In this document: one piece after another, positions 1-39,451 of the stretch | How the letters are laid out: every line of letters starts with the position of its first letter | Numbering within the stretch: the first letter of the stretch is position 1 | Source: an uncultured Mailhella sp. | Lineage (GTDB): Bacteria > Desulfobacterota > Desulfovibrionia > Desulfovibrionales > Desulfovibrionaceae | Direction: 5' to 3' | Assembly: GCF_947631555.1 (NCBI RefSeq) | Contig: NZ_CANRLT010000016.1 | Coordinates: forward strand, 1 to 39,451 | DNA: 39,451 nucleotides | Notes under the pieces: generated by a model | Databases searched by the model: none | What the model was told of the DNA's origin: nothing | Seen by the model: the letters and a program-made list of their open reading frames with translations, nothing else | Made by a program: the position numbers and the translations under genes

Positions 1-77
<77 letters not shown>

Positions 78-113
78 AAATATGGAGAGGGAAAAATCCC
101 GATTAAACAAAAG

Positions 114-190
<77 letters not shown>

Positions 191-222
191 CCCAAGCGCT
201 CCCCAAGCGTTCCAAAATCGCA

Positions 223-298
223 TGGTGGGCAGTACAGGACTTGAACCTGTGACCCCCGCCGTGTGAAGACGATGCTCTACCTGCTGAGCTAACTGCCC
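223..298 (-). tRNA. tRNA-Val (CAC)
   Basis: The acceptor GGGCAGT pairs with ACTGCCC, followed by an A discriminator and encoded CCA. The D arm is GCTC/GAGC. The anticodon stem TCGTC/GGCGG encloses TTCACAC, giving anticodon CAC (valine). It is the first tRNA after the promoter at 312-340 and lies 32 nt upstream of the first tRNA-Asp. Confidence 0.95.
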
Positions 299-311
299 AT
301 GCGCAAAAATG

Positions 312-340
312 CTTTTATGGAAAATGGCCCGGACTGTCAA
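312..340 (-). promoter_or_regulatory. sigma-70-type promoter of the tRNA-Val/Asp/Asp operon
   Basis: On the minus strand a perfect -35 box TTGACA (335-340) is followed, after exactly 17 nt, by TAAAAG (312-317), a 4-of-6 match to the -10 consensus. Transcription would start a few nucleotides before the mature tRNA-Val 5' end at 298. This explains how the tRNAs are expressed independently of mnmG upstream. Confidence 0.75.
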
Positions 341-461
341 CAGAAAACTTCCCGTTTCCCCAAAATTTCGTGAAAATCCCTGCGCGGGAAAAGCGCGGCG
401 GCAAGCCGGTATTCACGGCCAAAGGCGTTTTTGCAGGTGGAAAAACGGGTAGAGGCGGGCG

Positions 462-2324
462 CTAGAGCAGACCGCGTTTTTTCAGCTCTATTTCCAGACA
501 GGCCAGGGCCGCGGGAGTGACGCCGGAAATGCGTCCGGCCTGCCCCAGCGTCAGGGGCTTCACTTCATTCAGCTTTTCCTGAATCTCGCGGGAAAGTCCG
601 GCAACGCCGTCATAGTCCATATCCGCGGGCAGGCGGACAGTCTCCTGACGTGCGGCGCGGCGGACCAGATCATCCTGAAGTTCGAGGTAGCCGGCGTACC
701 TGAGTACGATTTCGGTTTCCTGCACGATGTCGTCGTGGGCGGTTTCCAGCTCGGGGAGGAAAACCGAGAGCCGGCGCAGGCCAAGCTGCGGGCGGCGGCC
801 CAGATCGGCCAGGGTGACGGCCTGAGAGGGGCAGGGTTCGCCCAGAGCCGTGAAAGCGGCGGCAGTGGCGGCGTCCGGGGTGAGGCGCGTGTTCCTGAGC
901 TTGTCCATGAGTGAGCGCAGGGCCTCCTGCCTGCCGCAGAAGTGTTCCCACTGTTCATCTCCGACCAGTCCCCGTTCCCGTCCGTGGGGCGTAAGGCGGG
1001 CGTCGGCGTTGTCCTCGCGCAGGAGCAGACGGTATTCGGCGCGGGACGTGAACATGCGGAACGGCTCGTTCGTGCCCTTGGTCACCAGTTCATCGGCCAG
1101 TACGGCCATATAGCATTCGCTCCGTGCGGGGAGGAAGGGCGGGCGCTCTTCCAGCTTTGCGGCGATGTTCAGCGCTGCCCACAGTCCCTGGGCGGCGGCT
1201 TCCTCGTAGCCGGAAGTGCCGTTGATCTGCCCGGCCAGCCAGAGTCCGTCCACGCGCCGCGTCTCAAAGGTGGGGCGAAGCTGGATGGGGTTGACATAGT
1301 CGTATTCGATGGCGTAGCCGGGGCGCACGATCTCGGCGTGTTCCAGTCCCCGGATGGAAGCCACCATTTTTTCCTGAATGTCCAGAGGCAGGCTCGTGGA
1401 GATGCCGTTGGCGTAATATTCCCTGCGATCCAGACCTTCCGGCTCGATGAAGACGTGATGCCGGTCGCGGTCGGGGAAACGGGCTACCTTGTCTTCGACG
1501 GAAGGGCAGTAGCGTGCCCCTACGCCGGTGATGACGCCGGTGAACAGCGGGGAGCGGCTGAGTCCGGATCGGATGATTTCGTGCGTCTTTTCGCTGGTCC
1601 AGCTGATGTAGCAGGGGATCTGCGGAAGCACGGGGCCGGGTCCGCTGAAGCTGAAGCCCGTGGGCGGATTGTCCCCGTACTGGGCTTCCAGAGCGGCGAA
1701 GTCTATGGTGCTGCCCTTGAGCCGCGGGGTGGTTCCGGTCTTCAGGCGTCCCACGCGCAGGCCCAGGGCGCGCAGCGAGTCCGAGAGCTGCCCGGCGGCG
1801 TCATCGCCGAAGCGTCCGGCAGGGTAGTGCGTCAACCCGATATGTACCAGCCCGCAGAGAAACGTTCCCGTGGTAAGCAGGACGTGAGGGGCCGCAAATT
1901 CCTTGCCCAGACGCGTACGCACGCCCAGCACACGGCCGCCCTCCGCAACAATTTCCGTCACCATGTCCTGCCAGACGCTGACGCGCTCCTGAGCGAAGAG
2001 GTCGCGCTTGACCGCGGCGAGGTAGGTATCGCGATCCATCTGGGCGCGGCGGGCGCGCACGGCCGGACCCTTGCTGGCGTTGAGGATGCGGAACTGTATG
2101 CCGGCTTCGTCGGCCCATTTGCCCATGCAGCCGCCGAGGGCGTCTATCTCTCGAACCAGATGCCCCTTGGCCAGCCCTCCGATGGCGGGATTGCAGGAGA
2201 GATGCCCGATGCGGTCCACGTTGCTGGTAATCACCAGAACGTTGTGCCCCATACGTGCCAGGGCCATAGCCGCTTCACAGCCGGCATGGCCGGCACCGAC
2301 AACGATGCAGGAATACATAGACAT
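462..2324 (-). CDS. mnmG: tRNA uridine-5-carboxymethylaminomethyl modification enzyme MnmG (GidA)
   Basis: MnmG is the FAD-dependent partner of MnmE; together they install the cmnm5 group on the wobble uridine of several tRNAs. The 620-aa length is normal for the family. Seen in the sequence: an N-terminal dinucleotide-binding motif GAGHAGCEAA (residues ~11-20), the family block NPAIGGLAKGHLVREID (~46-62), RARRAQMDRD (~91-100), and a C-terminal GYEEAAAQG block. The gene is the last protein gene of the minus-strand block, 98 nt after rpoD and ahead of the tRNAs. An alternative start two codons in (ATG at 2318) is equally plausible, because neither ATG has a clear ribosome-binding site. This suggests dependence on upstream translation or a weak start. 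Confidence 0.97.
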   Translation of the reverse strand: MSMYSCIVVGAGHAGCEAAMALARMGHNVLVITSNVDRIGHLSCNPAIGGLAKGHLVREIDALGGCMGKWADEAGIQFRILNASKGPAVRARRAQMDRDTYLAAVKRDLFAQERVSVWQDMVTEIVAEGGRVLGVRTRLGKEFAAPHVLLTTGTFLCGLVHIGLTHYPAGRFGDDAAGQLSDSLRALGLRVGRLKTGTTPRLKGSTIDFAALEAQYGDNPPTGFSFSGPGPVLPQIPCYISWTSEKTHEIIRSGLSRSPLFTGVITGVGARYCPSVEDKVARFPDRDRHHVFIEPEGLDRREYYANGISTSLPLDIQEKMVASIRGLEHAEIVRPGYAIEYDYVNPIQLRPTFETRRVDGLWLAGQINGTSGYEEAAAQGLWAALNIAAKLEERPPFLPARSECYMAVLADELVTKGTNEPFRMFTSRAEYRLLLREDNADARLTPHGRERGLVGDEQWEHFCGRQEALRSLMDKLRNTRLTPDAATAAAFTALGEPCPSQAVTLADLGRRPQLGLRRLSVFLPELETAHDDIVQETEIVLRYAGYLELQDDLVRRAARQETVRLPADMDYDGVAGLSREIQEKLNEVKPLTLGQAGRISGVTPAALACLEIELKKRGLL

Positions 2325-2376
2325 GGGGAAGCAGGATTGAAGGTGAAGGCACGGCGCCGTCCAGCCGGATACCGGC

Positions 2377-2410
2377 GCACGTCCGGCGTCTCAGGGGACA
2401 TCGGACGTGC
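2377..2410 (-). other. intercistronic hairpin between rpoD and mnmG
   Basis: The 9-nt arms GCACGTCCG (2377-2385) and CGGACGTGC (2402-2410) are perfectly complementary around a 16-nt loop. No U-tract follows on the minus strand, so it is not a convincing intrinsic terminator. It could slow transcription or be an mRNA processing or stability element at the end of the rpoD message. Confidence 0.5.
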
Positions 2411-2422
2411 TGCCGGAGGGTG

Positions 2423-4231
2423 TCAGTTTTCGTAGAAGGAACGCAGGGTCTGACTGCGCACAGGATGGCGCAGCTTGCGCAGAGCCTTGGCCTCGATCTG
2501 GCGGATGCGTTCACGGGTGACGTTGAACAGCTTGCCCACTTCCTCGAGGGTGTGGTCGGACTTTTCGCCGATGCCGAAGCGCTTGCGCAGCACCTGCTCT
2601 TCGCGGGGGGTAAGGTCGGCGAGCACGGAGGCTATCTGCTCGGATAGCTTGGTGTTCACCACTTCTTCGGCGGGAGCCACGGCCTTCTTGTCCTCGATGA
2701 AATCTCCGAGACTGGAATCCTCTTCATCCCCAATGGGCGTCTCAAGGGAAATCGGTTCCTTGGCGATCTTGAGCACCTTCTTCACCTTGTCCACGGGGTA
2801 GTCCATGCGTTCGGCGATCTCTTCGGGCGTGGGATCGCGGCCAAGCTCCTGCACCAGATAGCGCGAGGTGCGGATGAGCTTGTTGATGGTTTCGATCATG
2901 TGTACGGGGATGCGTATGGTGCGGGCCTGATCCGCGATGGCGCGGGTGATGGCCTGGCGTATCCACCAGGTGGCGTAGGTGGAGAACTTGTAGCCCCGCT
3001 GGTACTCGAATTTGTCCACGGCCTTCATGAGTCCGATATTGCCTTCCTGAATGAGATCGAGGAACTGAAGCCCGCGGTTGGTGTATTTCTTGGCAATGCT
3101 CACCACGAGGCGCAGGTTGGAGCGGATAAGCTCCTGCTTGGCGCGCATGGAGGCCACCATGCCGCGGCGGATGCGCCAGAGCACTTCCTCGAGGTCGTCC
3201 ACATCGTGGCAGCATTTCTCCCGCAGTACCTGAAGGCTCTCGACCTTGCCGACAATGAGTTCCTTGTAGGAGAACATCTTGTCCACGCTCATGTCGATCT
3301 CGGCGGCCACTTCCTGCATGGTCCTGGTGCGGTTGTCCAGCTCCTCGAACAGAGCCAGAAGTTCCTCCTGCGACTTGCCCGTGGTCTCCACATAGGCGTC
3401 GAGTTCGCGCTGATAGTTGCGCATCTGGCGCACATAGTCCTCAACGGTTTCCACAATGCGGTCGATGAGAGTCTTTTCGAGCTTGATCTCGCGCAGGCGG
3501 GCCACCACCTCTTCCTTGTACTGGACGATTTCCTTCTGCGTGGCGGCCACACGGCGTTCCAGCGTGCAGCAGGCGTCGAGCTTCTGGTAGATTCTGTGCT
3601 TCTTCTTGTAAATGGCCTTGATCTCGTCCAGCAGCAGAATGACGCGCTGCCGCTGGTTTATCTCGTCATCGGTGGGGTCGTCCTCCTCGATGGTCTTGAC
3701 CACATCCTTGAGCTTGATGCGGTTCTGCTTGAGATCCTCACCCACGTTGATGAGTTCTTCCACGGCCACGGGGACTTCCACCAGCGCGTAGAGCACATCC
3801 TGCTCGCCCGTCTCAATCTTTTTGGCGATGACGACTTCCCCATCGCGGTCCAGGAGCGGAACCGCACCCATCTCCCGCAGGTACATGCGTACGGGGTCGG
3901 TGTTGCGGGTCGCGAAGTCACCGCTGTCATCGGAGCTGAGATCAACGGAGAAGTCAAGGGACGTCTCCACTTCGCCGTCAAAGACCATGTCCACGGGATC
4001 GTTTTCCGTGTCGGCATGGTTCACGGCGATGGACTTGCCTTCCTTTTCCGTGTCCACGATAGCGATATCCATCTGGTCGAACATCGACATGATTTCTTCA
4101 AAATTTTCCGGAGGGGTCATCAGTTCCGGGGGCACGGATTTGCTGACTTCCTCGAAGGTGAGGTAGCCTGCGGACTTGCCCTTGGCAATCAGCGTCTTGA
4201 ACTGCTGCATTTCTTTGAGATTATTGGTCAC
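2423..4231 (-). CDS. rpoD: RNA polymerase primary sigma factor RpoD (sigma-70)
   Basis: This is the housekeeping sigma factor, which directs RNA polymerase to -10/-35 promoters. From a GTG start at 4231 it is 602 aa. That start is preceded by a GGGAGG Shine-Dalgarno with 4 nt spacing and overlaps the dnaG 3' end by 11 nt. The open frame continues upstream, but that part reads dnaG out of frame. Domains: N-terminal region 1.1 (~1-80), region 1.2 ([12 protein letters not shown], ~111-122), a long non-conserved insert, region 2 with [21 protein letters not shown] and [17 protein letters not shown], region 3, and region 4.2 with [20 protein letters not shown]. The dnaG-rpoD order is the classic macromolecular-synthesis arrangement. 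Confidence 0.98.
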
Positions 4232-5930
4232 TACGCCTCCCTCGCGCTTCCAGAAGTGCGCGCAAATATTCCCTTTGGGTATCCTGATCGGCCGTGCCCT
4301 GGCGGAGGGCGGCCACCACGGATGCCCTGTGTGATGTCGTCTGCAGGTCGTCCAGCATTCGCCGGATAGCGTTAAGTTCGCCGTCCTCGTTGTCCAGAGG
4401 GGGAGCATCCGTTCCCCGGCAGCGGATCCAGAAATTTTTTTCTCCCGGCTCCAGTTCATCGAAGGCCATGTCCGAGTTGTACAGTGCGATCTTCTTCCAG
4501 AGCTTGAGCGCCCAGGGGGCGGACAGCGCGAGATCGGCCCCGCAGGCCTTGAGGTCGGGCAGGCGGTGCGGGTAGCGGACGGCAAAGGTCATGATTTCGC
4601 GATCGCGTGTGACGCCCTTTGGCAGCAGGGGCCGGCGTACCGCGGGCTTCGTCTCCCGCCGCTGAAGCACGGTGCTGCGCAGTTCTGCTTCGGAAAGCCC
4701 AAGGCCGGTGGCCAGTTCCGCAGCGAAACGGTGAAACAGTTCGGGCATGTCCACCTGGCCGAGGAAGCGCCGCGTCCATTCCACAGCGTCCCTTGGGGCC
4801 ATGCCGCGCAGAACCGAAATGCAGAAGGCCAGCCCGTCCTGCGCATGGGCGCGCAGGTCTTCCACCGCTTCGCGCCCGTAGGTGCGGAGCATGCTGTCGA
4901 TGTCGTTGTCGTCCGGGAACAGGATGACTTTGCAGGACAGTCCCCGGCTGAGCAGCATCTCGCAGGAACGGAAGGCAGCCTTGCGGCCGGGGGCATCGCC
5001 GTCGAACATGAGTTCCATCCGGGTGGTGAAACCGGAGAGCCGCTTGATCTGGTCGGGGGTGAGTGCGGTTCCCAGAACTCCTGCGGCCTGCGTATACCCG
5101 TACTGATGCAGGGTGATGACATCCATGTAGCCTTCCGTGAGGATGACGTTTTTTTTCACGGCGATGGACGGCCGCGCCTGAAACAGGCCGAAGAGGTGTT
5201 CGCCCTTTTTGTAGATGGGGGAATCGCTGCTGTTGATGTATTTGGCGTCGTCTTCCCTGGCCAGCGCGGGGATGATGCGCCCGCCGAAGGCGATGGCCTG
5301 CCCCGAAAGATTGCGGATGGGAAACATGAGCCGGTTGCGGAAGCGGTCGAAGGTGCGGCCTGAGCCGCTCTTCGACTGGAGTCCGCAGGCGGCCGCCGCG
5401 TCCAGGCTGTATCCGGCGCGGCGCAGTGAGTCGCCCAGATCCTGCCAGAGTTCGGGCGTCCAGCCAAGGCTGAACGTCTCCTGGAGTTCGGGGGAAATGC
5501 CGCGCTCTTCAATGTAGTCGCGGCAGACACGGGCGTCCTGTCTGCGCAGATTGCTGCGGAAATGTGCGGCCGCAAGCTCGTGCATACGGAGCATGTCACG
5601 CTTCTCTGAGCGTTCCTGACGCGCCCTGGGGTCGGGGCGGTAAGACTCGAGCTGTACGCCCGCTTCCTCAGCCAGAGCCGCAAGAGTTTCCTTGAAGTCC
5701 AGTCCGTTGAGGCGGCCGTAGAAGTCGAAGATGTCGCCGGAGGCCTGGCAGCCGAAGCAGTAGAACGTCCCCTGTTCCTCGTTGATGGAGAAGGACGGCT
5801 TGGTCTCCTGATGGAAGGGGCAGGGCGCCACGAGGCGGGAACCCACAGGGCGCAGTTCCACATAGCGTCTGGCCAGATCTGCCAGACTGATGCGGGACTT
5901 GATCGCCTGTATGACGTCGGTATTCCTCAT
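4221..5930 (-). CDS. dnaG: DNA primase DnaG
   Basis: DnaG synthesises RNA primers at the replication fork together with the DnaB helicase. The 569-aa protein has an N-terminal CHC2 zinc-binding domain (CPFH at ~38-41 and CFGC at ~58-61). The catalytic core follows, and the TOPRIM part shows [10 protein letters not shown] (~265) and [10 protein letters not shown] (~305). The C-terminal DnaB-interacting region is less conserved. The gene starts 24 nt after the mutS2 stop, and its last codons overlap the rpoD start, which indicates translational coupling. No strong Shine-Dalgarno precedes the ATG (GCACGAGA), so expression is probably modest. Confidence 0.97.
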
Positions 5931-5954
5931 TCTCGTGCTGCCTGTTGTTTTGTG

Positions 5955-8744
5955 TCAGCGGAAAAAAACCTGGGTCATGCCGTCGCCGCCCTGATCTTCG
6001 GGTGCCGTGCCGTAGGAGGCCACGCCCGGAAAGGTGCGCAGCATTTCATGCACGGCCTTGCGCAGTGCGCCCGTGCCCCGGCCGTGGACGATTTCCACGC
6101 CGTCCGTTCCCGTGAGCAGGGAGCGGTCGAGAAACTGTTCGAGTTCCGCCAGCGCCTCGTCCGCGCGCTTTCCTCTCAGATCGAGGCGCAGGAAGGGCAC
6201 AGTCCGGGAAAGTTTCGTGGTGACGCTGGACCTGGGGGCAGGGGAAGCGCTTACGGGTTCAAGATCTTCAAGCTTCGCCCACATGGTCACGCCGTTGAGG
6301 TCTATTTTGGCCTTGCCGTTCCTTGCGTCCACTTCGCGGATTACGGCCTTCTGATTCCACAGCCGGTGCATTACCTCGCCGCCTGGCGTGAATTGCGAGG
6401 CGTCCGGAGCCGGGCGCTCCTCCGCGTCTTCCTGCGATGCAAGGCTGACCCGCAGTCTGGCCATGGCCCGCTGCGTCTGCCGCGCCGTGGCCTTGCCGCT
6501 CCTGTATTCGCGCATCAGTTCCTGAGACATGCGGCGCACTTCTTCGTCCAGACGCTGACGTTCCTTTTCCAGTTTTTCCTGAAGAGCCGCACGCCGGTCA
6601 CGAAGGCGGCGTTCCTCGTCCTTCATGCGGGCGAGTTCCTCTTCCCGCTGGCGTGCCAGCGCGTTGAGCCGATCCATGACGGCACCGGCATCGTCGCCGT
6701 CCATGAGCAGATAGTGCTCGGCCCGGCGCAGAACGGATTCCGGCAGACCGTGTTCGCGGGCCACGTCCAGAGCCTGGCTTGCGCCCACCTGATCATAGGC
6801 CAGATGGAAGAGCGGCTTTTTGGTCTTCGGATCGAAGAGTACGGAGGCGGCGCGCACGCCCTCATGGGTAAGCGCGTAGCTCTTCAGCGCGGGAAAATGG
6901 GTGGCGGTCACGGTGAACGCGCCCTTTTCCAGAAGTCCGTCCAGCACGGCCTGAGCCAGCGCCGCGCCCTGGGAGGGATCCGTGCCCGCGCCGAACTCAT
7001 CCAGCAGCACCAGGGAATGGGCGTCGAGTTCGTCCCAGATGGCGGAAAGGCGGCGTATCTGGCCGGTGAACGTGGAGACGTGATCGTCCAGGCTCTGCTC
7101 GTCGCCGATGAAGGCGCGGACATTGTTCCAGAAGGGCAGCGTTGCTCCCCTGTCCACGGGAGCGGGCAGACCGGAGAGTGTCATCAGGGTGACGAGACCG
7201 AGGGTCTTGAGGGCCACGGTCTTGCCGCCTGCGTTGCCGCCGCTGATGACGAGGACGCGGTCGCCCTCGCGGAGCAGCAGGTCGGAAGGCTCGATGCGCC
7301 GCGGTCCGGTGTAGGACGGATCCTTGGCGTGGCGGGCTGATTCCAGCACCAGAAGAGGATGGCGCGCACCTGGCAGGTGGAGATCTGCGCCTTCTTCCAG
7401 CGGTACGCAGCGGCCGTCCAGTGCATCCCCCAGAAGACATTTGGCGCGGCCAAGGTCGAGCCGCACGAGGAGATTCCACGCAGCACGGAGCAAGGGCATT
7501 TCCTGAAGCATGAGTCCGGCGATCATGCGCAGAACCTTGCGTTCCTCCTCACGCTCCTTCTGCTTCAGCTCCTGAAGCCGGTTGTTCTGCTCCACCAGAA
7601 ACAGCGGCTCGAAATAGAGCGTCTCGCCGGTGTGCGAATAGTCGTGAACGACGCCCTGGATGCGGCCCTTGAAGTTGGCCTTGAGCGGCAGGACGTAGCG
7701 GTCGGACGACAGGGTCATGTAGTCGTCCTGGAGATAGTGCGCGATGTTGTACTTCTCCGCAAATTCTTTCACCCGGCGCAGGCAGTTCTGATGGATGCTG
7801 CGCAGTTCGCCACGCACGAGGAGCAGTCCCGGCGAGCTTTCGTCCCTGAGCGATCCGTCATCGCTCACGCAGCGGTTCAGGGCGGAAAGCACCAGCTCCG
7901 GCATGGGCAGAGAGCAGGCGAGTGCGTCCAGAAGCGGCCGCCGTGACGCTCCGGCGTGTATGCTTTCCGCAGCGCGGCGGGCCTGGCCAAGCGTCTCCCG
8001 GAGAGCCCAGAGCGCGTCCAGGTCGGGGGCTGGGTCGGGACGCCTTTCCACATAGTCCAGAAGCCCGGAAATATCGGGAAAGGAGGCGAGGGAAAAGTCG
8101 CCTTCCGCCATCCAGGAATGCTGTTCGTCGTAGAGGAGCTGACTTTCGCGCACGGCGGATACGCCGTCCAGAGGCCGCAGACCAAGAGCGGCTTCCCGTC
8201 CGGCCTCGGAAAGGCAGAACGAGGAGAGCTGTTCCAGAACGCGGGGGAATTCGAGGGCGCGAAGTGTGCGTTCGTCCATGAATAAATCGAAGCAGTGGGA
8301 CTGCTGGAAGCGGGCTTTCACGGCTGCGCTTACGGCCTTGCCGTCTACACGGCCCTTGCATTCGGCCATGATGGCGCTGATGGCCTTGCCCATGTTTTTC
8401 ATGCCGCCATCCAAGAGCGGTGCAACCGCGCGTTCCACCGCCTCGGCCAGCTCCGCTTCACTGAGGGGGGCAGGCAGATAGGCCCTGAGAACCTCTGCTT
8501 CAGCGGCTTCCTTTTCGGCGAGGTCGGAACGCCCGGCGGCGGTATATTGTTCGATGGAGTCCTGACGCTGTTTGAGTTCGTGCATGATGACAGACAGATA
8601 CTCGTCCTCGGACAGCGGATGCATAAGCTCCACCTGTTTGTTCTTTGCGGCTGTTTTCAGAAGACGCAGCGTTCCGAGGCGAACCTGCTGCCTGGACTTG
8701 TAGGCTTCCAGATAGTCCCTGTCGATCTGTTCTGCGATGCTCAT
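5955..8744 (-). CDS. mutS2: fused GatB/YqeY-domain protein - MutS2 endonuclease
   Basis: One uninterrupted 929-aa frame holds two proteins that are usually separate. Residues 1-~148 are a complete GatB/YqeY domain, the tRNA-amidotransferase-tail-like family (starts MSIAEQIDRDYLEAYKSRQQ; ends VSAAVKARFQQ). After a short linker, SHCFDLF, a complete MutS2 begins at residue 156 (MDERTLRALEF) and runs 774 aa, the normal length. MutS2 features: Walker A GGNAGGKT (~500), Walker B LVLLDEFGAGTDP (~577), a Glu/Arg-rich coiled coil (~680-740) and a C-terminal Smr nuclease domain with LDLRG (~850) and HGRGTG (~886). The start at 8744 has the good site GGAAGGAAA. No ribosome-binding site precedes the internal Met at 8279, which favours a real fusion. 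A lost stop codon in this strain or a sequence error remains possible. MutS2 acts on recombination intermediates or collided ribosomes; YqeY function is unclear. Confidence 0.9.
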   Translation of the reverse strand: MSIAEQIDRDYLEAYKSRQQVRLGTLRLLKTAAKNKQVELMHPLSEDEYLSVIMHELKQRQDSIEQYTAAGRSDLAEKEAAEAEVLRAYLPAPLSEAELAEAVERAVAPLLDGGMKNMGKAISAIMAECKGRVDGKAVSAAVKARFQQSHCFDLFMDERTLRALEFPRVLEQLSSFCLSEAGREAALGLRPLDGVSAVRESQLLYDEQHSWMAEGDFSLASFPDISGLLDYVERRPDPAPDLDALWALRETLGQARRAAESIHAGASRRPLLDALACSLPMPELVLSALNRCVSDDGSLRDESSPGLLLVRGELRSIHQNCLRRVKEFAEKYNIAHYLQDDYMTLSSDRYVLPLKANFKGRIQGVVHDYSHTGETLYFEPLFLVEQNNRLQELKQKEREEERKVLRMIAGLMLQEMPLLRAAWNLLVRLDLGRAKCLLGDALDGRCVPLEEGADLHLPGARHPLLVLESARHAKDPSYTGPRRIEPSDLLLREGDRVLVISGGNAGGKTVALKTLGLVTLMTLSGLPAPVDRGATLPFWNNVRAFIGDEQSLDDHVSTFTGQIRRLSAIWDELDAHSLVLLDEFGAGTDPSQGAALAQAVLDGLLEKGAFTVTATHFPALKSYALTHEGVRAASVLFDPKTKKPLFHLAYDQVGASQALDVAREHGLPESVLRRAEHYLLMDGDDAGAVMDRLNALARQREEELARMKDEERRLRDRRAALQEKLEKERQRLDEEVRRMSQELMREYRSGKATARQTQRAMARLRVSLASQEDAEERPAPDASQFTPGGEVMHRLWNQKAVIREVDARNGKAKIDLNGVTMWAKLEDLEPVSASPAPRSSVTTKLSRTVPFLRLDLRGKRADEALAELEQFLDRSLLTGTDGVEIVHGRGTGALRKAVHEMLRTFPGVASYGTAPEDQGGDGMTQVFFR

Positions 8745-8818
8745 GGCGGTCTTTCCTTCCCGTGGGCGTCCCGAAAGGCGGGATGGCCTTCGGACAGCCT
8801 CTTTTGACAATGGCAGAG

Positions 8819-8860
8819 GAGCCGGAAACCGCTCCCGTCGGGAGATACGATTTCCGGCTC
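8819..8860 (-). other. two-tier hairpin in the rpsU - yqeY/mutS2 intergenic region
   Basis: A 10-bp outer stem, GAGCCGGAAA (8819-8828) with TTTCCGGCTC (8851-8860), encloses a second perfect stem CTCCC/GGGAG around 8832-8844. No U-run follows on the minus strand. It sits between rpsU and the rest of the macromolecular-synthesis cluster, where partial termination or RNase processing would let the ribosomal protein be made in excess. The structure is read from sequence; the role is inferred. Confidence 0.6.
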
Positions 8861-8910
8861 TCGAACCGGCTTGCCCGGTCAGCGCGACGCAAACCGCGGC
8901 AAAAACGAGA

Positions 8911-9114
8911 TTATCCCATGTTGACCTTGCGCATTTTCTTGACGAGGCGCTTGCGGGCGGCAGCCTTCTTCTTCTTGCGCATGACGCTGGGCTTTTCGTA
9001 GTGCTGGCGCTTCTTCATTTCGGAGAGCACGCCGGCCTTTTCCACCTGCTTCTTGAAGCGGCGCAGGGCGATGTCGAAATTATAATCGTCTTCGGTGAGA
9101 AAAACTCCGGGCAT
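8911..9114 (-). CDS. rpsU: 30S ribosomal protein S21
   Basis: This small, basic, late-assembling 30S subunit protein is needed for efficient initiation. The 67-aa product begins [20 protein letters not shown] and ends in a Lys/Arg-rich tail, typical of deltaproteobacterial S21. The ATG at 9114 was chosen because AAGGGGGTGA lies 5 nt upstream. A GTG three codons further upstream overlaps that Shine-Dalgarno and is rejected. It is the first gene of the rpsU - mutS2 - dnaG - rpoD series. Confidence 0.97.
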
Positions 9115-9254
9115 GAAAATCACCCCCTTTTCAGCGAATCTTTTTGTTCCGTCCGATCCGCCAGAAAAAGGAATGAACGGAAAGGTAGTTCGGAAGCATG
9201 ACTCCGAACGCCGGACTGACGTCGGAAGAAAGTGGCAAATTAAACTTTTTTGCC

Positions 9255-9290
9255 AAAAAAAGCAAGCCCCTGAACACGGAAGGTTTCAGG
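9255..9290 (-). terminator. candidate terminator after HU / small membrane protein
   Basis: On the minus strand CCTGAA and TTCAGG (9285-9290 and 9269-9274) form a 6-bp stem with a 10-nt loop, followed 7 nt later by seven T (9261-9255). The gap between stem and U-run weakens the call. A second small inverted repeat, TGGCAAA/TTTGCCA at 9233-9255, overlaps the T-run. Confidence 0.35.
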
Positions 9291-9369
9291 AAAAACTGCG
9301 CCCCGTTCTCCCCTCGGGCAGAGGCGGAACGGACGTGAGACGGGCCTCGTGCGTCCAGGCCGCCCGCGG

Positions 9370-9552
9370 TCAATGCTGCTCGTGTTCCGTCTTTTTGGCG
9401 TCCTTGATGGCGCGGGCAAAGACCAGAGTCAGACCGATGGCGAGGACGAGGAGAACCGCGTAGAGTACGCCGAAGAAGATGGCGTAGTCAGGCTGCCACA
9501 ACGGCAGAGTCCACGGGAAGGGACCCTGGCCGTTTTCACCGTGCATGAGCAT
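9370..9552 (-). CDS. small single-pass membrane protein, function unknown
   Basis: A 60-aa product with a polar N-terminus containing HGENGQGPFPW, one strongly hydrophobic segment (~25-46, AIFFGVLYAVLLVLAIGLTLVF) and a charged tail (ARAIKDAKKTEHEQH). This gives one membrane helix with the basic tail probably cytoplasmic. The start is well supported by AAGGAG 5 nt before the ATG. It lies 47 nt downstream of HU on the same strand and is probably co-transcribed with it. I do not recognise a named family. The size and layout are reminiscent of small accessory subunits of membrane complexes, but nothing in the sequence identifies one. Confidence 0.75.
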   Translation of the reverse strand: MLMHGENGQGPFPWTLPLWQPDYAIFFGVLYAVLLVLAIGLTLVFARAIKDAKKTEHEQH

Positions 9553-9599
9553 GAGAACTCCTTGAAACTGAAAGGAAGGCTTGTCCCTGCCTCAGCGGC

Positions 9600-9872
9600 T
9601 CAGTGGACTTTTTTCTTGAGATTGTCGCTGGCTCTGAAGACGATGGTCTTGCTGGCGGGGATAGTAATGGTTTCACCGGTGCGGGGGTTGTGCCCCTTGC
9701 GTTCCTTGCGTTCCTGCACCAGAAGTGAGCCGAAGCCGGGGAAGGAGATTCTGCCTTCGGCAACGAGGGTCTCTTTCATGGCATCGAGCATGGCATTCAG
9801 CACCTGTTCGGCGTTGACCCTGCTGATGGAGCTTTTTTCGGCAATTTTGGCGATAAGTTCCGCTTTCGTCAT
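9600..9872 (-). CDS. hup: HU-family DNA-binding protein
   Basis: This nucleoid-associated protein bends DNA as a dimer. The 90-aa product starts MTKAELIAKIAEK at an ATG preceded by AAGGAG. It has the HU signature around GRISFPGFGSLLVQERKERKGHNPRTGETITIPA (~43-76), including the beta-arm and the conserved Asn-Pro (NPRTGE) that intercalates into DNA. The open frame extends 25 codons upstream, but that part lacks HU similarity and runs into the promoter. It has its own promoter at 9919-9947 and is followed by the 60-aa membrane protein. Confidence 0.96.
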   Translation of the reverse strand: MTKAELIAKIAEKSSISRVNAEQVLNAMLDAMKETLVAEGRISFPGFGSLLVQERKERKGHNPRTGETITIPASKTIVFRASDNLKKKVH

Positions 9873-9918
9873 GAGAAGGCTCCTTTTCTTTGAGCATTGA
9901 GGTGAAACTGACGGCTGT

Positions 9919-9947
9919 ATTAGGCCATGCTTTGATTGCAACGTCAA
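9919..9947 (-). promoter_or_regulatory. candidate promoter of the HU gene
   Basis: On the minus strand TTGACG (9942-9947, 5 of 6 to consensus) is followed after 17 nt by CCTAAT (9919-9924, 4 of 6). The resulting leader of about 40 nt ends in the strong AAGGAG site of the HU gene. It sits directly after the rsmA stop, so HU can be transcribed independently of rsmA/fusA. Confidence 0.5.
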
Positions 9948-9975
9948 GAGGTTCTCTGGTTCCGAAGCATGATTT

Positions 9976-10773
9976 TCAGGAATAGAGAGACCTGGCGAGG
10001 CTGTGGAACAGGGAGACGGCGAGAGTTTCCGGCCGCACGGTGCGGTCTATCCCCAGATGATCGAGGATCTCCGGGGAGAAGCGTTCGGGTTCAGCGTGGC
10101 GCAGGATGTTCTGAAGCTGCTTTCGGCGCTGCTGGAAGCAGATTTTGACGAGACGCGCGAGGTGTTCCGGCTGTTCAGGGCGTTTTTCCCGGGGCAGAGG
10201 CTCGAAAAGTATCACGGAGGAATCGACTTTCGGCGGAGGAGAGAAGGCCGCCGGACCGAGGACGAAGCCTTTCCGGGGGCTTACAAAGCTCTGTATCCAC
10301 ACGCTGAGCGCACCGTAGTCCCTGCTTCCAGGGGTGGCGAGGATGCGGCCGGCGACTTCCTTCTGAACCATGAACACGGCGCGCTCCAGGCGCGGGGTGC
10401 GCCGGACCAGCTCCCACATGAGCGGCGAAGCTATGTTGTAGGGCAGGTTTCCGGCGACCTTCCACGGGCCTTCAAGATTTTCCCACGGGTAGGCGAGGGC
10501 ATCGCCAGGGATCACTTCCAGCCCTGGAAGCGGGAGGGCGGCGTGCTGTCCGGCGTAGTATTCGTCCTTTTCGAGGAGCAGCAGGCGGCTCCACGGGAGA
10601 GGGCGCAGAAGGGCTGTGAGCGCACCGGGTCCGGGGCCGATTTCCAGAACCTGATCGCCATCCCTGACGCCGAGCAGCTCCACAATGCGCCGGACGGCGC
10701 GCTCATCGCGCAGAAAGTGCTGGCCGAGGCTTTTCCTGGCCTTTGCCGGAGGAAAAAGGTGGACTTCGCTCAT
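9976..10773 (-). CDS. rsmA: 16S rRNA dimethyladenosine transferase RsmA (KsgA)
   Basis: RsmA dimethylates the two adjacent adenosines in the 3'-terminal hairpin of 16S rRNA using SAM, a late quality step in 30S assembly. The 265-aa product starts MSEVHLFPPAKARKSLGQHFL; KSLGQHFL is the family N-terminal motif. The SAM-binding loop is EIGPGPGALT (~55-64) and the catalytic motif IV is NLPYNIASPL (~128-137). The C-terminal helical domain is present. The start lies 4 nt after the fusA stop without a clear ribosome-binding site, pointing to translational coupling with the EF-G gene. Confidence 0.95.
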   Translation of the reverse strand: MSEVHLFPPAKARKSLGQHFLRDERAVRRIVELLGVRDGDQVLEIGPGPGALTALLRPLPWSRLLLLEKDEYYAGQHAALPLPGLEVIPGDALAYPWENLEGPWKVAGNLPYNIASPLMWELVRRTPRLERAVFMVQKEVAGRILATPGSRDYGALSVWIQSFVSPRKGFVLGPAAFSPPPKVDSSVILFEPLPREKRPEQPEHLARLVKICFQQRRKQLQNILRHAEPERFSPEILDHLGIDRTVRPETLAVSLFHSLARSLYS

Positions 10774-10777
10774 GCCG

Positions 10778-12823
10778 TCACATGGTGTCGTATTTTTTGA
10801 AGCGCATGGTGAACCCAGCCCGTCCCTGTGTGGCGGATCGCAGTGCCGTGGAGAAGCCGAAGAGTTTGCGCATGGGAGCCATGCCGGAGAAATACCTTCT
10901 TCCGCCGCGTTCTCCCAGCTCTTCGATCTTGCCGCCGCAGTTCTGGAACAGGCTGATGGAGGCGCCGAGGGCCTCTTCCGGGGCGACGATTTCCACGTCC
11001 ATGATGGGTTCCAGCACAACGGCCCTGGCCTGGCTCATGGCTTCACGCACGGCCAGGGAAGCCGCCATGCGGCAGCCTGCGGCGGTGGCTCCGTCCTTTG
11101 CCGCGGCGGTTACGGTGACGGCCACGTCCTGCACGGGGTAGCCGGTCTGCGGGCCGGAAAGAAGACTGTCGTTGATGCCCTGAAGCACTTCGTCAGCCAG
11201 AGCGCGGGGCAGTGCCGTGCGGAGATCCTCCGGATGGGCGAGAGCGTCGCTCAGGCTCACGAGGTTGCCCGTGTCGCGGGGACGCGGGGACACCGTCAGA
11301 GTTATGTCGCCGAAGTGGTGCACCGTGCCGAGATCGCGGTCGAAGACGCCCCGCCCTTCGGCTTCGCGGCGCACGGTCTCGCGGGCCACAACCTGGGGCT
11401 GTCCGGCTCTGGGTGTGATGCCGTATTCGCGTTTCATGCGCTCCAGGATCACGTCAAGGTGCAGTTCGCCCATACCCGAAAGGATGCGGTCGCCGGATTC
11501 CTCGTCCAGGGTAACGCCCAGGGTAGGATCCTCAGCCGCGTAGCGGGCCAGCGCTTCGTCCAGGACCTTGCCTTCGTCGGCGTTGCGCGGTTCCAGAGCT
11601 TCGGAGATCACGGGCTTCACGTCTTCCAGCCGTTCCAGCAGCACGTCCAGGCCGTGCGCCGTGAAGGTGTCGCCCGTGCGCGCCGAACGCAGGCCCAGCA
11701 CGGCCACAATGTCGCCGGAGCAGGCTTCCGCAAGCTGTTCCTGCTGGCCGGCGTCCATGCGGAACATGCGTGAAATGCGCTCGTCCTTCTTCAGCGCGGC
11801 GTTGCGCACAGTGTCACCTTCCTTCAGGCGGCCGGAGTAGAGGCGCATGAGGGCGGTTTTGCGGCCACCGTCCATGATGATCTTGAACACCAGTCCGCAG
11901 AACGGCGCGCCGGGCTGGACATCCACCGTTATTTCCCGGCTGCCGTCCACCGTCGTGCCGCGGGGCGGAGCCGCTTCCAGGGGAGACGGCAGATACCGGC
12001 AGACCGCGTCCAGAACGGGCTGAACGCCGGAATTCTTCAGCGCCGAACCCGCCAGCACGGGGGTGACGGCCCGTTTCAGGGCGGCCCGTTTCAGGGCGGC
12101 GTGGATGTCCTCTTCGGTGAAGGATTCCTCCAGATAGCGTTCCATGAACTCATCGTCGTTCTCGCCCAGCGTTTCCAGGGTGCGTTCGCGCCAGAGTCCG
12201 GCCTGCCGGATCTCATCGCCTTCCAGAGGCAGTTCAGCCACCTCCTGGCCCTGAGAGGACTGGTCAAAGACCAGCTTTTTCATGCGCACGACATCGGCCA
12301 GCGCGTAGAAGTCCGGGCCTTCGCCCAGGGGGATGGTCACGGCTGCGGGCGTGGCGCCAAGGCGTTCGTGCAGGGACTCGAACACGGCAGAGAAATCGGC
12401 CCCCACGCGATCCATCTTATTAATGAAGGCGATCTTGGGGACGCCGAATTCTTCCGACTGCCGCCACACGGTTTCAGACTGCGGCTCCACGCCGCCCACG
12501 GCGCAGAACACGCCCACGGCGCCGTCGAGAACGCGCAGGGAGCGTTCCACCTCGATGGTGAAGTCCACATGGCCGGGGGTGTCGATGAGGTTCAGCGTCC
12601 AGTCCTTCCAGTGGCAGGTGGACGCGGCCGCGGCGATGGTGATGCCGCGTTCCTGCTCTTCGGGCATGAAGTCCATCGTGGCCGTGCCATCGTGGACTTC
12701 GCCCATGCGGTGGATCTTGCGGGTATAGAAAAGAATGCGTTCGCTGAGTGTCGTTTTCCCGGCATCGATGTGGGCGATGATGCCGATGTTGCGGAGGAGG
12801 GCCATGCTTTCGTCAGTCTTCAT
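10778..12823 (-). CDS. fusA: elongation factor G family GTPase, possibly a second paralogue
   Basis: EF-G drives ribosomal translocation and, with RRF, ribosome recycling. The product is 681 aa from the ATG at 12823, which is preceded by AAAGGAA. Seen: G1 AHIDAGKTT, switch I ERGITIAAAASTCHW, G3 DTPGHVDF, G4 NKMD, G5 GSA, then domains II-V ending LRSATQGRAGFTMRFKKYDTM. The context next to rsmA, not in a str operon with rpsL/rpsG/tuf, together with deviations such as TIAAAASTCHW for the common TITSAATTCFW, suggest this is not the main translational EF-G. It could be a recycling-type paralogue, but this cannot be settled from the window. It carries a 15-bp tandem duplication (12071-12100). Confidence 0.93.
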   Translation of the reverse strand: MKTDESMALLRNIGIIAHIDAGKTTLSERILFYTRKIHRMGEVHDGTATMDFMPEEQERGITIAAAASTCHWKDWTLNLIDTPGHVDFTIEVERSLRVLDGAVGVFCAVGGVEPQSETVWRQSEEFGVPKIAFINKMDRVGADFSAVFESLHERLGATPAAVTIPLGEGPDFYALADVVRMKKLVFDQSSQGQEVAELPLEGDEIRQAGLWRERTLETLGENDDEFMERYLEESFTEEDIHAALKRAALKRAVTPVLAGSALKNSGVQPVLDAVCRYLPSPLEAAPPRGTTVDGSREITVDVQPGAPFCGLVFKIIMDGGRKTALMRLYSGRLKEGDTVRNAALKKDERISRMFRMDAGQQEQLAEACSGDIVAVLGLRSARTGDTFTAHGLDVLLERLEDVKPVISEALEPRNADEGKVLDEALARYAAEDPTLGVTLDEESGDRILSGMGELHLDVILERMKREYGITPRAGQPQVVARETVRREAEGRGVFDRDLGTVHHFGDITLTVSPRPRDTGNLVSLSDALAHPEDLRTALPRALADEVLQGINDSLLSGPQTGYPVQDVAVTVTAAAKDGATAAGCRMAASLAVREAMSQARAVVLEPIMDVEIVAPEEALGASISLFQNCGGKIEELGERGGRRYFSGMAPMRKLFGFSTALRSATQGRAGFTMRFKKYDTM
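12071..12100. repeat. perfect 15-bp tandem duplication inside the EF-G gene
   Basis: The unit CCGTTTCAGGGCGGC occurs twice head to tail (12071-12085 and 12086-12100) and duplicates five residues (AALKRAALKR) just before the G5 region. The insertion keeps the frame, and the local length is close to what I remember for canonical EF-G. It may therefore be tolerated or ancestral. Confidence 0.95.
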
Positions 12824-12970
12824 CAAACGTTCCTTTGAGGTTTGCAGTCTTTCCCTTCAGGGGGAAAAGAAGGATTGATAACATGGCGAAGCCTCAGACA
12901 TCCTTGTCCTTACTCCTCCCTCCCTTCGGGGAGAAGCCATCCGCACGCCCCTTGACTGCCGGCTGCGGAG

Positions 12971-13834
12971 TCAGTCGGAAGAAGAGGCCGGCTGTGGATT
13001 GAAACATGCGGAAGTCTCCTGAAAGAGATAGGCGGAACATGCGGAAGACCGGAAAAAGTCAGGGGCCGGGCCGGGCCAGCAGGCTTCCATGCCGGGACCG
13101 AGGATCATGTCCGGGGAGGCGGGCACCTTTGTCTTTTCGTCCGGCACATAGGCGGCGCGCACGCCGGCGGCAGCTTCCGTGAGCAGTTCCGCATCGGGGT
13201 GCAGCCAGCGCAGGCGGGCGGCGAGAGCTTCGGCGTCCGGGCCTGAGGCGTAGAGCGAAAGCAGCCGCGGCGACGGCCGGTCACGCAGCACGGGCAGTCC
13301 GTCTGCGGCGGCTCCGTGCAGCAGGGACTTCTGAGCCGGAGAAAACGTTCCGTCCGCGCCGGGAAAAAGCAGCAGCCGCCCGTCGGAAGAGACTGCGCGC
13401 AGGTCTTCGTAGACATCGGCCAGACGGTCTCCGCCAAGGACGAAGGAATCTTCCAGTCCGGCCAGCTCCATGGCGGTACACAGCGCAGGGGAGAAGGCCT
13501 GCTCCGAGACAACGGCTATGCGCCCGGTACCTGCGGCGAGTGCGGGCACGAGGCATGCCAGAAAACGGGCGGGGGAGGCGTAGCCCGGGCCGGCGCAGGC
13601 CAGCACCCAGGCGGCGGGGCGGAGCGTGTCCGTGTGCCGAAAGCCGCTGCGGAGCGAACAGGACGAGCGCGCAGAGACGCCGTCCTGACCGGGCCAGCGG
13701 TGGAAGGCGAAGGCCAGGGCCGTCTTGAGCAGGGCGCGCAGTTCCGGCGCGGCGTTCTCGTAGGCGCCGGCGGAGAGCGCGTCTTCTGGACGGCAGGCTT
13801 CCAGCCAGCCGGGCAGTTCGGTGCAGAGTTCCAT
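12971..13834 (-). CDS. conserved hypothetical protein, possibly a degenerate dehydrogenase-like fold
   Basis: The 287-aa product starts MELCTELPGWLEACRP at an ATG preceded by AAGGGGGA. No signal peptide or membrane segment is apparent. The middle (~75-140, PAAWVLACAGPGYASPARFLACLVPALAAGTGRIAVVSE) alternates hydrophobic strands with small-residue turns. It weakly recalls the NAD-binding half of aldehyde or histidinol dehydrogenases, but no catalytic motif is visible and the resemblance may be superficial. It is Ala/Leu/Pro-rich with strong GC bias at third positions, like its neighbours, so it is a resident gene. It is transcribed toward fusA with a 147-nt gap and divergently from ogt. Confidence 0.75.
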   Translation of the reverse strand: MELCTELPGWLEACRPEDALSAGAYENAAPELRALLKTALAFAFHRWPGQDGVSARSSCSLRSGFRHTDTLRPAAWVLACAGPGYASPARFLACLVPALAAGTGRIAVVSEQAFSPALCTAMELAGLEDSFVLGGDRLADVYEDLRAVSSDGRLLLFPGADGTFSPAQKSLLHGAAADGLPVLRDRPSPRLLSLYASGPDAEALAARLRWLHPDAELLTEAAAGVRAAYVPDEKTKVPASPDMILGPGMEACWPGPAPDFFRSSACSAYLFQETSACFNPQPASSSD

Positions 13835-13978
13835 GATGTCCCCCTTTCCTTTCTGGGTACGACGCCCGCGCCGCCTCGTCAATAGCGGATGCCGGTTCGT
13901 CCGGGCATTTTTCCGGCAGGCGCCCTTTCCAGCTACGCACTTTTTTTATAAGAAAGAAAAACGCCAAAGGAGGCCGTC

Positions 13979-14491
13979 ATGCCCCGCCTCGCCATCGTTA
14001 CGCCAGCAGGCAGACTGATTCTGGAAGAACAGGAAGAAGCGCTCACGCGCATAACATATGCGGGCGCCCCTGCCGCGCTTGAAGAGGGCGGGGAGCAAAC
14101 GCCGCTCCTTGCCGAAACCCGGCGTCAGCTCGAGGCCTATTTTTCGGGCCGGCTGCGGGTCTTTGACCTGCCTCTGAGAGCGGAGGGCACAGCCTTCCAG
14201 CAAGCGGTGTGGCGTCAGCTCTGCGCCGTGCCCTTCGGCGGACTGATGACCTACGGCGGCATCGCGCACCGTCTGGGAAGAGCGGGTGCGGCCAGAGCCG
14301 TGGGCATGGCCTGCCACGTCAACCCGATTATGATCGTCGTGCCCTGCCACCGCATTGTGGGTGCGGACGGAAATCTCACAGGCTACGCTCCCGGGCTTGA
14401 GGTCAAGCGCTTTCTCCTCCGGCTGGAAGGCTCGCTTCCTCAGGCGGAAAGACGCCGTGCACAGATGGTGCCGCATCTGGTTTGCCCATGA
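13979..14491 (+). CDS. ogt: methylated-DNA--protein-cysteine methyltransferase
   Basis: This suicide enzyme transfers the methyl group of O6-methylguanine to its own active-site Cys. The 170-aa product shows the DNA-binding helix region FQQAVWRQLCAVPFGGLMTYGGIAHRLGR (~70-100) and the active-site motif VPCHRIVGADGNLTGY (~122-137), with the acceptor Cys in PCHR. The preceding NPIMIV is a variant of the usual NP-PI/L-PV-P context. There is no Ada-type regulatory domain, so it is a stand-alone Ogt/MGMT. The start has an ideal AAAGGAGG site. It heads a plus-strand run of genes divergent from the hypothetical protein at 12971-13834. Confidence 0.95.
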   Translation: MPRLAIVTPAGRLILEEQEEALTRITYAGAPAALEEGGEQTPLLAETRRQLEAYFSGRLRVFDLPLRAEGTAFQQAVWRQLCAVPFGGLMTYGGIAHRLGRAGAARAVGMACHVNPIMIVVPCHRIVGADGNLTGYAPGLEVKRFLLRLEGSLPQAERRRAQMVPHLVCP

Positions 14492-14556
14492 GAAGGGCGG
14501 ACTGACAGGAAAACGCCGTGAGCAGGCGGCCCGGCCCCGCGGCAGGGGAAAACACG

Positions 14557-14585
14557 TTGCGTTTTAGCGGAAACGACTCTATGCT
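14557..14585 (+). promoter_or_regulatory. candidate promoter of ctpA
   Basis: TTGCGT (14557-14562) and TATGCT (14580-14585) are separated by exactly 17 nt and lie 33 nt before the ctpA ATG. Each box matches 4 of 6 consensus bases. The position leaves room for the strong TTGGAGG ribosome-binding site. Confidence 0.4.
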
Positions 14586-14618
14586 TACACGGTTCCATCA
14601 CGCATTGGAGGCGTCCTC

Positions 14619-15908
14619 ATGAAGAAGATTTCTCTGTTGACCGCTGCCGCGCTGGCTCTGGTGTTCTTCCTTGCCGGCGGAGGAGCGATGAAGGCTGTCA
14701 GCGCAGAAGCGGACTACGAGTCCCTGCGCCGTTTCAGCCAGATACTGGACATCGTGGAGCAGCACTACGTCAACGATGTCTCACACAAGGAACTTCTGGA
14801 AGACGCGCTCAAGGGTATGCTCCAGAATCTGGATCCTCATTCCACGCTCATGACGGAGAAGGAATTTCAGGAGATGCAGGAGAATACCAGCGGCGAATTT
14901 TTCGGCGTGGGCGTGGAAATCACCATGGAAAACGGCCAGGTCATGGTCGTCAGCCCCATCGAGGACACGCCGGGCTACAAGGCCGGGCTTCAGGCCGGGG
15001 ACTCCATTCTCGCGGTAGACGGCCAGTACACCATGGAAATGTCCCTTACGGAAGTCGTCTCCCGGATGCGCGGCAAGCGCGGTACCGTGGTAGAACTCAA
15101 GGTTCTGCACAAGAATGGCGCGAAGCCCGTGACCATGAAGATCCGGCGCGATGCCATACCGCTTCTCAGCGTCAAGTCCAGAGAGCTGGAACCGGGCTAT
15201 CACTGGATACGCCTCACCCGCTTCAGCGGGCACACGGCAGAGGAACTTTCCGAAGCTCTGAACAAGGCCCGTGCCGGAAGCGGGCTTAAAGGCATAGTCC
15301 TTGACCTGCGCAACAACCCCGGCGGCCTTCTGGATCAGAGCGTGGAGGTGTCCGACCTCTTCCTGAGCGGCGGCGACATTGTGTCCATGCGCGGCCGCGA
15401 CGCCGCTTCCCGCCGCGTCTTCAAGGCCAGGCCCTCCCAGGACGATGTGACCTGCCCCGTGGTGGTGCTGGTGAACGCCGGAACCGCTTCCGCCTCGGAG
15501 ATTGTAGCCGGGGCGCTGCGTGACCAGAAGCGTGCGCTCATCGTCGGCGAACGGACGTTTGGCAAAGGTTCCGTGCAGAACCTCATCCCTCTGTCCGACG
15601 GTACGGGCCTGAAGCTCACGGTGGCCCGCTACTACACGCCTTCGGGCAAGTCCATTCAGGCGGAAGGTATCGTGCCCGACTTCGAGATTGCCTGGGAGCC
15701 GCCCCGCGAGGAGAAAACGCCGGAACTTTCCCTGCGCGAGAAAGACTTGCGCGGCCATCTGGAACAGAAGGACGGCGGAGATAAGAACGAAAAGAGCGGC
15801 ACGGCCGAGGCCGAGGAAGCAGCCCGGATGCTCGCCCGCGACAATCAGCTCCGTATGGCCCTGCAATTTGCCAAAACCCTGCCCGCGCTCAGAGAACTTA
15901 AAAATTGA
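14619..15908 (+). CDS. ctpA: carboxy-terminal processing protease (S41 family)
   Basis: This periplasmic serine protease with a PDZ domain trims or degrades envelope proteins. The 429-aa product has an N-terminal signal sequence ([21 protein letters not shown], ~2-22) cleaved near VSA-EA. An N-terminal helical part follows, then a PDZ domain (~95-175, [11 protein letters not shown] onward). The S41 core contains the nucleophile Ser region [13 protein letters not shown] (~288) and the general-base Lys in [11 protein letters not shown] (~311-321). The C-terminal ~70 residues are charged and low complexity ([13 protein letters not shown] onward). The start has a GGAGG site. ndk follows 28 nt downstream. 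Confidence 0.96.
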
Positions 15909-15936
15909 CGCCCGCCCGGCGGCATCTGGAGGAACC

Positions 15937-16356
15937 ATGCTGCAGAGAACTCTTTCCATCATAAAACCGGACGCCGTAGCCCGTGGACTTCAGGGGGAGA
16001 TTCTGGCCATGATTCAGGCCTCCGGTCTGCGCATTGCGGCCATGAAAATGCTCCGCCTTACCGAAGCGCAGGCCGGGGCGTTCTATGAGGTGCACCGCGA
16101 ACGTCCCTTTTACGGCGACCTTGTGCGTTACATGACCTCCGGCCCCGTGGTCTGTTCGGTACTGGAAGGCGAGGATGCGGTGGCGGCTTACCGGGCGCTC
16201 ATGGGAAGTACGGATCCGGCCAAAGCCGCGGAAGGCACCATCCGCAGAAAGTATGCCCAGAGTGTGCAGGCCAATGCCGTACACGGTTCGGACGCTCCTG
16301 AGACGGCTGCCCGGGAAATCGCGTTTTTCTTCAGTCAGACGGAGATTGTGGGATGA
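15937..16356 (+). CDS. ndk: nucleoside-diphosphate kinase
   Basis: Ndk transfers the gamma-phosphate from ATP to NDPs through a phospho-His intermediate, balancing NTP and dNTP pools. The 139-aa product starts [17 protein letters not shown], the typical opening block. The active-site motif is [20 protein letters not shown] (~113-132), with the catalytic His in VHGSD. The start has a GGAGG site 5 nt upstream. Its TGA stop overlaps the proC ATG (ATGA), so the two are translationally coupled. Confidence 0.97.
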
Positions 16357-17138
16357 AGACCGTAGGCTGCATCGGCTGCGGAAACATGGGCGGCGGTGTG
16401 CTCCGCGGACTCGCCGCCCGGGGCGGCTGCCGTCTGCTGGGGCATGACCACAGCCGTTCCAAGGTGGACGCACTGGGTGTTGAGTGGGCAGGCAGTCCTT
16501 TGGAACTCGCCCGCCGTGCCGAAGTGATCCTTCTGGCCGTCAAGCCTTATCAGATGGAAGCCATGCTGGAAGAGATCCGGCCTGCGCTGGATGCTTCCAA
16601 AGTCGTGCTTTCGCTGGCCGCGGCCTTTTCGCTGGACAAACTGCGCAAGGGCACAGCCGGCATCTGCCCCGTGGTGCGCGTCATGCCCAATCTGCCGGTT
16701 ATCGTGGGCAGGGGCGTCTTTGCCCTGTGCTTTGACGATCCCGTGCTTTCTGAGGAGCAGCGCGGGGAGCTGCTGAACATGTTCCAGAGCCTGGGCAGGG
16801 CCATCGTGCTTCCGGAAGCTCAGTTCCCCGCCTTCTCTTCGCTGGTGGGCTGCGGGCCGGCCTTCGTCTTCCTGTTCATGGAAGGACTGCTCAACGCCGG
16901 CATCACCATGGGACTGAAGGCTCCTGCCGCCAGAGAGCTGATCGCCGCCATGGTTGAGGGTTCGGCAAAGCTCTGCCTTGAATCCCCGGAGAGCTTTGCC
17001 GACCTGCGCGTCAAGGTATGCTCTCCGGCGGGAACGACCATACGCGGCGTCAATCATCTGGAACGCTGCGCCGTTCCCGGCCATGTGACCGACGCCGTTC
17101 TCGAAGCGCTGAAGCGCGATCAGGAAATGGCGCGGTGA
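16353..17138 (+). CDS. proC: pyrroline-5-carboxylate reductase
   Basis: ProC catalyses the last step of proline synthesis, reducing pyrroline-5-carboxylate with NAD(P)H. The 261-aa product has the N-terminal Rossmann motif [15 protein letters not shown] (~5-19), the substrate-binding block [15 protein letters not shown] (~109-123), and the C-terminal family signature [16 protein letters not shown] (~224-239). It overlaps ndk by 4 nt. rodA follows after 60 nt. Confidence 0.97.
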
Positions 17139-17198
17139 GACGGGCTGCCGCGTCTCATCCCTGCGCAGGCGGAGTGCTTTTCTGCCTGAGGTGCTGCC

Positions 17199-18311
17199 AT
17201 GCAGATGCCTGACAGACGGATGATCTTTGGGATCAACTGGGGGCTGGCGCTTGCCACGCTTCTGCTCTTTGCCGTCGGCATGGTGAATCTGTATTCCGCC
17301 AGCGCCTCCCGCATGGAAGGAGGCTTTGTCCTGTCCCCCTTCTACCAGCGGCAGCTCGTCTGGGGGCTGGTGGGCCTTGCCGCCATGGTCTGCTGTATGC
17401 TGCTGGACTACCGGCGCATCGAACGGCTCGCGGTCCCATGCTACGTCATCGTCCTCATTCTGCTCATGCTCGTTCCCATAGCGGGCAAGACCGTCTATGG
17501 CGCGAAGCGCTGGATAGACCTCGGCGTCATGAACCTTCAGCCCAGCGAACTGGCCAAGTTCGCCGTGCTCATGATGGGAGCCAGGTTTCTGTGCCGTGAC
17601 GGAGAAACGTTGGGCTGGAAACGTCTGGGAGAAGTGCTGGCCATAGGCGTGATTCCCTTCCTGTTCATTGTCAGGCAGCCTGACCTCGGCTCCGGGCTTA
17701 CGGTGCTGGTTCTGCTCGGAGGCATGGTGCTTTTCCATGGTGTGAAGTGGCGGGTACTGCGCGTTTGCCTCATTGTCCTGCCCCTGCTCATGCCTTTGGG
17801 CTGGTTCGTCCTCCACGACTACCAGCGCGAGCGCATCCTGACGTTCCTTGACCCCACGCGCGACCCGCGGGGCGCGGGCTACCACATCATTCAGTCACAG
17901 ATCGCCATCGGTTCGGGGGAAATGTTCGGCAAGGGTTTCCTTGCAGGTACACAGAGTCAGCTCCGTTTCCTGCCCGAAAAGCACACGGACTTCGCCATCG
18001 CCGTTTTCGGGGAAGAGTGGGGCTTTGTGGGCTGCCTGGCTCTTATCGCGCTGTTCTGTTTCTTCCTCGCCGCCATGTACGGAACCGTGCGCGATGCCAG
18101 GGACCGCTTCGGAAGTACGCTTGCGGCAGGCATCTTCTTCTATTTCTTCTGGCAGATCATCGTGAACATCGGTATGGTGGTGGGCATCATGCCCGTGGTG
18201 GGTATGCCGCTGCCCTTCATCAGTTACGGCGGTACGGCTCTGGTGGTGAACTGCGCTCTCGTGGGCATAGTGCTGAATATTTCCATGCGCCGTTTCGTCT
18301 TTAAAGGTTAG
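17199..18311 (+). CDS. rodA: rod shape-determining protein RodA (SEDS peptidoglycan polymerase)
   Basis: RodA is the SEDS-family glycosyltransferase that polymerises lateral-wall peptidoglycan with PBP2 in the elongasome. The 370-aa length matches RodA better than longer FtsW proteins. About ten hydrophobic segments are visible. Family motifs: GAKRWIDLG...LQPSELAKFA (~101-122), RQPDLGSGLTVL (~158-169) and the C-terminal PLPFISYGGTALV (~331-343). The ATG at 17199 follows GAGGTG at 5 nt; a second ATG two codons later is possible. Its usual partner mrdA (PBP2) is not in the window. The gene ends at a terminator hairpin (18315-18335). Confidence 0.95.
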   Translation: MQMPDRRMIFGINWGLALATLLLFAVGMVNLYSASASRMEGGFVLSPFYQRQLVWGLVGLAAMVCCMLLDYRRIERLAVPCYVIVLILLMLVPIAGKTVYGAKRWIDLGVMNLQPSELAKFAVLMMGARFLCRDGETLGWKRLGEVLAIGVIPFLFIVRQPDLGSGLTVLVLLGGMVLFHGVKWRVLRVCLIVLPLLMPLGWFVLHDYQRERILTFLDPTRDPRGAGYHIIQSQIAIGSGEMFGKGFLAGTQSQLRFLPEKHTDFAIAVFGEEWGFVGCLALIALFCFFLAAMYGTVRDARDRFGSTLAAGIFFYFFWQIIVNIGMVVGIMPVVGMPLPFISYGGTALVVNCALVGIVLNISMRRFVFKG

Positions 18312-18314
18312 GCT

Positions 18315-18335
18315 GTCTCTGCTCAGAGGCTTTTT
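18315..18335 (+). terminator. intrinsic terminator after rodA
   Basis: GTCTCT (18315-18320) pairs with AGAGGC (18325-18330), with one G-T wobble, around a GCTC loop. Five T follow immediately. It starts 4 nt after the rodA stop and separates the rodA unit from the ATP synthase operon. Confidence 0.6.
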
Positions 18336-18604
18336 CCCGCCTTCGGAGTTTGCGCCGCTGTCCCATGTTCTGGCGGGTGTTTTTGCCGGAATGCGAAAAA
18401 AGTTTTATTTTTTTTCGCCGAAAAATCGGAAAAAACGCCGGAGAAAAATTGGAGAAGAGGCCTCCCCTTTCGGGGAAAGGCTGCTGGCGCATTATTATTT
18501 AATCAAATTATTTTATAAGGATATATGTTTTTAAACACGCTTTTTTTCGGGGTTGAAGACTGAAAGGCAGTGTAAAGAGAAAGCCATCCGGCGGGGAAAG
18601 GCTT

Positions 18605-18633
18605 TTGACAAAAGATAGGAAACGGCGTAGGTC
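18605..18633 (+). promoter_or_regulatory. candidate ATP synthase operon promoter in the rodA-atp gap
   Basis: The 418-nt gap 18312-18729 holds no gene. Around 18490-18540 it is very AT-rich, unlike its surroundings. An exact -35 consensus TTGACA lies at 18605-18610; 17 nt further is TAGGTC (18628-18633), a poor -10. A perfect 10-bp palindrome GAATTAATTC follows at 18635-18644. The promoter call therefore rests on the -35 box and position. The palindrome could be an operator. Confidence 0.35.
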
Positions 18634-18695
18634 TGAATTAATTCTAGCCTCAGTATGCCCTACTTGAGGCAGAACAATGAGGATTTGCGATTGCA

Positions 18696-18712
18696 GGGCG
18701 GTTTTTCCGCCC
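18696..18712 (+). other. leader hairpin just upstream of the ATP synthase operon
   Basis: GGGCGG (18696-18701) and CCGCCC (18707-18712) are perfect inverted repeats around a TTTTT loop. They end a few nucleotides before the GGAGG site of the first atp gene. The hairpin would sit next to the ribosome-binding site in the mRNA and could modulate initiation. The function is inferred. Confidence 0.55.
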
Positions 18713-18729
18713 CGGCTGGAGGTTCCGTA

Positions 18730-19146
18730 ATGATCAATATTGACATCACCCTCCTGATCCAGCTGGTGAACTTTCTGGTTTCTCTGGCGCTCATCTATGG
18801 CCTTATCATCCGTCCCATACGCGGCATCCTTGCCCGCCGCCGTGCGGAGAATGACAGGCTGAGAGGAAATGCCGAGGCACTGGAGAACGAGGCCGGTCTC
18901 AAGCAGGAGGGCTACGCCGCCCGCATCGCTCAGGCCAGAGCGGAAGTGGCCGCTCTTCGCGACAAGGTGAAGGCGTCCGCTCAGAAGAGCGCGCAGGAAG
19001 CGCTCGGTGCTGCGGGAGAAAAGGCCAGGGCCATCCATCAGGAGGCCATCGCCCGCATTCAGGACGAAAGTCGCGCGGCCCGGAGTGAGCTTGACGGCCG
19101 TGTGGACGAATTCGCCCGGATGGCGGTCAAGTCCATGCTGGGATAA
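18730..19146 (+). CDS. atpF2: ATP synthase F0 subunit b' (second peripheral-stalk subunit)
   Basis: A 138-aa b-type stalk subunit: one N-terminal membrane helix (DITLLIQLVNFLVSLALIYGLII, ~4-27) followed by a long charged, Ala/Glu/Arg-rich helix predicted to be coiled coil (~35-135). It pairs with the b subunit encoded next to form an asymmetric b/b' stator. The ATG follows GGAGG. It is the first gene of the operon b'-b-delta-alpha-gamma-beta-epsilon. The a and c subunit genes are absent and must lie elsewhere, as is common in this group of bacteria. Confidence 0.9.
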   Translation: MINIDITLLIQLVNFLVSLALIYGLIIRPIRGILARRRAENDRLRGNAEALENEAGLKQEGYAARIAQARAEVAALRDKVKASAQKSAQEALGAAGEKARAIHQEAIARIQDESRAARSELDGRVDEFARMAVKSMLG

Positions 19147-19166
19147 CGAGAGCAGAGGAGAGAGGC

Positions 19167-19727
19167 GTGCAAAAGTTTTATCGAGTGCTGGCAGCCTGCG
19201 CTCTGGTGCTGATGTCCTGCCAGGCCGCATACGCGAGTTCGGAAGGGGGCATTCCCTGGGGCGACTTCCTGCTCCGTGTGCTCACGTTCGCGTGTTTTTT
19301 TGCCATTATCTGGAAATGCGCCGGCCTGCTCATCAAGGGCTTCTTCAAGAAGCGCCGCGCCGCCATCGTCCAGGAAATGGACGGCCTGGCCGCCCGCCGG
19401 GCTGAGGCTGAAGCCCGTCTTGCCGAGGTGGAAAGGCAGATCGCCGATGTGGAGACCGAATGCGCCCGTCTTCTTGAGGAAGGCCGCATTCAGGCCGAGC
19501 GCATGAAGGATGCCATTCTTGCCGATGCCGAGCGTCAGGCAGCCCGGATTGTGGAGCAGGCCGCCCATGTCGCCGAGCAGGAAGGCAAGGTGGAACTGGA
19601 GGCTATCCGCAGCAGGATGGCGGAATCTGTCGTTTCGGCGGTGGAGAAGACCCTTGCCGAAACGCTGGATGCCCGTGCCCATCAGAAGCTGATCGACCAA
19701 TCGTTGACCAAGGTGGTGCTGCAGTGA
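19167..19727 (+). CDS. atpF: ATP synthase F0 subunit b
   Basis: The second peripheral-stalk subunit, 186 aa from a GTG start preceded by GAGGAG. Unusually for a textbook b subunit it begins with a cleavable-looking signal sequence (KFYRVLAACALVLMSCQAAYA, ~3-23), whose LMSC resembles a lipobox. Then comes a second hydrophobic segment (~35-56, LLRVLTFACFFAIIWKCAGLLI), which is the real F0 anchor, and a long coiled-coil stalk (~60-180). Its stop overlaps the next start (GTGA), coupling it to the delta subunit. Confidence 0.92.
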   Translation: MQKFYRVLAACALVLMSCQAAYASSEGGIPWGDFLLRVLTFACFFAIIWKCAGLLIKGFFKKRRAAIVQEMDGLAARRAEAEARLAEVERQIADVETECARLLEEGRIQAERMKDAILADAERQAARIVEQAAHVAEQEGKVELEAIRSRMAESVVSAVEKTLAETLDARAHQKLIDQSLTKVVLQ

Positions 19728-20275
19728 TCGGCAATGTCGTGTCTCGCCGCTACGCGTCCGCGCTCTTTGCGCTGGGCAGGGACGCCGGCCTTGAAGAACT
19801 GGAACGGTGTGGAAACTCGCTGCGGGCTTTGGGCGAGGCTGTGGAAAAGACTCCGAAACTTGCGGAGGCTTTCAGCAATCCTGCCCTGTCCGCGGAGGAG
19901 AAGAAAAAAGTTGCGCTGGCCCTGCTGGATGTGGCGGGCGGCGGCGCTATGGAACGGCGTTTTTGCGCACTGCTGGCCGACAAGGGCCGGCTGGCGCTCC
20001 TGCCCGCCATCGCAGCGGACTATGACGTGATGCTGGACGGCGCCCGCGGCGTTTCCCGCGGCGTGGTCACTACGGCCATAGAGCTGGACGCTGAGCGCAG
20101 AGACGCCATCAGGCAGAAATTGGAATTGCAGACTGAGCGCAGGCTGGAGCTTGAGTACGTCATCGACCCTGCCATCATCGGAGGCATCGTCTTCCGGGTG
20201 GGAGATATGGTGTATGACGCAAGTCTGCGTGCGCAGCTCGATAACCTCAGGGAAGTCATCAAGAGGGGTGAGTAG
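19724..20275 (+). CDS. atpH: ATP synthase F1 subunit delta
   Basis: The OSCP-type subunit that joins the stator stalk to the top of the alpha3beta3 head. It is 183 aa from a GTG start (VIGNVVSRRYASALFALGRDAG) that overlaps the atpF stop by 4 nt. RRYASALF is the typical N-terminal family block. The C-terminal IDPAIIGGIVFRVGDMVYDASLRAQLDNLR (~147-176) is the conserved delta-family block. A further ATG is not needed given the overlap and the conserved N-terminus. Confidence 0.95.
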   Translation: MIGNVVSRRYASALFALGRDAGLEELERCGNSLRALGEAVEKTPKLAEAFSNPALSAEEKKKVALALLDVAGGGAMERRFCALLADKGRLALLPAIAADYDVMLDGARGVSRGVVTTAIELDAERRDAIRQKLELQTERRLELEYVIDPAIIGGIVFRVGDMVYDASLRAQLDNLREVIKRGE

Positions 20276-20278
20276 GCC

Positions 20279-21793
20279 ATGCACATCAAGGCTGAAGAGA
20301 TCGGAAAGATCATCGAGGAGCAGATCCGCAACTACGACCAGCATGTGGAAATGAGCGAAACCGGCACCGTCATCTATGTCGGCGACGGTATCGCCCGCGT
20401 CTATGGCGTGCGGAACGCCATGTCGATGGAACTGCTGGAATTTCCCGGCGGACTCATGGGCATGGTGCTCAACCTCGAAGAGGACAATGTCGGCGTCGCT
20501 CTGCTCGGCGACGATACCGGTATCAAGGAAGGCGATCCTGTCAAGCGCACGGGCCGCATCTTCTCCGTGCCGGTCGGCCCCGCGGTGGCCGGTCGAGTGC
20601 TGAACCCTCTGGGGCAGCCTCTCGACGGACTTGGCCCCGTGGAACGCGCGGAAATCCGTCCCGTGGAGCTGAAGGCTCCCGGCATCATGCAGCGCAAGAG
20701 CGTACACGAACCCATGGTCACGGGACTCAAGGCCATCGACGCCATCACGCCCATTGGCCGCGGCCAGCGTGAACTTATCATCGGCGACCGTCAGGTGGGC
20801 AAGACCGCCATCTGCGTGGACGCCATTCTGGCGCAGAAGGGCACGGGCGTACACTGCTTCTATGTGGCCATCGGCCAGAAGAAGTCCACCGTCGCGCTGG
20901 TGGCGGAAACTCTGCGCAAGTACGGGGCCATGGAGTACACCACCATCGTGTCCGCCTCCGCCTCCGAATCCGCACCGCTTCAGTACATCGCGCCCTATTC
21001 CGGCTGCACCATGGCCGAATACTACCGCGACAACGGAGAGCACGCGCTCATCATTTATGACGACCTGTCCAAGCAGGCCGTGGCCTATCGCCAGATGTCC
21101 CTGCTGCTCCGCCGTCCCCCGGGACGTGAAGCCTTCCCCGGCGACGTGTTCTACCTCCATTCCCGTCTGCTGGAACGCGCGGCCAAGCTGAGCGATGAAC
21201 TCGGCGCCGGTTCCCTGACGGCTCTGCCCGTCATCGAGACCCAGGCCGGCGACGTGTCGGCCTACATCCCGACGAACGTCATTTCCATTACGGACGGACA
21301 GGTCTTCCTTGAAACCAACCTGTTCAACGCCGGTATCCGTCCCGCCATCAACGTGGGTATCTCGGTATCCCGCGTGGGCGGCGCGGCCCAGATCAAGGCC
21401 ATGAAGCAGGTTGCCGGTTCGCTCCGTCTGGATCTTGCCCACTATCGTGAAATGGCCGCCTTTGCCCAGTTCGGCTCCGATCTGGACAAGGATACCAAGG
21501 CCATCCTCGATCGCGGCGCCCGCATGACGGAACTGCTCAAACAGCCCCAGTATCGCCCCATGCCCACCGAAGAGCAGGTGGCTTCCATCTTCTCCGCCTC
21601 CCGCGGCTTCCTGGACGATATCGAGGTGAGCGATGTGCTGCCGTTTGAAAGCGGCCTGCTGGAAATGCTTCGCAGCGAAAAGCCCGATATCCTCGCCGAT
21701 ATCCGCGACCGCAAGAAGCTGGATGATGATCTTGAAGCCCGTCTTTCCGCGGCCATCAACGAGTTCAAGGTATCCTTCAAGGCGCGGGGGTAA
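20279..21793 (+). CDS. atpA: ATP synthase F1 subunit alpha
   Basis: The non-catalytic nucleotide-binding subunit of the F1 head, 504 aa, the normal length. It starts [16 protein letters not shown], typical for alpha. The P-loop is [15 protein letters not shown] (~169-183), with Val in place of the common Thr in GDRQTGKT. The conserved [17 protein letters not shown] block lies at ~355-371. It is 3 nt from the delta stop and from the gamma start, within a tightly packed operon. Confidence 0.98.
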
Positions 21794-21796
21794 CTC

Positions 21797-22675
21797 ATGC
21801 CTTCGTTGAAAGATGTAAAACTCCAGATATCCGGCGTCGGCAAGACCAAGCAGATCACGAGGGCCATGGGCATGGTCGCCTCGGCGAAGCTGCGCGGCGC
21901 CCAGAACCGCATCGAACGTTTCCGGCCCTACGCGGAGAAGTTCAACGAGATGCTGGATTCTCTTTCCGGACGCACGGAAGAAGCGGCGCACCCGCTGCTC
22001 CAGGCGCACGGTCAGCCGAAGACGGCAGTCATCCTGCTGCTCACTTCTGATCGCGGCCTGTGCGGGGGCTTCAACATCAATCTGATTTCCGCGGCGCTCA
22101 GCCTGGCCAAATCCAGAGAGGAGGCGGGGCTGTCCGTCCGGTTCATCTGCGTGGGGAAAAAGGGCCGCGACGCCATACGCAAGACCCCTTACGAGATCAT
22201 GGAATCGTACGGGGATGTCATGGGTTCGTTCGATTTCACCCTGGCGGCACGTCTTGGCGGAAAGGTTTCCCAGCTCTACGCCGGATGCGATGCCGATGAA
22301 GTTTATCTGGTGTACAGCGAGTTTGCGAGCATGACGCGCCAGGTTCCCTCGACGATGGCGATTCTGCCCGTGACCGCCGCAGCCAGTGAGAAAAAGCAGG
22401 ACGGAGCGTCCGCCGAGTGCTTGTACGAGCCGGAAGCGGGCGCGCTGATGGCAGAATTTCTGCCGCGCTACGTCAATGTTCAGATCTACCGCGGACTTCT
22501 GGACAATGCCGCCAGCGAACATGCGGCGCGCATGGCTTCCATGGACAACGCCACGCGGAACTGTGATGAGCTGATCAACACCCTGACGCTGCTGTACAAC
22601 AAGACGCGTCAGGCCACCATTACCAACGAACTCATCGATATTGTTGGCGGCGCGAATGCGCAGCAAAGCCAGTAG
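21797..22675 (+). CDS. atpG: ATP synthase F1 subunit gamma
   Basis: The rotating central shaft of the F1 motor, 292 aa. The N-terminal helix MPSLKDVKLQISGVGKTKQITRAMGMVASAKLR is the canonical gamma block (ITRAM..VA..K). The C-terminal helix ends NKTRQATITNELIDIVGGANA, also canonical. It lies between alpha and beta with 3- and 12-nt spacers. Confidence 0.98.
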   Translation: MPSLKDVKLQISGVGKTKQITRAMGMVASAKLRGAQNRIERFRPYAEKFNEMLDSLSGRTEEAAHPLLQAHGQPKTAVILLLTSDRGLCGGFNINLISAALSLAKSREEAGLSVRFICVGKKGRDAIRKTPYEIMESYGDVMGSFDFTLAARLGGKVSQLYAGCDADEVYLVYSEFASMTRQVPSTMAILPVTAAASEKKQDGASAECLYEPEAGALMAEFLPRYVNVQIYRGLLDNAASEHAARMASMDNATRNCDELINTLTLLYNKTRQATITNELIDIVGGANAQQSQ

Positions 22676-22684
22676 GAGCATTAG

Positions 22685-24100
<1,416 letters not shown>

Positions 24101-24110
24101 GGAGACCGCC

Positions 24111-24512
24111 ATGGCAACCCTTCGTCTCGATATCGTCACTCCTGACCGGGTCGTGCTCGGTGCGGACGTGGACTATGTCGGCGCCGCTGGAGTGGACGGG
24201 CAGTTCGGCGTTTTGCCTGATCACTCACCGCTGCTTTCGGCTCTGAAGATCGGCGACCTCTACTACCGGCAGGGCGGTGAAGTAAAATGGGCCTTCGTGT
24301 CCGGCGGCTTCGCCGAAGTCTCGGAAAACAAGGTGACGGTGCTGGCCGAAGCCGCGGAACTGGCAGCCGACATTGATGTGGACAGAGCGGAACAGGCTAA
24401 GGCTCGTGCGGAAAAACGCCTCAAGGCTCCGGAACCTGATACCGATACGGCTCGTGCCGAGCTGGCGCTGACTCGTGCCATAGCCCGCCTCCGCGTGGCT
24501 GCACACCGCTAG
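24111..24512 (+). CDS. atpC: ATP synthase F1 subunit epsilon
   Basis: The regulatory central-stalk subunit, 133 aa. The N-terminal beta-sandwich ([45 protein letters not shown]) carries the family GVLPDHSPL motif. The C-terminal helical hairpin (~88-133, rich in Ala/Glu/Arg) can inhibit rotation. It starts 10 nt after atpD with GGGAGA upstream and is the last gene before the strong terminator. Confidence 0.97.
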
Positions 24513-24534
24513 CAGATACCTCATTCTCAACGCA

Positions 24535-24572
24535 AAGGGGAGACGTTCCAGGAACGTCTCCCCTTCGTTTTT
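24535..24572 (+). terminator. strong intrinsic terminator of the ATP synthase operon
   Basis: A 13-bp perfect stem, AAGGGGAGACGTT (24535-24547) with AACGTCTCCCCTT (24553-24565), closes over a 5-nt loop and is followed by CGTTTTT. It lies 22 nt after the epsilon stop and marks the end of the housekeeping region. Confidence 0.95.
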
Positions 24573-24655
24573 GGTAAACAGCCAAGGCATAAAAGAAGTT
24601 TTTTGGGGGGACAGCGGTAGTTCGTACAAAAAAACGACGTTCTCGCGCAAGGATT

Positions 24656-24678
24656 CATCGACAGTTATAATGTCAATG
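24656..24678. promoter_or_regulatory. palindromic site A1 (recombination site or operator)
   Basis: Left arm CATCGACA (one mismatch from CATTGACA), 7-nt asymmetric centre GTTATAA, right arm TGTCAATG. The centre is the reverse complement of that in site B1, so the pair is oppositely oriented. Arms around a 6-8-nt centre resemble tyrosine-recombinase core sites; an operator for the recombinase-like protein is the alternative. Confidence 0.65.
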
Positions 24679-24813
24679 AGTTGTTGGCATTTCTATCCTA
24701 AAAGGCCTTTTTTAGCAAGAGGTGCTCCAAGAAAAGTCAGCGCTGTTTTTCGGCATAAAAAATAAATTATAAATTCAACGTATTATATCGCTTTTTGGCG
24801 CTCATCCCGTGTT

Positions 24814-24836
24814 CATTGACATTATAACTGTCAATG
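24814..24836. promoter_or_regulatory. palindromic site B1 (recombination site or operator)
   Basis: Left arm CATTGACA, centre TTATAAC, right arm TGTCAATG. Apart from one base it is the exact reverse complement of site A1, from which it is separated by 135 bp. The ATTGTTGGCATT to its right is nearly the same as the sequence to the right of A1, so the flank is directly repeated while the centre is inverted. Confidence 0.65.
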
Positions 24837-24868
24837 AATTGTTGGCATTCTCCAGGCTGGATGGGCTT

Positions 24869-24994
24869 ATGGCACACAAAACCCGCGGCGTTCTTGCCGC
24901 CGAATCGAACATTACACGGAGTGAGGCTCCGCTGTTCTGCGACTTTGTCGAGGCGCGCTATCTGCCGTTCGTCCGGCAGAACAAACAAAACTGA
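24869..24994 (+). pseudogene. truncated 5' fragment of a tyrosine-recombinase-like gene
   Basis: A 41-codon frame (MAHKTRGVLAAESNITRSEAPLFCDFVEARYLPFVRQN) closely matches the first 38 residues of the intact gene at 28487-29389. It then diverges and stops after KQN. It contains only the beginning of the N-terminal core-binding domain and no catalytic domain, so it cannot act as a recombinase. It sits 25 nt upstream of the AlgI-like gene, where its translation might still help load ribosomes. It is a remnant of the duplication that produced the repeat. Confidence 0.85.
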
Positions 24995-25019
24995 AAGATA
25001 AATCGGGAAAACCGTCATT

Positions 25020-26432
25020 ATGGTATTTTCATCCCCCTTGTTTCTTTCCCTTTTTCTGCCTGTACTCCTCCTGATTTATGCTTTGGCACAAACAGGTTAC
25101 AGAAATACCGTGCTTCTTCTGGCCAGCCTTCTTTTCTATTCCTGGGGAGAACCGAAGGCCCTTCTCGTCATGATCGGCCTTATTGCTGTCAATTACTATG
25201 CGGCGCTTCTCATGGATACGCCGAAAGTAAACGTTGTTTTTTCCCGGCGTGTACTCTTGTGGGCTGCCGTTATCCTTAACCTGTCAGCGTTGTTCTTTTA
25301 TAAATATCTTGATTTTGCCATTATCAATATCAATAAATTGATACCAATGTTTGGTATGCCGGAAATAGAGCTTTTTCATATTGCCCTTCCTATAGGCATT
25401 TCCTTTTACTGTTTTCAGGCCATGTCATATACCATAGACGTGTACCGCGGGGAAGTAGAGGCGCAGCACAGTCTTGCCAGACTCGCGCTTTACATTTCGC
25501 TTTTTCCGCAGCTGGTGGCAGGGCCCATAGTGCGCTACAGCACCATATGCAGCGAGCTGGAAGATCGCACCCTGCACTTCGATAATGTTTATGAGGGACT
25601 TGTTCGTTTTTCCATTGGTCTCGCCAAGAAGGTTTTCATCGCCGACTCCATGGGCTTTGTGGCGGACAAGATTTTTGTTGCCAACGTGTCCGCCATTCCT
25701 CAGCTCTGGGCGTGGATGGGCTGCATCGCCTACACTCTGCAAATTTATTACGACTTTTCGGCTTACTCCGATATGGCCATCGGGCTTGGCCGGATATTCA
25801 ATTTTCAATTCTTGGAAAACTTCAACTTCCCTTACTCTGCCCGCTCCATCAAGGATTTCTGGAGGCGCTGGCATATCTCTCTGTCATCGTGGCTTCGGGA
25901 TTATGTGTACATTCCTCTTGGGGGAAACCGCATATCCATCGTGCGCACGCTCGTCAATCAGTTCATAGTTTTCTTCCTCTGCGGCCTCTGGCATGGGGCG
26001 GCCTGGAATTTTGTAGTCTGGGGTATCTGGCATGGGCTGGGCCTGGTGTCGGAAAAGTTTACAGGACGGTATCTTGCCAGGCTTCCTGCACTTTTCGCCC
26101 ATGCCTATGTGATGCTTTTTGTCATGACAGGCTGGGTGTTCTTCCGTTCACCCGACCTTTCCTACGCCACAGCATATCTGAAAATTATGTTTCTGGGAAA
26201 TGCAGGATATGACATGTTTTCGTTTATTCCGGCATGGAGACACTGCATTACCATAAGCAACGGCTTCTTTATGCTTCTTGGCCTGCTTTTTTCCTGGCCG
26301 ATACGCATATTCTCTTTTCATACGCTTCAGCATCGGTATGGCGGAGTATTAACTTTGGCCGTCATTTTTTTCGTAACCTACTGTTTTGCTATGACAAGCA
26401 AATTCAGCCCCTTTCTTTATTTCAGGTTTTAA
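25020..26432 (+). CDS. AlgI-like membrane-bound O-acyltransferase (MBOAT)
   Basis: A polytopic inner-membrane acyltransferase that passes acyl groups, usually acetyl, across the membrane for modification of exported polysaccharide. The 470-aa product has about ten or more hydrophobic segments. MBOAT features: FPQLVAGPIVRYS (~161-173), DFWRRWHISLSSWLRDYVYIPLGG (~280-303) and the catalytic His block LCGLWHGAAWNFVVWGIWHG (~320-339). It forms a two-gene unit with the AlgJ-like gene starting 1 nt after its stop. Base composition is intermediate, lower in GC than the housekeeping core. The start has no strong ribosome-binding site. Algin itself is unlikely, since no alginate polymerisation genes are present. 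Confidence 0.92.
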   Translation: MVFSSPLFLSLFLPVLLLIYALAQTGYRNTVLLLASLLFYSWGEPKALLVMIGLIAVNYYAALLMDTPKVNVVFSRRVLLWAAVILNLSALFFYKYLDFAIININKLIPMFGMPEIELFHIALPIGISFYCFQAMSYTIDVYRGEVEAQHSLARLALYISLFPQLVAGPIVRYSTICSELEDRTLHFDNVYEGLVRFSIGLAKKVFIADSMGFVADKIFVANVSAIPQLWAWMGCIAYTLQIYYDFSAYSDMAIGLGRIFNFQFLENFNFPYSARSIKDFWRRWHISLSSWLRDYVYIPLGGNRISIVRTLVNQFIVFFLCGLWHGAAWNFVVWGIWHGLGLVSEKFTGRYLARLPALFAHAYVMLFVMTGWVFFRSPDLSYATAYLKIMFLGNAGYDMFSFIPAWRHCITISNGFFMLLGLLFSWPIRIFSFHTLQHRYGGVLTLAVIFFVTYCFAMTSKFSPFLYFRF

Positions 26433-26433
26433 A

Positions 26434-27906
26434 ATGAAAAAAGTAAAGTTTTTCTTTATTCTTCTGGTGGCTGGACTCATGATTATTCCATGGTTTAATT
26501 TGCCAGATGTCCACCTGGCCGGACATGAAGCAGAAATTTCTAAACCTTCTTTTTCTCTGCGGGCTTATGCTAATGGCAATTTTCAGAAGCAATTTGCCAC
26601 ATGGTGGAATAGATATTTTGGCTCGCGCGGCAGCATGTTAACTGTGAAAAACGATGTTTATGACATGCTGAATTTTGGTCAGTTTCATTCAGGGTATGGA
26701 GGTAATATCCTTCAAGGAAGATATGGAGTAATCTATGAATCTCAGTATATTTTAAATAAGTTTTCTCCTTATAATGCAGATGATGTTCTAAAAAATGCAA
26801 CAGAAACTGTCATGTTGTTGGCTAAGCTACGCGATAGACTTGAGGCCATGGGGAAATTTTTTCTCTTCGTCATGGCTCCAAGCAAGGCAGATGCCCGGTG
26901 CGACGCGTTGCCCTGGCTTTGGCAGTTCCGAGCGAGGCATAGCCAGGTACCGCCCAGCATGTACTCTTTATGGGAAAAGGAACTTGCCAGAAAGAATATC
27001 ATTTATGTCAATGCACTTGACCTCCTGAAGAAAAAAAATATTCTGAAAGATTCTTTTCCAGATACCGGAACTCACTGGTCCATGCTAGCTGCTGGCCTAA
27101 CTTTGGAAGAAGGAGTAAAAAGATTAAACTATGCAGGAGCAAATTTTCAGCCGATTATTATCAAAGGAGAGAAAATTTTGAATAAAGATTATGCTGAAGA
27201 GCGTGATATAGCCGATCTATTGAATATTAAACCAAAATATCATAAAGGGATGTCAACATGGAAATATGCTGTATATCAGTCTATCTCAGCTGAATTATCA
27301 ATAAATACTTTTTGCTTTGGGGATTCTTTTTCACAACAAATCAAAAAAAATATAGTTCAATTAGGATTTTCGACTTTAGATACTGCTGCAATCATTATGA
27401 ATCGTATACCGACAAAAGAAGAATGGTTTCAAAAACTGAATAAAACAGATTTGTTGATTCTGACCTATACATATACAAAATTAAATTCCTATCGAATAAA
27501 ACGCGAAGTAGAAACGTTATTGAATTATACTGATGATTTTATTCTTAGAAATTGGCATCCTTACGAAAAATCTGGAAAGGGACAATGGAGCAAGTATCAC
27601 TCCAGTATGGAATTTTTTCATAATGCAAAAAACGATTGTACCTTTTCTTTTATGATTAAAAATAAATTTCGTGCAAAAGAATTATGTCTTTTTATAAATA
27701 AAAACAAAATATCTCAAATATCGTTAAATACATTGTCATGTCCTCAAAAAATAATTGTAACCATTCCTCAGCACCTGCTCCGTGTCGGCCTGAACCGTCT
27801 GGAATTTTTTTCAAACGGAGCGGTAAGTCCCAAATCCATCTCCCCAGACAGTGCTGATTCAAGAGTTCTCGGTGTTTTTTGTTCTGATTTCAAAATAGAC
27901 AGGTAA
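26434..27906 (+). CDS. AlgJ/AlgX-like SGNH-type O-acetyltransferase
   Basis: A 490-aa partner of the MBOAT protein that would place the acyl group on the polysaccharide in the periplasm. The N-terminus is a signal anchor (KKVKFFFILLVAGLMIIPWF). Catalytic-type motifs are TGTHWS (His ~214) and FGDSFS (nucleophile-like Ser ~298). In AlgJ/AlgX I would expect Asp two residues before the His (D-T-H-W). Here that residue is Gly and an Asp sits four before, so the triad is altered or arranged differently. The C-terminal ~110 residues (beta-rich) may be a carbohydrate-binding module. The gene is strikingly AT-rich in its middle (27100-27760) but GC-rich again at its 3' end, indicating recent transfer or recombination. 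Confidence 0.85.
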   Translation: MKKVKFFFILLVAGLMIIPWFNLPDVHLAGHEAEISKPSFSLRAYANGNFQKQFATWWNRYFGSRGSMLTVKNDVYDMLNFGQFHSGYGGNILQGRYGVIYESQYILNKFSPYNADDVLKNATETVMLLAKLRDRLEAMGKFFLFVMAPSKADARCDALPWLWQFRARHSQVPPSMYSLWEKELARKNIIYVNALDLLKKKNILKDSFPDTGTHWSMLAAGLTLEEGVKRLNYAGANFQPIIIKGEKILNKDYAEERDIADLLNIKPKYHKGMSTWKYAVYQSISAELSINTFCFGDSFSQQIKKNIVQLGFSTLDTAAIIMNRIPTKEEWFQKLNKTDLLILTYTYTKLNSYRIKREVETLLNYTDDFILRNWHPYEKSGKGQWSKYHSSMEFFHNAKNDCTFSFMIKNKFRAKELCLFINKNKISQISLNTLSCPQKIIVTIPQHLLRVGLNRLEFFSNGAVSPKSISPDSADSRVLGVFCSDFKIDR

Positions 27907-28237
27907 AGAGACTCCTGCAGGGAGACAAAGTCGGCTTAACCGTGTCATCCCGGTTGACTCTCCCTTTCCCGCCAAGAGTGGCAAACGGGCGGAGCATAGG
28001 TCATGCCCCATCCGTATCCGTCAGAAGGTGCCGAACATTTAACCGGTCACTTCTCAAATGTCTCTAGGATAAGGGGCTCGTTGGTGAACACGCAGATGTC
28101 CGCCTTTGGCACACACAGACAAAAACGTACGAACAGACCGGCCTCGCATGGAAATCCGGACGGGAGAAGTTGAAAGGCGGCGAAAGCAGAAACGTGATTT
28201 TTCGACGCGGAGGAAGGGGAAGAAATTTGACGGTCGC
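27907..28237. other. gene-free spacer between the acylation module and repeat copy 2
   Basis: About 330 nt without a convincing gene. The short frames on both strands lack ribosome-binding sites and family similarity. It contains only weak inverted repeats (CCGCC/GGCGG near 27970-27994) and no clear terminator or promoter. It is moderately GC-rich, unlike the AT-rich gene before it. Confidence 0.6.
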
Positions 28238-28275
28238 AGTTCGTGCAAAAAAATAGCTGCCGCAGCACAAGGATT

Positions 28276-28298
28276 CATTGACAGTTATAATGTCAATG
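28276..28298. promoter_or_regulatory. palindromic site A2 (recombination site or operator)
   Basis: Left arm CATTGACA, centre GTTATAA, right arm TGTCAATG, with perfect 8-bp arms. It is the exact reverse complement of site B2. In this copy the pair is perfect, whereas copy 1 has one arm mismatch. Confidence 0.65.
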
Positions 28299-28433
28299 AG
28301 TTGTTGGCATTTCTATCCTAAAAGGCCTTTTTTAGCAAGAGGTGCTCCAAGAAAAGTCAGCGCTGTTTTTTGGCATAAAAAATATATTATAAATTCGAAG
28401 TGTTATATCGATTTTTGGCGCTCATTCCGTGTT

Positions 28434-28456
28434 CATTGACATTATAACTGTCAATG
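28434..28456. promoter_or_regulatory. palindromic site B2 (recombination site or operator)
   Basis: Left arm CATTGACA, centre TTATAAC, right arm TGTCAATG; again 135 bp from its partner A2. It ends 30 nt before the recombinase-like start codon, so a bound protein or an inversion here would directly affect expression of that gene and the operon behind it. The enclosed DNA is AT-rich, with -10-like TATAAA at 28388-28393 but no convincing -35. Confidence 0.65.
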
Positions 28457-28486
28457 AGTTGGGTATTCTCTAGGCGGGATGGGCTC

Positions 28487-29389
28487 ATGGCATACAAAAC
28501 CCGCGGTGATCTTGCCGCCGCATCGAACATTACACGGAGTGAGGCTCCGCTGCTCTGCGACTTTGTCGAGGAGCGCTATCTGCCGTTCGTCCGGCAGAAC
28601 AAGCGGAGCTGGAAGGTGGATCAGGGCAACCTGGAACGGCATGTGCTGCCGTATCTTGGCTCGTACCGGCTGCCCGACATCACCGCGGGCACGCTTCTGG
28701 CATGGATCGATGCACTTGAACAGAGCGGGCTTTCGTACAGCACCTGTTTCCGTCAGTTCTGGCTGGCCAAGTATGTGCTGAACTGCGCCGTACACTGGGG
28801 TGTGCTGGCCAGTGACGCGGCTTTCAAGTCTGCCGGCATGCCCGCCAGACCGGGCCGCAGCCCTGTGCTGCTGGAACTTCCTGAGCTCGTCAGGCTCTTC
28901 GATATCCTCAAGAAGTATCCGTACTGGGCTTCAGCCAACGCCATCCGTCTGATGCTGCTCACGGGAGCCGGCAAGTCCGAGGTGCTCGGCGCCCGCTGGG
29001 AAGACGTGGACCTTGCCCGCGGCGTCCTGGCCGTGCCCGCAAACTTTACCGGACGGCGGCGGCTGATCCCGCTGAACAACGAAGCGCAGAAGTTTCTTGA
29101 GAAGCTGCCGCGGTACAAGGGCGTGCCGTGGCTGTTCACGACAAGCAGCGGGACGCGCCTCACCTACATCACCCGCGACTGGTACCAGATACGCGACGAG
29201 TTCGGGCATCCTGAACTTCGCCTCCAGGATCTGCGTCATACCTTCGCAAACGTCCTGGTGAGCATGGGCGTCAGTCAGAGCGAACTGCGTACGCTCCTCG
29301 GCCACTACAAACCGGGGGCACTGGAGCTGGCGCGCGAGGTTCAGCGCGGAGAATGTTTTCATAAGCGGTTCAAGGAAAACAGAGCATGA
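28487..29389 (+). CDS. tyrosine-recombinase-like protein lacking catalytic residues
   Basis: A 300-aa protein with the full integrase layout. The N-terminal SAM-like core-binding domain runs over ~18-115 (DFVEERYLPFVRQNKRSWKVDQ onward) and the C-terminal catalytic fold over ~125-290. In the expected motifs, however, TG-x-R reads TGAGKSE (Arg to Gly), the beta-hairpin Lys position reads ANFTGRRR, H-x-x-R-H reads QDLRHTFA (His to Gln), and nine residues after LLGH the nucleophile Tyr position is Ala. Only the second Arg and the LGH His remain. Strand exchange is therefore unlikely, but DNA binding is plausible. The ATG at 28487 was chosen because similarity with copy 1 is in frame only from about there; an ATG at 28454 lies inside site B2. 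The stop overlaps the next gene by ATGA, so it is the first gene of the glycan operon. Confidence 0.88.
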   Translation: MAYKTRGDLAAASNITRSEAPLLCDFVEERYLPFVRQNKRSWKVDQGNLERHVLPYLGSYRLPDITAGTLLAWIDALEQSGLSYSTCFRQFWLAKYVLNCAVHWGVLASDAAFKSAGMPARPGRSPVLLELPELVRLFDILKKYPYWASANAIRLMLLTGAGKSEVLGARWEDVDLARGVLAVPANFTGRRRLIPLNNEAQKFLEKLPRYKGVPWLFTTSSGTRLTYITRDWYQIRDEFGHPELRLQDLRHTFANVLVSMGVSQSELRTLLGHYKPGALELAREVQRGECFHKRFKENRA

Positions 29390-30903
29390 AAGTCATCATT
29401 CAAGCCGGCGGGCTGGGCTCCCGCATGAACGAACTGACACGGAACAAGCCCAAGGGTCTGATTCCCATACAGTATCGTCCCATTCTCTTTCATCTGTTTC
29501 AGAAATGGCCGGGCGAGGAGTTCATCATCATCGCCGATTACAAGTTCGACGTGATCGACCGCTATCTTTCCACCTTTGCCAGAAACGTGAACTATGTGCT
29601 GATCAAGGCGGAACGCAAGGGCAATGCCGCGGCGCTGAAGCAAGCCGCCGCGCTCATCCCCGAACAGGAGCCGTTCATCGTCATCTGGTCTGACCTGATT
29701 CTGGCGGACAGCTTCGAGATTCCCGCTGTGAAACCCGGCTGCACGGTGGGCGTGGCCTCGTTCCCCTGCTCCTGGAGCCTGAAGGACGGCAGACTTGTCC
29801 GCGAACAGCATGAGGGCAAGGGCGTGGCCGGACTGTACGTCTTTTCCGACAGGCGCTTTCTGCAGGAGGTGCCGGAGGAAGGTTCCTTTACCAGGTGGCT
29901 TGCCCAGGCGGGCATTCCTCTGCACGAACTGCCCATCGAGGCCAGCGATGTGGGTACGCATGCCGCCTATGACAGGCTGAACATCAGCGAGAACCGCTGC
30001 CGCCCCTACAACCGGATAGAGATACAGGGCGACAGGGTCGTCAAAACCGGCCTCACGGACGAGGCGCGGAAGCTCATCGACAGGGAAATCCGCTGGTACG
30101 GCAAGGTTTCCTCCTACGGCTTCACCGCCGTTCCCAGACTGTATTCCGAGAAGCCGCTAGTTCTGGAGCGGATACTGGGCGACAACATCTTTCATTCATC
30201 CCTTTCAGACAGCGAGAAGAAAGCGGCCATCGACCGCCTGACCGCCGCGCTGGACACACTGCACCGCTATGACTCCATTCCCGCCGACGCCTGGGACATC
30301 TACAGAGAATACTTCGCCAAAACGCTTGAGCGGCTGCGGAGCATACAGGATGTTCTGCCCTTCGCCTCCGAGGAAACTATCGTCATCAACGGCACGCCCT
30401 GCCTCAACGTACTCAGGAAGCCGCATATCCTGCGCAAGGCCGTCATGAACCATCTGCTGACGGAAAAATTCGTGCCCATCCACGGCGACTGTACCCTCAC
30501 GAACACGCTTATCGATGACAAGGGCGAGATCTTCTTCATCGACGCGCGCGGCTACTTCGGCAAGTCCGAGGTGCTCGGCGATGAATACTACGACTGGGTG
30601 AAGCTCTACTACTCCATCAACGCCAACTTCGACCAGTTCAATATCAAGAATTTCTCCCTCGCCATCGATCATGACCATGTGTTCTACGAGATCCACAGCG
30701 GCGGCTGGGAACATCTGACCGACTATTTCCTTTCCAGAATACCGAACGCCGATGTTTCAAGGATCAAGCTCATCCATGCCATAGTCTGGCTTTCTCTGGC
30801 TTCCCACTGCTGGGAGGACTACGACTCCATGTGTCTGGCCTTCTACAACGGTACGGCGCTCTTCCACGAATGGCGCGAGGAGTTCGGCAATGTCCGGAAC
30901 TGA
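29386..30903 (+). CDS. bifunctional sugar nucleotidyltransferase - APH-type kinase
   Basis: A 505-aa two-domain protein. Residues 1-~215 are a nucleotidyltransferase fold (AGGLGSRMNELTRNKPKGLIPI at ~7-28, with Asp in WSDLI ~103). Residues ~225-505 are an aminoglycoside/choline-kinase-like fold, with the catalytic loop IHGDCTLTNTLID (~365-377) and the metal-binding FFIDARG (~383-389). It probably phosphorylates a sugar or small alcohol and activates it as an NDP derivative for a capsule or LPS. Substrate and nucleotide are unknown. It starts within the recombinase-like stop codon (ATGA) and is followed by an overlapping HAD gene, so these genes act as one pathway. GC content is high, like the core genome. 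Confidence 0.88.
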   Translation: MKVIIQAGGLGSRMNELTRNKPKGLIPIQYRPILFHLFQKWPGEEFIIIADYKFDVIDRYLSTFARNVNYVLIKAERKGNAAALKQAAALIPEQEPFIVIWSDLILADSFEIPAVKPGCTVGVASFPCSWSLKDGRLVREQHEGKGVAGLYVFSDRRFLQEVPEEGSFTRWLAQAGIPLHELPIEASDVGTHAAYDRLNISENRCRPYNRIEIQGDRVVKTGLTDEARKLIDREIRWYGKVSSYGFTAVPRLYSEKPLVLERILGDNIFHSSLSDSEKKAAIDRLTAALDTLHRYDSIPADAWDIYREYFAKTLERLRSIQDVLPFASEETIVINGTPCLNVLRKPHILRKAVMNHLLTEKFVPIHGDCTLTNTLIDDKGEIFFIDARGYFGKSEVLGDEYYDWVKLYYSINANFDQFNIKNFSLAIDHDHVFYEIHSGGWEHLTDYFLSRIPNADVSRIKLIHAIVWLSLASHCWEDYDSMCLAFYNGTALFHEWREEFGNVRN

Positions 30904-31270
30904 ACTGCGGCTCTCTCCCCTCGCCCACACCTGGCTCTTCGATTTCGACGGCACGCTGGTCGTGCACAACGGCTACAAGAGCGGCCGCGACGAATGGCTG
31001 CCAGGGGCGCTGGAATTTCTCAAGTCACTTCCCGAAGGCGACACCGTGATCATCCTCACGGCGCGGGAACGGGCCGCCCGTGAAAAGACCGAAGCCTTTC
31101 TGCGCAGCTATGGCGTGCGCTACGACCATCTTTTTTTCGAGATCCCCGTGGGGGAACGGATACTGCTCAACGACTGCAAGCCCTCCGGCCTGCCCTGCGC
31201 CTACGCCGTCCGCCCCGTAAGAAATCAGGGACTCGCCCATCTTTCCCTCGTCATCGATGAGAATCTTTAG
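30890..31270 (+). CDS. HAD-superfamily phosphatase-like protein
   Basis: A small 126-aa protein with HAD motif I WLFDFDGTLVVHNG (nucleophile Asp ~18, second Asp ~20) and motif II VIILTARE (~53-60). A C-terminal NDCKPSGL (~94-101) may supply motifs III/IV. There is no cap domain, so it resembles compact HAD phosphatases found in sugar-nucleotide clusters. It overlaps the nucleotidyltransferase-kinase by 14 nt, with GAGGAG upstream of its ATG, indicating coupled translation. The likely role is dephosphorylation of a sugar-phosphate intermediate; the substrate is unknown. Confidence 0.82.
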   Translation: MSGTELRLSPLAHTWLFDFDGTLVVHNGYKSGRDEWLPGALEFLKSLPEGDTVIILTARERAAREKTEAFLRSYGVRYDHLFFEIPVGERILLNDCKPSGLPCAYAVRPVRNQGLAHLSLVIDENL

Positions 31271-31279
31271 GAGAACGTC

Positions 31280-32170
31280 ATGCAGATACTGAAGCCCATA
31301 GTGCATGAAACCATCTGGGGAGGCTCATTGCTGACCCCGTACTCGGGCAGCGGCTGCACCAGCATAGGGCACCTGTATTCCGCCATCGACACGGCGGAAT
31401 TCAACAACGTCATTGCCGGCGGCAGCTATGCGGGCCGGACGCTCCATGAGTGGTTTGCCGGGAACAAGGCGCGCTTCGGCCTTGAACGCTATACGGAGCT
31501 GCCCATACTCATGGCCCTTGTGGAAGCCCGCCAGAACCTCTCCATCCAGGTACACCCGAACGACGCCATGGCCCGCAGCCTGGAAGGCCTGCCCTTTGGC
31601 AAGAACGAATCCTTCTACACGCTCAAGGCCCCGGCCTGCGGCAGGATGTACAACGGCTGCAAGGCGTCTTCCGTGGAAGAGATGCGGGAAAGGATCGCCG
31701 CGGGCCGCATCGCCGAGACTCTGGACATGATGCCCTGCGCGGCGGGCGACTATGTGTACGTCACCGGCGGCACGCTTCATGCCGCGACAGCGGGCAGCCT
31801 GCACTTCGAGATCGAGGAAAACTGCGAAAAGACCTACCGCTTCTACGATTTCGACCGTGTGGACAAAAACGGTCAGAAGCGCCCCCTACAGCTGGAAAAG
31901 GCGCTGGCCTGCCTTGAGGTCTCGCAGAAGTCCGTCTCCCGCAGGTACGATGGCGGTCCCATTGAAGAGCGCATGTACGCAACGCAGCTCATCCAGCATC
32001 AGAGCCGCTTTGTCAACGAACGTGACATGTTTGCCTTTGCCGTGCTGCTGCGCGGGGAGAAATCCGTCCTCGGCATTTCCGTCCTGCCCGGCACGGCCGT
32101 GCTGCTGGAACCTGGTGAGGCGCTCGATGTCTCCGGCTGCGATGTCATGATCGCCTGGCCCAAACGCTGA
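31280..32170 (+). CDS. class I mannose-6-phosphate isomerase family protein
   Basis: A 296-aa cupin metalloenzyme of the ManA family, which interconverts aldose- and ketose-6-phosphates such as mannose-6-P and fructose-6-P. Seen: the N-terminal ETIWGGSLL, the metal-ligand block LSIQVHPND (~90-98), GKNESFYTL (~109-117, ligand Glu), GDYVYVTGGTLHA (~155-167, ligand His) and EIEENCEKTYRFYDF. AGGAG lies 7 nt before the ATG. Being embedded in a glycan operon next to an epimerase, it may act on a dedicated intermediate and not in central mannose metabolism. Confidence 0.9.
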   Translation: MQILKPIVHETIWGGSLLTPYSGSGCTSIGHLYSAIDTAEFNNVIAGGSYAGRTLHEWFAGNKARFGLERYTELPILMALVEARQNLSIQVHPNDAMARSLEGLPFGKNESFYTLKAPACGRMYNGCKASSVEEMRERIAAGRIAETLDMMPCAAGDYVYVTGGTLHAATAGSLHFEIEENCEKTYRFYDFDRVDKNGQKRPLQLEKALACLEVSQKSVSRRYDGGPIEERMYATQLIQHQSRFVNERDMFAFAVLLRGEKSVLGISVLPGTAVLLEPGEALDVSGCDVMIAWPKR

Positions 32171-32195
32171 ACGGCAGAAAAAGCGGGAATCCGTC

Positions 32196-32834
32196 ATGTC
32201 CTTTTTGCTTTCTCCTTCGCTGATGTGCGCCGACCTCGGAAGGCTGAGGGAAGAAATTTTGTCCCTCGAAGCCGCGGGGGCGGACAGCTACCACATCGAC
32301 ATCATGGACGGGGAATTCGTGCCCAACTTCGCCCTTTCCTGGGCGGATGCCGCCGCCGTGCGCAAACTGACGAAACGCCCTCTCGAAGTCCACCTTATGG
32401 TGAAAAATCCCCTGCTGCACCTTCCGTACGCCTTTGCCTGCGGCGTGGACATTATCTTCATTCACTTAGAATCCGGCAGCTTTGCCGAGTGTGTGCGGCG
32501 CATCAGGGCGGAAGGCCGGGAAGCGGGCATGGTGCTGAACCCGGAAACGCCTCTGGAAGAAGCGGAAGACTTCCTGGACGAGGTGGACAGGGTCATGCTC
32601 ATGCGGGTGAAGCCCGGCTTTGCCGGACAGTCCGCCGTGCCGGGGATAGAAGAGAGAATCGCCGCCTTTGCCGCCAGACGGGGACAGGGCGTCCTCTGTC
32701 TGGACGGCAACGTCGGGCCGGACGTGGTGAAGAAATGGAAGGCGCAGGGCGTTGGCTCCTTTGTGCTGGGCACCTCCGCCCTTTTCGGCAAGCAAAAACT
32801 CTACGCTGAACTTATGGCAGACCTGCGGCAGTAG
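32196..32834 (+). CDS. ribulose-phosphate/allulose-6-phosphate 3-epimerase family protein
   Basis: A 212-aa TIM-barrel ketose-phosphate 3-epimerase. Metal and catalytic residues are present: HIDIMDGEFVPNF (~33-45), EVHLMV (~64-69) and LDG (~168-170). Several blocks differ from housekeeping Rpe: MRVKPGFAGQ for the common MSVNPGFGGQ, LDGNVG for VDGGI, and a C-terminal FVLGTSALFG. From memory these look closer to allulose-6-P 3-epimerase (AlsE: PGFAGQ, VGTSGLF) than to Rpe. This suggests a hexulose-phosphate substrate, but the assignment rests on a few motifs. It follows the isomerase by 25 nt. Confidence 0.87.
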   Translation: MSFLLSPSLMCADLGRLREEILSLEAAGADSYHIDIMDGEFVPNFALSWADAAAVRKLTKRPLEVHLMVKNPLLHLPYAFACGVDIIFIHLESGSFAECVRRIRAEGREAGMVLNPETPLEEAEDFLDEVDRVMLMRVKPGFAGQSAVPGIEERIAAFAARRGQGVLCLDGNVGPDVVKKWKAQGVGSFVLGTSALFGKQKLYAELMADLRQ

Positions 32835-32846
32835 AAGGAGAAAATA

Positions 32847-35126
32847 ATGCACTACAATTACCAAGATGGACATTATCCGGCTAAAGCTCCTCATTATCAA
32901 ACTTTGGCCAAAATCCGCGAAGAAATAAAAAAACTGTGCTATAAAGATTGTTATAATCTTATTTTACATAAGCATCTAGGCGATAATTTTTATCTTATTT
33001 TGGCAAGAAAAAAATTTGAAGAAATTTATGGAGCTAAACTTCATTTTATTATTCGGCCTCAGCATGAGTTTCTCATGAAATTTTTTAATATTGTCGATTA
33101 TGACATTTATGATCTTGATTCATTTGTCAATAAAAATAATGACTTGAAAGAATGTTTTTTGGGAACTCCCGATGTGCAGCATCAAAATCCAGACTGGCTG
33201 CACAATGAAGTATTTCTTTCAATTTTTCCAGGTATACCAGTTATAGGAGAGCCATTCGTCTGCGTTAATGTATTTCACTGGTTTATTATGTATGCTAATT
33301 ACTGGTGTTATATTTGGCCATGTTCCTTGGGTTTGGACACAGATTACCTTTTTTCCGTACCGAACCCCCCTAGAGGTCTTTCCATACAAGTAAAGAAAAA
33401 ACTTGCCTCCATCGCCCCTCTTAACAAAATCGTGCTTTTCGCCCCGGAAGCGGCCACGACTATTGAAATTCCCGTGCAGTTCTGGAACATCATTGCGGAG
33501 CATGTCCACGCGCAGGGCTATACCGTCCTTGTCAATTCCCAGAAGTACCGTCTGGCGCACGGTATTTCCGCCTTTGACCTCGGACTGTCCCTGGAAGACG
33601 TGGTGGCGCTGGGGCTTTCCTGCGCCGGCGTGTTCGGTCTCCGTTCCGGCCTTTGCGATGTGCTTGTGGGCGCAGGTGATCGGCTTTTTGTAGTATATCC
33701 CTCCGAGCTGCGCAGGGAAATGGGCAGCCTGAACGTCCCCTTCGCCTTTCCCACGGGCGTCCATGAGATCCTTCTCCACAACTGGCAGATCACTGGCAAC
33801 ATCGTGTGGGAAGGGAAGGACTTGACCCCAGCACTGCAAAAACAGGTGAAGGCGTGGCATCGATGGTATCTCAAGGAGAAGTGGCAGGCTTTCTTTTCTG
33901 TTAACAAGTCCAGCAAGCAACATCATCGTTTCTGGAAACGCATATGGGAACAGTGTGGCGGTCAGGCAAAACATTTTCCTGTTGCCAATAAAAATATTCT
34001 CTTTCGCCCAGAACCGGAAAAAATAACGTTTGGCCCATTTCCCATCTATGAGCGAAGCTATGTTTCCGACCGCGTCAAGACCTCCGTTCTGGGTGGGCTT
34101 TTGCACAAGGTGCGGCATAACGACCGTTCCTGCCGTCTGCACCTTTTCGGTCTCTGCGTCTATTCGCGGCGCTTTACACTCTTCAGGACGACCCGGGTGC
34201 TCGGCGTCACCATCCAGAAAAAGCCGTGGCGGGACAGGCTGATTGAAGAATTTACCCGTCAGCTCGAGCCGGCGCGGCACAAGGTCTATCTTTTACCCTA
34301 TCACATCGGCGAAACCTATGTCTTTCTCGCCCATGCGGAAAGCTGGCTCAAGGGAGACCATGGAGACATACAGGTGGCGGTGTGGCAGAAAAATCAGCTG
34401 CCCCTGTACCGGATGTTTCTTCCAGCGGATATTCCCCTGGTCAGCATCTCGATGGGATACGGGCAGCAGTGCGCTCTCTTTGGCAGCGAGCCGGTGACGG
34501 CGGGCGAGTTCACCGTCTTTTCCGCCGATGCGCATATTGACAGGACGCTTCTGGCCGGGCTGCGCAACACGGGTTCCGGCGACTTCTACGCGCATATCAA
34601 GGCCGTGCTTCAGGCCGGAGACCAGCTGCCCCGTCCGCCTCGCATTGCGCCGGCCATAAAAAGCATGGTGGACGACGTACTCGACGGATTCGGCATGAAG
34701 CCGCGCTTTGCCGTGCTCCTGCCGGAGGCAAACTGTTCGATGCCGCTTGCCGAAGAATTCTGGCAGAAGCTGGCTCACGGCCTTCAGCGGAAGGGCTATG
34801 GCGTCATCGTCAACGGCAGCCTCGCGCTGGACGGCGCAAAGACCTGCAAACTGCCCATAGACGCTTTCTACGAGCTGGCGTCCCGTTCCGCAGGCATGGT
34901 GTCCCTGGCTTCCGGCATGGCCGTGCTTCTTTCCGCCACACGGGTGAAGATGGACGTCCTCTATACCGCTTTCAAGAAAAAATTTCCTGGCTATACGTCG
35001 TCCGTGGCACTTGCCTGCTATTCCCTGCGGCATATCGAAGGCGTCTTACCGGAAACCGTCAGGGAATGGGACACGGACGAATTCTCTCTCGACAGCATAC
35101 AGGAAAACATCCTGGCCCGGTACTGA
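32847..35126 (+). CDS. tandem (double) GT-B glycosyltransferase-like protein
   Basis: A 759-aa protein built from two similar halves. The first (~40-330) has HKHLGDNFYLILARKKF near its start and later VLFAPEA...FWNIIAEHVHAQGYTVLVNS, then AGVFGLRSGLCDVL. The second (~450-745) has PYHIGETYVFLAHAESW and later AVLLPEANCSMPLAEEFWQKLAHGLQRKGYGVIVNG, then AGMVSLASGMAVLL. The paired LGD/IGE and FW...L....KGY.V.VN blocks recall heptosyltransferase-like (GT9-type) folds. An intervening segment (~395-450, FGPFPIYERSYVSDRV...LHLFGLCVYSRRF) links them. The first ~180 codons are AT-rich and the rest GC-rich, meeting near a C6 tract (33365-33370). The donor sugar is unknown. AAGGAG lies 7 nt before the start. 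Confidence 0.8.
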   Translation: MHYNYQDGHYPAKAPHYQTLAKIREEIKKLCYKDCYNLILHKHLGDNFYLILARKKFEEIYGAKLHFIIRPQHEFLMKFFNIVDYDIYDLDSFVNKNNDLKECFLGTPDVQHQNPDWLHNEVFLSIFPGIPVIGEPFVCVNVFHWFIMYANYWCYIWPCSLGLDTDYLFSVPNPPRGLSIQVKKKLASIAPLNKIVLFAPEAATTIEIPVQFWNIIAEHVHAQGYTVLVNSQKYRLAHGISAFDLGLSLEDVVALGLSCAGVFGLRSGLCDVLVGAGDRLFVVYPSELRREMGSLNVPFAFPTGVHEILLHNWQITGNIVWEGKDLTPALQKQVKAWHRWYLKEKWQAFFSVNKSSKQHHRFWKRIWEQCGGQAKHFPVANKNILFRPEPEKITFGPFPIYERSYVSDRVKTSVLGGLLHKVRHNDRSCRLHLFGLCVYSRRFTLFRTTRVLGVTIQKKPWRDRLIEEFTRQLEPARHKVYLLPYHIGETYVFLAHAESWLKGDHGDIQVAVWQKNQLPLYRMFLPADIPLVSISMGYGQQCALFGSEPVTAGEFTVFSADAHIDRTLLAGLRNTGSGDFYAHIKAVLQAGDQLPRPPRIAPAIKSMVDDVLDGFGMKPRFAVLLPEANCSMPLAEEFWQKLAHGLQRKGYGVIVNGSLALDGAKTCKLPIDAFYELASRSAGMVSLASGMAVLLSATRVKMDVLYTAFKKKFPGYTSSVALACYSLRHIEGVLPETVREWDTDEFSLDSIQENILARY

Positions 35127-35182
35127 AACGCCTGTGAACACCGTTTGCCGCTTTAGAAAACCTATAAAACACCGAGACGAAC

Positions 35183-38100
35183 ATGGGTCTTGACGATATG
35201 CCCAGAATGGACGAGCTGGAAAAGCTGGCCGCGTTTATCGGCTGCGACAAGCCGTATATCTACGGCGATAGTGTTGCCAGCAGGATGATAGGCAAATATT
35301 TGGAACAGGCGTCCGTTAAAGTGAACGGCTTTATTGTGCCTCAGGCAGATGAAGGACAAAAGGAGGATGGCAGCATTCCTGTTCTTTCCATTCAGGAGGC
35401 CGAAAGGCACAGGCAGAAAGAACGGGTGAAGGTCATCCTTGCCGCCGGAACTATGACCGGCGAGGCATTTTCCGTCCTGCGCAAGGTGGGGATAGAGGAC
35501 ATCTTTGTCGTCAGCGAATGGAACACGCAGGCGATTATCAAAAAGATGTCTCCGAAAACGGCTGAAAAATTCGATCTGGAAGTAAATCTGGCTGACCATT
35601 GCAATTTAAACTGCCAATGCTGTGACCATTTTGCTCCTCTTGCCGAAAAGAACTTTATTGACTATGACAGCTATGCCAAAGATATAGATAAATTATCGCA
35701 ACTTCAAAAGAATATAAACAGTATAACATTACTTGGAGGAGAGCCACTATTAAATAATAAGTGTATAGATTATTTTAAAATTACAAGAAAGTATTTTCCA
35801 GATACCAATATTATTCTGTTCACAAATGGCCTGCTGTTGCCAAAATGGTCAAGCTACAGCGATGACAAAAATATATGGCTGGCGATTAAAAAGTATGATG
35901 TGCAGATTAATTTGACACGTTATCCCATACCTCAAAAACTTGATATGATTACAGAGCAAGCAAAAAAACACGATATTCCCATAGTTTTTGAACAACCTTC
36001 AACAAAAGGTGCAAAACTTTGGATATTATTGGAATATGGAAACCTGAAAGCTCATAAAAAAACATCCACAAAACATCCGTTTGACGTAAGCGGATCCGTG
36101 GAAAAATACAGATTTATACACTGTTATCATTTCAATAAGTGTTTAACCTTGAGAAATGGGAAGATATATACCTGCCCTATTATTCCAAACTCTCAGTGGT
36201 ATAACAAAAAATTTAACCAACATCTTGAAGTAACTGAAAATTGCTCTATTGACCTGCATAGGGCGCAGTCGTTTGAGGAAATCACTGAATTCCTGACACA
36301 CAGACCTTCGTTCTGCGATTATTGTGCTGTGCATAAAAGATATGCCATGCCGTGGAAACAATCGCGGGGGGGGGCAGATGAGTGGACATTGCTTCTGACG
36401 GAGGAAAAAAACATGGCTGTCACGATTACCGACATGAAACGCTGTACAGGATGCGCGGCCTGCGCCAACGCCTGTCCTCGCGCCGCCATCACCATGCGGG
36501 AAAACGAGGAAGGCTTCTATAAACCTGTTATCGATGAAAAACTATGCGTGCAGTGTCGGATCTGTGAGAAAACCTGCCCGCAGAACCATGCGCATGATCA
36601 AAACAACCCTGTCCCGCCGTGTTTTGCCTTTATGGCGGAAGACTCCATCCGGCTGAAAAGCTCTTCCGGCGGCGCCTTCGGCATCCTCGCACGGGAATTT
36701 CTGCGCCGCGGCGGTGTGGTTGTGGGCGCGGCCTTTGCTGAACACTGGCAGGTTCGCCACATTATCGCAGAAACGGAAGCTGAACTGGAAAAACTGCGCA
36801 GCTCCAAATATGTCCAGAGCTTTATTTCTGAAACGCTCCTGAAAAACGTCAGGGCTCTTCTTGAAAAAGGCGTTCCTGTCCTCTTTTCCGGTGTTCCCTG
36901 CCAGGTCGCCGGGCTGCTCAATTATTTAACCAGGGACTACGACAACCTCTGCACCGTGGATCTGCTCTGTGCCTATGCTCCCAGCCCGAAGGCCTGGCGG
37001 CAGTACCTTGAGGAGAACTACGCCGATATTCCGCTGGCAGCCATAAATATGCGAGACAAAACTGTCTATGGATGGGCGTGCTCGCATATCACATTCACTG
37101 AAACTTGCGGTTCTATCGTTTCCGACAAGAAATATATGACGCCATTTTTAGAGAGGACACTTAAAGGCTCGCAATGCGCACATTGTGCCTATAAAAGATT
37201 GCCGCGCCCCGGGGATTTTACCATAGGCGACTTTTGGCGCATCCAGCAGTTTGCGCCGGACTGCGATGACAGAAAGGGCACAAGCGGGATACTGCTGAAC
37301 AACAAAAAAGCTGAACTGTTGTTTGAGAGCCTGACTGACGGCATAAAACTGAAAAAAGCCATGCCCCTCCATGCGCTTGCCTGGCAGCTTGGCCAGGAAC
37401 CTCAGCGCCTGCCGGCATGCCTGGATTTTTTCAAGCACATCAATGACAAACCCTTCAACGTCAACAGCAGAGAGGCGCAGAAAAATACCAGAGTCGGAAT
37501 CACAAACTGGTGGTATGTCAATAATAGAGGCGCAATCCTCACAAATTATGCGCTTAATGAAATGGTCAATTCCCTTGGCTATAACGCTTTAACCATAAAT
37601 TATATATCTCCGCACGATAGAGATAAATTTTTCCATAAAGGATATGCTAAGAAATTTGCAGATACCTATATAAAAAGAACGCGCTGGCTGGAGAATCGTG
37701 CTGATTTGAAATTGTTAAACAACGATATTAAGACTTTTATTGTCGGTTCTGATCAAATTTTTAACTATGTTCTATGCAAGCTTGATGGAAAACGATTCTA
37801 TGGCTGGTGGGTGGATGCCAAAAACAATAAACTGATATCGTATGCGGCAAGTTTTTGCAATGATTATTTCCATGCCACTGAAGCGCAGAAAAATCTTGTC
37901 AGGCATTTTCTCAAGCGCTTCGACTATCACTCCATCAGAGAGGTTGAAGGCGTCGAACTTATGAAGAACACCTTCGGTCTCGATGCGAAGTTTATTCTTG
38001 ACCCGGTCTTCTGTATTGATAAAAACAAGTATCTGAACATAGCAGAAAAGGCTACCGATAAACCTGATGAAGATTTCATCGCCTATTATATAACACTGCC

Positions 38101-39025
38101 AGACAGAATTAAATCTCAGGATCTACAGAAATTGCTTGATTGGACCTTGGAAAAGACAGGGTGTACGAGGGCCATTGATCTGTTTTCTTGGGATATTTCC
38201 ATGGAAAACTGGCTGTGGTATTTTATCCACGCAAAATTTATTATTGGAAATTCTTTTCATGGAGCGTGTCTGTCGCTTATCTTCAACAAACCTTATTTAG
38301 TATATGCTATGGATGGCAAACATGATTCACGCTTTTCCACAATTGCCCGCCTTGGCGGACAAAAAGAGCGTATTTTTTATCACCTTGGGGACATCTATCA
38401 AGCCGAATGGCTTTTTGATGAGGTTGATTTTTCGTATTTTAACTCAACGATTCAGAAGCGCATCGATGAAGCGTACGCCTGGCTGAAAAATGCTCTGGAT
38501 TCCCCAAAGCAGAATACACTGACCGAGGAAGAAGATATCTATGACGCGCTTATCAACGACTATGATGAAAAGATAGCTAGCATATATGGCTACATAAATA
38601 CCAAGGTATCCGCTGTAGAGGGGAATCTGAAAAAATCAACTGATGAGCAAAAGTCCAGGATGGACGAGGCCCTGCTGGCATGGGCCGGCGGGCTGCAAAG
38701 CCATATGGAAGAAGTTCTGAAGAAGAAGAATATCACCGAGCTGCAAGTCCAGACGCGGGAAGAACTGAAGGCAAACCTTGAGGGCGCACAGCGGCAAACG
38801 GAAGAAACTCTGGAGAAAAACTTCTCGCTTGTGCAGGCTCACATGGAGGAAATGCGCCGAGATATGTACCTCCTGAGCCACAAGAACAGCATTCTCTTCA
38901 ACTATTGGCGCTACAGGATAGGCAAAAACTTTATCTTCAAACGAAGATACACCGAAAAATCGCGCAGCTGCAAGGAAAAGCTCCAGAGAATACGTGAGCT
39001 GCAGCGCGGCGATAGCGGTAAATGA
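35183..39025 (+). CDS. radical SAM - Fe-S/F420-dehydrogenase-beta - polysaccharide pyruvyltransferase, fused across a G9 tract
   Basis: As assembled, one 1280-aa frame. Residues 1-~125 are a Rossmann-like domain. ~130-400 are radical SAM, with CNLNCQCC (~140) and GGEPLL (~183) and a Cys-rich tail. Residue ~396 onward lies over the G9 tract. From Met 411 (own GGAGG site) there is a 2[4Fe-4S] ferredoxin domain (CTGCAACANACP and CVQCRICEKTCP), an FrhB/FdhB-like flavoprotein domain (~475-740, including FSGVPCQVAG), and a pyruvyltransferase domain (~770-1080, IVGSDQIFN and IGNSFHGAC). A Glu/Lys-rich coiled coil (~1125-1240) and a basic tail end it. The part from 36413 alone (870 aa) matches a known domain combination, so two genes joined by the tract is the likelier basic state. 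Roles in pyruvylation and in redox chemistry on glycan precursors are inferred. Confidence 0.82.
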   Translation: MGLDDMPRMDELEKLAAFIGCDKPYIYGDSVASRMIGKYLEQASVKVNGFIVPQADEGQKEDGSIPVLSIQEAERHRQKERVKVILAAGTMTGEAFSVLRKVGIEDIFVVSEWNTQAIIKKMSPKTAEKFDLEVNLADHCNLNCQCCDHFAPLAEKNFIDYDSYAKDIDKLSQLQKNINSITLLGGEPLLNNKCIDYFKITRKYFPDTNIILFTNGLLLPKWSSYSDDKNIWLAIKKYDVQINLTRYPIPQKLDMITEQAKKHDIPIVFEQPSTKGAKLWILLEYGNLKAHKKTSTKHPFDVSGSVEKYRFIHCYHFNKCLTLRNGKIYTCPIIPNSQWYNKKFNQHLEVTENCSIDLHRAQSFEEITEFLTHRPSFCDYCAVHKRYAMPWKQSRGGADEWTLLLTEEKNMAVTITDMKRCTGCAACANACPRAAITMRENEEGFYKPVIDEKLCVQCRICEKTCPQNHAHDQNNPVPPCFAFMAEDSIRLKSSSGGAFGILAREFLRRGGVVVGAAFAEHWQVRHIIAETEAELEKLRSSKYVQSFISETLLKNVRALLEKGVPVLFSGVPCQVAGLLNYLTRDYDNLCTVDLLCAYAPSPKAWRQYLEENYADIPLAAINMRDKTVYGWACSHITFTETCGSIVSDKKYMTPFLERTLKGSQCAHCAYKRLPRPGDFTIGDFWRIQQFAPDCDDRKGTSGILLNNKKAELLFESLTDGIKLKKAMPLHALAWQLGQEPQRLPACLDFFKHINDKPFNVNSREAQKNTRVGITNWWYVNNRGAILTNYALNEMVNSLGYNALTINYISPHDRDKFFHKGYAKKFADTYIKRTRWLENRADLKLLNNDIKTFIVGSDQIFNYVLCKLDGKRFYGWWVDAKNNKLISYAASFCNDYFHATEAQKNLVRHFLKRFDYHSIREVEGVELMKNTFGLDAKFILDPVFCIDKNKYLNIAEKATDKPDEDFIAYYITLPDRIKSQDLQKLLDWTLEKTGCTRAIDLFSWDISMENWLWYFIHAKFIIGNSFHGACLSLIFNKPYLVYAMDGKHDSRFSTIARLGGQKERIFYHLGDIYQAEWLFDEVDFSYFNSTIQKRIDEAYAWLKNALDSPKQNTLTEEEDIYDALINDYDEKIASIYGYINTKVSAVEGNLKKSTDEQKSRMDEALLAWAGGLQSHMEEVLKKKNITELQVQTREELKANLEGAQRQTEETLEKNFSLVQAHMEEMRRDMYLLSHKNSILFNYWRYRIGKNFIFKRRYTEKSRSCKEKLQRIRELQRGDSGK
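36366..36374 (+). repeat. G9 homopolymer that decides a gene fusion
   Basis: Nine consecutive G lie in the codons SRGGAD of the 35183-39025 frame. With eight G the upstream gene would stop at TGA 36396-36398, just before the GGAGG of the downstream gene. With ten G it would stop at TGA 36379-36381. Only nine (or a multiple-of-three change) gives read-through into the Fe-S/pyruvyltransferase part. Such tracts slip readily during replication. Confidence 0.8.
36400..36415 (+). promoter_or_regulatory. internal ribosome-binding site and ATG of the downstream gene
   Basis: GGAGG (36400-36404), 8 nt of mostly A, then ATG (36413-36415) beginning MAVTITDMKRCTGCAAC. A strong internal initiation site at a domain boundary implies that the ferredoxin-F420-pyruvyltransferase part can be made as an independent 870-aa protein, whatever the state of the G tract. 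Confidence 0.7.
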
Positions 39026-39080
39026 CGGAGACGAGTTTTCCGTTTGCCGGAGCAGCGCATGAACGAACCTTTTTTTCGGG

Positions 39081-39164
39081 GCGTATCGGTAACATTCTGC
39101 TTTCTTCCCTCCGGGAGATCACGCGAAGCGGAAAGACAGTTCAGGGAATCCGCCCCCGATACGC
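39081..39164. repeat. 9-bp inverted repeat in the gap before the acyltransferase
   Basis: GCGTATCGG (39081-39089) and CCGATACGC (39156-39164) are perfect inverted repeats 66 nt apart, in the 197-nt spacer between the large gene and the acyltransferase. A smaller palindrome TATCTC-TGA-GAGATA lies at 39173-39187. No gene or clear terminator is visible here. Confidence 0.5.
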
Positions 39165-39222
39165 AATCTGATTATCTCTGAGAGATAGACAAGCATAGTA
39201 GTCCAACAAAAGGAGTTATTGG

Positions 39223-39451
39223 ATGAATCACCTTCAGTCCTGTAAGGTTGCACCGCTTTCCGGGCAAAAGAAGTTCTATTCCGTTGATCTGCTGCGTTTT
39301 CTCATGGCCATCATGATTACGTATTTTCATGTAGCTACTGCACTTAAGGTGTATTTTCCAACGTTAGAATTGTCGAAATATACACTTCTGGCAGGAAAAA
39401 ATGTAGTCATCGCTTTTTTATCATGAGCGGCTTTTTTCTCTTCTGGAGAGA
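39223..39451 (+). pseudogene. acyltransferase-3 (OafA-like) gene start, interrupted at a T6 tract and cut by the window end
   Basis: The frame begins after AAAGGAG with MNHLQSCKVAPLSGQKKF and continues YSVDLLRFLMAIMITYFHV, the typical first membrane helix of acyltransferase-3 proteins. It reaches AFLS and stops at TGA 39424-39426, 67 codons in. The stop follows six T (39414-39419). With seven T the frame would read AFFIMSGFFLFWR, exactly the expected second helix of this family, and stay open to the window edge. The gene is therefore switched off by slippage, a pseudogene, or a sequencing error. It would acylate a surface glycan at the inner membrane. Confidence 0.75.

Follow-up and report, generated by a model that had tools for sequence, protein, structure and literature searches.

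YqeY and MutS2 in one open reading frame of an uncultured Mailhella genome: a probable private loss of a stop codon

An uncultured Mailhella sp. encodes YqeY and MutS2 in one open reading frame (ORF) of 929 amino acids. The frame occupies 5955–8744 on the reverse strand of the 39,451-nucleotide stretch of DNA analyzed here (contig NZ_CANRLT010000016.1, hereafter the window), opening with an ATG at 8744 and running without an internal stop to a stop codon ending at 5955. We consider it probable that the yqeY stop was lost in the lineage of this genome, leaving a tolerated fusion of two formerly separate genes. The fusion looks less like a conserved new protein than like a single-base change private to this genome, which is probably recent or may be a misread base. 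The initial annotation of this DNA, which had placed both proteins in a single frame, was right about the ORF, its strand and its coordinates, and both domains are whole.

The YqeY half (residues 1–147; 8304–8744, reverse strand) is defined by its PF09424 match and its identity to relatives. The Pfam domain covers residues 5–145 with 147.4 bits against a cut-off of 27 and spans model positions 2–142/143, and is thus complete. The MutS2 half (Met156–929; 5958–8279, reverse strand) comprises core/lever, clamp, ATPase, SH3/KOW-like and Smr domains, the last with DLR and HGRG motifs. Residues 158–927 match the NCBIfam mutS2 equivalog TIGR01069 (697.2 bits, cut-off 400), and Pfam places MutS_V (PF00488) at 499–678 and Smr (PF01713) at 854–929 of the fused ORF, together with a PF20297 match that scores below its own cut-off. 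The translation of this half also holds GGNAGGKT and DEFGAGTDP, which we take to be the MutS-type ATPase motifs. Identity to the 12 nearest relatives is 77–80% for YqeY and 79–82% for MutS2; because both halves are complete and this close to relatives, the fused ORF is not a chance open frame. A Shine-Dalgarno-like stretch precedes the ATG at 8744 (anti-SD duplex −6.5 kcal/mol), and the frame stays open 5′ of that codon as far as a TTG at 8810. A second MutS-like match elsewhere in the same genome (contig C21; 29% identity over query positions 385–679) is a separate gene, which by inference is probably MutS itself.

Both halves look constrained on sequence comparison. For the window against the 12 relatives, pN/pS is 0.201–0.273 for yqeY and 0.188–0.233 for mutS2, values that exceed the means for other pairs (0.157 and 0.161) and lie within or at the edge of their ranges (maxima 0.292 and 0.236), with synonymous sites close to saturation and with pairs among the other 12 left out where pS was 0.3 or less (5/66 for yqeY, 3/66 for mutS2). 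These ratios give no sign that either half has decayed since the fusion. An AlphaFold2 model of the fusion built from 67 rows (mean pLDDT 85.2, pTM 0.60) gives mostly 87–95 for the YqeY part, high values for the MutS2 core and less than 50 for hinge residues 151–154; as predicted, YqeY and MutS2 are kept as two modules with a low-confidence hinge between them.

What joins the halves is the linker QSHCFDLF (residues 148–155; 8280–8303, reverse strand), made up of the former yqeY end and the spacer. Seven residues had been reported for it; eight are counted between Gln147, where the YqeY query match ends, and Met156. In a codon alignment with the 12 nearest relatives, a TGC codon (Cys151; 8292–8294, reverse strand) sits where their YqeY stop lies: the codon aligning with it without gaps is a stop in ten of the 12 (TGA in nine, TAA in one), and in the remaining two the stop (TGA, TAG) comes one codon sooner. 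The junction reads CAG CAG TCC CAC TGC TTC GAT TTA TTC ATG in the window and CAG CAG GCC CGC TGA TCT ATG in a typical relative. Our genus search covered 19 genomes including the window's own, 18 of them with a match. Among the 18 others, 15 have adjacent yqeY and mutS2, two (G177 and G200) have mutS2 without yqeY, and one (G201) gave no match; in 15/15 genomes with adjacent genes, a stop closes the YqeY frame ahead of mutS2. The statement in the initial annotation that the genes are usually separate is borne out by these 15 genomes. The comparison with close relatives that it proposed, in which a stop codon in the linker was to count against the fusion, found exactly such a stop, and its expectation that the fusion would be informative about a stable physical link is not supported, since all 15 stop YqeY before MutS2. 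A MutS2 tree places the window as sister to the 12 nearest relatives (support 92/88, under the tool's mark for strong support) on a terminal branch of 0.17. Because more distant relatives also have stops, this position makes the stop loss derived, and given the length of the branch it could fall anywhere along it.

The composition of the linker is that of a spacer. The TTA at codon 154 is the only one among 469 leucine codons in nine genes at 462–13882, the fusion included, and TTA makes up 32 of 1247 leucine codons over 23 ORFs of the window, mostly in low-GC3 genes; some gene starts in these counts are approximate. By this usage the linker looks like former spacer that either came to be translated only lately or still is not. 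A perfect 6-bp inverted repeat, AGCAGT-CCC-ACTGCT, lies over the lost stop (8291–8305, reverse strand), and is not beyond chance. Neither a terminator (six terminator-like sites against 4.1 ± 2.4 in shuffles) nor an RNA structure (fold z −0.35) stands out at the junction, and an Rfam scan of 5500–9700 gave no match.

Among the matches listed, no second stop-free fusion was found in the family (288 genomes), the order (247) or the phylum (296), although a diverged, low-scoring fusion could escape such a search. A 107-residue junction query found a match in 264 of the 288 family genomes and in none of the other 24; of the listed rows that clearly span the linker, the window's alone stays in frame with no stop. 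Three junction matches that are stop-free across the linker (G070, G199, G042) are not fusions: YqeY ends at a stop of its own, and mutS2 lies in a different frame. Besides the window, at least 28 rows of a family search (199 genomes) and at least 24 rows of the phylum search span both halves, each with at least one stop; in the order search the window is the only stop-free full-length row among the matches listed. Another 40 loci, picked for their long open frames or unusual match starts (L057–L076 from the family; L077–L096 mostly from the order and phylum searches), were checked singly and yielded no fusion. A YqeY match is present in 38 of them and absent from the stretch examined in L078 and L095, the latter having only 372 nt upstream. 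At one locus (L068, genome G128, near 738) the YqeY match hits an early stop, with YqeY-like sequence apparently following, as if frame-shifted. With no other genome carrying a stop-free fusion among the matches listed, we reject a conserved YqeY-MutS2 fusion family; in the literature searched we also found no published YqeY-MutS2 fusion and no paper naming both proteins.

The junction also bears on how MutS2 would be translated. In the 12 nearest relatives mutS2 begins 2–4 nt past the YqeY stop behind a weak AGG motif with a duplex energy of −3.4 to −3.6 kcal/mol, an arrangement that suggests, from sequence, translational coupling of mutS2 to yqeY. In the window the YqeY stop is gone and AGG is replaced by AGT, a loss that could stem from other causes. 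As had been noted, the MutS2 methionine (ATG, 8279–8277) has no ribosome-binding site (+0.3 kcal/mol). This is less telling than it seems, because separate mutS2 genes have the weak AGG or, as in a more distant relative with separate genes (L018, +0.5 kcal/mol), no Shine-Dalgarno-like stretch at all. The duplex scan is crude, with dnaG in the same operon scoring only −2.8; the value for rpsU (−0.8), which refers to the GTG of its ORF rather than to the probable start ATG beyond it, was left out. With both AGG and stop lost, MutS2, if made, is probably mostly made as a ~100-kDa fusion.

The main alternative to a real stop loss is a wrong or minority-strain base at codon 151 of the assembled consensus, the stop still being present in the organism. 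We regard this as unlikely, although it deserves serious weight: the fusion is, on the matches listed, a singleton among 631 genomes and one base away from the state of its relatives, the linker is still spacer-like in composition, and the source assembly (2,576,389 bases, 97.63% complete, 0.52% contamination) is in 154 contigs. Substitution errors in an assembled consensus are rare, however, and one error does not account for the loss of AGG as well, which is weakly contrary. The 23 ORFs taken as genes in the window are likewise free of internal stops, a weak point given that they are long ORFs by construction. A passage on frameshifts, not stop losses, considers unclustered singletons likely to be recent mutations or sequencing errors (PMC3711429).

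For the stop loss that we favor, we propose the following course. The ancestor would have carried closely spaced, adjacent yqeY and mutS2 genes within an rpsU-yqeY-mutS2-dnaG operon, with MutS2 reliant on termination-reinitiation at the yqeY stop. Loss of that stop, most simply by TGA to TGC at 8294–8292, would have allowed translation to continue into mutS2 through a spacer that was by chance in frame and stop-free. Reinitiation would presumably have been lost with the stop and, the weak AGG being gone too, most MutS2 would now be made as the ~100-kDa YqeY fusion. YqeY and MutS2 are expected to fold as independent modules, and the KOW and SMR parts are C-terminal in the fusion, far in sequence from the YqeY addition. 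Because the modules should fold independently and the ribosome-binding parts of MutS2 lie far toward the C-terminus, the fusion is probably tolerated and close to neutral. Its MutS2 part would keep the activity seen in Bacillus subtilis, ATP-driven splitting of collided ribosomes.

The gene order around the fusion is the more durable point and a better lead than the fusion itself. Upstream lies rpsU, for ribosomal protein bS21 (8911–9123, reverse strand; PF01165, 71.5 bits), and downstream dnaG primase (4221–5930, reverse strand; PF08275, PF01807 and Toprim). The next ORF downstream (2423–4585, reverse strand), judged from its translation, presumably contains rpoD, for the primary sigma factor, and we take an HU-like protein, ksgA and a fusA-like gene, also named from translations only, to lie in the neighborhood. 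The rpsU-yqeY spacer (8745–8910, reverse strand) seems to hold a long GC-rich inverted repeat, GAGCCGGAAA ... TTTCCGGCTC, identified by eye and without an Rfam match, which is perhaps a processing or attenuation hairpin. The order rpsU-yqeY-mutS2-dnaG, all on the reverse strand in the window, is widely conserved. Our set of 75 loci, not a random draw, was what remained of 96 once 21 had been dropped (three MutS-like, ten second hits or fragments, and eight named copies of genomes already included). Where 800 nt or more are available upstream of mutS2 (68 loci), yqeY is present in 65, rpsU on the same strand in 56 and both in 54; where 800 nt or more are available downstream (also 68 loci), dnaG follows in 65. 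The genes for YqeY and bS21 are said, in a passage of one source, often to share one operon (PMC12054373). In the same-genus genomes G177 (L016, 1290–1504) and G200 (L032, 1296–1510), rpsU is followed by mutS2 after ~210 nt, with yqeY absent and the order otherwise kept. Neither genome has a yqeY match elsewhere at threshold, G200 being only 69% complete. Loss of yqeY can therefore leave the remaining gene order intact, and on sequence grounds the gene seems dispensable in these two genomes.

This conserved order speaks for a selected fusion, in which YqeY, with its RNA/tRNA-binding-like fold, would aid ribosome rescue by being tethered to MutS2, normally its partner. The adjacency is old, the phylum rows that span both halves doing so in one frame; yqeY and rpsU commonly precede mutS2 together; and a passage on B. 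subtilis MutS2 indicates that its SMR domain and bS21, encoded by rpsU, would clash (PMC10897456). We nevertheless find selection improbable, given the lack of a second case among the matches listed, the stop or stops in every other listed row spanning both halves, the absence of yqeY from G177 and G200, and a linker without sign of adaptation. The bolder idea, that bS21 release, YqeY and MutS2-driven splitting form one ribosome-rescue module whose YqeY-MutS2 partnership this genome made into one protein, a "Rosetta stone" for YqeY function, is a long shot. Internal initiation at Met156, by which MutS2 would mostly be made separately from a fused frame, is very improbable: Met156 and the conserved start MDERTL are retained, and the gene in L018 likewise does without a Shine-Dalgarno-like stretch, but Met156 has neither such a stretch nor a nearby stop to feed reinitiation.

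Elsewhere in the window, six successive ORFs of 176–1485 amino acids (12971–24139, reverse strand) have no Pfam match at E 0.001, and some may not be genes. A forward-strand region at 25020–27906 encodes an MBOAT O-acyltransferase and then an AlgX-like SGNH protein, whose gene has a GC3 of 0.32 against ~0.75 in the rpsU-yqeY-mutS2-dnaG operon, which suggests foreign origin. A 1280-residue ORF at 35183–39025 (forward strand) joins radical SAM, 4Fe-4S, FrhB/FdhB and polysaccharide pyruvyl transferase domains in one frame and is possibly itself a fusion.

If the stop-loss fusion is real, YqeY, which is widespread but whose role is unclear, is here naturally tethered to an ATPase of ribosome rescue, and whether the two can function as a single chain becomes readily testable. 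Being a singleton only one base removed from the usual arrangement, the fusion chiefly illustrates how readily genes that are closely spaced and translationally coupled can merge; stop-loss fusion or one-base error, it is ordinary biology in either case. More lasting is the conserved gene order, in which bS21, a possible competitor of the Smr domain of MutS2, is encoded beside MutS2.

Residues 1–145 match solved YqeY chains (PF09424; PDB 1ng6, 8xjg, 8xje) as a full-length domain, whereas the window's YqeY has no stop of its own and eight extra codons lead to MutS2. Residues 156–926 match the full length of B. subtilis MutS2 (PDB 7qv3, 8qpp, 8r55), from which the window differs in having a whole YqeY domain in the same frame before the core/lever domain. 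The B. subtilis protein is described, in parts of one account, as recruited to collided ribosomes by its KOW and SMR domains and as splitting them (PMC10897456). The window's Smr domain has DLR and HGRG in place of the nuclease DxH motif, and the same account ties DLR/HGxG to binding the ribosome and separating its subunits, with no cleavage of mRNA. A glutaminyl-tRNA synthetase (GlnRS) with an appended YqeY paralogue is also on record in a passage of PMC3927822; in GlnRS-YqeY, of Deinococcus-Thermus and some others, the domain is C-terminal and the fusion phylum-wide, whereas in the window it is N-terminal and confined to one genome. A further likeness is to the separate yqeY and mutS2 genes of other Desulfovibrionaceae, which share the order and in some cases the frame, with one stop between them where the window reads straight through.

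Follow-up and report, generated by a model that had tools for sequence, protein, structure and literature searches.

In Bacteroides fragilis, the CPS loci place many polysaccharide operons behind invertible promoters, Mpi acts on these in trans, and upxY and upxZ come first (PMC12632263). The arrangement that we describe here, from an uncultured Mailhella species of the Desulfovibrionaceae, resembles the B. fragilis CPS loci in that multiple glycan operons lie behind predicted invertible segments, a putative regulator gene comes first, and a candidate recombinase is encoded in trans. It differs from them in that a dead tyrosine recombinase takes the leading position, in place of UpxY or UpxZ, and in that the host belongs to another phylum; furthermore, and unlike the Mpi-type serine recombination of Bacteroides, the sites in this species fit a tyrosine recombinase. 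That is, the layout is already known from Bacteroides, and the operon-leading dead recombinase is the new player. Tyrosine recombinases also control promoter inversion at the fim switch (FimB and FimE), but unlike the Mailhella protein these enzymes are catalytic, and we know of no dead paralogue that leads an operon in such systems. A literature search, which was not exhaustive, found no paper on inversions in Mailhella or on glycan operons headed by a dead recombinase.

Can a recombinase that has lost its chemistry become a regulator? MrpR (YopR), the master repressor of Bacillus phage SPbeta, has a tyrosine-recombinase fold in which Arg-I and His-II are replaced (by V/S and by N), has lost recombination, and acts as a DNA-binding repressor (PMC10516654); it is thus a precedent for the fold as a regulator, whereas the earlier note knew of no described operon regulator of this kind. 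Judged by fold and description, the Mailhella protein is like MrpR in having this fold without Arg-I and His-II; unlike the Mailhella protein, MrpR retains both Lys and Tyr and serves a phage as its repressor, and no invertible segment is described in front of its gene. A protein of this fold can, then, turn into a repressor, and the Mailhella protein is most likely a regulator. Its nearest catalytic relatives are the C75-type recombinases of the Desulfovibrionaceae, candidate invertases next to CATYGACA site pairs with the same half-sites as the window's elements; unlike the dead gene, C75 is intact, and the gene that follows it encodes a chemoreceptor and does not belong to a glycan operon.

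The gene in question lies at positions 28487 to 29389 on the forward strand of the window, by which we mean the whole stretch of 39,451 nucleotides that was analyzed, and encodes 300 amino acids. The frame is intact and overlaps the next open reading frame (29386 to 30903) by ATGA, as the earlier note had reported; starting from an alternative ATG in the same frame, at 28454, would lengthen the protein by 11 residues, but the paralogues favor the start at 28487. Its GC content is 61.2%, compared to 57.1% for the window and 57 to 61% for the next four genes. The protein has both domains of the two-domain integrase fold (core binding and catalytic): Pfam finds PF00589 (E = 9e-14) and PF14659, the N-terminal SAM-like domain, and among its families only integrases and recombinases match, with no hit to PF00239 (the serine, Mpi-type invertase domain) and none to the NusG-like (UpxY) or UpxZ families. 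An AlphaFold2 model with 21 family members as input has a mean pLDDT of 85.9, and the top solved-structure matches of this predicted model in Foldseek include lambda Int (1z19; TM, 0.70 to 0.76), Tn1549 Int, and XerH. Alignment with catalytic relatives confirms all four active-site substitutions that had been proposed from the sequence: Arg-I is Gly162 (TGARKSE to TGAGKSE), the beta-hairpin Lys of LSKSG is Phe187/Thr188, His-II is Gln247, and the nucleophile Tyr is Ala282. The Arg-Lys-His-Arg-(His/Trp)-Tyr set is therefore incomplete: of its six residues, only Arg-II (250) and the LGH His (273) remain.

The genome to which the window belongs (G000; 2.58 Mb) carries five full-length copies of the dead gene, namely, the window copy and four others (on C59, C1, C40, and C17; 70 to 74% identical). 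In addition, four contig ends hold partial copies, and a remnant of 41 codons lies in the window. The clade is present in nine Mailhella genomes, and at the threshold used it was found nowhere outside Mailhella in 247 genomes drawn from the Desulfovibrionaceae. Arg-I, Lys, His-II, and Tyr are missing in 21 of 21 aligned members, so that none of these homologues has an intact catalytic set; Arg-II is kept in all 21 and the LGH His in most. By alignment, no Tyr nucleophile is found elsewhere (the C17 copy has a Tyr one position off and still lacks Arg-I, Lys, and His-II), and the dead proteins of G016 stop soon after the LGH box. In a tree, the dead copies group together on a single branch (100/100), and their neighbors are intact recombinases from the Desulfovibrionaceae. 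The core-binding and catalytic domains are conserved alike (0.70 versus 0.66), and dN/dS is mostly between 0.1 and 0.5 (0.10 to 0.47 across paralogues and species; 0.52 for one near-identical pair, a value that rests on very few changes). On sequence grounds, active-site loss extends across the clade and the dead recombinases are under purifying selection; catalysis appears to have been lost once, in an invertase-like lineage, giving a clade that in our sample is confined to Mailhella. The single origin, the clade-wide residue pattern, and the dN/dS values together rule out an isolated decaying integrase, and the earlier view of a noncatalytic gene under selection holds. A phage origin was also rejected: the annotated phage integrases that were found are only ~25% identical.

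The dead gene heads a run of polysaccharide genes, as the earlier note had proposed, all on the forward strand. It is followed by a nucleotidyltransferase fused to an APH-like kinase (29386 to 30903; Pfam), a HAD-type phosphatase-like gene (30890 to 31270; a weak match below the Pfam cutoff), a type I phosphomannose isomerase-like gene (31280 to 32170; Pfam), a member of the ribulose-phosphate 3-epimerase family (32196 to 32834), a 759-residue protein without a Pfam match (32847 to 35126), and a 1,280-residue fusion of radical SAM, 4Fe-4S (ferredoxin), FrhB/FdhB, and polysaccharide pyruvyl transferase domains (35183 to 39025; Pfam). At loci with readable downstream sequence, dead genes are likewise followed by polysaccharide, nucleotide-sugar, or export genes, including nucleotidyltransferases, UDP-galactopyranose mutase, ManC, phosphomannomutase, glycosyltransferases (families 2, 8, and 9), GDP-mannose dehydratase, UDP-glucose dehydrogenase, and ABC-2 exporters.

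Just upstream of the dead gene lie two inverted recombination sites of 25 bp, with starts 158 bp apart. The left site (TCATTGACAGTTATAATGTCAATGA; 28275 to 28299) has 8-bp arms and a 7-bp asymmetric core, GTTATAA; in the right site (28433 to 28457), the core is reversed (TTATAAC). Between them is the interior of the predicted invertible segment (28300 to 28432), and the GC content of the whole predicted element is 33.9%, versus 57% for the window. The earlier note had seen palindromes here and had read them as sites for a DNA-binding protein; they do lie there, 30 to 212 bp before the ATG, but plain operators are an insufficient description of inverted pairs with locus-matched cores and of unrelated sites in other species. 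Instead, a short segment with such a site at either end, placed before an operon, is the arrangement of an inverton. The site pattern has 20 matches per strand in G000 and a control pattern has none, and it is therefore not due to chance. Inverted sites with opposed cores also occur at the other G000 dead-gene loci that have upstream sequence, with locus-specific cores common to both sites of a locus (GATAAAA in C59, GATAGAG in C1, and GATATAG in C17). Across dead genes, an inverted pair lies upstream of 22 of 25 at strict settings and of 24 of 25 with one mismatch allowed, which adds G007:C53 and G018; for control open reading frames the figure is at most 28 of 667, with the dead genes still counted among the 667. 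The exception, in G011, has no inverted pair and instead a long CTTC run before the dead gene (L091, upstream of 6107), possibly a case of slipped-strand phase variation. Site sequences differ in other Mailhella species (AAAAAGT-GT-ACTTTTT, GTGTACC..., and CAGAAGATATGA), and a common operator is thus not established.

Do these segments invert? Interiors are reverse-complemented between paralogous loci in G016 (C9 versus C12, C4, and C22) and in G007 (C53 versus C140), and in G008 one locus has an interior that is reverse-complemented relative to three others. Judging from these comparisons, both orientations exist across paralogous loci of three related genomes; for the window's own two elements, both orientations were not seen. 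A third-site rearrangement in G000 is also apparent, in that C59 has the spacer and outer site of C1 and C17 in inverted form, on the side that faces the gene. We infer that the segment carries the operon promoter. In sigma-70 scoring, the invertible segments mostly did not outscore their shuffles; an extended -10 pointing to the gene is present in G016:C9 and G8a. By eye, the serine-type loci appear to share an ACTGACA box, which lies downstream of a putative -10.

In total, we propose a model, to which we assign a probability of roughly 60%, in which a domesticated, noncatalytic invertase serves as a DNA-binding regulator of phase-variable glycan operons whose segments are flipped in trans. 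An invertase-like tyrosine recombinase would have lost catalysis once and been recruited as the first gene of surface-glycan operons. The segment of ~130 to 230 bp between inverted sites just upstream would be flipped in trans by an intact recombinase, of the tyrosine type in the window's species and of the serine type in several relatives, and its orientation probably decides whether the dead gene, together with the glycan genes behind it, is transcribed. The dead protein would then be made only with the operon on and is probably a DNA-binding regulator; DNA binding, regulation, and the sign and target of that regulation are the parts that we deduce rather than observe. In the window's species, it most plausibly recognizes the CATTGACA half-sites used by its catalytic cousins, and it may autoregulate the promoter and/or modulate inversion. 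More tentatively, we speculate that the dead paralogues could provide locus-specific feedback, each binding at its own switch, to the sites or to an operator, after the operon has been turned on, and thereby maintaining that state and/or keeping the other glycan switches off. If so, a regulator would have evolved from a switching enzyme and been kept after that enzyme was replaced by one of an unrelated class. The proposed system would be a Bacteroides-type, multilocus, phase-variable surface-glycan system in a gut lineage of another phylum. Moreover, one dead clade with both tyrosine-type and serine-type switches is a natural series in which to ask what a recombinase fold does after catalysis and how bacteria coordinate many polysaccharide switches.

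Could the dead protein instead act on inversion, competing or mixing with the catalytic invertase at the sites and thereby biasing its own switch without affecting transcription? We consider this doubtful. A core of 7 bp, as in the window's species, is consistent with a tyrosine recombinase. In favor of a modulator of inversion, the intact C75 recombinase of G000 (complete R-K-H-R-H-Y) has the half-sites of the glycan loci paired just downstream of it, the dead clade descends from the C75-type lineage, and the core common to both sites of a locus is locus specific. The C75 locus itself (L047, 1937 to 5115) comprises the recombinase gene, the site pair (3107/3268), and a chemoreceptor (MCP) gene, possibly a phase-variable chemoreceptor. 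All 20 catalytic relatives checked, most of them from other Desulfovibrionaceae genera, keep R-H-R-H-Y, and ~8 of the 20 have, within the fetched locus, a CATYGACA-type inverted pair with sites ~130 to 165 bp apart; the intact tyrosine recombinases at L181 to L198, from other genera of the Desulfovibrionaceae and several with such pairs nearby, make up a candidate invertase family. The alignment gave essentially no specificity residues exclusive to the dead proteins of the window's genome plus this catalytic family. Against a modulator of inversion, G016, G018, G010, and G007 retain the dead gene though their sites have a 2-bp centre, as expected for serine invertases (AAAAAGT-GT-ACTTTTT in the first three). 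In G016, G018, and G010, a serine recombinase gene lies beside such a pair, which precedes an autotransporter gene (L093, 5042 to 5197 of G016:C2; L094; and L096), and the G016 pair there has the same sites as the G016 glycan elements; that recombinase weakly matches the Mpi family model. The dead-gene element of G001, like that of G014, has a serine recombinase gene directly before it, and PF00239 is found in the neighboring genes of both groups of genomes. PF00589 and family searches found no close catalytic cousin in G016. Based on position and site type, we suggest that C75-type or serine recombinases act on the glycan-locus sites. The dead gene accompanies two unrelated kinds of switch, which makes it less likely to be an obligatory component of the inversion machinery and favors a function within the operon; and given that it is retained with different sites and another recombinase class, binding to the exact sites seen in the window is not its conserved function.

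A counterpart of UpxY or UpxZ, that is, an elongation or cross-locus factor acting in trans to give one glycan operon precedence, seems unlikely. As in the Bacteroides CPS loci (PMC12632263), the gene is the first behind an invertible promoter, here a predicted one, and there are many paralogues per genome; in G016 and in G008, one of four loci is in the minority orientation, and that one has a TGCTAT extended -10 facing the gene. Nonetheless, counts of one in four are too few to mean anything, assemblies are a consensus, and the protein has no sequence likeness to NusG-type factors. Less credible still is a functionless remnant that recombination has copied together with the invertible cassette. 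The C termini do vary, the second window copy is truncated, G010:C5 looks decayed, and many copies lie at contig ends; such a passenger is hard to reconcile with dN/dS values that, among paralogues and between species, are for the most part well below 1, and with full-length frames in most copies from nine genomes. An active recombinase with other catalytic residues is very unlikely: Arg-II is retained in all members and the LGH His in most, but the four other residues are lost in 21 of 21 cases, and the G016 proteins end shortly after the LGH box.

Returning to the regulator that we favor, the truncated copy bears on where it acts. A second predicted invertible element lies upstream in the window, with a left site (24653 to 24679) whose core is GTTATAA, as in the first, and a right site (24813 to 24839); the remnant (24869 to 24994, forward strand) runs for 41 codons to a TGA and precedes, on the same strand, an MBOAT O-acyltransferase (25020 to 26432; Pfam) and an AlgX-like (SGNH) acetyltransferase (26434 to 27906; Pfam). 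This element retains its operon despite the truncation, and the dead protein is thus not strictly needed in cis. Farther upstream are F1 ATP synthase genes (19724 to 24512; alpha and beta confirmed by Pfam), and a terminator-like hairpin (24535 to 24565) lies between them and the second element. Further inverted pairs of the same type occur without a dead gene in G000 (L073, L074, L075, L076, L077, and L078, on C5, C8, C48, C78, and C79); these lie near a GT61, an FkbM methyltransferase, and genes without a Pfam match, and the C79 pair lies beside a Xer-like recombinase.
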